Positions 1 to 64,000 of a DNA stretch of 64,000 nucleotides are shown one piece after another. Under the pieces are notes generated by a model, which saw only the letters and a list, made by a program, of their open reading frames with translations, was not told where the DNA came from and searched no databases. Position numbers and translations under genes: made by a program. The stretch is from Puniceicoccaceae bacterium 5H (GTDB lineage: Bacteria > Verrucomicrobiota > Verrucomicrobiia > Opitutales > Oceanipulchritudinaceae). The DNA is taken from assembly GCA_009772895.1 (NCBI GenBank), contig WOUP01000001.1, positions 248,001 through 312,000 of the forward strand. The letters run 5' to 3'. The stretch's first letter is position 1, and every line of letters begins with the position of its first letter.

Positions 1-1
1 C

Positions 2-1150
2 TATTTGCACGCCCGCACCGGTCTCTGGAACAAGACCAAGACCGACCCCTACGTCAACATGCTGCGCACCTGCACCGAGGGCTTCAGCGCCGTCGTCGCG
101 GGCGTGAACGGGCTGACGGTCGGGGCGTTCGACGAGATCATCCGCGAGCCGGATGCCTTCTCGCGCCGCGTTTCCCGCAACCTGCACCACATTCTGGCCG
201 AAGAGTGCGACCTCACGAAGGTGATCGACCCGGCCGGTGGTTCCTGGGCGGTGGAAAGCCTCACCGAGCAAATGGCCGAGAGCGCCTGGAAGCTGTTCCA
301 GGAAATTGAAACGGCTGGCGGCATGGTCCAGGCCCTGCGCGACGGCTTCCCGCAGATCAAGACGCAGGAAGTGCTCGCCCAGAAGATGAAAAAGATCCAC
401 CAGCGCCGCGACGTGATTGTGGGGACGAACAATTACCCCAATCCGATCGAGAAGGCGCTCGAGCCGCGCAACATCGATTACAAGGCCACCGCCGACGAGC
501 GCTCCAACGCCGCCAAGAAGGCGCGGGAGCAGGCCGTGAAAGGTGGCACCCACAGTGCGTTGCAGTGCCTCAGTCAGGCCGATCCGGTCGCCGACCCAGG
601 CGTGGTCGTAGCGGCGGTTGCCGCAGCCAAGGCAGGCATGACGCTCGGCCAGATCAACGCTGCCTTACGCGAAAACAAGTCGGGTAGCGAACAGGTCGAG
701 CCGCTGAAGATGCAGCGTGCCAGTGAGACTTACGAAACCCTGCGGGCGGAAGCCGAAGCACTGGGGGACAAGGCCCGTATCCTGCAAGTCAACTTCGGCC
801 CCAGCCGCCGCTACCGTGGACGGGCCGACTGGACGAGCGCCTTCTTCCGCGTGGGTGGCTTCCAGGTCCTCTCCGACACCGACTTCAACACGGTCGAGGA
901 AGCCGTGGCCGCCGCCAACGAATCGCAGGCGCCGATCGCGGTCATTACCTCCGACGACCAGACCTACGCCGAATCCGCGGTAGAGCTCGCCAAGGCCCTC
1001 AAGCAGGCCCGCCCGAGCCTTTACCTGATCCTCGCCGGTGCGCCGGGCGACAATGAAGCCGCCTTCAAGGAAGCCGGGGTCGATACCTTCGTGCACGTCC
1101 GCGTGAACAACTACGAGATGAACCAACAACTGGTGCAACGCCTCAAGTAG
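2..1150 (+). CDS. mutA: Methylmalonyl-CoA mutase small (beta) subunit, C-terminal part (5' truncated by window edge)
   Basis: Frame open from the window edge; mutase-family sequence ([52 protein letters not shown]); directly followed by the large subunit. Confidence 0.88.
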
Positions 1151-1155
1151 TAGCC

Positions 1156-3342
1156 ATGATTTCTCCTGATTTTAAGACGATCGACTGGAAACCGGCCGCC
1201 AGCCAGCCCACCCAGACCTATGGTGAGTGGAAGGCAGACCTGGAAAAACGCACGGGCCAAGACGCCGAGGAACTGGTCTGGCAGACGATGGAGCAGATCC
1301 CCGTCGAGCCGCTCTATACCAGCAATGCCTACGAGGGCATGGAGCACCTCGAGTATCAGGCCGGTATCGCACCGTTCTTGCGCGGGCCGTATGCCACGAT
1401 GTATGTGTTCCGCCCTTGGACGGTGCGCCAATACGCCGGCTTCTCCACGGCGGAAGAGTCCAACGCGTTTTATCGCCGCAACTTGGCCGCTGGTCAAAAG
1501 GGCCTCTCCGTAGCCTTCGACCTGGCGACGCACCGCGGCTATGACAGCGATCACAAGCGCGTGGTCGGGGACGTCGGCAAGGCCGGGGTGGCGATCGACT
1601 CGATCCTGGATATGCAGATCCTGTTCGACCGCATCCCGCTGGACAAGGTGTCCGTCTCCATGACGATGAACGGTGCGGTATTGCCGATCATGGCCTTCTA
1701 CATCGTCGCGGCCCTGGAGCAGGGCGCGAAGCTGGAAGACCTCAGCGGCACGATCCAGAATGACATCCTGAAGGAATACATGGTGCGGAATACCTACATC
1801 TATCCGCCCGAACCTTCGATGCGCATCATCGCGGATATCTTCGAGTTCACGTCGCAGAACATGCCGAAGTTCAACTCGATCTCGATCTCCGGCTACCACA
1901 TGCAGGAAGCGGGTGCGACGGCCGACCTCGAGATGGCCTACACCCTGGCCGACGGTCTCGAGTATCTCCGCACGGGTATCCAGGCCGGCATCGATGTCGA
2001 CGCCTTTGCGCCGCGGCTCTCGTTCTTCTGGGCCCAAGGCAAGAACTACTTCATGGAAGTGGCCAAGATGCGCGCGGCGCGTCTGCTGTGGGCCAAGATC
2101 GTGAACCAGTTCAACCCGAAGAACCCCAAGTCCCTCGCGCTGCGCACCCACTCGCAGACCTCGGGCTGGAGCCTCACGGAGCAGGACCCTTACAACAACG
2201 TCTCCCGCACTTGCATCGAGGGCATGGCTGCGGCGCTGGGGCACACCCAGTCGCTGCACACTAACGCGCTTGATGAAGCCATCGCGCTGCCGACGGACTT
2301 CTCCGCCCGCATTGCCCGCAATACCCAGCTCTTCCTCCAGGACGAAACAGGCATCTGCAAGATCATCGACCCGTGGGGCGGCAGCTACTACGTGGAAGCA
2401 CTGACCCACGCCCTGAAGAACAAGGCCTGGGCACACATCCAGGAAGTCGAGTCCCTCGGCGGTATGGCCAAGGCGATCGAGAGCGGCATGCCCAAGATGC
2501 GTATCGAAGAGGCCGCCGCCCGCCGGCAGGCTCGCATCGACAGCCAGCTCGAAACCATCACCGGCGTGAACAAATACCGCTTGGAGAAGGAAGACGCGCT
2601 GGATGTGCTCGACATCGACAACTCCGCCGTGCGCGAAGCCCAGATCAAGCGGTTGCAAAAGCTGCGGGCCGAGCGTGACGAGTCCAAGGTTCAGGCCGCT
2701 CTCGAAGCTATCACCAAGGCCGCCTCGGGCGAAGTGAAGGGTAACCTGCTGGCGCTCGCGATCGAAGCCACCAAGGTCCGCGCGAGCCTCGGCGAAATCT
2801 CCGATGCCATGGAAAAGGTTTATGGACGCCACCAGGCTGTGATCCGCTCCATCAGCGGGGTCTACAGCAGCGAATTCGGCAACAGTGGCGCGATCGAAAA
2901 GCTGCGGGCCCGCACCGATGCCTTCGCCGAGAAGGAAGGCCGCCGCCCGCGCATCATGATCGCCAAGATGGGGCAGGACGGCCACGACCGTGGCGCCAAG
3001 GTCGTCGCTACGGCCTATGCCGACATGGGCTTCGACGTCGATATCGGCCCGTTGTTCCAGACCCCGGAAGAATCGGCGGCCCAGGCCGTGGAAAACGACG
3101 TGCACGTCGTGGCGATGAGCTCGTTGGCTGCCGGCCACAAGACCCTGCTGCCGCAGCTCGTCGATGAATTGGCCAAGCTCGGTCGCGACGACATCTTCGT
3201 GGTCGCTGGCGGCGTCATCCCCGCCCAGGATTACGAATACCTCTACGAGCACGGTGCGTCCGCGATCTTCGGTCCCGGTTCGGTCATCACCGATTCTGCT
3301 GGCAAGGTCATGGACCTGCTCGAGCAGCAGTATATGGAATAG
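1156..3342 (+). CDS. mutB: Methylmalonyl-CoA mutase large (alpha) subunit, B12-binding
   Basis: 728 aa; TIM-barrel mutase sequence plus C-terminal cobalamin-binding motif [34 protein letters not shown]. Confidence 0.95.
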
Positions 3343-3377
3343 CCTTTTGCTATAGTTCCCTGAGTCAGATAGGATTG

Positions 3378-3411
3378 CCGCCACCCTCCCGCAGGTTGGC
3401 GGTTTTTTTTT
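3378..3411 (+). terminator. Rho-independent terminator after mutAB
   Basis: CCGCCAcCC...GGtTGGCGG hairpin followed by 9 T residues, 35 bp after the mutB stop. Confidence 0.85.
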
Positions 3412-3504
3412 GCGAACGTTTCCGGAACGGTGTTTCTGTTGAACGAAAACGCGGAGCCGCATCCAGCATTGCGTTCCTTGTCCGCCTGACGCCTAAATAG
3501 GCTC

Positions 3505-4593
3505 ATGCGCATCCTTCATGTTGAAACCGGCAAGCACCTCTACGGCGGCGCACTGCAAACGGCCTACCTCATTCGCGGCCTGCAGGCTCAAGGGGTCGAT
3601 AATCTGCTGGTGGCCGACATGCGCAGTCCGCTGGTTGAGCAAGTGCAGGAGACAGGCGCGCTGGTCTCGGCCGGGTGCTGGTCGGGCGAGGTGGACGCTC
3701 GCATGTTCTTTCGCCTCGGCAAACTGATCCGCCACTGGCAACCGGACCTCTTGCACGTGCACTCTCGGCGAGGGGCAGATTTGTGGGGGCCGCTCGCGGC
3801 GCGGGCAACTGGAGTGCCGCATATCATCACGCGCCGGGTCGACAACCCCGAGCCGGCCTGGCTGGTGGCCTTGCGCTACAGTTCCGCAGCGGCGGTGGTC
3901 GGTATCTCCGAGCGCATCACGGAGGTCTTGCGCGTGGAAGGCGTCTCGACCGCCAAGCTACACACGATCCGTAGCGGAGTGGATGTGGCACAATACCAGC
4001 CGGACCGCGAGCGCGCGCGCCAGAGGCTGCAGGAACTTTACCCGTTGCCGCTCGATGGGCTGTATGTGGGCATGATCGCGCAGTTTATCCGGCGCAAGGG
4101 GCACCATCGGCTCTTGGCGGTCGCACCAACCTTGGTCGAGGCGTTTCCTCAAGTGCGCTTCGTGCTTTTCGGCCAGGGGCCCGAGGTCGAAAACGTCAAG
4201 GCGGAGATCATGCGCCTGGGGCTGACGGAGTATTTTGTCCTGACAGGTTTCCGCGACGACCTACCGCAGTTGGTGCCAGGCCTGGATGTGCTGGCGCACC
4301 CGGCCGACCTCGAGGGCTTGGGCGTCTCGCTGTTGCAGGCCTCAGCCTGCGGCGTGCCGGTTGTTGCGGGCAAGGCGGGGGGCATCCCGGAGATCATCCG
4401 TGATGGGGAAAATGGCTACCTTCTGGAGCCGGACGATCTAGACGGATGGCAGGCCCGGTTGAATCTCTTGCTGGCCGAAGCCGACCTGCGAGAGCAGCTG
4501 GGTCGCCAGGCCCGGGAGTTGGCAGTGACGGAGTTTTCTGCCGAGACGATGGTGGAACGCAATCTGGCCCTGTATCGGCAGGTCCTGGGGTAG
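3505..4593 (+). CDS. Glycosyltransferase family 4 (GT-B)
   Basis: 362 aa; N-terminal G-G-x-L-x-T, C-terminal GLGVSLLQASACGVPVVAGKAGGIPEII typical of GT4. Confidence 0.85.
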   Translation: MRILHVETGKHLYGGALQTAYLIRGLQAQGVDNLLVADMRSPLVEQVQETGALVSAGCWSGEVDARMFFRLGKLIRHWQPDLLHVHSRRGADLWGPLAARATGVPHIITRRVDNPEPAWLVALRYSSAAAVVGISERITEVLRVEGVSTAKLHTIRSGVDVAQYQPDRERARQRLQELYPLPLDGLYVGMIAQFIRRKGHHRLLAVAPTLVEAFPQVRFVLFGQGPEVENVKAEIMRLGLTEYFVLTGFRDDLPQLVPGLDVLAHPADLEGLGVSLLQASACGVPVVAGKAGGIPEIIRDGENGYLLEPDDLDGWQARLNLLLAEADLREQLGRQARELAVTEFSAETMVERNLALYRQVLG

Positions 4594-4710
4594 GGGAACA
4601 TTCCGAGAGGGTTTAGGGAAGGCAAGATGGACTTCCTCTTCGCCGAAGCTTGAATCGTAGTGCGCAATGTTTCCCCGCATGCGCTACTCCGACTTGTGGC
4701 TGTTGAAGCC

Positions 4711-5811
4711 CTACGCCTGTTTCTTGCTCGCGCCGCTTGGCCCCTGAGTTCGGTTCCAGAGGTCTTCGGCCGCTTTGCCGACTCGGGAAACGCTGAATGC
4801 CCGCATGCAATCGAAGCGGTCGTCGCAGGTAGGGTGACGGCGGCAGGGCGAGCAATCCAAGTGATCATACAAGACGATGCCGAGCGCAGGGTCGGTGCGC
4901 AAATAGCCGCAGGTAGAGCCAAAAAGCACGACGGTCGGCACTTGCAGCCCCACGGCGAGGTGCGTCAGCCCGGTGTCGACGCCGACGGCGAGGGCCGCTT
5001 GAGAGACCACACCGATTTTCTCCTGCAGATTGGAATCCCAGCCCGCGCGCACGTTGACCAAGGGCGAATTAGAGGCGGCAGCAATGGCTTCGGCGGCATC
5101 GAGGTCATTGGGACCACCGAGGATCCAGATTGGGCGTTCGAAGCCCGCCGCAAGCCAGTGGGCAAGTTCCGCCCACCGCTCGGAAAACCAGTGCTTTTGC
5201 GGTCGCGTGGTAAAAGGGAAGAGCAGGATGGGCGCCTTGCTGCCGTCGCCAGCCAGCAACAGCTCGGCTTCCTTGCGCGCCTTGGCCGTCGGGTAGACGT
5301 CGACGCGCGCCAGGTCGGGATCGATGCCGAGGGCGGCGACCATGTTGCGGTATTCGCGGCAAAACGGGCCTGGTTCATCGGGGTTGTCCGGCACCACATG
5401 CGTCATCAGCCGGGCTGAACCCTCACGGGAACGCAGGCCGATCCGGTTGCGCGCTCCTGAAATCCAGGCAAACGCGGCGCTCTTCAACAGCCCCTGCAGA
5501 TCCAGCACGAGGTCGAACTTCTGTTCCCGTAATGCCTTGCGCCAGCGCAGCGTCTCGCGCAACAGCGTCAGATATTTATGCTCCTGCGCCCACTTTTTCC
5601 ACTGGCGGCGGGGCCAGATCCAGACTTTTTTCAGATGTGGATGCTCCTCCAGGATTTCGGCCCCGAGCTCTTCGGTCAGCCAATGCACCTCGGCCTCTGG
5701 CCACTGCTGGCGCAAGGCCGGCAAGACGCTTGACGCCATGATGATATCCCCGATCGCGCTCAAGCGGATGATGAGAATGCGCTGCGGCGCTTTTTTCAGG
5801 TGCAGGGTCAT
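4711..5811 (-). CDS. Heptosyltransferase / GT9 family (LPS core)
   Basis: RILIIRLSAIGDIIMASSVLPALRQQWPEAEVHWLTEE; VGVDTGLTHLAVGLQVPTVVLFGST; GT9 family signature. Confidence 0.88.
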   Translation of the reverse strand: MTLHLKKAPQRILIIRLSAIGDIIMASSVLPALRQQWPEAEVHWLTEELGAEILEEHPHLKKVWIWPRRQWKKWAQEHKYLTLLRETLRWRKALREQKFDLVLDLQGLLKSAAFAWISGARNRIGLRSREGSARLMTHVVPDNPDEPGPFCREYRNMVAALGIDPDLARVDVYPTAKARKEAELLLAGDGSKAPILLFPFTTRPQKHWFSERWAELAHWLAAGFERPIWILGGPNDLDAAEAIAAASNSPLVNVRAGWDSNLQEKIGVVSQAALAVGVDTGLTHLAVGLQVPTVVLFGSTCGYLRTDPALGIVLYDHLDCSPCRRHPTCDDRFDCMRAFSVSRVGKAAEDLWNRTQGPSGASKKQA

Positions 5812-5846
5812 CGGTTGGCGGAGGCGAAATGTGGGCGCGGGCTCAC

Positions 5847-7589
5847 TTACGTCCTCTGGTTTTCGTAGAGCTTGCGGAAAAGTGGGTGGGCGAGCAGGGC
5901 GTCGAAGGTGTTGTCGCCGACGATGCGGCCTTCGTCGAACAGCAGGATACGATCCGCGAGCCGAATGGTGCTGAAGCGGTGGGCGATGATGAAGACGGTT
6001 TTACCCGAAACGTGTTGCTCGAGCGCCTGCTGGATCTTCTGTTCGCTCTCGGCATCGAGGGCAGAGGTAGCCTCGTCGAGCACCAGGATCGGGGCGTTTT
6101 TGAGGAACGCGCGGGCGAGCGCGAGGCGCTGACGTTGGCCCCCGGACAGGCGGGTCGCGTCTTCGCCGACAGGGGTATCGTAGCCGGCGGGCAGCCGCTC
6201 GATGAATTCGTGCGCGTAGGCAGCTCGGGCGGCAGCTTCCATCTCCTCGGCCGTAGCGTCGGGTTTGCCGATGCGCAGGTTGTCGGCCACCGTGCCGTCG
6301 AAGAGGAAGGGCGCCTGCGGGACCACTGCGATGTGACGGCGCACATCTGCCCGCTTTACCTGACGCAGGTCGGATTCATCGAGCCGGATCGCGCCGGAGG
6401 TCGGATCGTAGAGGCGCGTCAGCAGCTTGACGAAGGTGCTTTTGCCCGCACCACTGGGGCCGACCAATGCGCAGACCGTACCCGGCTGGATCGTGACGCT
6501 TACGTGGTCCAGAGCGGCAGCCGATTCTGTGTCATCGGCGTTATAGTGAAAGCTGACGTCCTCGTAGCGCACGAGCCCGGAAACGGAAGCCAGTTCCTGG
6601 GCGTCGGGCGCATCGCTGACCACTTCGGGTTCGGCAAAAAGCTGGTCGATGCGTTCGAGCGCACCGCGCGACTTCTGGATGTTGGCGTAGACGTTGAAGA
6701 TCTTGCGGATCGGATCGCCCGTGAAGTAGAGCGCGATCGCCAGCGCGATAAAGATTTCGATGCCGAGCCCGACACGCTGGGAATAGACGAAGGCTGCCGC
6801 AATGACGAACGCACCGATCATCTCCAGCGATGGCTGGTGCAGGTTGTAATACTGGTCGGTCCGCACCGCCAGCCGTTCGTTTTCACTCAACTGCGCGTCG
6901 AAACGCTTCTGCTCGCGATCCTCCAGATTGAAGGTGCGCACCTCCAGCAACGCGCGCATGTTTTCCGCCAGGATGGACGTAAACCGCCCCATCGCAGCCT
7001 GATTCTTGCGGCTGAGGCGCTTCACGTGCTTGCTCACGTAGCTGACTGGCACCAGCATCGCCGGCATCGAGAGCAGCAGAATGAGCAGGAAGATTACCTC
7101 CTTTTGCGTGACCGACAGGTAGATCAGATACCCGAGAGCCCCCACAGCGACGAAGGGCTGGATGAACAGGTCCTTGGATACATTGCGGATCGTGGACTGG
7201 ATCAATTGGGCGTCCCCCAGGACACGAGCAATCAGGTCGCCCACCTGATGCCGTTCGTAAAAGGCGAGCGGCAGGCTCTGGAGTTTCGCGAAAAGGTCGC
7301 GGCGCAACTGCTTCAAGACGGCTTCTGCTGCCTTCGACGAATAGACGCCGTTGAGATACATGAAGACCGCGCGCCCGAGGAACGCCAGCGGCAGCAATGC
7401 TGCGGCCCCGAGGACAACCCACAGCGTGGCGTCACGTCCGCCTTCGCCCAGCAACTCGCTGAAGACTTTCTGGACAAAGAACGGCACGCCGAAGCCGCTG
7501 AAGGCGCCCGCCAGGGCCCCGGAAGGGATGGCGATCAAAAGCCGTCCGCGCTGTTCGCGAATGTAGTTGAGGTATCTCTGCCAATCCAT
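5847..7589 (-). CDS. ABC transporter, permease-ATPase fusion, MsbA-like lipid exporter
   Basis: N-terminal TM domain plus Walker A GPSGAGKST, signature LSGGQRQRLALARA, Walker B ILVLDEATSALD. Start chosen at MDWQRYLNY. Confidence 0.9.
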   Translation of the reverse strand: MDWQRYLNYIREQRGRLLIAIPSGALAGAFSGFGVPFFVQKVFSELLGEGGRDATLWVVLGAAALLPLAFLGRAVFMYLNGVYSSKAAEAVLKQLRRDLFAKLQSLPLAFYERHQVGDLIARVLGDAQLIQSTIRNVSKDLFIQPFVAVGALGYLIYLSVTQKEVIFLLILLLSMPAMLVPVSYVSKHVKRLSRKNQAAMGRFTSILAENMRALLEVRTFNLEDREQKRFDAQLSENERLAVRTDQYYNLHQPSLEMIGAFVIAAAFVYSQRVGLGIEIFIALAIALYFTGDPIRKIFNVYANIQKSRGALERIDQLFAEPEVVSDAPDAQELASVSGLVRYEDVSFHYNADDTESAAALDHVSVTIQPGTVCALVGPSGAGKSTFVKLLTRLYDPTSGAIRLDESDLRQVKRADVRRHIAVVPQAPFLFDGTVADNLRIGKPDATAEEMEAAARAAYAHEFIERLPAGYDTPVGEDATRLSGGQRQRLALARAFLKNAPILVLDEATSALDAESEQKIQQALEQHVSGKTVFIIAHRFSTIRLADRILLFDEGRIVGDNTFDALLAHPLFRKLYENQRT

Positions 7590-7671
7590 GCTGACCAAAG
7601 GGGGACACTCAGGCACCGCCGCCCGATTGGCAAGCGCAGAGGTGGAGAGGGCGCCCTACCAACCACACCCT

Positions 7672-10605
7672 CTACAGCGCTTCGGCGATGACCTCGGCCA
7701 GGTGTTTGGGCTCGCGGTCGGTCAGCTGCATGATCTGTTCGCGGCAGGAGAAGCCGTCGGCGATGATCAGGGTCTCCTTGCTGGCTTCCCGCACGCGGGG
7801 CAGCAGGACTCGCTCACCGGCGGCGACCGAGACATCGTAGTTTTTCGCTTCAAAGCCAAAAGAGCCCGCCATGCCGCAGCAACCGCTGTCGAGGATCTCG
7901 AAATCGAGGCCCAGGCGTTTCAGCACCTCCTGGTCGCGCTGGAATTTGAGCACCGACTGGTGGTGGCAGTGGCGGTGGACGAGCGCCTTGCGCTTGATCT
8001 GCGGCAGATCGGCTTCGGGCACCATCTTTTGCAAAAACTCCGCCAGCGTAAAGACGCGGCGGCCCAGGCGCTTGGCGTCTTCCTTTTCGGGGAACAGGTT
8101 GTGCAGCTCGTCGCGGAAAACGGTCAAGCAACTCGGCTCGATGCCAACGATGACGCTGTCCTCTTCCAGGTAAGGGCGCAGGACCTCCATGCTCTGGAGC
8201 AACAGCTTTTTCGCGCGGTCCAGCAGACCGAAGTCGTAGAGCGGGCGCCCGCAGCACAAGGTCTGCGGCGGCAGGATTACGCGGTAATCGACGTGTTCGA
8301 GCACCTGGACCATAGCTTTGGCCGTGCGGGGCAGCAGAAAGTTGTTGAAGGTGTCGGGCCAGAGCATCGCGACCGGGCGGTCTTTCGCGTCGGCGGGCTG
8401 CACGTGCTCTTTGCTGAACCACTCGCGGAAGGTTTGCTCGGCGAAGCGCGGCATCTGGCGCTCGGTGGCGAGCCCGGCGGCTTTCTTGGCCAAGGTGGAG
8501 ATGCCGGGGGCCTGTGTGAAAAAGTTAGCCAGTTTCGGCATTCTGGAGGCCAGGCGAGCCCACCAATAAATGTAGCCCATCGCGTAGGCAGGGCGCGGGC
8601 GCAGGCGGCCCTCGTAGTAGTGGCTCATGAACTCGGCCTTGTAGGTAGCCATGTCGACGTTCACGGGACATTCGCTCTTGCAGGCTTTGCAGGCGAGGCA
8701 GAGGTCGAGCGCTTCGTGCACGGAGTCGTCCTTCCAGCCATTCTTGCCGATCACGTCGCCCTGCAGCAACTCGAACAGCATATGCGCCCGACCGCGCGTG
8801 GCGTGCTGCTCCTCCCGGGTCACCATGTAGCTCGGGCACATCGTACCGTTCTCGATCTTGCGGCAGTTGCCGACCCCTACACAGCGTTCCGCCGCGTGGG
8901 CGAAGCTGCCGTCATCCTGGGGAAACTTGAAGTGCGTCTTGGGCTGGCGGGGGTGGTAGTCCGCGCCCAGTCGCAACTGACTGTCGAGCGGGTAGGGGTC
9001 GACGACCTTGTGCGGATTCATCTTGCCGTCTGGATCCCAGAGGGCCTTGAACTCGCGGAAGGCCTCGATTAGTTCCGGGCCGTACATCTTGACCAGCAGC
9101 TCGGCCTTGGACTGGCCGTCACCATGTTCGCCGGAGAGCGTGCCGCCGTAGCTCACGACCAGATCGGCCCCTTCCTCCAGAAACTGCCGGAACTTCTCGA
9201 TGCCTTTCTCGTCCTTGAGCAGGAAATTGATGCGGGTGTGCACGAGCCCCTGACCAAAGTGCCCGTAGAAGGGCCCATCATATCCGTATTTGTTGAAGAG
9301 GGCTCGGAAGTCGCGCAGGTAGTCGCCCAGCTTTTCGGGCGGAACGGCCGTGTCTTCCCAGCCCTCCCAAGTGTCCTGCTGATGCGGCACATGGGCGGTG
9401 GCGCCGAGCCCGGACTCGCGGCCTTCCCAAACCCGTTGCTGCTGGTCGGGATCGACAAAGATCGAGGTGGAGGGCGGATGTTTCAGCCCCTTCAGTTCAC
9501 GCTCCAGCTTCTCGGCCTGCTGCTTCGCCTCATCGCGTGTGTCGGCTCCAAATTCCACGATCAACCAGCCATTGCCATAAGGCAGGATCTTGATGTCGTC
9601 GGTATGGAGGTCCATCGCCTTCATATCCTCGATCAGGCGCTCATCCATGCCTTCGCAGGCGGTGGGGCGATGCTGCATCACGATCGGCACGTGGTCGGCG
9701 GCGGTGGCGACGTCTTCGAACCCCACCACGAGCATGATTGTTTCCTTCGGCTGAGGCAGCAACTTCACCGTTGCACTGAGCACGATCACGCAGGTGCCTT
9801 CGGAGCCGCAAAGGGCCCGCGCCACATTGCAGTTTTTTTCCGTAAAGAGGTCGTCGAGGTTGTAGCCCGAGACGCGTCGGGGGATGTCGGGATAGCGCTC
9901 GCGGATCAGGTCGCCATACTGCTCCCGGATGCGCTTCAGGCCGCCGTAGATCTCGCCGACGCGGCCGCCCTGCTGGATTTTGGTTTCAAGCTCTCCGTCT
10001 GGGGTGGCACCGACCGTCATGCGCACGCCGTCGTAGGTCAGGATTTCCATCTCGACGATCTGATCGCTGGTGCGGGCGCCTTCGCCCTCGAACGCGGCCA
10101 GGACACTATGTACCCCGCAGGCGTTATTACCGATCATGCCGCCGAAGCTGCAGCTTTTATGGGTGGAGGGATCGGGACCGAAGCGCAGCCCGTGCGGTTT
10201 CACCTTGGCCTGCAAATAGTCGAGCACGCAGCCGGGTTCCACCTTGGCCGTGCGGTTCTCGATATCAACCTCCAGCACGTGGTGCATGTATTTGGAATAA
10301 TCGAGGATCAGGCCGAAGTTAGCCGTCTGGCCGGCCAAGCCCGTGCCGCCACCGCGCGAGGTGATCGCCACGCCCATCTTGCGCGCGACCTCCACCGTAT
10401 GCACCACATCCTCAACGTTTTTGGGCACCACCACGCCAATCGGTGGCAGGCGATAGTTGGAACTGTCGGTGGCGTAAAGCGCACTGGCGCCAGCCCCGAG
10501 TCTCACTTCGCCCTGGAGCTTCTGTTTCAGGAGACCGCCCAAGCGGGCGATGTCGATGTTTGGCTGATTGGCGGGAGCTTGCGGAGAGGCGGCGGTGGTG
10601 GACAT
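7672..10605 (-). CDS. FAD-linked oxidase with C-terminal 4Fe-4S/CCG domains (D-lactate/glycolate dehydrogenase-like)
   Basis: 977 aa; FAD-binding (SRGGGTGLAGQ, GNNACG), LSGEHGDGQ, CLACKACKSECPVNVD, and CCG motifs LCCGRPLYD / SGCCGMAGSFG. Confidence 0.88.
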   Translation of the reverse strand: MSTTAASPQAPANQPNIDIARLGGLLKQKLQGEVRLGAGASALYATDSSNYRLPPIGVVVPKNVEDVVHTVEVARKMGVAITSRGGGTGLAGQTANFGLILDYSKYMHHVLEVDIENRTAKVEPGCVLDYLQAKVKPHGLRFGPDPSTHKSCSFGGMIGNNACGVHSVLAAFEGEGARTSDQIVEMEILTYDGVRMTVGATPDGELETKIQQGGRVGEIYGGLKRIREQYGDLIRERYPDIPRRVSGYNLDDLFTEKNCNVARALCGSEGTCVIVLSATVKLLPQPKETIMLVVGFEDVATAADHVPIVMQHRPTACEGMDERLIEDMKAMDLHTDDIKILPYGNGWLIVEFGADTRDEAKQQAEKLERELKGLKHPPSTSIFVDPDQQQRVWEGRESGLGATAHVPHQQDTWEGWEDTAVPPEKLGDYLRDFRALFNKYGYDGPFYGHFGQGLVHTRINFLLKDEKGIEKFRQFLEEGADLVVSYGGTLSGEHGDGQSKAELLVKMYGPELIEAFREFKALWDPDGKMNPHKVVDPYPLDSQLRLGADYHPRQPKTHFKFPQDDGSFAHAAERCVGVGNCRKIENGTMCPSYMVTREEQHATRGRAHMLFELLQGDVIGKNGWKDDSVHEALDLCLACKACKSECPVNVDMATYKAEFMSHYYEGRLRPRPAYAMGYIYWWARLASRMPKLANFFTQAPGISTLAKKAAGLATERQMPRFAEQTFREWFSKEHVQPADAKDRPVAMLWPDTFNNFLLPRTAKAMVQVLEHVDYRVILPPQTLCCGRPLYDFGLLDRAKKLLLQSMEVLRPYLEEDSVIVGIEPSCLTVFRDELHNLFPEKEDAKRLGRRVFTLAEFLQKMVPEADLPQIKRKALVHRHCHHQSVLKFQRDQEVLKRLGLDFEILDSGCCGMAGSFGFEAKNYDVSVAAGERVLLPRVREASKETLIIADGFSCREQIMQLTDREPKHLAEVIAEAL

Positions 10606-10609
10606 GATG

Positions 10610-11710
10610 TTAAAGTTGGTGGGGTTGCAGATTTGCTTCCTTGATCTCGAGGCCGTGTCCCGGTCGGTCGAGCTGAGGGAAGAGTTGCCCGTCCTTCAAC
10701 TCCGGCAGGCCGTCGAAGGCCATGTCTTCCAGGCGAGCGTGATCGTGGAAATATTCGAGGTGCCGAAAACCCGGGGCCGCGCAGCCGATCGGAGTGGTCA
10801 GGGCCGGCGCGCAGTGCGCACTCAAGGGCGTCTGGAACGCCTCCGCCAAAGCCGCGATGCGTCGAAAGCCCGTATAGCCACCGCAACGCGTCACGTCGGG
10901 CATCAACACGTCTACGGCCTGCGCCTGCAGGAAGCGCCGGGCTTCGGACGAACGGTAGAGATACTCACCGTCAGCGATTTCGATCCCCGCGGGAATCTGG
11001 TGGCGCAGGAGCCGTAAGCCCTCGAAGTCGGCCGGATCGAGGGGCTCTTCAACCCAGCAGATCTGACCTACTTCGTAAAAGACATCCGCCCACTTGCGCG
11101 CCTCGGCAACGGTGTAGGCACTGTTGGCATCCACCATCAGTTGCGTCTCCGGGCCGATGACCAGTCGCGAAGCTTCGACCCGTTCGCGGTCTTGCTCCGG
11201 GTGACGCCCGACCTTCATCTTGACGGCCTTGAATCCTTGTTGAGCCCAACGGCTGAGTTGGGCTTCGAGATCGCCGAGTTCGTAGGAGGTGAAGCCGCCG
11301 CTGCCGTAAGCTGGCGCGGACGGCCTTTGCTGACCAAGCAGGCGGGCGAGCGGTTCTGCCAGCAGGCGCGCGTAGAGGTCCCAAAGGGCGCAATCGACGG
11401 CGGATATCGCCATCATGGGCAAACCGATCTGCCCCAGATTGCGGATCGCGGCAAGCATACGCTCGAGCTGCCATTCGGGAGTCGATGCCGAGGTCCCATC
11501 TAGCAGGGGAAGCAGATGTGCTTCGATGAACCGGGCACAGCTGAGATCCGCGTAGGTATACCCGAATCCCTTGAGGTCTCCGCACCAGAGTTCGACGAGC
11601 ACGAGGCTGGTGGCGTCCCATTCAAGTGTGCCGTCGGACTCGAGCGAATCGGTCGGGATCCGGAAGGTCCGAACCCGCGACCGTGTAAGGGTGTGTGCAA
11701 CTGCTTTCAC
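10610..11710 (-). CDS. Enolase-superfamily (mandelate racemase/muconate lactonizing enzyme-like) protein
   Basis: FKAVKMKVGR (catalytic Lys), MVDANSAYT, WVEEPLDPADFEGL, IADGEYLY. Confidence 0.85.
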   Translation of the reverse strand: MKAVAHTLTRSRVRTFRIPTDSLESDGTLEWDATSLVLVELWCGDLKGFGYTYADLSCARFIEAHLLPLLDGTSASTPEWQLERMLAAIRNLGQIGLPMMAISAVDCALWDLYARLLAEPLARLLGQQRPSAPAYGSGGFTSYELGDLEAQLSRWAQQGFKAVKMKVGRHPEQDRERVEASRLVIGPETQLMVDANSAYTVAEARKWADVFYEVGQICWVEEPLDPADFEGLRLLRHQIPAGIEIADGEYLYRSSEARRFLQAQAVDVLMPDVTRCGGYTGFRRIAALAEAFQTPLSAHCAPALTTPIGCAAPGFRHLEYFHDHARLEDMAFDGLPELKDGQLFPQLDRPGHGLEIKEANLQPHQL

Positions 11711-11718
11711 CCTTGGGC

Positions 11719-13473
11719 TCAGATCATTTCCTTTACCTTGTCCTTCACCACAGTGGGGATGATTTCCTCGCGGTATTTTTCACCCCGGGCGAGGGACTGG
11801 GCGAACTGCTTGGCCTGCTCAAACTCGATCTTGGCCGGCATGGGCGGTTCCTGCTTGTCGACGATTGCGTCGATCAATACGGGACCGGGATGGGCCAGCG
11901 CCTGATCGATCACATCCCCAATCTTGGCCGGATCGTCACAGCGCAGGCCGAGGCCGCCACAAGCTTCTGCGATCTTGGAAAAGTCGATGGGGGCGAGGTC
12001 CACTTCATACTCGGGATTCCCGAGGAAAACCATTTGCTCCCACTTGATCTGACCGAGCGTGCCGTTGTTGATAATGACGACCTTGATGGGCAGCTTGTAG
12101 CGCACTGCCGTGACGAATTCGGCCATCAGCATGCTGAAGCCACCGTCGCCGATGAAGGCCACACATTGACGATCCGGGTGGGCGACCTGAGCCGCGATGG
12201 TGTAGGGCAGTCCGTTGGCCATGGTGGCTAGATTGCCCGAAAGCGAAAACATTTGCCCGGCCTTGGCGGGAATCTGGCGCGCCCACCAAGTCGCGATAGT
12301 GCCGGAGTCACTCGTGACGATGGCATTTTCGCTGAGGCGCTTGCCCAGCTCCCACGCCACGACTTGCGGCTTCATCGGCTTTTCCTGTCGCGTGCCGCGC
12401 TTCTCCATCAACTGCCACCACTCGTGCGTCTCCTTTTGGCGCTTTTCGAGATAGCTACGGTCGTTCTTGCGCAGCAGATACGGCTTGAGCGCCGCCAGGG
12501 TCGCCTTGCTGTCGTAGGGCAAGCCTGCTTCCACCGGGTAGCGCAAGCCGATGCGCGCGGGTTCGATGTCGATCTGCACGCAACGGGCCTGGCCGGGCTT
12601 GGGCAGAAATTCGATGTAAGGGAAGGACGTGCCGACCATCAGCAGCGTATCGCATTCCTGGATGGCGTTCTCCGAGGGCAGAGTGCCCAGCAGGCCAATG
12701 CCGCCCGTGGTCAGCGGGTGGTTGTCCGGCACGACGGCCTTGCCCAGTAGCGCCTTGATGATCGGGGCACCGAGGGTGTCCGCTACTTCCAACAGTTCCT
12801 CGGCTGCACCCAACGCGCCCTGGCCGGCGAGAATCGCGACCTTTTCGCCTTCGTTCAGCACGTCGGCCGCGGCCTTGAGGTGGTGCTTGTTCGGTGTGGG
12901 CGGTTCGACAAAGTAGGAACCGCGGTCGTGCTTGGCCACGTTGCGACCGCTGCGCTCGCCTTCGGAAACCGGCAGCGACTGCAAGTCGGTCGGGAAATTC
13001 ACATGAGAGACCGCTCGGCGCGCTACAGCGGTGCGACAGGCCATTTGCGTGACGTTCTTCACGTGTTCCGGGCCCATGACACGGGTATTGTAAGCCGCGA
13101 CGTCCATATAGACGCGATCGAGCGCCACGTCCTGCTGCGCCAGGGTGTCGATCAGATCGTGGTAATGGTGGCCGGTGATCGCGATGACCGGAGCGCTGTC
13201 CATTTTCGCATCGTAGAGGCCGTTGAGCAGGTGGATGCCGCCCGGACCCGACGTGGCGAGGCAGCACCCCAGCTTCTTGGTGTACTTGGCGTAGCCGCAG
13301 GCCATGAAGGCCGCCGCCTCTTCGTGCCGGACCTGTACGAACTTTATTTTGTCCTGCCGTGTCCGGAGGGATTCCATGATGCCGTTGATGCCGTCACCCG
13401 GGAGTCCGAAAATTACTTCTACGCCCCAATCAATGAGGGTTTCTACAAGAACGTCTGCTGCTGTCTTCGCCAT
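11719..13473 (-). CDS. Thiamine-diphosphate-dependent enzyme, pyruvate oxidase-like
   Basis: 584 aa; FGLPGDGINGIMESLR, RHEEAAAFMACGYAKYT, ThDP motif IGDGGFSMLMAEFVTAVRYKLPIKVVIINN. Confidence 0.85.
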   Translation of the reverse strand: MAKTAADVLVETLIDWGVEVIFGLPGDGINGIMESLRTRQDKIKFVQVRHEEAAAFMACGYAKYTKKLGCCLATSGPGGIHLLNGLYDAKMDSAPVIAITGHHYHDLIDTLAQQDVALDRVYMDVAAYNTRVMGPEHVKNVTQMACRTAVARRAVSHVNFPTDLQSLPVSEGERSGRNVAKHDRGSYFVEPPTPNKHHLKAAADVLNEGEKVAILAGQGALGAAEELLEVADTLGAPIIKALLGKAVVPDNHPLTTGGIGLLGTLPSENAIQECDTLLMVGTSFPYIEFLPKPGQARCVQIDIEPARIGLRYPVEAGLPYDSKATLAALKPYLLRKNDRSYLEKRQKETHEWWQLMEKRGTRQEKPMKPQVVAWELGKRLSENAIVTSDSGTIATWWARQIPAKAGQMFSLSGNLATMANGLPYTIAAQVAHPDRQCVAFIGDGGFSMLMAEFVTAVRYKLPIKVVIINNGTLGQIKWEQMVFLGNPEYEVDLAPIDFSKIAEACGGLGLRCDDPAKIGDVIDQALAHPGPVLIDAIVDKQEPPMPAKIEFEQAKQFAQSLARGEKYREEIIPTVVKDKVKEMI

Positions 13474-13671
13474 AGCGGTTGAATTAGAGGTTTAGCAAAG
13501 GGCACGCATCGACTGGGCCAATCTACCAGCCAAAGGTCTAAGCGCCCGATGCGCACCAGAATCGACCGTTCAAGTAGACACACACGCACGACATGAAGAA
13601 GAGCCATTGCAGGATACTGCATGTGATCGGGCACAAATCCCGCGCGTTGCACCGGATCACGGGATGAGCGC

Positions 13672-13702
13672 AAAAAAGCCGCATCCCAAAGGGGAAGCGG
13701 CT
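13672..13702 (-). terminator. Rho-independent terminator after the DUF4396-like gene
   Basis: AGCCGC...GCGGCT stem (with extra CCC/GGG pairing) and an A6 run that is a T-tract on the minus strand, downstream of the gene ending at 13728. Confidence 0.65.
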
Positions 13703-13727
13703 CTCGGGCTTCAAAAACAAAGGGGGA

Positions 13728-14441
13728 TCAGTGGGCGTGGGCATGCCCGCCACCGTGGCCCTGCTCGTGCATGTGCTTCGCCATTTCCTTCGGGTTGTGC
13801 ATGCCCTCCTTCACGCCAAACCGGATCAGCAACAGATTAACCGGGTAAGCCGCAATCAAGCCGATGGAAAGCGATAGCACCAGCGAGGACCAGAAGAGGG
13901 GTTCGCCGAATTGCGCGTTCTTCGCGAGCCAAATATCGGTGCCGATTGCCACGATCTCCATCACCGCGATGCTGGCAGACTCGCTGTACAAGGCGTCCTT
14001 AAACGCTGCTCCGAATTTCTCGCCATCCTGCAGCAGGGGCCCGATCGTCATGCCGAAGCCGAATACATAGGCGAGCACGAAAGTCGTGAGCGCCACCCAG
14101 AGGTTGCTGTTGATCGCCAGGAGTCCCGTCATGACCAGCAGTCCAGTGATCTCGCCAGCTCCACACCCTGAGTAGCAGTGAGAAACGGAACGAAAGCCCT
14201 TGCGCCATAGCGAATCGTGGGAAATCTGCTTCCGCCCGGAATAGAAATAGATGAGCAACCCGATCGGGCCCGAATAGATCACGGTCAAGCACCATACGGC
14301 CTTCATGAGGGGCATGATTTCCGGGTTTTTGGCCCATAGGTCACGCACGAGGATAACGAGAGAGATGAGCATCAGCACGATCCAAGTGCCGATTACCCAC
14401 GGATTTGTGATAAAGTTGCGGAGAGCTTCCATGATACCCAC
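13728..14441 (-). CDS. DUF4396-like integral membrane protein with His-rich C-terminus
   Basis: Multiple hydrophobic segments; HCYSGCGAGE motif; C-terminal HMHEQGHGGGHAHAH. GTG start at 14441 or ATG at 14432. Confidence 0.7.
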   Translation of the reverse strand: MGIMEALRNFITNPWVIGTWIVLMLISLVILVRDLWAKNPEIMPLMKAVWCLTVIYSGPIGLLIYFYSGRKQISHDSLWRKGFRSVSHCYSGCGAGEITGLLVMTGLLAINSNLWVALTTFVLAYVFGFGMTIGPLLQDGEKFGAAFKDALYSESASIAVMEIVAIGTDIWLAKNAQFGEPLFWSSLVLSLSIGLIAAYPVNLLLIRFGVKEGMHNPKEMAKHMHEQGHGGGHAHAH

Positions 14442-14511
14442 TCGCTTGCATATGCCATACCAGTAGCGGGTGAACTGGGCGATGGCATCCTATCTGCAAA
14501 CGGCTCACCCG

Positions 14512-14916
14512 ATGAAACACGCGATCGATATTCTATCCACCCACCCGCACCCTTCACCTGCTGGCTCCACGGACGCCTGGACACAGCTGATCAAGGCAAC
14601 GGCAGACTGTGCCGTCTCCTGCCAGATTTGCGCAGACGCCTGCCTGGCCGAAGAAAAGATCGACATGCTGCGCCGCTGCATCCGATCCGACCTAAATTGC
14701 GCCACCGTCTGCGAGGCGACGCTAAAGCTGCTGATCACACAGACAGAGCGGGATCAGGCCGTGCTGAAAGCGCAGGTAGAAGCATGCGCGAAGGCCTGCG
14801 GCGGTTGCGCCGAGGAGTGTGAAAAGCACGCCAAGATGCATGCCCACTGCCGGATTTGCGCTGAAGCCTGCCGCGCTTGCGAAAAGGCCTGCCAACAGGT
14901 GCTGACAACCGTCTAA
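14512..14916 (+). CDS. Four-helix-bundle copper-binding / copper storage (Csp, DUF326-like) protein
   Basis: 16 Cys by my count in repeated CxxxC/CxxC spacing (CAVSCQICADAC, CAKACGGCAEEC, CRICAEACRACEKAC). Alternative start at 14470. Confidence 0.85.
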   Translation: MKHAIDILSTHPHPSPAGSTDAWTQLIKATADCAVSCQICADACLAEEKIDMLRRCIRSDLNCATVCEATLKLLITQTERDQAVLKAQVEACAKACGGCAEECEKHAKMHAHCRICAEACRACEKACQQVLTTV

Positions 14917-14933
14917 AAGCGACGACCAAAAGA

Positions 14934-14964
14934 AAACCCCTCGCCCGAAGTGGACGAGGGGTTT
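14934..14964. terminator. Bidirectional terminator between convergent genes
   Basis: Perfect inverted repeat AAACCCCTCG (14934-14943) / CGAGGGGTTT (14955-14964) between genes ending at 14916(+) and 14991(-). Confidence 0.8.
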
Positions 14965-14990
14965 GGGTAAATGTCTTTGCCGTCTGTGCG

Positions 14991-15725
14991 CTAGACGAGC
15001 GCGGGGGCAGGGGTCTCCATCTGCACCGGCTTGTTCTCGGTCTCGAGCATTTCCTTCAACCGTTGCAGGTCTTCCTTCACCATTTGCTCGAAGGAACGGT
15101 TGAGCGCCTGACCGAGGCGCAAGCCGATCGAACCGGCCGGTGGACGATAGGAGATGTGAACGTGGATCTCCGTGCCATAGCGCCCGGGCGCATCGACGAA
15201 CTGCACTTCGCCAGCGTTGTCGACCGAAGCCCCCGGGACTGAACGCCAGGCAATGCGCTGGTCCGGTTCGTCCTGATGGATTTCAGCGTCCCACGAGACG
15301 CGACCGCGTCCGCCCGGCAAGTGCGCGACCCAGTGAGAATGGCGCTCGTCATACTCTGTCACCTTGAGCAGGTGGTGCATGAAGCGCGGCAGATTCTCCA
15401 ACTGGCGCCAGTACTCGTAGACTTCACGGCGGGGCGCCAAAATAGTCTCGGTTACGTGGGCACTGATGGGCTTGGCACTCTGGCCGCTCGTGCTCCGACC
15501 AACCGCCGAACTGAGCGGACAATGGCCCGAGAGCCCGCGATAGAGCAGGCCGCCTCCGAGCATCCCCATCAGCAGCCCGACGGCCGGGCGACGCTGGCGA
15601 AAGGCAAATGCCGTGAGCGCGAGTCCGCCAATTGCCGACACGACGCGCTCGGGATTGCTCACGTTGATCTGGCTCGAGCCACTCGCCGGCGGCTCGGGAT
15701 AAAGGGAATAAGAGGGAGAATCCAT
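14991..15725 (-). CDS. SRPBCC / polyketide cyclase-dehydrase domain protein with N-terminal membrane segment
   Basis: TM-like segment (ALTAFAFRQRRPAVGLLMGMLGGGLLYRGLSGHC) then SRPBCC-like domain (VTETILAPRREVYEYWRQLENLPRFMHHLLKVTEYD). Confidence 0.75.
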   Translation of the reverse strand: MDSPSYSLYPEPPASGSSQINVSNPERVVSAIGGLALTAFAFRQRRPAVGLLMGMLGGGLLYRGLSGHCPLSSAVGRSTSGQSAKPISAHVTETILAPRREVYEYWRQLENLPRFMHHLLKVTEYDERHSHWVAHLPGGRGRVSWDAEIHQDEPDQRIAWRSVPGASVDNAGEVQFVDAPGRYGTEIHVHISYRPPAGSIGLRLGQALNRSFEQMVKEDLQRLKEMLETENKPVQMETPAPALV

Positions 15726-16003
15726 AGTGTTTGTCAGGTTGGGTTTCAAATTGATGCCTCACATTCAGCATCGCCCGTACCACGCCTGTTCTACCCGCTT
15801 GAGCGGTCGTAATGCTCTCTGACTGGTGCGGCCCCCGGTGCTTCGTGCGCCCCGTGACTTTCGCCAGGGTTGCAGGTTGCAGGGCCGCCAATGCCCGAGT
15901 GGATACCAGATCCAACCTCCCTGACTTCTCTGAAATGTGCAAACCAGATGATTGCGGCTTGACTGTCTGCCCCGATTCGCCAAAAAAGTCCGTTTCTACT
16001 GAT

Positions 16004-16080
<77 letters not shown>

Positions 16081-16122
16081 TTTTTTAATGCTTCTGTGTC
16101 AGAGGCTTTTACAGCTTTTCAC

Positions 16123-16407
16123 CTACCGTGTCAGGTAATCTGCGAAAGTCAGGGTGAAGAGGATTGCGAGCCAGAAGATGCCGCCGATGATAAAGAGCCA
16201 GGAGGTGTGGTCGTGGTAGCGGGCGCGCATGAAGATCCAGACGATCAGGGCGGCCTTGGCGCCGGCGATCAGGATCGCGAGGAAGGGCTTCCACGGGCCA
16301 TGCGGTAGCCAGACCAGCGAAAATGCGGCGCCCAACAAGACCATCAACGCGGCAAGAATACCGAGCAGCAGGGCATTGGAAGGCATGTCTTCGTGAGATT
16401 GGCTCAT
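16123..16407 (-). CDS. Cytochrome c oxidase subunit IV-like small membrane protein
   Basis: 94 aa, three hydrophobic helices; HGPWKPFLAILIAGAKAALIVWIFMRARYHD; stop of coxC overlaps its start (ATGA). Confidence 0.75.
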   Translation of the reverse strand: MSQSHEDMPSNALLLGILAALMVLLGAAFSLVWLPHGPWKPFLAILIAGAKAALIVWIFMRARYHDHTSWLFIIGGIFWLAILFTLTFADYLTR

Positions 16408-17048
16408 GGGCGAATCAGGTAGAGCATCGGGTAGAGGAACACCCAGACGAGGTCGACGAAGTGCCAGTAAAGCGCGGCCGTCGTCACGTATGTGGTCTGG
16501 ATGGTGCGTCCTTTGCGCAGCTTGAACCAGAGCACCATGCCGCTGATCCAGCAGACGCCGACGATCAGGTGCAGGGCATGCAGCCCCGTCATCGAAAAAT
16601 AGAGGAAGTGGAAAAGCTCCGCGCCTTGTGGGTGTTGGAAGTCCTCTGCCTTGAAGTCGAGGCCAGGGATGTGGTGATGGTGAAACTTCTCCCCATATTC
16701 GTAGAACTTGATCGCGAGGAAGGCGACGCCCAGCACGGCGGCTCCGGCCCAACTGAGCATGCCGGCCTTGTTGCGGCGCAGTTCAAAAGCCTTTTCGCCA
16801 AACGCGATCAGATAGCTACTGACGAGCAACACGGCGGTATTGATCGTGCCCCAGAGCAGGCTAAGGTGGCCGGAAGCTTCCCGAAACGCATCGGCGTGGA
16901 AAGACCGGATCACGGCGTAGGCGAGGAAAAAGCTGCCGAAGAACAGGATCTCGGAGCTCAGGAACGCCCACATGCCGAGGTAGCCGGTGCGCTTCTCCTG
17001 CACCTCATCCCGATAGGCTTCGTGTACTTCTTGGCTTAGGTGTCCCAT
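16404..17048 (-). CDS. coxC: Cytochrome c oxidase subunit III
   Basis: GMWAFLSSEILFFGSFFLAYAVIR, MTGLHALHLIVGV, ALYWHFVDLVWVFLYPMLYLI. Confidence 0.92.
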   Translation of the reverse strand: MGHLSQEVHEAYRDEVQEKRTGYLGMWAFLSSEILFFGSFFLAYAVIRSFHADAFREASGHLSLLWGTINTAVLLVSSYLIAFGEKAFELRRNKAGMLSWAGAAVLGVAFLAIKFYEYGEKFHHHHIPGLDFKAEDFQHPQGAELFHFLYFSMTGLHALHLIVGVCWISGMVLWFKLRKGRTIQTTYVTTAALYWHFVDLVWVFLYPMLYLIRP

Positions 17049-18691
17049 CAGTCCTTGTAGGCGTAAGCCTCCTCGTTCACAGTGGGCGTTTGCTCAAAGT
17101 TATGCTTCGGCGGCGGTGAGGATGTGGTCCATTCCAGCCCCGTCGCCCGCCAGGGGTTGTCCGGCGCCTTTTTGCCTTTTTTGAGCGACACGATCAGGTA
17201 GATGAACGGCAGCAGATAGCCGAGCCCGAGAATAGTGGCCCCCGCAGTCGAGACGACATTCAGAAACTGGAACTCCGGCGGGTAGGTGTGGTAGCGGCGC
17301 GGCATGCCGAGATAACCCAGGATGAACTGCGGAAAGAACGTGAGGTTAAACCCGATAAAGATCAGGGTCGCGCCGATGCGACCCCACCACTCGTGATACA
17401 TGCGGCCGGTAATCTTGGGCCACCAGAGGTGCAGCCCGCCAAGGTAGCCCATCACCATACCGCCGACCATGATGTAGTGAAAGTGCGCTACCACGAAGTA
17501 GGTATCGTGCACGTGCACATCCACTGCCAGGGTCGCCAGAAAAAGCCCCGTCAACCCGCCGATAGTGAAGAGCCCCAAAAAGCCGACCGCGTAAAGCAGG
17601 GGCGTCGTGAACTGCACGCGCCCGAGGATCATCGTGACGGACCAGTTGAAGACTTTGATCGCGGAGGGCACAGCCACGAGGAAGCTCAGCAGCGAAAAGA
17701 CCAGCCCGGCGTAGACGGATTGCGAGCTGACGAACATGTGGTGGCCCCAGACGAGGAAGCCGAGCACCGCGATGGAAAGGCTGGAGAAGGCCACGACGGA
17801 ATAGCCGTAGACGCGATGGCGGGAGAAGGTGGCGATAATCTCGCTAATCGCACCAAAGCCGGGCAGGATCATGATGTAGACGGCCGGGTGGCTGTAGAAC
17901 CAGAACAAGTGCTGAAACAGCAGTGGATCCCCACCGAGGGCCGGGTCGAAGATGCCGACGCCGAAGAGGCGCTCGACCATGACGAGGAACATGCTGATCG
18001 CGAGCACCGGCGTCGCCAGCACGATGACGATGCTGGTCGCGTAGAGGGACCAGATGAAGAGCGGCAGCCGCATCCAGGTGAGCCCCGGTGCACGCATCTT
18101 GTGGATGGTCGCGATGAAATTGACGCCGGTGAAGATGGACGAAAAGCCGGCGATGAAGATGCCCATCGCCATGCTGATCACGTGGCCATTGGAATAGGTG
18201 CTGGAGTAGGGCGTGTAGAAGGTCCAGCCGGTGTCGACGCCGCCCGCGACCATGGCGTAGAGGGTGAAGACGCCGGCGGCGACGAAGACGTACCAGCTCG
18301 CCAGATTCAGCCGGGGGAAGGCGACATCCTTGGCTCCGAGCATGAGGGGCACCAGGAAGTTGCCCAGCACGGTGGGGATCGACGGCACGAGAAAGAACCA
18401 GATCATCAGCACCCCGTGCACGGTGAAGAGCTTGTTGTAGGTCTCGGAGATGACCAGATCGCCTTGGGGCGTCGTGAGGTCGGCCCGCATGATGGCGGCA
18501 GCAAAAGCGGCAATGCAGAAGAAAAAGGTGATCGTCAGCAGATACAGGATGCCGATCCGCTTATGGTCGGTCGTGGTCAGCCAACTCATCAGGCCCTTGC
18601 CTTCGTTGAGGTAGTTTTCCTGTGGCTCTTCCGCGACGTTTTCTGGCGGATCGTTGACGAGGTGATGCTGACTGTTGGCTGAGTTGTCCAT
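17048..18691 (-). CDS. coxA: Cytochrome c oxidase subunit I (heme-copper oxidase, A2-like)
   Basis: [54 protein letters not shown]. Confidence 0.95.
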
Positions 18692-19698
18692 TAGCGTGTC
18701 GAGACGTCCGAGTCTTCGGAATCAAGGGATTGCAGGTAGGCGATCAGGGCCGCGATCTGGCCTTCGTCGATCTGGCCCTGATAAGAGGGCATGACGTTCT
18801 GGAAGCCCGCGACGATGTCCTTGCCAGGCAGCAGAATACTGTCGCGCAGGTAGCCGCTGTCGGCGGTGACGAAGCCGCCGTCCTGCAGGGCGATCCGACT
18901 GCCGGCGACTCCGGCCAGACGCGGTGCATGCACCGTGCTGTCGGGCTCATGGCAGCCGCTGCAGCCTTGGGCGTGGAAGATTTCGCGGCCGCGTTCGGCC
19001 AGCGTCAGGTGGTCCTGGCCGCTCATGTCTTGCTGCAGCCATTCGGCATAGGCTTCGGGTTCCATTACGGTCACCCATCCGTCCATCTGGCTGTGGTTGG
19101 TGCCGCAGTATTCGGCGCAAAAGAAGTGGAAGCGGCCGGTTTTGTTGGCGGTAAAGGTCAGCCGCACGTATTTACCCGGCACAACATCGCGCTTCACGCG
19201 AAAGGCGGGCACGTAAAAGGAGTGGATGACGTCCTCGGAAGACAGGACCAGGGTGATCGGCTCTCCCACGGGAATGTGCAACTGGTCGTGCTCCATCTTG
19301 CCCTCCGGGTGGTAGATCTGCCACATCCATTGCCGGCCCACGACGTTGATCTCCCGGCCTTCTTCGGTTGGGTCGTAGGAGTCGATATACAGCTTGGCGC
19401 CTATTGCGAACAGGCCGAGGAAGACCAGGAACGGAATCACGCTCCAGGTGGTCTCGAGCTTCCAGCGGCTTTTGGCAATCCAGAGCCCCAGCCCGCGGTC
19501 GTCGCGCTTGTAGTTGAACAGCGCGTAGCCGAGCAGGACCAGCAGCAACAGCACGATGAGAGCGCTCATCACCATCAAGCCGATGAAGACCGCATCGACG
19601 TGTCCAGCCATGTCCGACGCACGCTCCGGCCAAAAGCGCAACGCCGGCGCATCGGCGTCGGTCTGGGCCAATAAAAACTGTGGGAAGTGGCTAAGCAC
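18691..19698 (-). CDS. coxB: Cytochrome c oxidase subunit II with C-terminal cytochrome c domain (caa3 type)
   Basis: CuA motif [13 protein letters not shown]-terminal heme motif CSGCH. Confidence 0.93.
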
Positions 19699-20509
19699 TA
19701 TCCGAGCCCTTTCGTTCGCGGCGGAGGTTGAGCACGATAAAGCCGCCCAAGGCGAGGATCGTCAGGCCAGCCCCGACCTTGAGCACACGGTGGATGGCAA
19801 GGCCGTATTTGCCCGTCATGGGGTCGTATTGGCAGCAGAGGATCAACAGCTTGTCGGTCGGGCTGCCGAGCTTGCCCTGCGAAGAATCGGCCAGGGCAAG
19901 CCGCACCGCCTGACGGTCGAAGCGTACGCCAAAGAAATACTTGGAGATGGTGCCGTCCGGTTCGGACACGAGAAATCCGCTGGGGTGCGCATACTCGTTG
20001 GTGTCCTTCATGTATTGATACCCGAAGCCGGCGGCCTCCGTCAGCTTTTCGACCGCCTCGGGGCTGCCCCGCAGGAAGTGCCATGCACCGGCGTCGGCGT
20101 CGTCTGCGTAAGCCCGATTGGCGTTGTCTTCCGCATCGGCGGCCAGTTTGGCATCTTCGGTCGGATCGACGCTGAAGAACAGCACCTCGTAGTCATCGGG
20201 CGCCTTCCAGTCGAGGTCGTTGGAGACCTGCAGGACGCCCTGAATCACCTCACCGCACAGCATGGGGCAGCGGTTGTAGCCAAAGATCAGGACGACGGGG
20301 CCGTCGTCGAAGTAGCTGCCCAGCGCAACCGTTTCGCCATCGGTATTGATCACGGGCGTGTCGAGCGGCAAGGTGTCGCCGATATTCTGGGTCCACTCGA
20401 CATTCGGTGGCGGTGGCTGATTGTAGTTCGTCTGGGCGTGGGCGGAGGTCAGGCTCAACATGGCGCACCATGTGAGGATGACGCGGAGGATGGCATTAGC
20501 GTCGCGCAT
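19691..20509 (-). CDS. SCO1/SenC-family CuA assembly protein
   Basis: LIFGYNRCPMLCGEV (CxxxC) with thioredoxin-like fold sequence; distal His in YAHPSGF. Start chosen at MRDANAILRV (alternative 20548). Confidence 0.85.
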   Translation of the reverse strand: MRDANAILRVILTWCAMLSLTSAHAQTNYNQPPPPNVEWTQNIGDTLPLDTPVINTDGETVALGSYFDDGPVVLIFGYNRCPMLCGEVIQGVLQVSNDLDWKAPDDYEVLFFSVDPTEDAKLAADAEDNANRAYADDADAGAWHFLRGSPEAVEKLTEAAGFGYQYMKDTNEYAHPSGFLVSEPDGTISKYFFGVRFDRQAVRLALADSSQGKLGSPTDKLLILCCQYDPMTGKYGLAIHRVLKVGAGLTILALGGFIVLNLRRERKGSDSA

Positions 20510-20876
20510 CGAGATACACTCCTTGTCGTTGAATTTCGAAAGTCTCATCGGCGGACCAACGAGGCAGGCCGTTTTCGGCGATCTGCTGTTTGGCTTCTGC
20601 GAGGGGGATCGTGCCCTCTTCAGTGCCGTCGAGCCGATGGGCGTTGGCTTGCATCATCGCCTGCCAGTCCTCATCGATCGGCGTGTCGTAGTTCGGGCCG
20701 TGGGTGAAGAGCAGGCGGGGATCGTCCGACGCGATCGAGGAAAGCGGCTGGTGGTAGATCCACTTTAGCGCCAGGAGGCTACCGACCACGACTCCGGCCA
20801 GCGCAAGCGCGACCAGCACCGGCCCTCGCAGGCCGACGTCCTTCTTTTCGTAATCGTTGTCCAGGTGCGGCTTCAT
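20496..20876 (-). CDS. Single-pass membrane protein embedded in the ACIII-caa3 operon (possible ActG-position protein)
   Basis: One N-terminal TM segment (VLVALALAGVVVGSLLAL) plus soluble tail; tightly packed between actF and sco. Confidence 0.6.
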   Translation of the reverse strand: MKPHLDNDYEKKDVGLRGPVLVALALAGVVVGSLLALKWIYHQPLSSIASDDPRLLFTHGPNYDTPIDEDWQAMMQANAHRLDGTEEGTIPLAEAKQQIAENGLPRWSADETFEIQRQGVYLDARR

Positions 20877-20879
20877 GCG

Positions 20880-21746
20880 CTAGAAGGGGCGGACGATCGG
20901 GTAAAGGAACCACAGCAGATAGGCGGCCATGCCGGAGGCGGCCAGCAGGGCCGCGCGCTTGATCCGGGCCGGGCGCACGCGGGGCTGGCGCGAGAGCAGG
21001 CTGATGAACGGCCAGGCGACCCCGCAGATGGCGACGTAGACAATCAACAGCGACCACGGCAGGTGACTGCGTTCAACATACAGTTGGGCCTCCACGGGCA
21101 GGTCGCCCATCCAGATGATGACGAGTTCGGCGATGGCAAGATAGGCGCTGACAATGGTCGAAGCCTGAATCAGACTGCCGATCTGGCGGCGGGCCTTCTC
21201 GGGAGCTTCTCCCAGCTTGGTCGCCAGCGTCGCACTGCAGAGGGCGAAAAGCACCGACAGCAGGATGTAGGTGAAGGGGAAGCCAGTGGAGAACCACTCG
21301 GCGTCGCGCAACATCACCCAGTCCACCGCAATGAAGAACATCGTAAGCGTCATGCCGACGATCGCCGGCGCCGCCCATGGCTGACCGCGCTCGCCGCCAC
21401 GCTTGCCGAGGAACAGCCCGGCCACCGCAAAAACGACCAGGTAAAAGACGTTGCGCCCGATAAAGAACGGCCAGTTCAGGAACGCCTCCCGCTGGTGCGC
21501 CAGTTCCTCCAGGTGCTTGGTCGGCGGTTCCGGCCAATAAGCGATATATTGAAAGAGCAAGAGCAGCACGAGGAATCCCAGACAGGGTACCCACCACAGG
21601 CTCACATGTCGGCGCAGGGCCGGGCGCAGGTATTCCATCCAGCTCCCGCCGGTCAGTGGATAGAGCAATAGCAGATAGACGGACCCGGCCACGAGCGACA
21701 AGCTCAGCAGCACGAAATACCAGAAGAATTGGACGAGGATGGTCAT
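20880..21746 (-). CDS. actF: Alternative Complex III integral membrane subunit ActF-like
   Basis: Polytopic membrane protein; WWVPCLGFLVLLLLFQYIAYWPEPPTKHLEELAHQR; position after actE. Confidence 0.75.
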   Translation of the reverse strand: MTILVQFFWYFVLLSLSLVAGSVYLLLLYPLTGGSWMEYLRPALRRHVSLWWVPCLGFLVLLLLFQYIAYWPEPPTKHLEELAHQREAFLNWPFFIGRNVFYLVVFAVAGLFLGKRGGERGQPWAAPAIVGMTLTMFFIAVDWVMLRDAEWFSTGFPFTYILLSVLFALCSATLATKLGEAPEKARRQIGSLIQASTIVSAYLAIAELVIIWMGDLPVEAQLYVERSHLPWSLLIVYVAICGVAWPFISLLSRQPRVRPARIKRAALLAASGMAAYLLWFLYPIVRPF

Positions 21747-22303
21747 GGCGCGGCTACCTCCTCGGTTTGCGGATCCTGGCTGAGTTGCAGGGCGCGGATG
21801 AACGTGACGATCTGCCAGCGTTCCTCGGGCGAAACACGTCCTGAGTAAGGCAGCATCGCCCCGTAGCCCCGCGTAATGACATCAAAGATATAGCCGTCGG
21901 GCACGGTGCGCAGACGGTCGGTGTGGTAATTCGGGGCTTGCGGGAAGCCGCGACGCACGACGATGCCATCTCCGTAGCCGGCAGGGCCGTGGCACACCAC
22001 ACAGTGGATGTGATACAGCTCTTCGCCGCGTTCCAGAGTCTCCGCGTCGACCTCGATAGGGACTGCATCCAGATAGCTGCCGTCTTCGTCTTTGCCGGTC
22101 ACGAACGGCCGGTCTCCCCACGGCCCGTTGTTTGGAATCGTGCCTTCGGGCGGCGGTTGTGCACCCACGTTGTGCGGCAAGTCGACGGCACGCTCGTATT
22201 CCTCGACCTTTTGCTGATCGGCCATGTTGTCGCCGCAGGCCGTCAACGCGAGGCCGAGCAGGCAGGCGAGCACGAGACTGGAGCTGAAGCGGATCAGTCC
22301 CAT
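21743..22303 (-). CDS. actE: Alternative Complex III monoheme cytochrome c lipoprotein ActE-like
   Basis: Lipobox LALTAC; heme motif CVVCH; start (ATG at 22303) overlaps the actD stop. Confidence 0.8.
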   Translation of the reverse strand: MGLIRFSSSLVLACLLGLALTACGDNMADQQKVEEYERAVDLPHNVGAQPPPEGTIPNNGPWGDRPFVTGKDEDGSYLDAVPIEVDAETLERGEELYHIHCVVCHGPAGYGDGIVVRRGFPQAPNYHTDRLRTVPDGYIFDVITRGYGAMLPYSGRVSPEERWQIVTFIRALQLSQDPQTEEVAAP

Positions 22304-22845
22304 AGTCGCACCTCCGTTTCTTCGGCCCCGGCCTGCTTGAGATCGGCCTCCTTGGCTATGAGGTCGGCCGCCTTCATTTCGGGATCGATGGGCACGAGCA
22401 TCAGCACATAGCGGTCTTGTGTGCCGCGCGTGATAATGGCGGATTCGAGCTCGCGCAGGTAGAGCCTTGGGCGCAACCGGATGAGCCAGGATACAAGCCC
22501 CGTGATCGCCGCTGTCAGCACGCCCAGCTCGAACGTAATCGGAATGAACGCCGGCCAGCTGTGCAACGGTCGTCCTCCGACGTTGAGCGGGTAGGTGATG
22601 GCCATGGCGTAGACCTGCATCAGATAGCCGCCGGTGGCACCGCAGATAAAGGCCCAGAAAATGATGCGTGGGATCGGGCTCGGGCGATAAGCCGTCAGGG
22701 CGTCGAGCGACTCGAGCGGGTGAGGCGTCACGGTCTGGGCCGACCAATGCTGGTTGTCGGTCACGTAGCCTTTGACGACCGCCTCGAACTGCTCGACATC
22801 CTTGAACGACGCCACGACGGCCTTGCCTGGAATCGGAGCACGCAT
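22294..22845 (-). CDS. actD: Alternative Complex III subunit ActD-like (DUF3341)
   Basis: VVASFKDVEQFEAVVKGYVTDN...PHPLESLDAL..., two central TM segments; operon position. Confidence 0.82.
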   Translation of the reverse strand: MRAPIPGKAVVASFKDVEQFEAVVKGYVTDNQHWSAQTVTPHPLESLDALTAYRPSPIPRIIFWAFICGATGGYLMQVYAMAITYPLNVGGRPLHSWPAFIPITFELGVLTAAITGLVSWLIRLRPRLYLRELESAIITRGTQDRYVLMLVPIDPEMKAADLIAKEADLKQAGAEETEVRLWD

Positions 22846-24230
22846 CAGGAGGCCTCCTTTCCGCGTTCCGCCCGTTCGTGCAGGATCTCACGGATCTCGT
22901 GCATCGAGACCATTGGGATGAGCCGCACAAAGAGCACCACCAGGAAGAAAAAGAAGCACAATGTACCCAGATACAGCGCCCAGTCCCAACCGGTGGCGTT
23001 GAAATCCTGCCAGGACGAGGTCAGGTAGTCGTGCCCCAGGCTGGTCACCACGATCAGGTAGCGCTCCATCCACATGCCGATATTCGCGACGCCCGCAAGA
23101 ATCCAGAGCAGCCAGGGGTTGGTGCGAATGCCGCGCCACCAAAGGGCCTGAATCGAAATGACGTTGCAGAAAATGACCGTCCAGAAAACGGGAGCGTAGT
23201 AGCCCGTCAGGCGGTCCATCAGTGTCTGCATCTCAAACGCATCCCCGCTGTACCACTCGAAGAAGACCTCGCTGACGTAGCCGAAGCCCACCATCATGCC
23301 CGTGGCGAGCATGACCTTGCCGATATTGTCGAGGTGGCGGGTCGTGATCATGCCCTCGAGCTTGAACAGCTTACGGATCGGGATTACCAGCGTGGCGACC
23401 ATCGCAAACCCGGAGAAAATCGCGCCTGCGACGAAGTAGGGCGGGAAGACAGTGCTGTGCCAGCCCGGCACGATGCTCACGGCGAAGTCGAGGCCCACGA
23501 TACTGTGCACCGAGATCACCAGTGGCGTCGCCAGCCCGGCTAGCATGAAGTAGAGCGCGCGGTAGTCTTTCCACTGCTGATCGCGGCCCAGCCAGCCCAG
23601 CGAGAAGAACGCGTAGATCTTTTTGCGCAGTCCCGGCTTTGTACGATCGCGCATCGTGGCGAGGTCGGGCACCAAGCCGAGATACCAGAAAATCAGCGAC
23701 ACCGTGCCGTAGGTCGAAACGGCAAAAAAGTCCCAGACCAGCGGACTACGGAATTGCGGCCATAGCCCCATCTCGTTCGGATAGGGGATGAGGTAGTAAA
23801 AGTATTGCGGCCGGCCCAGGTGCAAGAGCGGAAACAAGCCCGCGCACGCCACGGCAAACAAGGTCATGGCCTCCGTGAAGCGGTTGATCGAGTTGCGCCA
23901 ATCTTGTTGCAGTAAAAGCAGGATGGCCGAGATGAAGGTGCCGGCGTGGCCGATCCCGATCCACCAGACGAAATTGATGATGGCGAAGCCCCAAGCCACC
24001 GGGATCTGCAGGCCCCAGATGCCGACACCCTTGGCCAGCACCCACGTGATGGCCGTAAACATCATGAAAACGCCGCCTGCGGTCGCGAACAGGGCCAGCC
24101 ACCACCACCAGGCGCGCGCCCGGACGCGGGCTTCGTCGCCGACGCGCTGGTTGAGCAGCTCGGGACTCATCTCCGGGCCGAGCAGCTCATTCGGGCGGGT
24201 GGGTGCGTTTTCCTGCTTAGCGGTCTTCAT
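22845..24230 (-). CDS. actC: Alternative Complex III NrfD-like quinol-interacting subunit ActC
   Basis: 461 aa polytopic NrfD-like (WGLQIPVAWGFAIINFVWWIGIGHAGTFISAILLLL). Confidence 0.88.
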   Translation of the reverse strand: MKTAKQENAPTRPNELLGPEMSPELLNQRVGDEARVRARAWWWWLALFATAGGVFMMFTAITWVLAKGVGIWGLQIPVAWGFAIINFVWWIGIGHAGTFISAILLLLQQDWRNSINRFTEAMTLFAVACAGLFPLLHLGRPQYFYYLIPYPNEMGLWPQFRSPLVWDFFAVSTYGTVSLIFWYLGLVPDLATMRDRTKPGLRKKIYAFFSLGWLGRDQQWKDYRALYFMLAGLATPLVISVHSIVGLDFAVSIVPGWHSTVFPPYFVAGAIFSGFAMVATLVIPIRKLFKLEGMITTRHLDNIGKVMLATGMMVGFGYVSEVFFEWYSGDAFEMQTLMDRLTGYYAPVFWTVIFCNVISIQALWWRGIRTNPWLLWILAGVANIGMWMERYLIVVTSLGHDYLTSSWQDFNATGWDWALYLGTLCFFFFLVVLFVRLIPMVSMHEIREILHERAERGKEAS

Positions 24231-27042
24231 GAGGCGGGTTTTCCCAGCGGGGCAGATAGGTGGTGCGAGGGCGGGTATCGAGCTCGGCCAGGAGCTGGTA
24301 ATCCTCCTCGTGCGCCTTGCGCTGCGACACGTGATTCTCCGGTCGGCTGATGTCGCCGAAGACGATGGCCTCGGTCGGGCAGACCTGCTGACAGGCCGTC
24401 ACGATCTCGCCGTCACGGATCTCGCGATTCTGATTGCGCGCATCGATACGGGCGCGGCTGATGCGCTGGACGCAGTAGGTGCACTTTTCCATCACGCCGC
24501 GCTCACGCACAGTCACCTCGGGGTTGAACTGGAGGTTGCGCGGGTGCTCCTTCGGCGGACGATAATCGAGAAAATTGAAGCGGCGGACCTTGTACGGGCA
24601 GTTGTTGGAGCAATAGCGCGTGCCGATGCAGCGGTTGTAGACCATCGCATTCAGCCCTTCGCTGTCGTGCAGCGTAGCGCCTACGGGACAGACGACTTCG
24701 CACGGTGCCTTCTCGCACTGCATGCACGGCACGGGCTGGTGCAGGATACGCGTGTGCCCGGATTCCTCCGAAAAATATCGGTCGATACGGATCCAGAGCA
24801 TCTCCCGGCCAACAGCCACCTGCTCCTTGCCCACCACGGGGATGTTGTTCTCGGCCTGACAGGCCGTGACGCAGGCTCCGCAGCCGATGCACGAGCTCAA
24901 GTCGATCGACATGCCCCATTTGTAGGGCGCGTCGCCCATCGGCGGTTTGGGCGGCTCCGGCATGAAACTCGTCTCCTCCGGCGGGCGGTGTTCCTCGCGC
25001 TCCGGCGCAGGCTCGCCCGTTTTGCGCACGCGGGCAAAGTCGTGCCCGTCCATCACCTGATGGTGCTGCGTGGTGACCAAGTCGTAGTGTTCGCCGGTCT
25101 TTTCCAGCGAGACTGCCGGCCAGAACCAGCGGGCGCCAAAGCCCTCAAGCGCATAGCCGGTGGCGTGACCGTCGTGCATCTGGGCGGTCGGGCGACCATA
25201 GCCCATAAACGCGACCATCGTTCCCGGGTCCATGGCCCGCATCGGGTAGACCGGCAGCTGGATACGGCGATCGCCCGAAGAGAGCTCCACCACGTCGCCT
25301 TGTTCCAGCCCGTGCTCCTGTGCAGTTTCAATCGAAAGCCAGAGCGCCTGGTCCCAAACCAGCATGCTCATCGGTTTGGGCAATTCCTGGAGCCACGCGT
25401 TACGCGCCCCGCGACCGTCCTCGATGTGCGGGTCGAGGCGCACCAGCAGCTGTAGCCTCCCAGTGCCTGAAGGTGTCGATGTTTCCCGGCTGACAGCAGG
25501 TGCGGGGTTCCCCTGAAAGTCACTGGCGACCTCAGGAAACACGCCCTTCTGCAGGCCCTCGGACCACCATTTTTCGAAGCGGCTCGAGACGCGCTGTTGC
25601 CAATGGCGGCGCACCAGATTGTAGGCAGGCTGCGGGTCCGAGGGTTGCGCGAGGCGATGCAGGATCTCGAGGCGGGCGCGACTCTGATACATCGGCCGGA
25701 TGAGTGGCTGCACGGGGCTGAGTTCGCCCGTAAAGCTGCGCAGGTCACCCCATTCTTCGAGGAAGTGGTGTACCGGCAGCTTCCAGGTGCACTGGCGCGC
25801 TGTCTCGTGCGCCTCCAGGGCAAAGCAAGCCGACCACTTGGCCTTGGCGATGGCGTCGACCAGTAAATCGCCGAAATAGAAGCCCGGATTGGCGTCCAGA
25901 CAGAGCAACGCCTCGACTTCGCCCGCCTCGAGTGCGTCGGCGAGTTCCTGGGATGTCGCGCGTTGCTCGGCCAGCACCGCATCGGTCTGCGGCGGCGGGG
26001 TATGTTGCACCCACGTCGTGCCTTCGTTTCCGAGTTGCCGATTCAGTTGCTGCACTTTGTCCTGCAGGACGGGGCTCAAATAGCTGCCACCGATCACCAA
26101 GGCCCGGGCCCCCGCGGATTGGAGATCACGACGGGTTTGTTCGACCCATTGGCGCTCGGTCTTGGAAAGGTCGCCAGTCCCCCCGCCCAAGAGGCCATCC
26201 ATCACCGACTCCCAGCGTCCGGGTGCAGAGACGCAGGCGGTATCGGCCTGCGCGTTGGTGACGTTCGGGGCGGCGTGCAGGCTGTAGAAGCGGTTGACGT
26301 CGACACCTTCCTGCCAGCCGCGTCGCCGCTGCGCGTAAGCGCGGGCGTAGCGCAGACTCTCGGGATGCTCGGTCAGGAAATCCGGATCGATTCCCACGAT
26401 GATGTCCGCTTGTTCGAGCCGGTAGTCGGTCTGGGGCAGGCTCAGGCGCGTGTATGGAGCCTCCAGCATCACCCGCATCTGTGGGAAGCGCTGCGCGAGT
26501 TGCTGCCACGCTGCCAGTTCAGACGGGGAGCTGTTGGGCTCGGCCACCACCCATAATCCGCGTCCCTGGTGTGCCTGGAGCCGCTGAAACTGCTCGAGCC
26601 AGGCCGCGTCGAAGGCATTCCAGCTGGAGGTGTGATTGTTCTGGTGAGGCGCCCGCAGGCGCTGCCCATCGTAAAGGCCGAGCAGACTGGCCTGCATGAC
26701 CGCATCAGTCGCGCCCTGGCTGGAAGCATGATCCGGGTTGCCCTCAACCTTTACCGGACGGCCTTCACGACTTTCGACCAGGATACCGCGCCCGTAGCCT
26801 CGCCAGTTGTGCGTGGTGGCGTAGAAATTTGGGTTCCCCGGCACAACTTGCTCGGGCTGCTTCACATATGGCAGGATCTCTTCGCGCGGCTTTTTGAAGC
26901 ACCCGCTCATACTGGCCAGCGTGAGCCCCGCACCGGCGACTTGCAGGAATTTGCGACGGCTCAGCTGCGACGGCCATACCGCAGCCTGCTCCGGAAACTC
27001 ATCGGAACGACGGGGCGAAGGTATGTTGCCTGGGTCGGACAT
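24217..27042 (-). CDS. actB: Alternative Complex III Fe-S / molybdopterin-oxidoreductase-like subunit ActB
   Basis: Twin-arginine-like SRRKFLQVAGAGLTLASMSGC; degenerate Mo-bisPGD domain; Fe-S motifs CIGCGACVTAC, CMQCEKAPCEVVCP, CSNNCP, CTYC, CQQVCP. Start overlaps actA stop (ATGA). Confidence 0.9.
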   Translation of the reverse strand: MSDPGNIPSPRRSDEFPEQAAVWPSQLSRRKFLQVAGAGLTLASMSGCFKKPREEILPYVKQPEQVVPGNPNFYATTHNWRGYGRGILVESREGRPVKVEGNPDHASSQGATDAVMQASLLGLYDGQRLRAPHQNNHTSSWNAFDAAWLEQFQRLQAHQGRGLWVVAEPNSSPSELAAWQQLAQRFPQMRVMLEAPYTRLSLPQTDYRLEQADIIVGIDPDFLTEHPESLRYARAYAQRRRGWQEGVDVNRFYSLHAAPNVTNAQADTACVSAPGRWESVMDGLLGGGTGDLSKTERQWVEQTRRDLQSAGARALVIGGSYLSPVLQDKVQQLNRQLGNEGTTWVQHTPPPQTDAVLAEQRATSQELADALEAGEVEALLCLDANPGFYFGDLLVDAIAKAKWSACFALEAHETARQCTWKLPVHHFLEEWGDLRSFTGELSPVQPLIRPMYQSRARLEILHRLAQPSDPQPAYNLVRRHWQQRVSSRFEKWWSEGLQKGVFPEVASDFQGNPAPAVSRETSTPSGTGRLQLLVRLDPHIEDGRGARNAWLQELPKPMSMLVWDQALWLSIETAQEHGLEQGDVVELSSGDRRIQLPVYPMRAMDPGTMVAFMGYGRPTAQMHDGHATGYALEGFGARWFWPAVSLEKTGEHYDLVTTQHHQVMDGHDFARVRKTGEPAPEREEHRPPEETSFMPEPPKPPMGDAPYKWGMSIDLSSCIGCGACVTACQAENNIPVVGKEQVAVGREMLWIRIDRYFSEESGHTRILHQPVPCMQCEKAPCEVVCPVGATLHDSEGLNAMVYNRCIGTRYCSNNCPYKVRRFNFLDYRPPKEHPRNLQFNPEVTVRERGVMEKCTYCVQRISRARIDARNQNREIRDGEIVTACQQVCPTEAIVFGDISRPENHVSQRKAHEEDYQLLAELDTRPRTTYLPRWENPPHEDR

Positions 27043-27779
27043 CAGCGGTGGCAGGTTGTGCAGTCGGTCAGGTTGTAATTGTTCACTTCGCGGCCCATTT
27101 GCTCGCTCATCGCCTCGGTGTGTGCGCGCTTCCATTTTTCCGCATCGAAGGGAGACGACTTGAGGATCTCTACGTGCTCGGCGTTCGCCAACGGATCGGC
27201 CTGACGCCGCACATTGACGACGTCGCCCTCCGGTACCAGTCGAGGCTCGGGATTACGGTGACATTCGATACACCACAACATAGTGATGTCCTTGGTCTTC
27301 GAGACGGTCACCATGTCTTCCACGTCGCCGTGACACGAGCGGCAGGAGACGCCGTTGTTGACGTGCACCGAATGGTCGAAGTAAACGAAGTCTCCCAGGT
27401 CGTGCACGCGATTCCACGGCACGGGCTGCTGGTGGCGCAAGCTGTCCCAGACGGGCTGGAGCAGGGGACTCTCGCGGAAGAGCTGGCTATGACAGGTCAG
27501 GCACGTTTCCGTGCTGGGCATACCCGCAAAAGAAGATTTTTCGACCGTCGTGTGGCAGAAGCGGCAGTCGATCCCCAGTTCGCCACTGTGGTGACGATGG
27601 CTGAAGATGACCGGCTGCTCCTGGTTCACGCCAAACTCGTCGTAACCGTCACGATTGCCGAAGACATAGACGGCCAACGTGAGGCCGAGCACGACGGCCA
27701 GACAGAAAACGGCCCCCCCACGCAACCAGACATCGGCGGAAGGCCCAAAAGCTTGCGGCTGTTTCTTGGGGGGCGCCAC
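27042..27779 (-). CDS. actA: Alternative Complex III pentaheme cytochrome c ActA
   Basis: Five CxxCH motifs (CRFCH, CLTCH, CRSCH, CIECH, CTTCH) with N-terminal signal-anchor. Confidence 0.88.
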   Translation of the reverse strand: MAPPKKQPQAFGPSADVWLRGGAVFCLAVVLGLTLAVYVFGNRDGYDEFGVNQEQPVIFSHRHHSGELGIDCRFCHTTVEKSSFAGMPSTETCLTCHSQLFRESPLLQPVWDSLRHQQPVPWNRVHDLGDFVYFDHSVHVNNGVSCRSCHGDVEDMVTVSKTKDITMLWCIECHRNPEPRLVPEGDVVNVRRQADPLANAEHVEILKSSPFDAEKWKRAHTEAMSEQMGREVNNYNLTDCTTCHR

Positions 27780-27788
27780 AAGGATGGT

Positions 27789-28001
27789 TTAGCGTTGCCC
27801 TTCTTCCCGATACCACGCGTCGACTTCGTGTTGGACCTGCTCTGGTGTGAAGTCGTAGCGCTCTTGGAGTCGTGCCTTCAGGCGGTCGACATCGCCCCCG
27901 ATGCTGCGCAGGTCGTCCTCCGTCAATTGCGGCCATTTACGGGTGAGCGCATTCGCATAGGGGAGCCAGTGTTCTTTGAGGATGTCGGTATCAGTACTCA
28001 T
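27789..28001 (-). CDS. CsbD-like general stress protein
   Basis: 70 aa; WPQLTEDDLRSIGGDVDRLKARLQERYDFTPEQVQHEVDAWY matches the CsbD family pattern; 9 bp from actA. Confidence 0.75.
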   Translation of the reverse strand: MSTDTDILKEHWLPYANALTRKWPQLTEDDLRSIGGDVDRLKARLQERYDFTPEQVQHEVDAWYREEGQR

Positions 28002-28156
28002 GGCCGCTTTTGCTGCCTAGACTGTACCAATCTGCTCAAACGGGGGTTGCTGCTGCTGTTCTTCCCTCCAACGCGGGATCGAGGCCCTTTTACAGGAATT
28101 TCATTTTTGCAGCCTGCCTTCTGTTATCGAGCCGTTTCATGCAGGCTGCAGAATTT

Positions 28157-29221
28157 CTAATGAGGTTCGCCCTGTCCGGGGATTTTCGCGTTCTCGTCGT
28201 GGAGCAGGTCGCGCTGATAGAGCATGCGGTAGGAGACGAGCAGGATGACGGTCAAAGGCGTACCCAGGATCAGGCCCAAGGGACCGAAGACCATGCCCAT
28301 GACTACCGTCCCGAGTAACGTCAGAACCGGTGGCATTTGCACGTTCTGCTTCTGGACCATCGGGGTAATGAAGTTGCCTTCGAGCACCTGCACGACGATG
28401 TAGAGCGCCATGACCTTGATCGCCATGGTCTGGCTCGTCGACAGGGCGATCAGCACGGCAGGAATCGCCCATAGCACCGGACCGACGTTGGGGATAAACT
28501 GAAACAGCCCAGCTAGCGGCCCGAGGACCCACGCGAAGGGCGCCCCCACGATCAACATGCCGATCGTAACCAGCGTGCCGATGATCAACATGGCAAAGCC
28601 CTGGGCGATCAGCCAATGCCACAGGGCACGACCGCAAGCCAGTAACAGTTGCCGCCCCTTTTCGCGATAACCGAGGGGCAGGATGCTCAACAGTCCCCGG
28701 CAGTAGGCCTGCGGATCGTAGGCTAGAAAGATGCCCACAAACAGGGCCAGGGCCAAGGCAGTGATGGCTTCGGCCGAACGCGTGGCCGGCCCGATGATAC
28801 GGCTCAGCAGGCCATCGCCTCCGCTGCCATTCATCCCGCCGCTCAGGAACATACGTCCCCAGGTGGTACTGCGCGCGTTTTCCAGGATGGTCGGCATCTT
28901 GTCGAAGAGCCGCTGCCCTTCGGACACCACCATCGGCAATACGAGCATGGCAATGCCCACGATAAGCAGAAACATGCAGCCGGTGGCGACGTAGAGGCAG
29001 GTGCAGTAGGTCCACCGCGTCCGCTCCTTCAGCATGTAGGAAAAGCCGCCCAGCACGACCGCGATGATTATACCGGCAAAGAAAATCAGAAACGCTTCCG
29101 CACTTTTCCAGAGAAACAGGGCGAGGCCGATCAGCGCGAGCGCGATCAGCATGCGCTTCTCGAACTGGACGAGGGGGCGATCGTGTTGGGAGAGGTTTTC
29201 TTGCAGTTCTGGTTGAGACAT
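28157..29221 (-). CDS. AI-2E family transporter / permease
   Basis: 354 aa; polytopic; LIAQGFAMLIIGTLVTIGMLIVGAPFAWVLGPLAGLFQFIPNVGPVLWAIPAVLIAL typical of the family. Confidence 0.85.
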   Translation of the reverse strand: MSQPELQENLSQHDRPLVQFEKRMLIALALIGLALFLWKSAEAFLIFFAGIIIAVVLGGFSYMLKERTRWTYCTCLYVATGCMFLLIVGIAMLVLPMVVSEGQRLFDKMPTILENARSTTWGRMFLSGGMNGSGGDGLLSRIIGPATRSAEAITALALALFVGIFLAYDPQAYCRGLLSILPLGYREKGRQLLLACGRALWHWLIAQGFAMLIIGTLVTIGMLIVGAPFAWVLGPLAGLFQFIPNVGPVLWAIPAVLIALSTSQTMAIKVMALYIVVQVLEGNFITPMVQKQNVQMPPVLTLLGTVVMGMVFGPLGLILGTPLTVILLVSYRMLYQRDLLHDENAKIPGQGEPH

Positions 29222-30475
29222 TTAGGGCTGTGTTGCTTGGCCTCGCTGGCGCAGCGTTTTGCCCAGCCAGCGGGCGAAAGGGGTTGAAGTGAGGCCGTGG
29301 AGGATCACCGAGATGACAATGGCCATACTGATATGGGGCCACAGATCGCTGCGCCCGAGGTGCTTCTCAGCATACATCACATAATAGAGCGCCGCTATTC
29401 CGAGGGGGCCAAACCAGGCGAGAAACGACATCTCGGGCAAGTTGATGTTACGCCGCAGCAAGCGGTTGAGTGCAAAGATCGCCACCGCACGGCGACCGAT
29501 GATCACGGTCAACCAGATCAGCGCAACCGGCCATCCCAGGTGCTGCCATTCGGCCAGAGGGATGAACAGGCCGACCAGCATGAAGATCGTGATAGTAAAG
29601 AACTTGTTGATCGCTTCCTGGATCTCTTCCTGGTGCTCCTGATGTTTGTCGTCGATAAACTGATCGAACACTGCTCCGGCGACAAAGGCCGCCAGAATAC
29701 CATCGGCTCCCAACAGCTTGACCAGTGTCATGACGACGACCGGTAGCGCCAGCGTGAAGCCAAGATAGGAAGTATGCCGAATCAAGCCGTGCTCGCTGAC
29801 AAAACTCAGAATCATCGCCGCCAGCCAGCCGAGCAGCGCCCCCACGACAGCGGCCAGACCGATCTCTTTGAGCAAGCCGATGAGCAGCCAGTGCTCGACG
29901 GTGGCCCACTCGGCCCCGCGGTTGAGCACATACACGGGCAGAATCACGAACAGAAACCCCAGGCCGTCATTCGAGCCGGATTCCGCCGAAATACCCTGTT
30001 GTTCCCAGGTGGGGATTTCCTTGTCCGCAATAGTGCCGGTCACGACAGGAGTCGAGACAATGGGGTCGGTGGGGGTGACAATCGCCGCCAGCAGCGCCGC
30101 GACCCAAAAGTCAAACCCACTCAAGCCCCAGAAGATCAAGGTACCACTGGCCCACATCAAGGGCATGCCCAGCAGGATCACCATCAGAAAAAAGCGGATT
30201 TCCTTGCGCCAGTAGTATTTGGGCAGACGCAGTGCAATGCCCATGAGGCCGATCGCAAGCGTCATGCGCGCCCCTTCTTCCAACATCAGGTGCTCGGCAT
30301 GATGCCCCGGACTGGAGATAAGCCCCAGAACCTGAGGCCCGATGACAAAGCCCGTCACGAGGGAGAGCAGCGGGACCGGCAGGCAATACTGCTGCAGCAA
30401 CCCGGAAAACGTAATATAGGTCAGGGACGCTACCGAAAAGATGAAGACGATCAGGTTGATGGTTTCCCCGCTCAT
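29222..30475 (-). CDS. Cation:proton antiporter (CPA1/NhaP-like)
   Basis: Polytopic; AALLAAIVTPTDPIVSTPVVTG and ESGSNDGLGFLFV motifs; start at MSGETINLIVF. Confidence 0.85.
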   Translation of the reverse strand: MSGETINLIVFIFSVASLTYITFSGLLQQYCLPVPLLSLVTGFVIGPQVLGLISSPGHHAEHLMLEEGARMTLAIGLMGIALRLPKYYWRKEIRFFLMVILLGMPLMWASGTLIFWGLSGFDFWVAALLAAIVTPTDPIVSTPVVTGTIADKEIPTWEQQGISAESGSNDGLGFLFVILPVYVLNRGAEWATVEHWLLIGLLKEIGLAAVVGALLGWLAAMILSFVSEHGLIRHTSYLGFTLALPVVVMTLVKLLGADGILAAFVAGAVFDQFIDDKHQEHQEEIQEAINKFFTITIFMLVGLFIPLAEWQHLGWPVALIWLTVIIGRRAVAIFALNRLLRRNINLPEMSFLAWFGPLGIAALYYVMYAEKHLGRSDLWPHISMAIVISVILHGLTSTPFARWLGKTLRQRGQATQP

Positions 30476-30642
30476 GTGCCGCCACCTTCTGCACCTCACG
30501 TGCCATGATGGAAGGAGGAGGGCGCGTTACACCGAGTAACGAAAGCGCCGTGCAATCTGAAGCGTGAACGAACGGTAAAAAAGGCATCCTGTGAGACGGT
30601 GCGGGCACTTGATCGGCGGGAATCTTGCGGCATTGTTCCCTC

Positions 30643-31101
30643 ATGATCCGACCCAATACACGCTTTTGTCTGACTGCCTTGGTCCTGACCGGCTTTCTGG
30701 CGGGCTGCCAGCGCGCCACGAGCCCCGCCGCCCGCGATGCTGACGCATCGTCGCCTTCGGCCGACCAAATGGAGCGGAGCTGGCCAGAACGGGAATTTAC
30801 CGTCGAACTCAAGACGCCGACCCCGGCCCACGCGGTCGCCATTCAGGAGGTCTGGCAGGTCGGCGGTGAGGTCTGGGTCTGGGCGCAAGTGGCGCGAGGC
30901 GAGGGCATGGCCGCCCAAGTCATCTCCACCTCAACGGACCGCGTCAGTCTGGACGCACCTCCGGGCGAAGTGGAATATTACATCAGCGGTATTGACTGGA
31001 ACTGGGCGGAGCTGCCTGACCATTACCACCGTATCACTTCACCGGAATCATTCGATCCCGCCGCCGAAGGTGGAACCCAACTCTATCCGGCGAAACCGTA
31101 A
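30643..31101 (+). CDS. Small lipoprotein of unknown function
   Basis: Signal peptide with lipobox FLAGC; no recognised domain. Confidence 0.6.
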   Translation: MIRPNTRFCLTALVLTGFLAGCQRATSPAARDADASSPSADQMERSWPEREFTVELKTPTPAHAVAIQEVWQVGGEVWVWAQVARGEGMAAQVISTSTDRVSLDAPPGEVEYYISGIDWNWAELPDHYHRITSPESFDPAAEGGTQLYPAKP

Positions 31102-31107
31102 ACAAAA

Positions 31108-31133
31108 GAGGCGGACTTAAACCAGTCCGCCTC
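31108..31133. terminator. Inverted repeat / terminator between convergent genes
   Basis: Perfect 10-bp stem GAGGCGGACT-taaacc-AGTCCGCCTC; flanked on the left by aaacaaaa (T-rich on minus). Confidence 0.75.
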
Positions 31134-31158
31134 GTCCAAAACCGTTCTTGCGAGCGGC

Positions 31159-31476
31159 TCAGTCGTTCTCGCCGTCGTCTTCGTTGTTCTCATCGGCGCG
31201 TTCCCGGGCATCTTCCGCCTTTTGCTCTTCGCGGTTGCCGTAGTAACCGCCACCTGCGGCCCCAGCCGCACCGCCGATGGCCGCACCTTCGAGGGCGTCA
31301 CCCGATTGACTGCCGATAAGGGCGCCCGCCGCAGCCCCTGCGGCTGCCCCTTGCAGCGCCCCTTCTTCCGTCGTGTCGGGCTTCTCGTAGTTCTGGCACC
31401 CTGCAATCAAGAGGCTACCGCCGATCGCGCCGAGGGTGACAGCGCGTTTCACAAAGTAGACTGTATCGATTTTCAT
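31159..31476 (-). CDS. Glycine-zipper lipoprotein
   Basis: Lipobox LLIAGC; GALQGAAAGAAAGALIGSQSGDALEGAAIGGAAGAAGGGYYG glycine zipper. Confidence 0.75.
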   Translation of the reverse strand: MKIDTVYFVKRAVTLGAIGGSLLIAGCQNYEKPDTTEEGALQGAAAGAAAGALIGSQSGDALEGAAIGGAAGAAGGGYYGNREEQKAEDARERADENNEDDGEND

Positions 31477-31525
31477 GGTGAATGGGCTATCGCAGGGGAG
31501 ATGCCAACAGAGGCCGGGAGAGCGG

Positions 31526-31981
31526 CTAGACTTCCTGCGCGTCATCCGCATCGAGCTGCAGCAGCGGCAGTTCGACCGAGGAATCGAATTCTCGATGCAA
31601 GTGAGCCGGGCTCGTCACGACCATCAACTCGAGGGTGGGATGCACGACGGCGTCCTTCAGGTGGCCGCCCACACATTCCCCCGTGGCCTTGCCCAGGATG
31701 GCGTGGGCGTGCAGTTGAGGCTCACCCTTGCGCGTTGCGACGGTGCCGGTCAGGGTCAGTAACTCGACCTGTTCCCGCACCGGAATCTCGATATATTCGC
31801 GGCTTTCAGCGTCGAAGTAGCGGAGGCCGGCTTCCTTGAAGGCGCCAATCCCGTGAAACCGAGCCGAATGCACGCCTTCTTTTTCCACAAAGGAAGCCAG
31901 CTTTTCCATCACCGGTTCGCCGCTTTCAAAGACGAGCACGAAGCTGTCGTCGCCGGAAGATCCAATCTTTTGGTATCGCAT
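31526..31981 (-). CDS. PPC/DUF296-domain protein
   Basis: SFVLVFESGEPVMEKLASFVEKEGV..., LHAHAILGKATGECVGGHL motif with conserved His pattern. Confidence 0.8.
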   Translation of the reverse strand: MRYQKIGSSGDDSFVLVFESGEPVMEKLASFVEKEGVHSARFHGIGAFKEAGLRYFDAESREYIEIPVREQVELLTLTGTVATRKGEPQLHAHAILGKATGECVGGHLKDAVVHPTLELMVVTSPAHLHREFDSSVELPLLQLDADDAQEV

Positions 31982-32022
31982 AGAAAGAGAATGAGCAGGT
32001 GACGTTCCCCGCCAAAGTTCCG

Positions 32023-33096
32023 TCACTCATGCCCAGCATCTTCACGGCTGCCATTGGCTGAAAAGGCATCTTGCAGTAGCGGGTCCGCATCGCCGTGAGC
32101 TGGTTGGGTCTTGAGGGTACGAATCGGGTAGGCGAGGGTGATGCCGTTTTCGCGGTAGGCCTTCTGCATCGCCTGCATGGCCTGATGCTTTGCGGCAAAA
32201 AAGTCGGTGCCCGGGTACTGAATCTGGATTCTCACCAGCGCATCGAGGTAGTGGGCTTCGTAGTCGAGCACATAACATTCGACGCTCGATTCGTTTTGCA
32301 CGAACGGCAGGGGCTGTAGCGCCTCTCGCGTCACGTTCTCAAACTTTTCGATATCCTGATCCCAGGTCGGGCGAGGGCGGAACTCCAGCTTGCGGTAGCC
32401 GGTGGCCTCGTAGTTGATGATTGGTGTCTTGTAGACCTCTGAGTTGGGAATGATCACCGACTGCCCCTGGAAGTCCTCAAGCACGGTGTTGCGGAGGTTT
32501 ACGTCCTGCACATACCCCAGATGCCCGCAGCTCTTGATCAGATCGCCGACGTCGAAAGGCTTGCGGATGCTCATCAGAAAGCCGATGAGGAAATTTTCGG
32601 CGACATCCTGAAAAGCCAGACCGAGCGCGAGTCCCAAGACCCCGGCACCAGCCAGGAGTGAGGTGACCGTGCCCGACATGTCGAGCAGGCTCAGCCCCAG
32701 GAACAGGCCGACTGCGATGACGATGATCTTCGTGGCCGAGGCGGTCACCCGAAGCGCCGCGTCCGTCCGGGTTTTGGGGCGCAAGTAATTGGTGATGATC
32801 TTTTGCGCAATTACCCCAACCAGGTAAAACAACATGACCACCAGCGCCGCCAGCACCAGTTCGGGCAACATGTTTACGAAGGTGCGGCCCCAGTCGACAA
32901 TCTTGTCGATCACCCAGTGGAAGCCTTCCGACCAGCCCATGGGGGAGCCCGACGGCTCTTGTTGCGCAGCCTGCTTGGCCGTTTCCTGGCCGGTGCCGCC
33001 CGTCCCCGCCTGCTTTAAAAGCGTTTCCAGAGCGGAACCTTGGTTACCGCCCTGGACTTGGGATTGCGCTGTTTCGCTAGAAACTGTGGATGGCAT
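32023..33096 (-). CDS. MscS-family mechanosensitive ion channel
   Basis: Three hydrophobic segments then LLAGAGVLGLALGLAFQDVAENFLIGFLMSIRKPFDVGDLI, VNLRNTVLEDFQGQSVIIPNS. Confidence 0.88.
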   Translation of the reverse strand: MPSTVSSETAQSQVQGGNQGSALETLLKQAGTGGTGQETAKQAAQQEPSGSPMGWSEGFHWVIDKIVDWGRTFVNMLPELVLAALVVMLFYLVGVIAQKIITNYLRPKTRTDAALRVTASATKIIVIAVGLFLGLSLLDMSGTVTSLLAGAGVLGLALGLAFQDVAENFLIGFLMSIRKPFDVGDLIKSCGHLGYVQDVNLRNTVLEDFQGQSVIIPNSEVYKTPIINYEATGYRKLEFRPRPTWDQDIEKFENVTREALQPLPFVQNESSVECYVLDYEAHYLDALVRIQIQYPGTDFFAAKHQAMQAMQKAYRENGITLAYPIRTLKTQPAHGDADPLLQDAFSANGSREDAGHE

Positions 33097-33102
33097 AAGC
33101 GA

Positions 33103-33897
33103 TCAGCCCTGCAGGAGGGACTGAGCTCCGTCGATGTAGACTTCGGTGCCGGTGATGTGGCCGCTGCGTTCGCTGGCGAGAAAGGCCACCAGATTGGCGA
33201 CATCTTCCGCTTTGCCAGGCTTGCCGTCGGACAACGGGATCTTGCCTTCTGGAAATTCCACCGGTTCCTTTTCGCGCTGCACGTCTTCGACATCGGTGTT
33301 GTCGTCGATGTTCGACTCGATGGACCCCGGGCAGACGGCATTGACGCGGATGCGATGGCTCGCGAGCTCCAGCGCAATCATCTTCATGAAAGCGATTTGG
33401 CCCGCCTTGGAAGACGAGTAGGCGCTCGCGCCGGTGTTCGTAAAGATGCGGTTGCCGTTGACCGAGGAAGTGATGATGACGGAGCCGCCATCCCGCTTCA
33501 GCATGGGCAGGCACGCCTTTACGGTATGAAAGGTGCCCGTCAGGTTGATGTTGATGGTCTTGTTCCACTCTTCCGGCGTCAGTTCGTCGAGCGGGGCCCA
33601 AGTGCCGTTGATGCCGGCATGTGCGAAGACGATATCGATGCGGCCATAAAGCTCGTCGAGCTTCTTGGCCGCTTCCTCCATCTCTTCCCACTTGCTCACA
33701 TCGGCCTGGATCGCCTTGGCCTCGCCACCTTGTTCCTTGATCAGGTCGACCGTTTTCTGGGTGTTGTCGAGGTGACGACCGAGGCAACCAATCTTGGCGC
33801 CCATTTCGGCCAGCTTGAGCGCGGTCGCACGTCCGATGCCTTCGCCGGCACCGGTGATAAGGGCGACGCGGTTCTTTTCAAAAGATTCTTCAGCCAT
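33103..33897 (-). CDS. Short-chain dehydrogenase/reductase
   Basis: ALITGAGEGIGRATALKLAEMGA; N-A-G-like AHAG; SAYSSSKAGQ (YxxxK). Confidence 0.88.
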   Translation of the reverse strand: MAEESFEKNRVALITGAGEGIGRATALKLAEMGAKIGCLGRHLDNTQKTVDLIKEQGGEAKAIQADVSKWEEMEEAAKKLDELYGRIDIVFAHAGINGTWAPLDELTPEEWNKTININLTGTFHTVKACLPMLKRDGGSVIITSSVNGNRIFTNTGASAYSSSKAGQIAFMKMIALELASHRIRVNAVCPGSIESNIDDNTDVEDVQREKEPVEFPEGKIPLSDGKPGKAEDVANLVAFLASERSGHITGTEVYIDGAQSLLQG

Positions 33898-33915
33898 AAT
33901 ATCTGGGTAAGGGGA

Positions 33916-34938
33916 TTAGGCTTCGTTATGGCGCAGGACGCGGGCCAAACCGAACGCGGCACCGACGAGGACCCCCGCCGCAAGACCCGTCATCGCGATT
34001 CCGTCGCGGTGCTTGGTCCACTCCAGTTGCAGACTGCGGCCCTTCGCGCGGTCGTCAAAGTCGCCATGGGCCGCATAATCACCCTCCACAGGACCATAGA
34101 GGTTGTCCGATCGGCCTTCCTTTTTCGGTTGATCGGTTTGTTGGCCGCTGTAGCCCTGTTTCGCCAGAATGCGATCGGCAATGCCGGGCACGACCTTGTT
34201 GCCGAAAATCGCCTTCACGGTCGAGCCACCGACCAACACTTCCCGACGGCGGCTGTGAGCGGCGTAGAAGATCCCCTCAGCGGGCACTTCCGGCTGGTAA
34301 ATCGGCGGCACTGGTTGGGCCTTGTGGGGGAGGCGACTGCGGACCCAGTCGAACTGCGGCGTATTGACCGCTGGCAGCTGGACCATGCACAGGTGGATGT
34401 TGCTCTTTTCGTGCAACAATTCGGCGCGCAAGGAGTCGCAAAAGCCCTGGATCGCGTGCTTGGAGGCGCAATAGGCGCTCTGCAGCGGGATGCCGCGGTA
34501 GGCCAGCGCGGAGCCGACCTGCACGATCGAACCGCGATTACGCGGCCGCATGTGTTTCAGGGCGGCTTTGGTGCCGTAGACATAGCCAAGGTAGCAGACC
34601 TCCGTCACCCGGCGAAATTCCTCCGGCGTAATCTCGGAAACGGGGGCAAACACGCCGGTCATGGCGCAGTTCACCCATACGTCGATCTCGCCCAGTTGTC
34701 GTTCGACGCGGTCTGCTGCCTTTTCCATCCCGTAGGCGTCGCTGACGTCGTTCTGGATGCCGAGGGCCTGGCCGCTGATGCCGCGTAGTTCTTCTTCGGC
34801 CGCTTGCAGGCGGCCCTGATCACGGGCGATGACGGCTACCGCGTAGCCTTCGTGTGCAAATTTGCGAGCCGTGGCGCGTCCTACGCCAGCGGTGCCGCCG
34901 GTAATGACGACGACGGGTTGTCGATTCTCTGAAACCAT
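33916..34938 (-). CDS. Short-chain dehydrogenase/reductase with C-terminal hydrophobic anchor
   Basis: VVVITGGTAGVGRATARKFAHEG; YCASKHAIQ; C-terminal AMTGLAAGVLVGAAFGLARVL hydrophobic segment. ATG at 34938. Confidence 0.82.
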   Translation of the reverse strand: MVSENRQPVVVITGGTAGVGRATARKFAHEGYAVAVIARDQGRLQAAEEELRGISGQALGIQNDVSDAYGMEKAADRVERQLGEIDVWVNCAMTGVFAPVSEITPEEFRRVTEVCYLGYVYGTKAALKHMRPRNRGSIVQVGSALAYRGIPLQSAYCASKHAIQGFCDSLRAELLHEKSNIHLCMVQLPAVNTPQFDWVRSRLPHKAQPVPPIYQPEVPAEGIFYAAHSRRREVLVGGSTVKAIFGNKVVPGIADRILAKQGYSGQQTDQPKKEGRSDNLYGPVEGDYAAHGDFDDRAKGRSLQLEWTKHRDGIAMTGLAAGVLVGAAFGLARVLRHNEA

Positions 34939-34991
34939 ATCCTGAAGGGGTTGAATTCTAAGGGAGATGGGAGCAGAGACGGTGCCAGCAT

Positions 34992-35801
34992 CTACTCGTC
35001 CGTCGAGGGATCGAGCACTTCGGCCAGTGCTTCGGCGACAAAGGTGTCGGTTTCCCGGGCCTCTTCGCTCCGGCGGCAGAGATACGTTTCGTGCATTGGA
35101 TGGCAGCAGATCTCCAGTCCCGCAGAACGCAAGATGGCTTCGACGCCCGACTTCGTGGCGGCCCACCAGTTTGTTGGGTCTTCCGCGAGTCGCTGTTCGA
35201 TGAACGCCATCTTGGGCCACCACGGCTCCCTCATGCGTTCACGCGCGCCGAAGTCCAGTTGAGCCGGCGCCTGTTTGTCTGACGCTTCGCCTTCCGGGCT
35301 GGTCAGCGTCTGGAAGACCATCCAGCCGTCCATCTTGCGCACGAGCCCGTCGAGGGCCAACAGCGGGTAGCGCAGGTGATAAAACAGCCCCATGAAAAAG
35401 ATCCCGTCGTAGCGCTCCGCTTCGCGAATGGTGTTGTAGACGGAGGCCTGGCGGAAGCGAATCTTGTCCGTAAGGCCGAAAGCAGCGGCGGCCCACCGCG
35501 ACTGCTTCAGGTAGTGCGGGTTGATCTCGACTGCATCGACCTCGGCACCGCGCTGTGCCAGTTGAATCGCGTAATACCCGGCGTTACTGCCCAGTTCGAG
35601 CACCTTTTGGCCCGAAAGATCTGCGGGCAGCACCTTGGCCAGCGGCTCCCATTTGAAGGCGGGAAAGTCGCCAAGCGGGTGGTCCGGCGCCGTCTGCGTT
35701 CCGTCGGGCAGGTGCAGGTTCTGGAACCAGGGCCCCAGGGCGGCAACCTTTTGTTCGGTGGGAGTCCGGGGATTCGAAAAATCGGTCTGTAGCTGTGCCA
35801 T
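34992..35801 (-). CDS. SAM-dependent methyltransferase, CmoB-like / TIGR04290-type
   Basis: VLELGSNAGYYAIQLAQRGAEVDAVEINPHYLKQSRWAA (SAM motif), FFMGLFYHLRYPLLALD; resembles mo5U34-tRNA methyltransferase-related families. Confidence 0.78.
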   Translation of the reverse strand: MAQLQTDFSNPRTPTEQKVAALGPWFQNLHLPDGTQTAPDHPLGDFPAFKWEPLAKVLPADLSGQKVLELGSNAGYYAIQLAQRGAEVDAVEINPHYLKQSRWAAAAFGLTDKIRFRQASVYNTIREAERYDGIFFMGLFYHLRYPLLALDGLVRKMDGWMVFQTLTSPEGEASDKQAPAQLDFGARERMREPWWPKMAFIEQRLAEDPTNWWAATKSGVEAILRSAGLEICCHPMHETYLCRRSEEARETDTFVAEALAEVLDPSTDE

Positions 35802-35803
35802 AT

Positions 35804-36895
35804 TCAGGAAACTAACGCCGGGTGACGGCATTCGCGGAAGTGCGCTTCGAGTTCTTGGGCGCGATGGTCGGCGGTGTGGGAGGTTAAAATGCGCTTGCGG
35901 GCGGCCATGCCCACCGCCCGGAGGTCGTCGGCGGGCATCTGCTGCAGGAAGCTCAAGGTATCTTGCGGGCCTTCGCTGATCAGGATTTCGCGACCTAGTT
36001 CGAACAGCGTGTCCAGCCCGTCCCAGTAGTCGGAAATGACCGGTGTGCCGCAGGCCGCCGCCTCGAACAGGCGCACGCTGGGGGCATAGCCCGTCTGCTT
36101 CATCGCGGCTCGGGTGATGTTGAGCGTAGCGCGTTGCTGATTGTAGAATTTACGGTGTTCGGCGGGGGGCAAATGGTCGATGCGCTCCACGTTTTGCGGC
36201 CACTCGATGGAATCGGGATATTGCGGACCCGCGACAACGAAACGCCCCTGCGGCCATTCCCGTGCTGGCTGCAGCATCAGCCGGTCGACGCCGGGCTGGC
36301 GGTCATCGCTGTAGGTGCCGAGGTAACCGAGATCATGCGTGTCGGGCCGCGCTTCGGGGAAATACAGGTCCGGGTCGACCGAGCAGTAGAGCGGGCGGCC
36401 TCGCGTGGCCCCATAGTCACGCTCCAGCCGACGTAGCAGCGGTCCACCCGTGAACGAAAGGTAGACGTCGAAGCGTGGAATCAGCCCCGCAGAAAGATAC
36501 TCCTCGTCCCCCTGGGCCAGCTTCTCGAGCGTCACTGGCGTATCGATATCGTAAAAGCCGACGACGCCGCGGGCGGTATCGCAGGCCCAATTGCCGACGG
36601 CGACGCCTTCGGGCACGTAGGACCCCAGCACGACCATGTCGGCCTCACGCACGCAGTTGGTGAAGCGTTGCTTGAGGTCTGCGAGTGATTCGTAGAGATG
36701 AGTCTGCGCAAACTCCGGTTCGGGCAGATCCCTGTTGGAGGCATACCACGGTACGTCGCGCTCCAGAAACGTAATGTTGTGGCCGCGCCGCCGCAAGGCC
36801 TTGAGCAGTGCCCGGTAGGTGGTGGCGTGGCCGTTGCCCCACGAGGAGGTGATCGAGAGGCCGATGAAAACGAGGTTGAGGCGTGCTTGACTCAT
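35804..36895 (-). CDS. CgeB-like glycosyltransferase (copy 1)
   Basis: 363 aa; IGLSITSSWGNGHATTYRALLKALRRRGHNITFLERD...; C-terminal APSVRLFEAAACGTPVISDYWDGLD. Confidence 0.78.
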   Translation of the reverse strand: MSQARLNLVFIGLSITSSWGNGHATTYRALLKALRRRGHNITFLERDVPWYASNRDLPEPEFAQTHLYESLADLKQRFTNCVREADMVVLGSYVPEGVAVGNWACDTARGVVGFYDIDTPVTLEKLAQGDEEYLSAGLIPRFDVYLSFTGGPLLRRLERDYGATRGRPLYCSVDPDLYFPEARPDTHDLGYLGTYSDDRQPGVDRLMLQPAREWPQGRFVVAGPQYPDSIEWPQNVERIDHLPPAEHRKFYNQQRATLNITRAAMKQTGYAPSVRLFEAAACGTPVISDYWDGLDTLFELGREILISEGPQDTLSFLQQMPADDLRAVGMAARKRILTSHTADHRAQELEAHFRECRHPALVS

Positions 36896-37992
36896 GAGAC
36901 GCTGACAAGGGGTTCTGAACGTTGCAGCAGCACCGCTTCCAGCTCGGCGGCGCGATGGGCGTAGGTGTGTTCTTGCAAGAGTCGGGTGCGTGCACGGCGA
37001 CCGATCTCCCGAGACTCTCCGAAGCTCAGGTTTTTCAGGATGTCCGCGACTTCCTGGCCACTGTGCGCCACGAGGCACTCCTGGCCGGGCTCGAGAAATT
37101 GCTCGATCCCCTTCCACGCATCGGTGATCAGGCAGGCCCCGGCACCGGCGGCCTCGAAAACGCGCGTAGCTGGCGAGTAGCCCATCTTGGCCATGCTCTC
37201 GCGGCTGATGTTAAGCACCGCGCGGGGGCTGACGTTAAAGGCGTTGTGGTCACGCGTATAGAGGTGCCCCATTGGGTTGACGTTGGGTAGTTCCGGTGCG
37301 TTCTGGTCCCAGCCGTTCCCGGCGAGCAGGAAGCGTTTTTCGGGCAGGATCTCAGCTGCCTTGAAGAAAAACTCCATCACACGCTCTTCCCGGTCGGGCA
37401 GACGGTTGCCGGCGAAATTGAGATCGCAGGCAAAGCGCTCCTCCTCCGGCACCGGGTGGTGCGACTCCGGGTCGAGGGCGTTGTAGAGCGGGATGCACTG
37501 TTTGGCACCGAGAGCCGTAAAAGCCTGCACCACGCCCGGACCGCCGCCGTAAGTCAGGATCGCATCATAAGCGGGAATGTGCTGGCGCATCGGATCCTGA
37601 GGATCGTTGTCGATCCGTTCGAGGGTGGCCGGTGCATCCACATCCCAGTAGATGACCTGGGCACCGCGGCTCTGGTGAGCCAATACGGCGGCCTCCAACT
37701 CTTCATCGAATACGCCGACGCCGCTGGCCTTTACCACCACATCTGCATCCGACGCGTCCTCGAGGCATTGTTGTAGCGCCTCTCGAGTCGCCGGGTAGAC
37801 GACGCTGCGCGCGTAGGGCGGTTCGTCGATATCGCGGTGTTGCTGGCGATCAAAGGCATCCGGCTCGTAAAACGTGATCTGGTGCCCGCGTTCGTGAAAG
37901 GCGCGCAACATGCCACGGTAATAGGTGGCCGCACCGTTCCAATAGGCCGAGACCAGGCTGGATCCAAAAAAGGCGATTTTCAATTGGGGCAT
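36892..37992 (-). CDS. CgeB-like glycosyltransferase (copy 2)
   Basis: 366 aa; FFGSSLVSAYWNGAATYYRGMLRAFHERGHQITFYEPD; YSPATRVFEAAGAGACLITDAWKGIE. Start/stop overlap with copy 1. Confidence 0.78.
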   Translation of the reverse strand: MPQLKIAFFGSSLVSAYWNGAATYYRGMLRAFHERGHQITFYEPDAFDRQQHRDIDEPPYARSVVYPATREALQQCLEDASDADVVVKASGVGVFDEELEAAVLAHQSRGAQVIYWDVDAPATLERIDNDPQDPMRQHIPAYDAILTYGGGPGVVQAFTALGAKQCIPLYNALDPESHHPVPEEERFACDLNFAGNRLPDREERVMEFFFKAAEILPEKRFLLAGNGWDQNAPELPNVNPMGHLYTRDHNAFNVSPRAVLNISRESMAKMGYSPATRVFEAAGAGACLITDAWKGIEQFLEPGQECLVAHSGQEVADILKNLSFGESREIGRRARTRLLQEHTYAHRAAELEAVLLQRSEPLVSVS

Positions 37993-37995
37993 GAT

Positions 37996-39135
37996 TCAGG
38001 CGTGTGCGGTTTGGGAAATGCGACGGGCGGAGTTGGCTTGCCGTTGCGTCTTGAGCAGGTCGATGATCTGGATCAGCTCATCGACCCGATGGCGGCAGGT
38101 GTGGCGGCTGCGAATGGTGTCAAACGCCCGCTGCGCCATCTCCGCCGCCGCTTGAGGCTGGTGTTTCAGAAAATAGAGGTGGCGTTCCATCTCCTCGCGG
38201 TCGTGCGCGACCAGAAAGTCCGAACCGGGCGAGAACAAGTGCTCGGCGTCTTCCCACGGCGCGCTGATGAGCGGGATGCCGCAGGCCATGGCCTCAAATG
38301 GACGGATGGTGGGAATGCCCGGCAGGCTCTCGCGGTAGTAGCGGCGGGGCACGTGCACCGTCATGCGGAAGCGGGCAAACACCTCCGGGGCGCGGAAATT
38401 GGGCAACCAGCCGGCATACTCAATGCCCGCTTCATGCAGCGCTTCCTTCGCGCTGTCAGGATAGCGTACCCCGTGGACCCGCGCGGAGAGATTCAGGTTT
38501 TTGACTGGTTCGAGGAGGAACTCGTGCAATTCCGCCGTGCGCTCTTCATCGCCCCAGTTACCGATCCAGACCACGTCACCCTCGATGTGATCGCGGGGCA
38601 GGGGGCGAAACACGCGCGTATCGGCGGCTTCGTGCCATGTCCAGGCCTGCTCGATCCACTTGTTCTCGAGATAGCGTTGGCGGAGGATCTCGCCAAAGAC
38701 CAGTGCACCGTCGTAGCCCGAGAGATCCAGATTGCTCATCTCCTCCGGAACGCTGACGGCCCGGTGGTGCGTATCGTGAAAGAGCAGCACGTAATGCGGG
38801 GAAGCCTTGTGGTGGTCGCCGATCATCTTGATCAGCGCCGGAGGCGTCCACTCATGCACGATCACTGCATCCGCATCCGCGAGCAGGGCATCGAGCTCCA
38901 GCTCGCTGGGCAGGTAGAAGCGGGGGCGCAAAAGCGGATAGTAGTCCCGCAAGGCTGTCAGCGGCTCGGCACCGGCCTCTTCGGCCAAGTGCTGCAGGCT
39001 CCAGTTGTTGAACTCCTCATAGATGGCGACGTTGTGGCCACGATGGAGCAAGTCTGTCGTGATACCCCGCAGAAAGTGCGCGTTGCCGTGGTTCCAGTCT
39101 GAGGCGAGGGAATGATAAAACCCGATTATGTTCAT
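37996..39135 (-). CDS. CgeB-like glycosyltransferase (copy 3)
   Basis: 379 aa; FYHSLASDWNHGNAHFLRGITTDLLHRGHNVAIYEE; GIPTIRPFEAMACGIPLISAPWEDAE. Confidence 0.78.
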   Translation of the reverse strand: MNIIGFYHSLASDWNHGNAHFLRGITTDLLHRGHNVAIYEEFNNWSLQHLAEEAGAEPLTALRDYYPLLRPRFYLPSELELDALLADADAVIVHEWTPPALIKMIGDHHKASPHYVLLFHDTHHRAVSVPEEMSNLDLSGYDGALVFGEILRQRYLENKWIEQAWTWHEAADTRVFRPLPRDHIEGDVVWIGNWGDEERTAELHEFLLEPVKNLNLSARVHGVRYPDSAKEALHEAGIEYAGWLPNFRAPEVFARFRMTVHVPRRYYRESLPGIPTIRPFEAMACGIPLISAPWEDAEHLFSPGSDFLVAHDREEMERHLYFLKHQPQAAAEMAQRAFDTIRSRHTCRHRVDELIQIIDLLKTQRQANSARRISQTAHA

Positions 39136-40313
39136 CCGAAGGGAGGTTGGAAATGCGAGGGAACGGAGAAACTGATGCCGGGCTGGCTGACGGAGGTGGC
39201 CGTCTCGTCATGTGCGGACGTCATTTCGCCGTAGAGGTTGTGGTGCGCCCGCCCGAAGGCCTCGAGTGAGTAAAAGCGTGCCCGCTTGAGCGCCCGTGAA
39301 GCCATTTCGCGCCGCCGTTCTTCATCCAACGCCAACTGGCGCAGCGTGTAGTGCCAGGCCTGAGGTGCATCGCAGGATACGTAGAGGGCCGCATTGCCCC
39401 ATACCTGGCGCAGCGACGGGATGTCGCCCAACACCAGCGCGCAACCGGCCAACGCGGCTTCGAGCGGAGCCAGTCCGAAAGGTTCATAGCGAGCCGGATG
39501 AGCAAAGATGGAGGCGGCGGCGAGCACCTGTCGCATCTGTTCGCCGCCGAGAAAGCCGAGCCCACGTAGTGAAGGCGCCGCCTGAATGGCTCCCTGATCT
39601 GGGTGCTTCGTCTCGCCGGCGACATAGATTGGCCAGCCAAGTCGCTCACCCGCATAGTTCAGGACGTCGAGGTTCTTGCCTTCGTCCCAGATGCGTCCCG
39701 CGGCCATGACCAATGGCTGTTTCTGCACGTTGGTGTAGAATGCAGCGGAGGCCCGACCGTTGGGGATGACACGTGCATTGCGGATGTCAGCGCGATAGAC
39801 GCGCAAGGCCTCCAGCATGGCACGTGTCGGCGCAACGACGACGTTGGCTCGTTCGAGAGCCTGACAGACAAGCTCTCTATATGGCGCCCATTCCTGGGGC
39901 GGCAGGGCACCTTTGACGGCCTGAAACCATGAGTAGACGCAGGAGTGGGCCGTTAGCACGGTCGGAACTTCCCAACGAGGGGCGGCCGCGCTGTAATCGT
40001 TGCAGTGGATCAGGTCCGGTTGTACCTCGTGCACAATCTCCTGCAGCGCCGCTTGCGCTTCCGCCACGTCATCCCACGGATCGTCCATCCACTCGAGCTT
40101 CTGGGGCAGGCATATCAGTTCGCAGCCCAGCTTTTCTGCTTGTTCCCGCTGATCTGACGTCGGCAAGCGCCCGCGCGCCACCAGCGCTACCTCGACGCGG
40201 TAAGGCTCGAGCGCCTTGATCAACTCCATGGCGTAAGTCCAGACACCGCCAAGGGTGTCGGCCGTCATTAAAACGCGGCGAACCGGATGAACTGTGGAAA
40301 ACGCAGCCTCCAT
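39132..40313 (-). CDS. Glycosyltransferase family 4
   Basis: MTADTLGGVWTYAMELIKAL; ARYEPFGLAPLEAALAGCALVLGD (EPFGL GT4 motif). Confidence 0.85.
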   Translation of the reverse strand: MEAAFSTVHPVRRVLMTADTLGGVWTYAMELIKALEPYRVEVALVARGRLPTSDQREQAEKLGCELICLPQKLEWMDDPWDDVAEAQAALQEIVHEVQPDLIHCNDYSAAAPRWEVPTVLTAHSCVYSWFQAVKGALPPQEWAPYRELVCQALERANVVVAPTRAMLEALRVYRADIRNARVIPNGRASAAFYTNVQKQPLVMAAGRIWDEGKNLDVLNYAGERLGWPIYVAGETKHPDQGAIQAAPSLRGLGFLGGEQMRQVLAAASIFAHPARYEPFGLAPLEAALAGCALVLGDIPSLRQVWGNAALYVSCDAPQAWHYTLRQLALDEERRREMASRALKRARFYSLEAFGRAHHNLYGEMTSAHDETATSVSQPGISFSVPSHFQPPFG

Positions 40314-40595
40314 CTAGCGCCGGGTAAACTTGTTGAACCGACTCGTGCTGCCGTCCGAAGTCTTGTCCTGATACACGAAGGCAAGCTGCTGCTCTTCAAA
40401 GGTCGAGAAGAAGGTATCCCAGTCGATATCCTCCAGATTCTCCTCGGCGTAGCCGGGGAAGTTGATGCGCAACACTCCCGCGTGCTCCGCATCACCACTG
40501 GCAGTGGAAGACACACGCGCGGGCTTGCCGTCGCGAGCTTCAGCCCATTGGCGAATGGTGTCGTGGTCGGTGGTCGTATGAGATTCTCCAGACAT
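40314..40595 (-). CDS. Small uncharacterised protein in glycosyltransferase operon
   Basis: 93 aa, TTTDHDTIRQWAEARDGKPA...GVLRINFPGY...WDTFFSTFEEQQLAFVYQD; adjacent to flanking genes. Confidence 0.65.
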   Translation of the reverse strand: MSGESHTTTDHDTIRQWAEARDGKPARVSSTASGDAEHAGVLRINFPGYAEENLEDIDWDTFFSTFEEQQLAFVYQDKTSDGSTSRFNKFTRR

Positions 40596-40610
40596 GGGGC
40601 GTAGCGGGGG

Positions 40611-41654
40611 TTAGCTGTTCATGGTGACCAGCGCCTTCATGAAGCCCTCCGGGCGGTCGTGCATGACTTCGAAGGCCTGCTGGATCTCTTCGAGGGAGAA
40701 GGTGTGGGTGTAGAGCGGCCGGGGATCGAGTCCTTCAAGACCCTGCAGTTCCACCGCCCGCTTCATGCCGTCGAGGTAGACGAGTGGGTCGCGTTCATGC
40801 GCGTTGATCACATCGAGGCCGAGCCAGTTCCAGTGCTGCATGTTTACTTCGCGCAGCCCATCCTGGTGAAAGCCCGCGATGACCATCCGCCCGCGCTCCC
40901 GGAGGAGGAATGTCGCCAAGTTGACGGGTTCGGCGGCGCCGGTTGCTTCGATCACGACGCTGATGCCTTGATCCCCGGCCCAACCTTGCACCTCCTGCAC
41001 CGTGGCGTCGCGATCGCCTTGATCCTTGGAGGTAAATTCCGCGCCATATTTCTCCGCCATACGCAAGGCAGACTCACGACGGCTGACGACTGCCACCCGG
41101 GCACCCGTGCGGGCACAGAGCGACACCAGCAACGTGCCGAGAAAACCGGCGCCGATCACGACTACGGTATCGTTGGCAGTCACCTGGCTGCGGCGAAACA
41201 CGTTGATGGCACAGCCCAAGGGTTCACCCGGCATCGGGCGACCCTCGAGCGATTCCGGCAAGATCACGATCTGGTTGCGGTGAGCGACGTCATATTGGGC
41301 GAAAGCGTTGTAGCTGAGCGCCGCGACACGATCGCCGATCTGCCATTCATCGACGTCGCTGCCGAGCGCAACGATATGGCCCCAGCCTTCGTGCCCGGGA
41401 TTGCCCGGCTCGACAGGATATTCAAACCATGGGCGGCCTTCCCACACGGGCAGGTTGGAACCGCAAACCCCGCAACCTTCGAGACGGATCAGCACTTCGT
41501 CCGGCTTCGGCTCGGGCACCTGCACGTCTTCCAGCGACCATTGTCGGGGGCCTTTCAGCACGGCGGCCTTCATCGTAGCGGGCACGTTTTCCGTCGGCGG
41601 TCGTCGCGAAGGGAGGGTGACAGATTCTTCTTCAGTGGTAATAGGAGCGATCAT
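40611..41654 (-). CDS. Zinc-dependent (MDR) alcohol dehydrogenase-like protein
   Basis: GCGVCGSNLPVWEG, GNPGHEGWGHIVALGSDV, VVIGAGFLGTLLVSL Rossmann motif. Start at MIAPITT. Confidence 0.85.
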   Translation of the reverse strand: MIAPITTEEESVTLPSRRPPTENVPATMKAAVLKGPRQWSLEDVQVPEPKPDEVLIRLEGCGVCGSNLPVWEGRPWFEYPVEPGNPGHEGWGHIVALGSDVDEWQIGDRVAALSYNAFAQYDVAHRNQIVILPESLEGRPMPGEPLGCAINVFRRSQVTANDTVVVIGAGFLGTLLVSLCARTGARVAVVSRRESALRMAEKYGAEFTSKDQGDRDATVQEVQGWAGDQGISVVIEATGAAEPVNLATFLLRERGRMVIAGFHQDGLREVNMQHWNWLGLDVINAHERDPLVYLDGMKRAVELQGLEGLDPRPLYTHTFSLEEIQQAFEVMHDRPEGFMKALVTMNS

Positions 41655-41655
41655 T

Positions 41656-43719
41656 TCAGGATAAGGTTGAGACGGGTGAGAAAAGTTCCTGACGGCGTTC
41701 CAACCAATGGAAGAGCTTGCCGACACCCTGGCGCCAGCCGACTTGCGGCTTCCAGCCGGTGGCTTCCTGGAACTTGGTGAAATCGGTCACGTAATAGCGC
41801 TGATCGCCGGTCCGCCATTCGCCAAAGACCACTTCGATCGGTTGGCCGCGCAGCGTTTCCAGTTGCTGCAGCAACTCCAGCAAGCTGATGGAGTTCTCGA
41901 TACCGCCGCCGAGGTTGAAGGATTGACCGGCGCAGACATCAGGGTTCTCCAGCGCCAGCGCGAACGCCCGCACCAGATCGGCCACATAGAGAATGTCGCG
42001 CACCTGCTTGCCGTCGCCATAGAGGGTGATGTCTTCGCCGCGCAGCGCCTTGCGAATAAAGTGGGCGACCCAGCCCTGGTCTTCGGTGCCGTGTTGGTGC
42101 GGCCCGTAGATGCAGCTGAGGCGGAAGACGGTGGCGGGGATCCCGAAGGAACGTGCGTAATCCAGGATATACTGATCCGCCGCGCCTTTGGAGCAGCCAT
42201 ACGGGCTGTGAAAGTCCAGATGACGATCTTCGCCGAAACCTTCGTACTTCGGCTCTACCGGACGGTAGCGCTCGTTGCCTTCGATCAACTCCACGTCTTC
42301 CATGCCACCATAGACTTTGTTGGTGGAGGTGAAGATAATCGGGATGCGCTTCGACCGGCCACGGATGGCTTCGAGGATGTTCAAGGTCCCGCCGACGTTG
42401 ATGTCGAAGTCTTCGCGGGGATTGATCAGGCTGGTCGTGACGGCCACCTGGGCGGAGAAATTGAATACGGCTTTGGCTCCGGCGACGGCATCGGCCACGG
42501 CGAAGCGATTGCGCACGTCGCTCAACTCGACCTCCAGCTGATCGCCATAGCGTTCGAGCAGGTCGTTGAGGTTGTTTTCGACCCCGGCCCGCGAAAGGTT
42601 GTCGAACACGAGCACACGCTCGCCCTTGTTCAGGAAGTGTTCGGCAACGTTGCTGCCGATGAACCCGGCGCCGCCAAAGATGAGCACGTAGTCGTCGGCC
42701 TCGGAGCGGTTGACGTGGTGCGTGCGGTCGGCCCGGGCCTCATGACCGAAACGCGGGGTGGGGAGATGCCCGAATGCTTCCACGCCTTCCAGGCCGTCAC
42801 TCGCCCACAGCCGATAGAGCAGCTTAGGCGTTCCATCTTCGTTGCGGATGCCAAAGTGGTAGTGCCGCTCGTCGGCATGGAAGCCGTCTTGATGCGAAAG
42901 GTTCGGATCGAGGTCGTCGATCGAATACCAGTAGAGCCGGTCGGCCGGGGCGCGCAGCGCGGAAAGGAAGGACTGCAATTGACGGAACTCGTCATGCCGC
43001 CACGTGGAGTAGCCGGCCTCCGTGATCCATAGCTCCAGATGCCCGTTGCCGCTCTGGTTCAATACCTGCCGGACTTCTTCGAGCGGTTCATCCCAATCCT
43101 GCCAATCATGGTCCCAGATTTCGGGAAAGCCGTGGATGGAAACCGCGTCGAGGTGACGCAGCACGTCGCGCTTGGCCAGATTCCAGAAGAATTGACCTTC
43201 CACTGGACTGATGCCCCCCAGGACGACCTTCTTGCCACACTGTTTGGCCCAGTAGGCGGCCATCCCGATCATGGACGCAAACTTGGCCCATTCTGGATCG
43301 TGGTGAAAGTCCCACTCGACGTGGTTGTTGGGCTCGTTCCAAAGCTCGACCCACTCAAAATGCTGTCCGTAGCGCTTGATGACTTCGTCGACGAAATCGG
43401 CGTAATCTTTCAGTTCGCGCGGCGGCGCATTGGTGCGCGGCGCTTCTCCAAGCGAGGGCGGCGTATAGTTGAGGCAGGGGAGGATCTCAACTTCCTTGGC
43501 CAGAACCGGCAACAGCCAGTCATACCAGGCGCGGCCCTCCGGGCGGTGGTAGTCTGCCCAGGAAAAACCGATGCGCAAATGCCGGACGTTGAGCTCGCGC
43601 AGTGCTTTCAACACGCTGTAAACGCGCTCTTCTTCGCCCGGACGGAACCATTCGGCAAAGCCGAGCGGCGGGCGGGCCGTCGTGCCGTTTTCGGATGAAT
43701 GGGTGGGGGCAAAAGTCAT
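41656..43719 (-). CDS. Fusion protein: N-terminal beta-xylosidase-like glycoside hydrolase and C-terminal NAD-dependent NDP-sugar epimerase/dehydratase
   Basis: 687 aa; GH part has WNEPNN (E129) and WITEAGYST (E234); C-terminal part has IFGGAGFIGSN and SPYGCSKGAADQY (YxxxK). One continuous ORF, junction near aa 340 (nt ~42700). Confidence 0.85.
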   Translation of the reverse strand: MTFAPTHSSENGTTARPPLGFAEWFRPGEEERVYSVLKALRELNVRHLRIGFSWADYHRPEGRAWYDWLLPVLAKEVEILPCLNYTPPSLGEAPRTNAPPRELKDYADFVDEVIKRYGQHFEWVELWNEPNNHVEWDFHHDPEWAKFASMIGMAAYWAKQCGKKVVLGGISPVEGQFFWNLAKRDVLRHLDAVSIHGFPEIWDHDWQDWDEPLEEVRQVLNQSGNGHLELWITEAGYSTWRHDEFRQLQSFLSALRAPADRLYWYSIDDLDPNLSHQDGFHADERHYHFGIRNEDGTPKLLYRLWASDGLEGVEAFGHLPTPRFGHEARADRTHHVNRSEADDYVLIFGGAGFIGSNVAEHFLNKGERVLVFDNLSRAGVENNLNDLLERYGDQLEVELSDVRNRFAVADAVAGAKAVFNFSAQVAVTTSLINPREDFDINVGGTLNILEAIRGRSKRIPIIFTSTNKVYGGMEDVELIEGNERYRPVEPKYEGFGEDRHLDFHSPYGCSKGAADQYILDYARSFGIPATVFRLSCIYGPHQHGTEDQGWVAHFIRKALRGEDITLYGDGKQVRDILYVADLVRAFALALENPDVCAGQSFNLGGGIENSISLLELLQQLETLRGQPIEVVFGEWRTGDQRYYVTDFTKFQEATGWKPQVGWRQGVGKLFHWLERRQELFSPVSTLS

Positions 43720-43721
43720 GG

Positions 43722-44843
43722 CTAAAGGGTCAATCCGCGTTGGCTGAGTTCGGATCGGGCGGCTTCGGTATGGTCGGTGGCGATTTCGCCTTCCAGCCAG
43801 CCCGTGAGTTCACGCATCCCTTCTTCCAGGGGCACCTCGGGGGCATAACCCAGGATGCGACGTGCTTTCGAGATGTCGGCGAAGCAGTGGCGGATGTCTC
43901 CCACGCGATACTTGCCAGTAATCTCGTAGCCGAGGTAGCTGCGGTCCATGGCCTCGGCGAGGCGTTGCGTCAAACGCTCAATGGTGATCGGCTGACCGCT
44001 GCCGACGTTGAAGACTTCGCCGCTCGCCTCCTCATTGTCCAAGGGCAGGCGGCAGCAACGCGCCACATCCCGAACGTGCACAAAATCACGTTGCTGCTGG
44101 CCGTCTTCAAAGATCTGGGGCTGCTTGCCGTTGAGGAAGCGGGAAGCGAAAATCGCAATTACCCCGGTATAGGGGTTCGAGAGCGCCTGGCGCGGCCCGT
44201 AGACATTGAAGAACCGGAAGGCGGTCGTCGGGATGTTGTAGGCCTTGCCCGTGATCAGGCACATGCGCTCCTGGTCGAGCTTGCCCAGCGCATAGATGGA
44301 AGACGGCTCCGGCTCCTTGGATTCGGGGGTCGGCAACGGGGCAAGGGGCGCGTCATGATCGCTGCGCAACTCCCATTGGCCGTTCTTCAGTTGTTCGAAG
44401 CTACGCTCGCACACATTGCAGCTTCGACCTTCGGGGTCCTGATAGATGCCTTCACCGTAAATGCTCATGCTCGAGGCGACCATCAACCGTTGCACGGGAC
44501 GCTCGATCAGGCACTGCAGCAAATTGGCCGTGCCCTGATTGTTGATCGCCGTATAGCGCGCGATCTCATACATGCTTTGCCCTACGCCCACGGCGGCGGC
44601 AAAGTGGTAGACGGTGTCGATTCCTTCGAGCGCATGACGGATGTCTTCGATCTTGCGCAGATCGCCGCGAAAAAACTCTACCTCAGGATTCAGGTAGGCA
44701 GGGATTTCGGCCGATTCCCCATGCACCTGCGTCTCGAGAGAATCAATCACACGGACTTGGTGTCCTTGGGCCAGGAGTTCATCGGCAAGATGAGAACCGA
44801 TGAATCCAGCCCCTCCGGTAATGAGGATGCGTCGTGATTTCAT
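43722..44843 (-). CDS. NAD-dependent epimerase/dehydratase
   Basis: RILITGGAGFIGSHLADELL, SSMSIYGEG, SIYALGKLDQE, FFNVYGPRQ. Confidence 0.88.
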   Translation of the reverse strand: MKSRRILITGGAGFIGSHLADELLAQGHQVRVIDSLETQVHGESAEIPAYLNPEVEFFRGDLRKIEDIRHALEGIDTVYHFAAAVGVGQSMYEIARYTAINNQGTANLLQCLIERPVQRLMVASSMSIYGEGIYQDPEGRSCNVCERSFEQLKNGQWELRSDHDAPLAPLPTPESKEPEPSSIYALGKLDQERMCLITGKAYNIPTTAFRFFNVYGPRQALSNPYTGVIAIFASRFLNGKQPQIFEDGQQQRDFVHVRDVARCCRLPLDNEEASGEVFNVGSGQPITIERLTQRLAEAMDRSYLGYEITGKYRVGDIRHCFADISKARRILGYAPEVPLEEGMRELTGWLEGEIATDHTEAARSELSQRGLTL

Positions 44844-45012
44844 GAACTAGGGAGGGTCCTGTTGCACAGCAGGTGCCAATCGGATGATCCACGACATAAC
44901 CACCGAATTGCCAACGGCCTGCGACACGCGAAGAATTGGCAGCAATAACAGCTTCTTCAACCCAGTGCACGCTGCACGAGGCAGGCGGAGGTGCATCATG
45001 CAGGCGACACCC

Positions 45013-45867
45013 TCAGGCATTCACGATTTCACCTCCATTCGGGTGCAGGACTTGCCCGGTATAAAAGCTGGCATCCTGAGAGGCCAGAAACACGTAGGAA
45101 GCGGCAAGCTCGTTGGGTTGCCCCGGCCGGCCCATCAAGTTATCACCGCCAAACTGATCCACCTTATCTTCATCGAATGAAGCCGGAATCAGCGGTGTCC
45201 AGACCGGCCCCGGCGCCACACCGTTGACGCGGATCTTCCGTGGCGCGAGGTGGGTGGCCAGGGACCGGGTAAAAGCCGCGAGGGCTCCTTTGGTCGAGGC
45301 ATAGTCGACCAGGCCGCCGCTCCCACGATAAGCCGTCACAGAGGTGCTGTTGATGATGGCGCTACCCTCCGGCATGTGGGGCAGGGCGTATCGGGTGATG
45401 GCAAAGGCGCCGAAGACGTTGGTGCGGAAGGTCTGCTCCACTGTATCGAGATCGATTTGGGCGAAGTCCTTACAAACGTGCTGCTCGCCCGCATTGTTGA
45501 CGAGCACGTCGATTTGGCCAAAGGCCTCCACGACTTGTTCGACGGCCCGCTTGCAGAAAGTCCGGTCGCCCACGTCTCCGGCGAGCGCGACGCAATGGGC
45601 GCCTTCGCCCTCAATGGCCTTCCTGGTACGCTCGGCATCGTCCCCTTCGTTCAGATAGATAAATGCCACGTCCGCGCCCTCGCGCGCGAAGGCGACGGCC
45701 GCCGCCGCTCCGATCCCGCTATCCCCGCCGGTAATCAAGGCCTTCTTGCCTTCGAGTCGATCGCTCCCTTTCAGGGGGATGTCGCGGACCTTGGGCTGGG
45801 GCTGCATCTGCTTCTCGTGGCCCGGTTGCTTTTCCTGATGCTGTGGAGGTGGTGTCTTGTCTGTCAT
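45013..45867 (-). CDS. Short-chain dehydrogenase/reductase (general-stress type)
   Basis: LEGKKALITGGDSGIGAAAAVAFAREGADVAFIYLNE; NNAGEQ; YASTKGAL; long charged Q/K/P-rich N-terminus. Confidence 0.87.
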   Translation of the reverse strand: MTDKTPPPQHQEKQPGHEKQMQPQPKVRDIPLKGSDRLEGKKALITGGDSGIGAAAAVAFAREGADVAFIYLNEGDDAERTRKAIEGEGAHCVALAGDVGDRTFCKRAVEQVVEAFGQIDVLVNNAGEQHVCKDFAQIDLDTVEQTFRTNVFGAFAITRYALPHMPEGSAIINSTSVTAYRGSGGLVDYASTKGALAAFTRSLATHLAPRKIRVNGVAPGPVWTPLIPASFDEDKVDQFGGDNLMGRPGQPNELAASYVFLASQDASFYTGQVLHPNGGEIVNA

Positions 45868-46118
45868 GGGAGGGCTTGCTTGCAGTCGGGATGCCAGCCG
45901 GCTGCAGGAAGGTGGAACGGCATCTCAAGTTGCAGGGCCGAAACTCGCGATTCGCACACGCAGATCGGTGTCCATTGAAGCTCTCGTTTTGACGGATTTT
46001 TTATAAACTTGAGTGACAGGGACAAACGTAATGGGAGCCGTAAGGTGGAATAGGGGATGCGCCAATTGGAGACATCGCATTTACGCAGAACCTACACCTC
46101 AAAAAGAAACAGATTGAT

Positions 46119-47654
46119 ATGAGTAACCAGACGATGCCGAACCGAAGCCACAAGTGGCAAAAGCGAATCTCTTCCCTGCTCGCCGTAACGACGCTCGGCG
46201 CTTTGATTGCCCCGGCTCTGCAGGCGCAGTCGAATTATGAATATGAAGCCGACGAAGGTTGGCACCAGGAAGAGTGGTATGATCCCTCCGATTGGTTCGA
46301 TGATGACTACTCCTATGACTATGATGCCAACTCGTATGGCGAGTATTGGAACGATGATCTTTGGGAAGATTCCGTCGCCACGAATAACAATAACTACAGC
46401 GGCGGCTATTACTATGATTGGAGCAGCGACTCCCAAAGTTGGAAACGCCAGAACAATAACAACAATGGCAATAACCAGCAGCAGGTAGAGTCGCAGTATG
46501 ACTACGACCCCGCCTATGTGATTTACACCTTCACGACGACCAATCGTCAGCGCCAGCAGGACTCGCAGCAGATGCGCGATGGCAACCGCCAAGGCCAGAA
46601 TCAGCAGGCGCAGTCCCAGCAAGACCAGATGAAGGTCAAGCGCTTGAAGGGTCAGATCGAAGGCTTCCGCCAGATGGAGCTGCAGAATCGCCAGGGCGAC
46701 AAGGACCAATTCACCGTGGTCAAGCTGAGCCTGCAGGATGGTCGCAGCACCGTAGTGAGCCTTGGACGCACCAACGAAGTGCAGGACCTCGATCTGCAGC
46801 AGGGCGATCGCGTCCAGCTGATGGGCAGCCCCGGCCAGATTGATGGTCAGCCGGTCTTCGTGGCCCGCAAGCTGCGGGTGAACGACCAGACGGTGGATGT
46901 AAACCGGGCGATTCGTCGCCAGGACGCAAATTCCTCCAAGTCGAACTACAGCCGTTCGCACAGCCAGCGGAACCGCAACGACAACTCCAGCAACTGGAAT
47001 CGTTCGGCGAGCGCCTCCAATTCCAGCTCGGACCGTAATTGGGACCGCCAGCAGAACGAGCGTAACAGCCAGCGCAACCGCGATGGTCAGCACAGCAACC
47101 GCTCCCAAAATTCCCGGGATCGCAATGCCTCGCAGAGCTACACCTACAACGCCGGCAACAACGAATGGAGCAGCAGCCAAGGGCAGCGCAGCGGCGCAAC
47201 CGCTTCGAACCAACGCTCCCAGGGCAATCAGCCCGAACGTGGTGTCCGCACAGAAAGCCGTACCCGCTACCAGCTCGAAGCCGGTGAGCCTGCGGTCAGC
47301 ACCGTCCAGACCGACCGCAACCGTCAGCGTTCTTCCTCGAACTACCGTAACCAGCAGCAGTCCGACCGCATGGATCAGGTAACGCTGCGCGGTCGCGTGG
47401 AAGATTTCCACACGGTTTCGATCTCGCGCTCCCGCCAACACCAGTCGGAGGACCAGACCGTCGTGCGCCTTCGCCTCGAGAACGGTGAATCGGCCTTGGT
47501 GAGCCTCGGTTCCGATACGTCCCTTTCGGATCTCGATTTGCAACGTGACGACCAGATTATGGTCCGCGGTGAGCGCCAGCAATGGGGCAACGGCAGCGTC
47601 GTGCAAGCCGACCGGATCCGCGTCGAAGGAAATACGGTTAAATCCTCTTCCTAG
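46119..47654 (+). CDS. Secreted low-complexity protein with two homologous beta-rich domains
   Basis: 511 aa; signal peptide SLLAVTTLGALIAPALQAQ; acidic/Tyr/Asn N-terminal segment; Ser/Asn/Arg/Gln-rich middle; internal duplicate domains at aa ~171-262 and 418-511. Confidence 0.8.
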   Translation: MSNQTMPNRSHKWQKRISSLLAVTTLGALIAPALQAQSNYEYEADEGWHQEEWYDPSDWFDDDYSYDYDANSYGEYWNDDLWEDSVATNNNNYSGGYYYDWSSDSQSWKRQNNNNNGNNQQQVESQYDYDPAYVIYTFTTTNRQRQQDSQQMRDGNRQGQNQQAQSQQDQMKVKRLKGQIEGFRQMELQNRQGDKDQFTVVKLSLQDGRSTVVSLGRTNEVQDLDLQQGDRVQLMGSPGQIDGQPVFVARKLRVNDQTVDVNRAIRRQDANSSKSNYSRSHSQRNRNDNSSNWNRSASASNSSSDRNWDRQQNERNSQRNRDGQHSNRSQNSRDRNASQSYTYNAGNNEWSSSQGQRSGATASNQRSQGNQPERGVRTESRTRYQLEAGEPAVSTVQTDRNRQRSSSNYRNQQQSDRMDQVTLRGRVEDFHTVSISRSRQHQSEDQTVVRLRLENGESALVSLGSDTSLSDLDLQRDDQIMVRGERQQWGNGSVVQADRIRVEGNTVKSSS

Positions 47655-47680
47655 TTTCTAACAGATAAGCAGAGACTTAC

Positions 47681-47719
47681 GGAGCCGACAGTCGATATCG
47701 CGTCTGTCGGCTCCATTTT
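47681..47719 (+). terminator. Rho-independent terminator after the secreted repeat protein
   Basis: Perfect 11-bp stem GGAGCCGACAG (47681-47691)/CTGTCGGCTCC (47704-47714) followed by ATTTTT. Confidence 0.87.
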
Positions 47720-47780
47720 TATTGCCGGATTTGGAACGGCAAATGCGAAGAGTTAGGGAAACCTGAACCAGGAAGATCTC

Positions 47781-47990
47781 ATGTTAGGATACATCTTCGC
47801 CATTGTAGGAGTCGTCGTGCTCCTGCTTCTTGCCCTTGCTATTAAAGGCCCGGCCAAAAAACAAGGCTTGCACGATGCTGAACGCCCGCGCCCGGATGAA
47901 CGAGCCGGAACGTCGCGCAGTAAGCCTTCCGCAGAACAACCAGGAGAACCGCCGGTGCATAGTATCAATCATCCGCACCCTTCCCGGTAA
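47781..47990 (+). CDS. Single-pass membrane microprotein
   Basis: 69 aa; MLGYIFAIVGVVVLLLLALAIK TM segment then charged Pro-rich tail. Confidence 0.5.
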   Translation: MLGYIFAIVGVVVLLLLALAIKGPAKKQGLHDAERPRPDERAGTSRSKPSAEQPGEPPVHSINHPHPSR

Positions 47991-48019
47991 TCATTTTCAC
48001 ACATCAACCCATTTAAGCC

Positions 48020-48526
48020 ATGTTGAATACGCTACGAGACCTCTATATCGAACAACTTCGCGACCTCTACAGCGCGGAGACTCAATTGATCGAAGCACTG
48101 CCCAAGATGGAAGCAGCTGCCTCCAACCAAGACCTGAAGACGGCCTTTCGCGAACACCTGGAAGAGACCCGCAACCAGGCCGACCGCCTGCTGAAGATCT
48201 TTTCCAAGCTGAATCTGCGCCCCGAAGGCCACACTTGTGAAGCCATGAAGGGCCTGATCCGGGAGGGCGAAGAGTCCATTCGTGAACTCGGCAATCCTGA
48301 AGTGAAGGATGCCGCGTTGATCGCTGCCGCCAACCGCGTGGAGCACTACGAGATTGCCGGCTATGGCAGCACCAAGACCTTCGCCAAGATCCTGGAGGAA
48401 AAGGAAGCGGTGGACCTGCTCGAAAAGACGGAGAGCGAAGAAAGCGCTGCCGACGAAAAGCTGACCAAGCTGGCCGAAGGTGGCATGTTCTCCAAGGGTA
48501 TCAACCAGTCTGCTTCTACGAAGTAG
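48020..48526 (+). CDS. DUF892 / YciE-YciF ferritin-like protein
   Basis: LRDLYIEQLRDLYSAETQLIEALPKMEAAASNQDLKTAFREHLEETRNQADRL; second helix pair ANRVEHYEIAGYGSTKTFAK. Confidence 0.9.
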   Translation: MLNTLRDLYIEQLRDLYSAETQLIEALPKMEAAASNQDLKTAFREHLEETRNQADRLLKIFSKLNLRPEGHTCEAMKGLIREGEESIRELGNPEVKDAALIAAANRVEHYEIAGYGSTKTFAKILEEKEAVDLLEKTESEESAADEKLTKLAEGGMFSKGINQSASTK

Positions 48527-48547
48527 TCGATCCCTTTCCCTTGCATA

Positions 48548-48579
48548 GGCCGTGGCTTTCGGGCCACGGCCTCTTTTTT
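48548..48579 (+). terminator. Rho-independent terminator after the DUF892 gene
   Basis: GGCCGTGGC-tttcgg-GCCACGGCC followed by TCTTTTTT. Confidence 0.88.
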
Positions 48580-48599
48580 AACCATCAACAGCCTTAACG

Positions 48600-48794
48600 A
48601 TGCTCGAATACATCATGGTCGTCGTCGTGGTGCTGGTGATTGTAGCCGCTCCGCTGTGGTTTCTGTGGAAAGGCCGCCAGCTGGACCGCAATCAACAGGC
48701 CCGACAAGCGAAAGCCCACCAAAAGGCGGAAGCCCATCACCAGACTTCAGCCACGCAGGAAAAACCGTCATCATCCGCTGGCGGTTCCGCTTGA
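48600..48794 (+). CDS. Single-pass membrane microprotein
   Basis: 64 aa; MLEYIMVVVVVLVIVAAPLWFLWKG TM segment then Q/K/H-rich tail. Confidence 0.5.
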   Translation: MLEYIMVVVVVLVIVAAPLWFLWKGRQLDRNQQARQAKAHQKAEAHHQTSATQEKPSSSAGGSA

Positions 48795-48815
48795 TCCGCA
48801 TTAAGATCCGCGGGC

Positions 48816-49508
48816 ATGGAGATCCATGTCCTGCAGCACGTCCCCTTTGAAGGGCCCGGTTCTGTCGCGAGCTGGGCCGAGCAAAGGGGACATCGTCTGA
48901 ATATCGTCCATCTCTACCGGGGGGAATTCCTGCCGACGCCAGCAGAGACAAACATGCTGATCGTGATGGGCGGCCCCATGGGAGCTAATGACACCGCTAT
49001 CTATCCCTGGATGGCCGAGGAGAAGCGATTGATCCGTCAATTGCTGGAAGCCTCTCAGGTTCCCATTCTGGGCATTTGCCTGGGCAGCCAACTGATTGCC
49101 TCCTGCCTGGACCAGGAGGTTGCTCCCGGCCCGGTGATGGAAGTCGGTTGGCATCCGATTCAGCTGACGCCGACCGCCTCGTCTGACCGGGTCGCATGGC
49201 CGGAGGGCCTGGTGCCGCTTCACTGGCATCGGGACACCTTTACACTCCCCCCTGCAGCGAAGCGGTTGGCTTCGACGAAAGACTTTCCCAACCAGGCGTT
49301 TCGCTGGGATGAACGCGTCGTGGGCCTGCAATTCCACTTCGAAGCCACCCCCGAATCGGTGGCACTGCTCTGTGCCGAAGCCTCCGAAGACCTCGGCCAT
49401 AGCGTATGGCAGCAGCCTTATGCGGACATTACCGACTGCCACGAACGCTGTGCGGCCACACGACCGATGCTTTATGCGCTGTTGGACGACCTGGCCGAGC
49501 AGGTGTGA
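48816..49508 (+). CDS. Class I glutamine amidotransferase (GMP synthase-like GATase domain)
   Basis: MLIVMGGPMGAND, LGICLGSQLIAS (nucleophile Cys), LQFHFEATPE (His-Glu). Confidence 0.87.
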   Translation: MEIHVLQHVPFEGPGSVASWAEQRGHRLNIVHLYRGEFLPTPAETNMLIVMGGPMGANDTAIYPWMAEEKRLIRQLLEASQVPILGICLGSQLIASCLDQEVAPGPVMEVGWHPIQLTPTASSDRVAWPEGLVPLHWHRDTFTLPPAAKRLASTKDFPNQAFRWDERVVGLQFHFEATPESVALLCAEASEDLGHSVWQQPYADITDCHERCAATRPMLYALLDDLAEQV

Positions 49509-50453
49509 CTATTGCAGCCCAGGGTGCGCTTCACGCCCCCACAGTTCGGAAGGGTAGATGCCTTCGGCGATCAAACTATTGAGGCGGGCTTGCACTTGCG
49601 GTAAGTCGTCGCGATAGGTCATGCCAAACCACGTAGCGTCCGTCGACGGCACCTTCACCCGCAGTTTGTCCTGCTGGATGCCCTCGGTCACGGCGCCCGG
49701 GAGATAAAACTCGTCTTTGGAAAGATTGCGATCGGGTGCCTGCAGGAAGGTCTGCATCGACTTTCCCAACAGATCAAAAAACGCTGGCGTGAAGCCAAAG
49801 CAGTTGAGGGATACGGGCGTGCTCGGTGCCAATTCTTCGGTGTCGTCGCCGGAAACCCCACGGATGCGCTCGTCGGCATGCTGCTCGATGTGCGTGTATT
49901 CGGTCAGCTCCTGCAGTTTGCCGTTCTCGACTTTGCAGACTCCACGCGAGACCGGACCGTGAGGAGACAGCGTGCGGTGCAGCGGGTAGGCGACCAGCAC
50001 CGCTTCATCCGGTCCGTCTGACTGGGGCTTCGCCTCGCGCAGCGCTCGAATCAAGGTCTCGTAGGCTTCGCGCCCATAGAAGTCGTCGGCGTTGATCAGT
50101 CCGAAGTTCGTATCCACCTGCCCCCGGGCCGCCCACAAGGCGTGACCGGTGCCCCAAGGCTTTTGGCGCTCGGGCTGATTCGACAGATCCAGCGGCAGGT
50201 CGTCGGCCTTCTGATAGGCGTAGCGGTAGCGCAAGTGATGCTTGAAGCGGCTGGCCACCTGGCGCTCGAAATCGGCTTCCAGTTCGGGCCGGATCACAAA
50301 AACAAAATCCGTGAAGCCCGCGCGCTGGGCATCGAAAAGGGAGTAGTCCAGCAGGGTCGAATCGTCCGGACCAAGAGCCTGCAGTTGCTTGAGGCCGCCG
50401 AAGCGACTGCCCATACCGGCGGCCAGGATGACGAGGGTGAAACGTTCTTTCAT
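49509..50453 (-). CDS. Nucleotidyltransferase (sugar-phosphate NTP transferase)
   Basis: LVILAAGMGSRFGGLKQLQALGP; INADDFYG. Confidence 0.85.
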   Translation of the reverse strand: MKERFTLVILAAGMGSRFGGLKQLQALGPDDSTLLDYSLFDAQRAGFTDFVFVIRPELEADFERQVASRFKHHLRYRYAYQKADDLPLDLSNQPERQKPWGTGHALWAARGQVDTNFGLINADDFYGREAYETLIRALREAKPQSDGPDEAVLVAYPLHRTLSPHGPVSRGVCKVENGKLQELTEYTHIEQHADERIRGVSGDDTEELAPSTPVSLNCFGFTPAFFDLLGKSMQTFLQAPDRNLSKDEFYLPGAVTEGIQQDKLRVKVPSTDATWFGMTYRDDLPQVQARLNSLIAEGIYPSELWGREAHPGLQ

Positions 50454-50462
50454 GGGGTTCCT

Positions 50463-51626
50463 CTATCTGGCTGGGGTGCTCTCGACCAGCTTATCAGCAC
50501 CGCCGGTTTCATTTTGGCGGGCCTCGTAAAATTGTCGCAAGTGCTGCAGGATGCGTTCGGAGGTGTGTCCATCCCAGAGCGGAGGGGCCTGGCAATCGAA
50601 ATCCGGATCGTCCAGCACACGGCGGAAGGCGGCGTAAATTTTCTCCGGGTCCGTGCCCACCAGTTGGTTGCCGCCGTACTCGCAGGTCGAGGGGCGTTCG
50701 GTGTTGTGCCGCAACGTCAGGATCGGCTTGCGCAGGCAGGTTGCTTCTTCCTGCAAACCGCCAGAGTCGGAAAGCGCTACGCGGCAGTGCATCAACAGAT
50801 TGATAAAATCGAGATAGCCCAGCGGGGGCAGAATGTGAAAGTGCTCGCTGTTTTCGATCTCTTCCAACCAGCCGAACGTTTCCAACCGAGCGCGGGCGCG
50901 TGGGTGCATCGGCCAGACGAGCGGCAAGCGTTCCCCGCAACTGTGCAACACGTCCAGCAGCCCCCGGAAGGTCGCCTTGTCATCCACATTGGAAGGACGG
51001 TGGAGCGTGATCAGGCCATAGCCGTTGTCGGGCAGCTTCAGGTTTTGCCAGTAACCGCGCGCCTCGGCCTTTTCCTGGAAGTGGAGCAGGGTATCGATCA
51101 TCACGTTCCCGACAAAGCGGACCTGATTCTCTTCGGTGCCCTCGTTGCGAAGGTTGGTGACACCACTCTGTTCCGAGCAAAAGAGCAGGTCGCTGAGTCG
51201 ATCGGTCACCAGACGGTTCAACTCCTCCGGCATACCGCGGTCGTTGCTGCGCAGGCCCGCCTCGACGTGAAAGAGCGGAATGTGGCGATGTGCCGTCGCC
51301 CAGGCGGCCGAGGCGGTCGAGGTGACGTCGCCGACTACGATCACACCATCCGGTTGCAGTGTTTCCAGCAGGGCATCGAAACGCTCGATGATGCGGGCCG
51401 TCTGTTGGGCAAGATTGCCGACGCCGATGTCCAGATTGGAATCGGGCTCGCGGATACCGAGGTCGGCGAAGAACGCCTTGCTCATCTTGTCATCATAGTG
51501 CTGGCCGGTGTGGACCAGTGTGATGCGAACGTCGTCGACCTTTTCGAAGGTCCGCATGAGGGGCGCAATCTTGATGAAGTTGGGTCGCGTCCCGGCGACA
51601 ATTACCAAATGGATAGGATCAGACAT
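50463..51626 (-). CDS. wecB: UDP-N-acetylglucosamine 2-epimerase (non-hydrolyzing)
   Basis: LVIVAGTRPNFIKIAPLMR, HVEAGLRSNDRGMPEELNR, LSDSGGLQEEATCLRKPILTLRHNTERP. Confidence 0.93.
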   Translation of the reverse strand: MSDPIHLVIVAGTRPNFIKIAPLMRTFEKVDDVRITLVHTGQHYDDKMSKAFFADLGIREPDSNLDIGVGNLAQQTARIIERFDALLETLQPDGVIVVGDVTSTASAAWATAHRHIPLFHVEAGLRSNDRGMPEELNRLVTDRLSDLLFCSEQSGVTNLRNEGTEENQVRFVGNVMIDTLLHFQEKAEARGYWQNLKLPDNGYGLITLHRPSNVDDKATFRGLLDVLHSCGERLPLVWPMHPRARARLETFGWLEEIENSEHFHILPPLGYLDFINLLMHCRVALSDSGGLQEEATCLRKPILTLRHNTERPSTCEYGGNQLVGTDPEKIYAAFRRVLDDPDFDCQAPPLWDGHTSERILQHLRQFYEARQNETGGADKLVESTPAR

Positions 51627-51638
51627 GGGAAGAGAAAG

Positions 51639-52886
51639 TCAGGCACGGGCAGGTTGCCACTGGTGTTCGGGGTTGCTGCTCAGGAGGTCCAGGTAGACGG
51701 CGGCAAAGCGGTTGCGGTTGTAAGTGGTCTGGACAAATTCGCGGCCATTGCGGCCCAGCCGGGCCCGCATGGTGGCATCCAGAAGCGGAACCAGCTTGGC
51801 GAGCATGTCGTCGGCCGATTCGGGAGTGAAATTGTGGCCACCCTCCGCTTCGTCCACGATCCGTGCCGCGTCGCCCGCCACGCCGTTGAGGATGGGGCAG
51901 GTCATGGCCATCGCCTCGAAGAGCTTGCTCGGCAAGACGGTGCGGAAAAGGTCCGTATCGCGCAGGTGTACGAGGGCAATGTCCGTCAGACTCCAATAGC
52001 GCGGCATATCGCTTTTGGGCACCCGCCCCGTGAGGATCACGTTCTGCAGCCCCTTGGCTTGAGCCTCCTCTTGCAGGCGCTTCCGGTCGGCGCCATCGCC
52101 GATAATCATGAAAACGACTTCAGGATGCTGCGTGCGGATGCGTTCGGCCACCTGCAGCACGACGTCCAGGGCCGAGGCCATCCCGACCGTGCCTACATAT
52201 GAAATGACGATCTTGTCCTGCAGGCCAAAAGCGGCTTCCAGCTCGGCGTCGCGGTCCATTGGGTGAAAGTGGTCCGGGTCGGCGCCGTTGGGGATCACCG
52301 TCAGATCGCCGGGAAGCACTCCTTTGCCCCGCAGCTTCTCCGCGTATCCCTCGCCAACCGTCACGATGTGATCTGCCGAGCGGTACATCAGCTTTTCCAG
52401 CACTTCCAGAAACTGATAGATGGGCGACGAGGGCTTCATCGCTCCCACGGCGGCGATCGACTCGGGCCACAAGTCACGAATCTCGAGGATGAAGGGCACC
52501 CGGCGCAACTTGCTCAGTAGCGTGCCGGCCCAACCGGCGAAAAACTGCGGCGAGGTCGCAATCAGGCGGTCCGGGCGCTTTTGCAGGAGCCCCGCAAAGA
52601 CGGCCGCGACCATGTAGCTGAGAAAATTGAGGATGCGTTTTACGAAGCCGGCGTTGGGCGCGAGGTACGTCCACACGCGGACGACCTTTACGCCCTCGAT
52701 CATTTCCGTCTGGTAAAGCTTGTTGCGGTAGCCTTCGTAAACCACGCCGTCCGGGACGTTGGGCACTCCAGTGATGACGGTCACTTTATGGCCGGCGTCG
52801 ACCCAGCGGCGAGCAAACTCGTACCAGCGCGAAGCGGGCGCGTTGCCTTCGGGATAGAAATAGTGCGACAGAAGCAGTATTCTCAT
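51639..52886 (-). CDS. Glycosyltransferase family 4 (WcaI/WbuB-like)
   Basis: RILLLSHYFYPEGNAPASRWYEFARRW; VLPSKLFEAMAMTCPILNGVAGDAARIVDEA. Confidence 0.88.
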   Translation of the reverse strand: MRILLLSHYFYPEGNAPASRWYEFARRWVDAGHKVTVITGVPNVPDGVVYEGYRNKLYQTEMIEGVKVVRVWTYLAPNAGFVKRILNFLSYMVAAVFAGLLQKRPDRLIATSPQFFAGWAGTLLSKLRRVPFILEIRDLWPESIAAVGAMKPSSPIYQFLEVLEKLMYRSADHIVTVGEGYAEKLRGKGVLPGDLTVIPNGADPDHFHPMDRDAELEAAFGLQDKIVISYVGTVGMASALDVVLQVAERIRTQHPEVVFMIIGDGADRKRLQEEAQAKGLQNVILTGRVPKSDMPRYWSLTDIALVHLRDTDLFRTVLPSKLFEAMAMTCPILNGVAGDAARIVDEAEGGHNFTPESADDMLAKLVPLLDATMRARLGRNGREFVQTTYNRNRFAAVYLDLLSSNPEHQWQPARA

Positions 52887-54622
52887 ACGAGCGAGGGAGA
52901 GGAAGCGGACGCACTACCATGGCAGGTCGTATGCCAGGTTGAAGAAGAGCCTTGCTCCACCTCCAGTTTGTAGTCCAGCTGCCGAGCCTCGGTCCCGGTC
53001 TGCCCTTCACCGATCAGCGACGGCCGCTCCAGCTCCCGATGAAAGAGCGGGTGGTACGGGCTAGAGGCGGTCTGCCACGTCAAATCTGGAGGCAAGGAAA
53101 CCGACAGGGTATTTCCGTGAGAATCGCACAGTCTTTGCTGGTCATCCCGCCACTCCACCTGAACCTGAGGCGCAAGATGCAACCGGCTGACGAAGGGCGC
53201 ATTGCAGCTTGCCTGAAGGCGATCTTGCCAAAGGGAGGCAGTCTCCGTGCAGGTCCACTGCCGCGTATGGGTGTAGCGACGCCGGCCCTGCGCGTATGAT
53301 TTGAGTGTACCGCGCACCTTCAACGCCTTCTCATCGGCCTGATCGAGCACGCGCTCCATCCGGCTCTCGCGGGCGGCACGAAACGCCGACCAAAGCTCGA
53401 TCTGCTGGAGCGATTCCACCTCAACCGTGTTGTGGCCTGCGATGGAGCGATCCAGCTGACGCTGTGGCCCGGGCAGGTAGTGGTAAACGCCGGTGTCGGT
53501 GATGAAACGCTGACCGCCCACCGAAAGCTCGAACGAGCCAAAGTCGGCGTGCGCGTGGCCGATTTGGTGCCGGGGACCAAATGTTCCCAGGTCTGCGATC
53601 AGGCAGAGCTTTTCACTACGGAAGCCGAAATACCCGGCTGCCGGTAGCGCCCAGCCTCCCTGTTGCCTCGGCAGCTGCACGAGTTGCTGGGCTTCGAAAA
53701 ACGAGAGCAGGGACGACGAGCGGTGGGCGATCTCGAAGGCGCTGTCGTTGAAGAGTGCGATATCGCCATCTGGATGCTGCATACAATGCAACGCGCGGGC
53801 TCCCGATTGCAGGCGCGCGCGCGCCACAGCTTGGGCCTCATGTTGAAGGAACGCTTCTGCCTGGCTCAAAGCGTAGAGCAGCCGCGCCTGATACATGGGG
53901 GAGCGCTCATAGTGCATGCCGTCGCTCAAGAACTGGCCATCCAGCTCACTTTGAAGTAGGGGCCAGGCGGACTTCCAGAGAGTCTTGGCCCACTTGCCTT
54001 CAAAAGCGGCCGCAACCATGGTCAGCGCAATTGCATTTTCCAGCAGGTGGTTCGCCTGTAGGTGCACTTCCAGATTGCGTCGGAGACACTCGGCCTGCTG
54101 CCAAAGGCTGCGCCACCAACGTTCGCGAAAACTCTGGTTTTCGAGCGCGGGAAATCCCCGTTCAGCAAAATAGCCCACCCAATTTTGCAGGCGCAGCGAA
54201 ATGACATAGGGCTCCCAGGCATCGGTCGAAACATCCGCCGGATGGCGGGCGATCCAGTCTTCGACCATGCTTGCCGCGTCAGCTGGCTCGAGGCTCCACA
54301 GCCACTCGTGATAATGCAGGTTGTAGCGCCATAGCTTTGAAGCTTCCCCGACCGCCCACTTGTCTTGGGCAGAGGCTGTGCGCTGCTCGTTCAGGAAGCA
54401 CCAGCGGCCCTGCCGGATCTCCGCCGCAGGGTTGAAATCCGCTCCGCGTGCGGCCAATAGCGGACGCTGCAGGCGTCGTTTCCAGCGCGGAAAGGCCGGG
54501 GCGCCATCGAAGGCCGGGGCGGGGCGGAATCCCCGCGTTTTCTGGCGGAGTTGAGCCGTGACCTGCTGGGGCTTCAGGCGCTGCAGCGTGCGAAAGTAGA
54601 GCAGTGCCTGGTTCAGTTTCAT
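52883..54622 (-). CDS. Heparinase II/III-family (alginate lyase-like) protein
   Basis: 579 aa; NWVGYFAERGF, HLQANHLLENAIAL, DGMHYERSPMYQ, GHAHADFGSFELSVGGQRFITDTGVYHY. Confidence 0.9.
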   Translation of the reverse strand: MKLNQALLYFRTLQRLKPQQVTAQLRQKTRGFRPAPAFDGAPAFPRWKRRLQRPLLAARGADFNPAAEIRQGRWCFLNEQRTASAQDKWAVGEASKLWRYNLHYHEWLWSLEPADAASMVEDWIARHPADVSTDAWEPYVISLRLQNWVGYFAERGFPALENQSFRERWWRSLWQQAECLRRNLEVHLQANHLLENAIALTMVAAAFEGKWAKTLWKSAWPLLQSELDGQFLSDGMHYERSPMYQARLLYALSQAEAFLQHEAQAVARARLQSGARALHCMQHPDGDIALFNDSAFEIAHRSSSLLSFFEAQQLVQLPRQQGGWALPAAGYFGFRSEKLCLIADLGTFGPRHQIGHAHADFGSFELSVGGQRFITDTGVYHYLPGPQRQLDRSIAGHNTVEVESLQQIELWSAFRAARESRMERVLDQADEKALKVRGTLKSYAQGRRRYTHTRQWTCTETASLWQDRLQASCNAPFVSRLHLAPQVQVEWRDDQQRLCDSHGNTLSVSLPPDLTWQTASSPYHPLFHRELERPSLIGEGQTGTEARQLDYKLEVEQGSSSTWHTTCHGSASASSPSLV

Positions 54623-56775
54623 CGTTGCTGGTCCAGTTGCTCGGCGGCCTCCAGCGTGGCCTGCGTTACTTCAACCAATTCCAGGAAGGAGATCGGCATT
54701 GGTTTTCCTTCGCGCAGCGCGGCTGTAAAGGCGTCGACTTCGGCCTGATGGCCCTTGTCCTGGGTCGATTTGTAGGTACCGCGGGCTTGTGCCCATTGGT
54801 GGGTATGCAGCTTGCGGAAGTTGTCGAGTTGCAACACGCCGCCGCTGGCAAACACCTCGAGGCGCTCCTTGGGCAGCGACTTGCTGCCATTGGCGAAATA
54901 GTGCACCGTGCCGATCGAGCCGTTTTCGAAGCGCAGCTGGATGCTGGCCGTATCGATCGGGTGGTCCGCCGGGGCGGGCATGCCCACTGCGCGGACTTCC
55001 GCGATGGGATGACCGGCGAGGTAGCGCAGCAAATCGATAAAGTGGCAGCCTTCGCCGCGAATGCGTCCACCGCCCGAGTTGACATCCTGGGTCCAGTGAT
55101 CTGCCGGAATCGCGCCGGCATTGACGGACATCACCATACTGATCGGCCCCGACTTTTGGCTCAGCAGCTGTTTCATCTGTCGGACCAAGGGCGCGAATCG
55201 GCGGTTGAAGCCCACCATGACTTGTGGGTTCAAGCCTTCCGATTGCAAGTTCTGGTAGGATTTCAGTACGTCCTGCAACTCGTCCTGCGTGAGGCAAAGC
55301 GGTTTTTCCACAAAGACGGCTTTCCCTGCCTGCCAGGCTTGATGGACCAGCCGCGCATGTGAGTTGTGCGGCGTCGCGATGACGACTGCCTGCACTGCCG
55401 GGTCTTGCAACACATCCTGTAGCTCGGAGGTCGCCGTGGCGAAGCCGAGTTTGCGCCCGAGCACCGCAGCGTTGGTGCCGCCGGGCGCACAAATGGTCTG
55501 GAGCTTGGCCCCCGCCTTGGCAAACGCCGGAAGCAGCACCTTGCCCGCGAAACCGCCGGCCCCGACCGCGCCGATCCCCAGTTGACTGCCGACGGCTTTG
55601 GGCTTGGCGCTTTCGTCGAGTTGAATGCGCTGGGCCCAGCGATTGGGTTCTGCCGTGGGCGCCTGGCCGCTGCCTTCATACTGCAGCACAATGCCCAGTG
55701 CTTCCCGATTACTGATCTGGCCATAGGCCTCCACTGCGTCCTTGAAGGAATAGCGGTGCGTAATCAGCGGCGCGACTTGCAGTGAACCACGCTGCAACTG
55801 GTCGAGCACGGCTTCGAAATTCCGTTGCTCGGTCCAGCGCACAAAGCCGATGGGGTAGTCGAGCCCCATGCTCTCATAGCGCGGATCGTAGCGCCCCGGC
55901 CCGTAAGAGCACGAGACCTGGAAGGAGATTTCCTTTGCGTAAAAGTGGTTGCGGTTGAGCTTGAGCCCCGTGACGCCCACGAGCACGACACGCCCGCGCT
56001 GACGGCAGACTTGAGCCGCATCGTTGGCCGGCGCATCGCTGCTGGTCGACGCAGTAATGAGCACGCCGTCGACTTCGCGACCGGTATTGGCGGCCTTGAT
56101 TGCCTCCACCGTATCCATGCCGGGCTGCAGCTGGACCGTCTTCACGCCGAACTGCTCTGCGAGGCGGCACTTCTGCGGATCGAAATCGGTCCCGATGACA
56201 TGACAGCCGTGGGCCTGGAGCAACTGGACCGCAAGCAGACCGATTAGACCAAGGCCCATCACGACGATGGTCTCGCCAAGCGTAGGTTCGAGCAAGCGGA
56301 TGCCTTGCAGCCCAATCGAGCCAGTGACGGTGAAGGCGGCTTCATCGAAGTCCACGCCGTCCGGAATGTGCGCGCAGAGGTTGCGCGGCACGGAAACCAC
56401 CTCGGCGTGGGAGCCGTTCGAGACCACGCGGTCCCCCGGCGAAAAGTCGGTCACGCCTTCGCCCACGGCCAGCACAACGCCGGCATTGCAGTATCCGAGC
56501 GGAATCGGCTGATCCAGCTTGGTCTGCACGGCTTCCCAAGTGGCCTGAACTCCATCGGTACGCGCCTTTTGCAGAACTTCCTTCACACGGTCGGGCTGCT
56601 GTCGGGCCTTGTCGATCAGGCTGGCCTGGCCGAACTCGACCAGCATGCGCTCCGTTCCCAGCGAAATGAGGCTGGAGCGGCTCTCGATCAGCAGGGCACC
56701 GCGTTTGACTTGTGGGGCCGGCACTTCGACCAGTTGAGTGTCCCCGTTACGCAGGCTTTGCAAAATCTGTTTCAT
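54619..56775 (-). CDS. Bi-domain oxidoreductase: MDR alcohol dehydrogenase plus Gfo/Idh/MocA domain
   Basis: 718 aa; GVVLAVGEGVTDFSPGDRV, VMGLGLIGLLAVQLL, then IGAVGAGGFAGKVLLPAF and FVEKPLCLTQDEL. Confidence 0.88.
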   Translation of the reverse strand: MKQILQSLRNGDTQLVEVPAPQVKRGALLIESRSSLISLGTERMLVEFGQASLIDKARQQPDRVKEVLQKARTDGVQATWEAVQTKLDQPIPLGYCNAGVVLAVGEGVTDFSPGDRVVSNGSHAEVVSVPRNLCAHIPDGVDFDEAAFTVTGSIGLQGIRLLEPTLGETIVVMGLGLIGLLAVQLLQAHGCHVIGTDFDPQKCRLAEQFGVKTVQLQPGMDTVEAIKAANTGREVDGVLITASTSSDAPANDAAQVCRQRGRVVLVGVTGLKLNRNHFYAKEISFQVSCSYGPGRYDPRYESMGLDYPIGFVRWTEQRNFEAVLDQLQRGSLQVAPLITHRYSFKDAVEAYGQISNREALGIVLQYEGSGQAPTAEPNRWAQRIQLDESAKPKAVGSQLGIGAVGAGGFAGKVLLPAFAKAGAKLQTICAPGGTNAAVLGRKLGFATATSELQDVLQDPAVQAVVIATPHNSHARLVHQAWQAGKAVFVEKPLCLTQDELQDVLKSYQNLQSEGLNPQVMVGFNRRFAPLVRQMKQLLSQKSGPISMVMSVNAGAIPADHWTQDVNSGGGRIRGEGCHFIDLLRYLAGHPIAEVRAVGMPAPADHPIDTASIQLRFENGSIGTVHYFANGSKSLPKERLEVFASGGVLQLDNFRKLHTHQWAQARGTYKSTQDKGHQAEVDAFTAALREGKPMPISFLELVEVTQATLEAAEQLDQQR

Positions 56776-57965
56776 GAGGCGGTCGGCCGGCCCAGGTTCT
56801 CCGCTGAGCGCTGGTTTTCGGTCTTGTCAGAGGGCTTGCGGTGGCGGAAGACCCAGAACTTCGAAATGAGGAAGTTGCTGAAGGTACCGCCGATGATGCC
56901 CAGGATGGCGGCAAGGATCGGGTAGGTCGCAAAGAAGTCGTTGGAATGCGCCAGGCTGACCGAAATGCCCCAATTGATGCCCGCACCGAGCGAGCAGGTC
57001 GCGATGAAGCGGGCATACTGGCTCAGGATCTTTTCCTTGCGGGTACGGCTGAAGGTGATGCGCCGGTTGAAATAGAAATTCCACGTCATCGCGGTGAAGA
57101 TCGCGATCGCCCGAGCCCCCGCCACGGGCAGGGAGGCGGCCAGCAAAATGCTCATCATGAGCAGGTCGATGATCATGCCCGAGGCCCCAACCATCAGAAA
57201 TTGCCCGAGTTGAGCGAGGCTGCCATACTTGAAGTCGAAGAGGCGCTTGATGTGGCGGATGTAATTCCACTGCTCCTTGAAGGTCAGCTTGCTCTCCCCG
57301 TAGAGGCGGTCCTGGAAGTGAATCGGCACCTCAGCGACCTCACGGCAACGGCACTTGACCAACAGCTCGAGCCCGATCTTGTAACCACACGGGTTCAGGT
57401 TTTCGGCGCGGCGATAAACGCGCTCCGGCAGGGCGAAAAAGCCTGCCATGGGGTCCTTGACCTTGGTAAACGGGCGGGCGAGGGCGGTGGCAACCTTGCT
57501 GTTGAGCCAGCGGAAGGCGCCCCAGTTCTCGTCCGTAGAGCCGCCTTTGACGTAGCGGCTGCCGATGACGAACTCTACGTCCGGGTGTTCTTCCAGCGCT
57601 TCGCACATGGAGGGCAAGGCTTCTGCCGGGTGGCTGAGATCGGCGTCCATACACAGCAGGATATCCGCCTCACGGGCATTGTTCATGCCATGCAGGACGG
57701 CCGAGCTCAGGCCACGTTCGTCCTTGCGGACGAGGAGACGTAGCGGATGGCCATTCGAGACGAGTTCGTCGCAAACCTGCGGCGTGTTGTCCGGACTGTT
57801 GTCGTCCACAACGACGACTTCGTAGGACCGGCCAGTCGGTTGCATGACCTCGCGGATACGCTGCAGCAAAATCGGCAGGTTCTCCGCTTCACAATAGGTC
57901 GGAACGATAATGGCGAGACTGAGAGGGTTAACCATCGAAAGGGTATCTGAGTTAGAGAGAGGCAT
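56772..57965 (-). CDS. GT2 glycosyltransferase fused to C-terminal GtrA-like membrane domain (DPM-synthase-like)
   Basis: SLAIIVPTYCEAENLPILLQRI, VVVDDNSPDNTP, DADLSHPAE, C-terminal four-TM GtrA-like segment. Alternative start 57935 (MVNPLS). Confidence 0.87.
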   Translation of the reverse strand: MPLSNSDTLSMVNPLSLAIIVPTYCEAENLPILLQRIREVMQPTGRSYEVVVVDDNSPDNTPQVCDELVSNGHPLRLLVRKDERGLSSAVLHGMNNAREADILLCMDADLSHPAEALPSMCEALEEHPDVEFVIGSRYVKGGSTDENWGAFRWLNSKVATALARPFTKVKDPMAGFFALPERVYRRAENLNPCGYKIGLELLVKCRCREVAEVPIHFQDRLYGESKLTFKEQWNYIRHIKRLFDFKYGSLAQLGQFLMVGASGMIIDLLMMSILLAASLPVAGARAIAIFTAMTWNFYFNRRITFSRTRKEKILSQYARFIATCSLGAGINWGISVSLAHSNDFFATYPILAAILGIIGGTFSNFLISKFWVFRHRKPSDKTENQRSAENLGRPTAS

Positions 57966-59547
57966 AAGGTCCCCGAGCTAGATTTGCGGTTGTGTCGGGT
58001 TCTGCGCCACGCCGGACCCAGATCCATTCGTTGCCGAGGCTAGGGCGCCGTTCGTAGTTTTCAAGCAACACAGCATGCAATTCCGCGCGAACGTCGTCAG
58101 GGATGGGAGACCAATAAGGGTGATAAGAATGCTCAGGATTGAAAATGACCAGTTGTAGGTCTGGATCTTTAGCCAGCTCTGGCAGCTGTGCGATCCAGGG
58201 ATCGAGCGCGTAAGCCGGCATGTTATGGAAAAAGAGGAAAGGGAAATTCGGGCGAGCGCCCGTGTAGTAGTAGAGCGCCGCAGGCTTCAGGTCGTCAGGG
58301 CCACGATCTAGAAACAGGGCATGTTGGCCCGGTTGGGAGAAGTAGGCCCCTAATTCGTGGGCATGCTCCCGAATTTCCGGGCGATCACTGAAACCGAAGA
58401 TGCGGGCCAGGCTCTCGTGCTTGAGGGCGACACCGCCCGCCACAATCACGCAGGCACCGATTGCGCCGAGCGTGATCCATTGGGGCCGCAGCAAGCGCTC
58501 ACTCCACTTGCGTCCGTAAAATTGCCAGCCATAGCCGAGCAGCACCATGAGGGCGGGGACCGCCGCCAGCGCATAGTGGGCATAGGGACGCTTTTGCAAC
58601 GGCAGCAAGAAGCCGAGCGCCACAAACAACGCGAGGTGGAAGATGGCGTCGTCTTTCCAGATTTTGCCTTGGAAAAAGCGAACCGCTGCGACCGCCAGTG
58701 CCGGTACGACAAACCAGCCCAGGCGCAGGGCTACCAGCAGAAAGCCACTGAGGGAGTAGCGGCGCTCGTAGCCCATCATGTCGAGAAATGCGCGTTGCCA
58801 GAGTAATTCAGCGATGCCCTGCCAGTAAGCGAGGCTCCAATAGGCGGCGGTAAATGCGATGAACCCGAGCCAGTGCCAGGCGGTCCCGACGAAGGCTTCC
58901 TTGATGGTGGTCCGGCGGCCAAGGCACTGCATGAAGGCCATCGCAGTATAGGCGATGGGCAGGCCATAGCCCACCTGCTTGAAAGTAGCGGCAGCGGCAA
59001 AGACGAGGCCCGCGAGGCAGGCGGCCTTTGCCCCCAAAGGCCGATCGCGTAGCATCCAGAGCCCCAGGCCGCTGCAAAAGCCCAGACCAGCTTCCGTCAT
59101 GACCAGCGAACCTTCCGCAAACCAGAGCGCCAACAGGCTGACGACCATCAACCAGCGCAGTTCATGCGCGCGCAGCTTGCCCTTCAGCGGCTGGATGCAG
59201 ATGGCGGCCGTTGCGAGCATGATGATCCACGAGACCAGCCGGCCCGTCCACCAGTGGTGGCCCAACAGCTTCATGGCGCTACCGAAGACCAGAAAAGTGC
59301 TCGGCAGCTTGTTGTCGTGGATCACATACGGATTCAGGCCGCGCGCCCAGTCCTCGGAGAAGATGAGGAAGACGCTGTCGTCCAGCATGTAAGGGCGGGC
59401 AAGCCCGTAGGCGAGAAAGACAATTGCGGCCAAACCGAAAGCGACCCCCCAGGCAACCGGTGAAGCCAGCCAGCCAGCCGCAGTCCGCGAACCGGTGCGG
59501 GGCAAGCCCCCCGCGGTGTGTGGGGAAATGGAAAGACCCTCGGCCAT
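57952..59547 (-). CDS. Polytopic membrane glycosyltransferase-like protein (GT39/ArnT-like fold)
   Basis: ~531 aa, about a dozen hydrophobic segments, early periplasmic DDSVFLIFSEDW acidic motif. Confidence 0.7.
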   Translation of the reverse strand: MAEGLSISPHTAGGLPRTGSRTAAGWLASPVAWGVAFGLAAIVFLAYGLARPYMLDDSVFLIFSEDWARGLNPYVIHDNKLPSTFLVFGSAMKLLGHHWWTGRLVSWIIMLATAAICIQPLKGKLRAHELRWLMVVSLLALWFAEGSLVMTEAGLGFCSGLGLWMLRDRPLGAKAACLAGLVFAAAATFKQVGYGLPIAYTAMAFMQCLGRRTTIKEAFVGTAWHWLGFIAFTAAYWSLAYWQGIAELLWQRAFLDMMGYERRYSLSGFLLVALRLGWFVVPALAVAAVRFFQGKIWKDDAIFHLALFVALGFLLPLQKRPYAHYALAAVPALMVLLGYGWQFYGRKWSERLLRPQWITLGAIGACVIVAGGVALKHESLARIFGFSDRPEIREHAHELGAYFSQPGQHALFLDRGPDDLKPAALYYYTGARPNFPFLFFHNMPAYALDPWIAQLPELAKDPDLQLVIFNPEHSYHPYWSPIPDDVRAELHAVLLENYERRPSLGNEWIWVRRGAEPDTTANLARGPYASL

Positions 59548-59551
59548 GGGC

Positions 59552-60472
59552 TTATGCGCGTTCGGAAATGGTTTCGGAAGCCTGGACGCCCTTGTCCTGA
59601 TAGTGGCGCTGCATGATGTCCGGGTTCAGCTTGAGCTCGAACACCTTGCATTCGATCTGCGTGAAGTAGACCAGGCGAGACAGTGCAAAGGCCAGGCCGG
59701 CGCGACCGTCCAGAAAACCGAGTTTGAAAAGGTAGGAGTGGATGAAGTAGAGGAAGCCTGACCCCGGCGTCTTGCGCAGCATACGCTTCAGGAAGCGGCG
59801 GACGGGTGGGTAGCTCTCTTCGATCCGGTGGAGGTGGATCCGATGCACGGCTTCCAGGTCGGAATAGCGATTGTGACGCTTGTAATAGTGGAAGAGCGTC
59901 TTGCAGTCCTTGTGCAGCGCGTGATGTTTCAGCTGGCCGACGTCACCTTCGATCTTGGGCTGGTAGTTGCCTTCGACCTCCCACATGGTCGAGACGATCA
60001 GCTCGTTTTGCGGAATGAAGCGGGCGGAGCCACGCCGGAAGAAAATGAGCTTCATCGAGTGGCTGCCGTGGACGAGTCGGCGCCCGAGGAAGTAATTATC
60101 GTAGCTGATGAAGTAGGCGGTCTTGGCATTCGGATCCGCCGCGACCTGGCCGATTTCGTCACGCAGCTCGGCGGTCACCTCCTCATCTGCATCGAGCATC
60201 AGGACCCAATCGTGGGTCATGGGGCAATTATCGAGCGCCCATTGCTTCTTCTTGGGAAAGTCGCCGTTCCACTGAAAGGGGACGACGTGGGCGTTCGGGT
60301 ACTGCTTGGTACGTTCGACGGTGTCGTCCGTACTGTGGGAGTCGACGACGAAAACCTCGTCGAATTCCTTAACGGACTCCAGACACTTGTCGATGTTCGC
60401 CGATTCGTTCTTCGTCAGAACGATTACGCTGACGGGAAGAGGAAAGCTGGAGAGATTGTTGCGAGCGCTCAT
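59552..60472 (-). CDS. Glycosyltransferase family 2
   Basis: VSVIVLTKNESANIDKCLESVK, DSHSTDDTVE, MLDADEEVT. Confidence 0.9.
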   Translation of the reverse strand: MSARNNLSSFPLPVSVIVLTKNESANIDKCLESVKEFDEVFVVDSHSTDDTVERTKQYPNAHVVPFQWNGDFPKKKQWALDNCPMTHDWVLMLDADEEVTAELRDEIGQVAADPNAKTAYFISYDNYFLGRRLVHGSHSMKLIFFRRGSARFIPQNELIVSTMWEVEGNYQPKIEGDVGQLKHHALHKDCKTLFHYYKRHNRYSDLEAVHRIHLHRIEESYPPVRRFLKRMLRKTPGSGFLYFIHSYLFKLGFLDGRAGLAFALSRLVYFTQIECKVFELKLNPDIMQRHYQDKGVQASETISERA

Positions 60473-61697
60473 GAGGGACGGATTGAGAAGGGACTTGGTC
60501 AGAGATCTTGAAGTAGAGGTCGCCCAAGGTTTGGCAGGTAGAGTGCCAACTTAGGTTTTCCTCGGCGTATTCCTGGGCTCGAAGGCCCATTTCCTTGCGA
60601 TTTGCCTCTTCGAGGGTCGCCATATCGCGGGCGATGGCATCGGCGCCAAGCTCGGTGACAACGCCTGCGTTCGCGGCCTTAACGTAGCGATGCGTATCTA
60701 CACCGGGCGTCACGAGGCAAGGTTTCCCGTGGGCCATGCCCTCGACGATAATCACGCCAAAATTTTCATCTTCAGAGGTCAGGGCTACGGCCTCACTGGC
60801 GTAGATTGCACCTTGTTTGACTGCACCTTGCAGAAAGCCCGCAAAATGCACGAGCGACTCGAGCTTGTTCTGGCGGATAATGCGTTTCACCTTTTCCTGC
60901 AGGCCGTCTTCGGTGCCTGCAATGACGAGATGCCAGTCGCTGCCTTGGTCGCGACGCTGGGCGAAGGCCCCTAGCAGAAGGTCGAGACGCTTCTTTGGGG
61001 CGATGCGCGACATGTAGAGCCAGAAGCGCTTGCCTTTCAACTCAGGCTGACGGCTGTAAAAGGCCTGCATGGCCGTCTTTGCATCCGTCTCCGGCAGGCG
61101 GATTCCGTGGGGGACGATCTCGATCTGCGTCTGCAGGCCCGAGTCGCGCAGTTCCTGGCGTTCCCGTTCGGAGGTAGCGTGAATGAAGGCGGCCTTTTGC
61201 AGGTCTTCCTGCACCCCGCCGTAGCGAAAGAGCAGCTTCTTGAACGAGGCGCGCCCCTGCTTCAAACAACTTTGATTGAGGCTACCAGCCGGACGAATGA
61301 TGTAGGGGATGCCAGCTTTACGGGCTTCGCGCGCTGCGAGATGCGTGAGATGGCTGAAGACTCCGTGAATGTGTACCACATCCGGGCGCCGCTGCGGATC
61401 GCGAAACTTGGATCGCAGGTGCTGGGAGCACGCCGGCGAGTAGCTGAAGCGCGACCAGGGCCGCGTCCGGCCGTAGGCACGACCAACGAAGAGGCCGACA
61501 CCGTAAAAACGGGGGTCTTCATGCAGCTGTTGCAAGTATTCCAAGCGCTCCTTCCACGGTTCCACGGATTGAGCATCTGTCGCCACGATCTCTACCTGCA
61601 GCCCACAAGAGAGCTGGTGCGAAACGAGTTCGCGCAGAGATTCGCTGGGGCCGCCGGAGCGGGGATCGAGGCTGTGTTGGACATGCAGAATTTTCAC
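60369..61697 (-). CDS. Glycosyltransferase family 4
   Basis: ILHVQHSLDPRSGGPSESLRELV; LTSEDENFGVIIVEGMAHGKPCLVTPGVDTHRYV. C-terminus overlaps the downstream GT2 start by 104 nt. Confidence 0.85.
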   Translation of the reverse strand: MKILHVQHSLDPRSGGPSESLRELVSHQLSCGLQVEIVATDAQSVEPWKERLEYLQQLHEDPRFYGVGLFVGRAYGRTRPWSRFSYSPACSQHLRSKFRDPQRRPDVVHIHGVFSHLTHLAAREARKAGIPYIIRPAGSLNQSCLKQGRASFKKLLFRYGGVQEDLQKAAFIHATSERERQELRDSGLQTQIEIVPHGIRLPETDAKTAMQAFYSRQPELKGKRFWLYMSRIAPKKRLDLLLGAFAQRRDQGSDWHLVIAGTEDGLQEKVKRIIRQNKLESLVHFAGFLQGAVKQGAIYASEAVALTSEDENFGVIIVEGMAHGKPCLVTPGVDTHRYVKAANAGVVTELGADAIARDMATLEEANRKEMGLRAQEYAEENLSWHSTCQTLGDLYFKISDQVPSQSVPHERSQQSLQLSSSRQRNRSDEERIGEHRQVSGVR

Positions 61698-63067
61698 GAG
61701 CGATCAGGGTGTTGTTGAGAGGGATAGGGCAGAATCGAGCGACCGAAAGCAGGTTGATGATCCGGGACCAGCTCGAGGTTGCGGGCTGGCTCTTGTTCCT
61801 GCAGCATTTCTCCTGCCGTCGCGGGGCTTGTCCGCATCCAGAGCAGCACCATACACGCCCAGAAAGGCATCGTGCCCAGGTTGCCCACGGAGAAGAGCCA
61901 ACTCTCGAAAAACGCACTGACGACGCCGCCCATGGCGACTCCCATACACCCTGCCAACAGGTGTTGAGTCCCCTTGGGCATTGGGAAGTCGGTCATGAGG
62001 ATTCTCCAATAGATGACCCCCATCAAGACGATGAAAAGCAAGAGACCCAAGATACCGTTCTCCTGCCAGACTTGCAGGAAGGAGTTATGGAGCGGGTAGC
62101 CTTGGTCGTAGTCGGTCAGGCGCGGATCAACGCCATCGGAGACGCCCCCGATGCCATAACCCTGGCCGAAGACCATGTGCTTCTGGATGCTCAGCCAGCC
62201 GAGGTTCCAGCGTGTCAGGCGGTTGTCGGCAACTTCCTCGAGATTGAACTGCGTACTTTCGCCACGGGAGGCGAACGAGGCAAAGGCCCGCTCAATGCCA
62301 CTGGTATCGGCGAACATAAAGAAGGCGATCACCAACGCCATGCCGCCGAGGATCAAACCCTTGGCCTGACGTTGGTAGACGAGCAACATGCCCGCCGACG
62401 CTGCGGCGAGTGCCAGCACACCGGCACGGCTCTGGGATTGGATGACGAGAAAGATCGCGAGAATGATAAACCCGAGCCACCAAACGCGTTTCTTGTTCTC
62501 GAGCCAGAGACCGAGCATGATGGGCACGGTGACGGCGGAGCAAATACCGATCTGATTGGGATTGCCGAACACGCCTGCAAAGCGACCGCCGTGGATGCCG
62601 CGGTAGACCTCGTAGCCGTTCCAGGGCAAGGCCTTCCAGCCAGCGAAGTAGACGATGCCCGACACGAGCGCCAGGAGGGCACCATAGCCGGCCACCACCC
62701 GCAAAGTCGCGCGAAAGTGGGACGAACGGACAGCCTGCGAACCCAAGACGACGAGAAACACGGACATGCAAGCCAGCGAGATCCCTCGTAACAGGGTATA
62801 AGTCTGGTCGGGCGACCAAAATACCGAGAGAACCCGCAGCCCTGCATTGGCACCCAGCATCCAGAGCAATGTCTGCGTGTAGGGATTCATCAGGTCGCCA
62901 ATACGGAAAAGCATGAAACCACCGATAATCGCGGAAAAGAGTACCCAGCGAACTTCACTGTAGGCCCCGTTGATCAGCGGTAGGTAGAGCACGACCAGCA
63001 GCAGGCCCAGCAACAACAGGCTGAGCATGTCGGGACGTTGTTTGGGTGTTTGATCAGAGCTATCCAT
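61694..63067 (-). CDS. O-antigen ligase / polymerase-like membrane protein
   Basis: Polytopic; NPNQIGICSAVTVPIML, PLHNSFLQVWQENGILGLLLFI (Wzy_C-type motifs). Start at MDSSDQTPKQ. Confidence 0.82.
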   Translation of the reverse strand: MDSSDQTPKQRPDMLSLLLLGLLLVVLYLPLINGAYSEVRWVLFSAIIGGFMLFRIGDLMNPYTQTLLWMLGANAGLRVLSVFWSPDQTYTLLRGISLACMSVFLVVLGSQAVRSSHFRATLRVVAGYGALLALVSGIVYFAGWKALPWNGYEVYRGIHGGRFAGVFGNPNQIGICSAVTVPIMLGLWLENKKRVWWLGFIILAIFLVIQSQSRAGVLALAAASAGMLLVYQRQAKGLILGGMALVIAFFMFADTSGIERAFASFASRGESTQFNLEEVADNRLTRWNLGWLSIQKHMVFGQGYGIGGVSDGVDPRLTDYDQGYPLHNSFLQVWQENGILGLLLFIVLMGVIYWRILMTDFPMPKGTQHLLAGCMGVAMGGVVSAFFESWLFSVGNLGTMPFWACMVLLWMRTSPATAGEMLQEQEPARNLELVPDHQPAFGRSILPYPSQQHPDRS

Positions 63068-64000
63068 TGCCTTGTGTCGTAGCAGAGGGTTGGGCGGCGG
63101 CAGCGACGCGCACCGCTTGCATAAATTCTCGTTCGCTCGCTTCGTGCGTCCATTCAGCCGCGATCGTGCGGGAGTGCTGCCCCATGCGCACAACATCGCT
63201 CGCCGTCCAGTTGGCGGCGATACCCAGCGCCTCGGCCCAAGCTTTAGGGGTGTTGGGCTCCACGCGCAGGCCGTTGCGGCCGAGCTGGAGGATGTCGTGT
63301 GCCGCGCCGACCTTACCGGAAAGCAGCAGCGGCAAGCCGCAAGCTGCGGCCTCGTTCACGACGACGCCCCACGGCTCTTCCCGCGACGGCAACACAAAGA
63401 AGTCGCTTGCGGCGTAGAGAGCCGGAAGTTCGTCGTTGGGCAGAAAGCCGGGCATCTTGACCGGCAAATCGTGCTCGCGGACGATTGCTTCGAGTTGCTC
63501 CTTTTCCGGCCCGTCGCCGACGAGCAGGAGTTGCGGGCGCTCGGCGGGCGGCAGTTTCGCCAATCCCTCCAGCAGGATGTCCACGCCTTTGACGCGCAAG
63601 AAGCGGCCGACAAATACCCCCAGCGCACGCTGCGGATCCAAACCCAGTTGCTGGCGGGTTGCTTCGACGCGGAAACGGGCCTCCTGGCTCTTTTCCTGAA
63701 AGAAGCCAACCTCCGGCACATTGCCAACGATAAAAATCTTGTCGCTGGGGATGCCCACCTGCTCCCAATAGCGCTTGGCGAGCGTGCCGGTGGCCAGTGC
63801 CGCAGCGGCGTCTCGCACCGCAGGAAAAATCAGCGACTCCTTCACCTTCTGCTTCCAGGCCGAGCGTGTCTTGAGCACATGGCTCTCGCCTTGCAGCACG
63901 AAGGGAATGCGGTGCTTGCGGCAGTGCTGGATGGCCCACCACATCGTGGGATGGTGGTAGCCGGAGATCACGACGACATCCCACTGCTTGGGATCGAGCC
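63060..64000 (-). CDS. Glycosyltransferase family 4 (5' end truncated by window edge)
   Basis: GVFVGRFLRVKGVDILLEGLAKL, LPSREEPWGVVVNEAAACGLPLLLSGKVGAA; frame remains open to the window end. Confidence 0.87.
   Translation of the reverse strand, partial: LDPKQWDVVVISGYHHPTMWWAIQHCRKHRIPFVLQGESHVLKTRSAWKQKVKESLIFPAVRDAAAALATGTLAKRYWEQVGIPSDKIFIVGNVPEVGFFQEKSQEARFRVEATRQQLGLDPQRALGVFVGRFLRVKGVDILLEGLAKLPPAERPQLLLVGDGPEKEQLEAIVREHDLPVKMPGFLPNDELPALYAASDFFVLPSREEPWGVVVNEAAACGLPLLLSGKVGAAHDILQLGRNGLRVEPNTPKAWAEALGIAANWTASDVVRMGQHSRTIAAEWTHEASEREFMQAVRVAAAAQPSATTQGNG

Follow-up and report, generated by a model that had tools for sequence, protein, structure and literature searches.

Glycosidases in glycan biosynthesis clusters and related enzymes

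Exopolysaccharide biosynthesis operons are known to encode glycosidases in some cases, PslG being an example (PMC6813494, PMC11912335). PslG is a retaining endo-β-glucosidase of family GH39 encoded within the Psl glycosyltransferase (GT) cluster (PMC11912335), with E165 as the acid/base and E276 as the nucleophile (PMC11912335, PMC6813494). Both PslG and its hydrolytic activity (E165/E276) were reported as required for Psl production (PMC6813494), although the requirement for PslG is disputed by Baker et al. (2015), going by the citation of that work in PMC6813494. Among the CDP-tyvelose 2-epimerases (TyvE), TaTyvE is a tetramer with a Thr124-Tyr164-Lys168 triad, in which the substitutions N125A and K126A abolished activity and Gln205 touches the sugar (PMC13098431). 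The same paper describes a faster TaTyvE rate once the C5-hydroxymethyl group is removed from the substrate (PMC13098431).

The fusion described here shares with PslG of the P. aeruginosa Psl operon (PDB 5bx9, 4zn2, 9g17) the same barrel with its NEP and TE pair, and both are encoded in GT-rich glycan biosynthesis clusters. However, PslG is a membrane/periplasmic protein of about 410 residues in the PDB chains and has no epimerase, whereas the glycoside hydrolase (GH) of the fusion is cytoplasmic by sequence, without a hydrophobic N-terminus, and is joined to an SDR epimerase. With TyvE (1ORR; TaTyvE, 9RL0), its best sequence match, the fusion has in common the triad, the TNK segment, the loop Gln and an Arg, but it carries an added N-terminal GH domain, reads VAV in place of the VAM segment, and probably acts on a different NDP-sugar.

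A single reading frame for two enzymes

The window, by which we mean the whole 64,000-nucleotide stretch analysed from Puniceicoccaceae bacterium 5H (contig WOUP01000001.1, positions 248,001 to 312,000), carries the fusion gene on its minus strand [Table 1]. An earlier note, made from the letters alone, had proposed a 687-aa single ORF at 41656-43719, and this was confirmed: the ORF runs from an ATG at 43719 to a stop at 41656 with 0 internal stops over 687 codons. The ORF overlaps the start of the downstream gene and is separated by 2 nt from the upstream gene EPI1, an operon-like spacing. No signal peptide was found on the fusion and the maximum 19-residue hydropathy (KD19) within the first 60 residues was 0.21, so that the protein is apparently cytoplasmic, as the same note had supposed.

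The junction lies in a low-confidence linker with one open frame throughout. In the sister species of the same genus (G001), the junction is in the same frame within a 717-codon open frame, and the protein is 80% identical to the 687-aa protein overall and 81% in the GH half. Since the sister species and 80 scanned loci from independent genomes carry a single ORF in one frame, we rejected an assembly artefact or frameshift, and for practical purposes we also rule out a sequencing error at this point; homologues are not always two separate genes. The full-length model reached a pTM of 0.86 although linker residues 324-339 are disordered, which suggests a defined or preferred arrangement of the GH and SDR domains, as read from the whole-protein pTM.

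Table 1. Features of the fusion gene, its cassette and the permuted stand-alone GH genes (window positions, except where a locus is named)
Feature	Position	Strand	Basis or remark
GH~epimerase fusion gene	41656..43719	minus	687 aa, single ORF in 86 loci
GH domain core, residues 17-318, (βα)8 barrel, PslG/GH39-like fold	42766..43671	minus	AlphaFold2, Foldseek
E129 codon, predicted acid/base, end of β4	43333..43335	minus	86/86 invariant; model position
E234 codon, predicted nucleophile, β7	43018..43020	minus	86/86 invariant; model position
Interdomain linker, residues 319-343	42691..42765	minus	pLDDT low at 324-339; alignment variable here
SDR epimerase domain, residues 344-680, CDP-tyvelose 2-epimerase-like	41680..42690	minus	Pfam, PDB sequence match, alignment
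T466-N467-K468, TNK segment (triad Thr and residues essential in TaTyvE)	42316..42324	minus	alignment
Y507...K511, SDR catalytic Tyr and Lys	42187..42201	minus	sequence
EPI1, second SDR epimerase/dehydratase, directly upstream	43722..44843	minus	neighbour in nearly all loci
Zn-dependent alcohol dehydrogenase-like (Zn-ADH); ORF start inside fusion ORF end	40611..41726	minus	adjoins fusion in sister species too
93-aa ORF between ADH and GT4, without Pfam family	40314..40595	minus	weak matches in several cassette loci
GT4 glycosyltransferase	39132..40313	minus	cassette gene
CgeB-like glycosyltransferase a (PF13524)	37996..39135	minus	cassette gene
CgeB-like glycosyltransferase b (PF13524)	36892..37992	minus	cassette gene
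CgeB-like glycosyltransferase c (PF13524)	35804..37117	minus	true start probably further downstream
TIGR04290-like methyltransferase	34992..35831	minus	281.6 bits, NCBIfam cut-off 300; last cassette gene in most loci
Permuted solo GH	L029:10998-11951; L030 ~11998-12957; L031:10998-11945
Permuted solo GH	L036:2371-3258; L043:2289-3173; L112:26547-27527
Permuted solo GH	L113:13998-14942; L115:14013-14960; L122:11094-12116

The glycoside hydrolase half

The AlphaFold2 model of the GH half, built on 59 homologues (pLDDT 87, pTM 0.86), has eight barrel strands (residues 19-23, 47-53, 78-84, 123-127, 164-170, 192-197, 229-235 and 261-265), with N128-E129 after strand 4 and E234 at the end of strand 7, which is the clan GH-A layout. 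The earlier note's TIM barrel and its two apparent catalytic glutamates, E129 within WNEPNN and E234 within WITEAG, agree with this model. Foldseek against the PDB returned PslG first (5bx9, E=5.9e-15, TM 0.69, 21% identity) and the Caulobacter β-xylosidase next (4ekj, E=4e-10), PslG leading the non-PslG matches by about 4-5 orders of magnitude. A profile search of PDB sequences gave a β-xylosidase alone, weakly (E=0.0056), and no Pfam or NCBIfam model scored above cut-off over residues 1-340 (GH53, 0.007; GH39, 0.61). The half resembles the GH39 β-xylosidases (6uqj, 4ekj, 6yyh) weakly in sequence and also in fold, but it lacks their accessory domains and lies under the Pfam GH39 threshold (PF01229, E=0.61, 9.3 bits against a cut-off of 26). 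Because this curated sequence threshold is missed, the GH half is described as PslG/GH39-like in fold and is not assigned to GH39.

The failure of Pfam and NCBIfam to recognise the GH half could be taken as a sign of a module that binds glycans or has a structural role without catalysis. We consider this quite improbable, given that both glutamates and the NEPN/TE motifs are invariant in 86/86 fused sequences and in seven permuted relatives, and that the GH dN/dS between two species is about 0.07, a rough value (NG86) as dS exceeds 1 and is near saturation. We prefer to read the half, with its retaining-type catalytic pair, as a predicted retaining β-glycosidase of the PslG/GH39 type.

The epimerase half

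The earlier note's SDR-type epimerase was equally well founded. Pfam Epimerase matches residues 345-680 (E=1.9e-51), GGAGFIG(SN) fits the Rossmann pattern GxxGxxG, and Y507-x3-K511 is present. The best PDB sequence matches are the CDP-tyvelose 2-epimerases 9rl0 (3e-84, 286 bits) and 1orr (1.5e-83), the next family being UDP-glucose 4-epimerase (1e-42, 150 bits). By alignment, the TaTyvE residues map to T466, Y507, K511, N467, K468, Q548 (Gln205) and R636 (Arg299), and these are conserved across the fused family with the exception of one sequence. The VAM segment (Val83-Ala84-Met85 in TaTyvE) reads V425-A426-V427, with Val and Ala kept and Met replaced by Val, and the DQGW Gln is conserved. SDR dN/dS between the two species is about 0.13 (NG86, rough for the same near-saturated dS >1); both halves are under purifying selection.

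As the TaTyvE active-site residues are conserved, C2 epimerisation of the TyvE type is our best guess for the chemistry of this half. As the cassette showed no recognisable CDP-paratose pathway genes, the NDP-sugar probably differs from that of TyvE. The TaTyvE rate effect indicates that a pentose substrate is acceptable to that enzyme, and a UDP-xylose synthase (UXS) gene lies in the cassettes of most alphaproteobacteria; it is plausible, by analogy, that in such clusters UDP-xylose is the substrate and UDP-lyxose the product. The window cassette has no UXS, which leaves the substrate of this epimerase uncertain; one UXS is encoded elsewhere in the 5H genome (60%).

Distribution of the fusion, with probable loss and decay

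A scan of public genome contigs, with a query built from fused proteins and hence biased towards fusions, gave 141 relatives. In 80/80 of the loci retrieved, GH and EPI2 (the SDR half) lie in one ORF in the same neighbourhood, apart from a few copies that are frameshifted or run off a contig (L064 shortened by an apparent frameshift, L100 by a contig end). On a plasmid of Xanthomonas sacchari R1 (L026:7828-11087) the GH part has an apparent frameshift, with two tblastn frames and an annotated CDS that starts late. The fusion occurs in at least five phyla: Pseudomonadota, including many alphaproteobacteria; Bacteroidota (Pontibacter, Dyadobacter, Fulvivirga, Cesiribacter); Thermodesulfobacteriota (Geomonas); Gemmatimonadota and Planctomycetota (a MAG each). 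By tblastn, plasmid copies were detected in Rhizobium, Agrobacterium and Geminicoccaceae, among others. The idea that it is unique to the 5H genome was rejected, as the sister species and the 80 scanned loci carry it. Thus, the earlier note was right about the fusion itself, but its description of the pairing as unusual does not hold for an architecture this widespread and conserved in a glycan-biosynthesis cassette. The fusion was absent from the other 53 sampled relatives besides the sister species, where the best GH-query E was no better than 3.5e-9, and this absence fits a horizontal gain. A viral origin was also considered and dropped; a BFVD search with the whole model returned ordinary epimerases and GHs, none seen with the fusion architecture.

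Neither the fusion nor its cassette turned up in the literature searched, and searches on TIGR04290/TIGR04295, the CgeB cluster, the inositol module and guessed S. meliloti pSymB locus tags gave no published function. The fusion architecture is conserved and apparently unpublished, while both kinds of enzyme are already known. Among the records examined, RefSeq labels the fused proteins only as 'NAD-dependent epimerase/dehydratase', and given such labels the glycosidase half, like the product of the cassette, has escaped notice.

In the EPI2 tree, unfused Sinorhizobium and Ensifer EPI2 nests among fused alphaproteobacterial copies (98/95 support), and hence this lineage, whose genomes carry the permuted GH described below, has most likely lost its GH half. 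Further unfused EPI2 copies branch near locus L048. One might suppose that the fusion only keeps two independent pathway enzymes at equal dosage and in one place, without physical cooperation, and the clusters of Sinorhizobium/Ensifer, Roseomonas, Paracoccus and Bradyrhizobium, with unfused EPI2 and a separate permuted GH, agree with this. However, the fusion has been retained in at least five phyla across deep divergence and its interdomain arrangement is predicted confidently, which makes this explanation unlikely. Against it also stands Microvirga aerophila (L055:7798-9822), where the fused epimerase has lost the catalytic Tyr and Lys (PLDCSS, SSSK; equivalents of Y507L and K511S) and is still fused. 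Judged by these residues, this half is catalytically dead, while an intact separate EPI2 adjoins the fusion and the GH glutamates are retained, a combination that speaks for the fused epimerase acting as a tether or scaffold, in the Microvirga lineage at least. In G206, of the same phylum as 5H, a GH remnant without the NEPN half (L124:10980-11558) lies with EPI1, ADH, GT4 and CgeB genes alongside on the opposite strand, and is probably a product of decay.

The cassette and a proposed role

The order in the window is EPI1, fusion, Zn-ADH, 93-aa ORF, GT4, CgeB-like GTs a, b and c, and the TIGR04290-like methyltransferase. Other loci keep this order and have either ADH with Gfo/Idh/MocA or, in their place, a radical-SAM protein of TIGR04295. 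The typed cassette genes included no flippase, polymerase or exporter. A second module near the cassette, found in Sinorhizobium, Ensifer, Paracoccus, Rhizobium CB3090 and partly in Dyadobacter, comprises INO1, a histidine phosphatase, a stand-alone GH, and a polysaccharide pyruvyl transferase with an F420-hydrogenase-like protein; INO1 was not detectable in the 5H genome in a search that had no positive control. The cassette is common to plant symbionts, soil and marine bacteria of several phyla.

The earlier note had offered salvage coupled to nucleotide-sugar formation as one meaning of the pairing; in such a scheme, the sugar freed by the GH would feed the nucleotide-sugar pool used by the epimerase. 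Apart from the GH/epimerase pairing itself, nothing speaks for this. A freed sugar would require a kinase and a pyrophosphorylase, and neither these nor a sugar importer recurs among the typed cassette genes (a nucleotidyltransferase occurs once each in the Bradyrhizobium L029 and G186 cassettes). The protein also lacks a signal peptide and its annotated neighbours include no importer, and we give salvage very little credence.

We favour instead, at a rough probability of 0.45, a biosynthetic pair in which a TyvE-type C2-epimerase serves as the platform for a cytoplasmic retaining β-glycosidase whose task is to trim or release the glycan made by a mobile cassette. The cassette would make a small or cell-associated glycan, for which the NAD-dependent C-terminal half would invert C2 of a (rare) NDP-sugar, and GT4 and the three CgeB-like GTs would consume the product. 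The N-terminal half would act in the cytoplasm on the nascent glycan as a retaining (endo-)β-glycosidase, trimming wrongly built chains or freeing the finished oligosaccharide, and the epimerase half, probably tetrameric like TyvE, would keep it at the assembly site. A glycosidase would thereby be physically built into the intracellular supply of nucleotide sugars. The two domains, their active-site residue sets, the conserved fusion and the cassette are evident from sequence and models, and the two halves probably work as active enzymes in a single glycan pathway and are kept together by selection; the substrates and the tetramer platform we infer, as we do the trimming or release role, by analogy with PslG. 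The Microvirga case is as expected if the epimerase half can serve as a tether. Against the proposed role, PslG resides at the inner membrane/periplasm whereas the fusion has no export signal, and the Sinorhizobium/Ensifer epimerase has no fused GH, its loss indicating that the covalent link is dispensable there.

The main rival to trimming or release is transglycosylation, in which the GH half would move a glycosyl unit between intracellular oligosaccharides or glycolipids and make a linkage that the GTs cannot. The retaining-type pair, the cytoplasmic location beside four GTs and the invariant aromatics W24, W54, W65, W157, W240, W264 and Y265, which would suit an acceptor site, are all consistent with it. 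Nevertheless, PslG, the nearest fold, is a hydrolase (PMC11912335), and no sequence feature here divides transglycosidases from hydrolases; we regard a transglycosidase as a rather unlikely alternative to the biosynthetic pair with a trimming or releasing glycosidase.

Elsewhere in the window (49509-56775) lies a separate polysaccharide-type cluster with a UDP-GlcNAc 2-epimerase, a GT and a heparinase II/III-like protein, which also encodes a 718-aa fusion of a Zn-ADH with a Gfo/Idh/MocA oxidoreductase.

A circularly permuted relative of the GH domain

In the stand-alone GH, named 'beta-xylosidase' in RefSeq, strand 4 comes first (MIEAxxWNEPNN) and the N-terminal segment of the fused form comes last. 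Its alignment to the native window domain breaks into two pieces in exchanged order (2-184 to 121-299 and 183-293 to 5-117). Rotation of that domain at residue ~119 gives a single end-to-end alignment (2-293, 35% identity, E=2e-53), with a raw score of 458 rotated against 301 native and at most 67 for shuffles over all pairs. The catalytic glutamates and NEPN/TE motifs are kept in 7/7 permuted relatives. By these alignments, the stand-alone GH is a natural circular permutant of the fusion's GH domain. We rejected it as a plain unfused ancestor of the fusion, as it is permuted and the Sinorhizobium unfused EPI2 nests within the fused ones.

To our knowledge, few examples of naturally permuted glycoside hydrolase barrels are known (GH70/GH13), and the permuted solo GH adds to them. 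GH70 relates to GH13 by circular permutation of the barrel, as the stand-alone GH does to the fused domain, but the GH70 enzymes are extracellular α-glucan makers of clan GH-H, whereas the permuted GH is of the GH39/PslG type, starts at β4 and belongs to a biosynthetic cluster. Conceivably, the GH half founds an undescribed intracellular family of glycan-editing or transglycosylating enzymes with two topologies in one mobile inositol/pentose-type glycan cassette, the epimerase scaffold of which may become a pseudo-enzyme; we hold this wider proposal only tentatively. The pairing of native and permuted GH barrels is the most surprising element of the system. The permuted GH is absent from the 5H genome and present in G186, a relative from the same order. 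In Dyadobacter and Rhizobium CB3090, the native-fused and permuted forms lie in one region, and with both in a single gene cluster, how the permutation arose and what it does can be tested.
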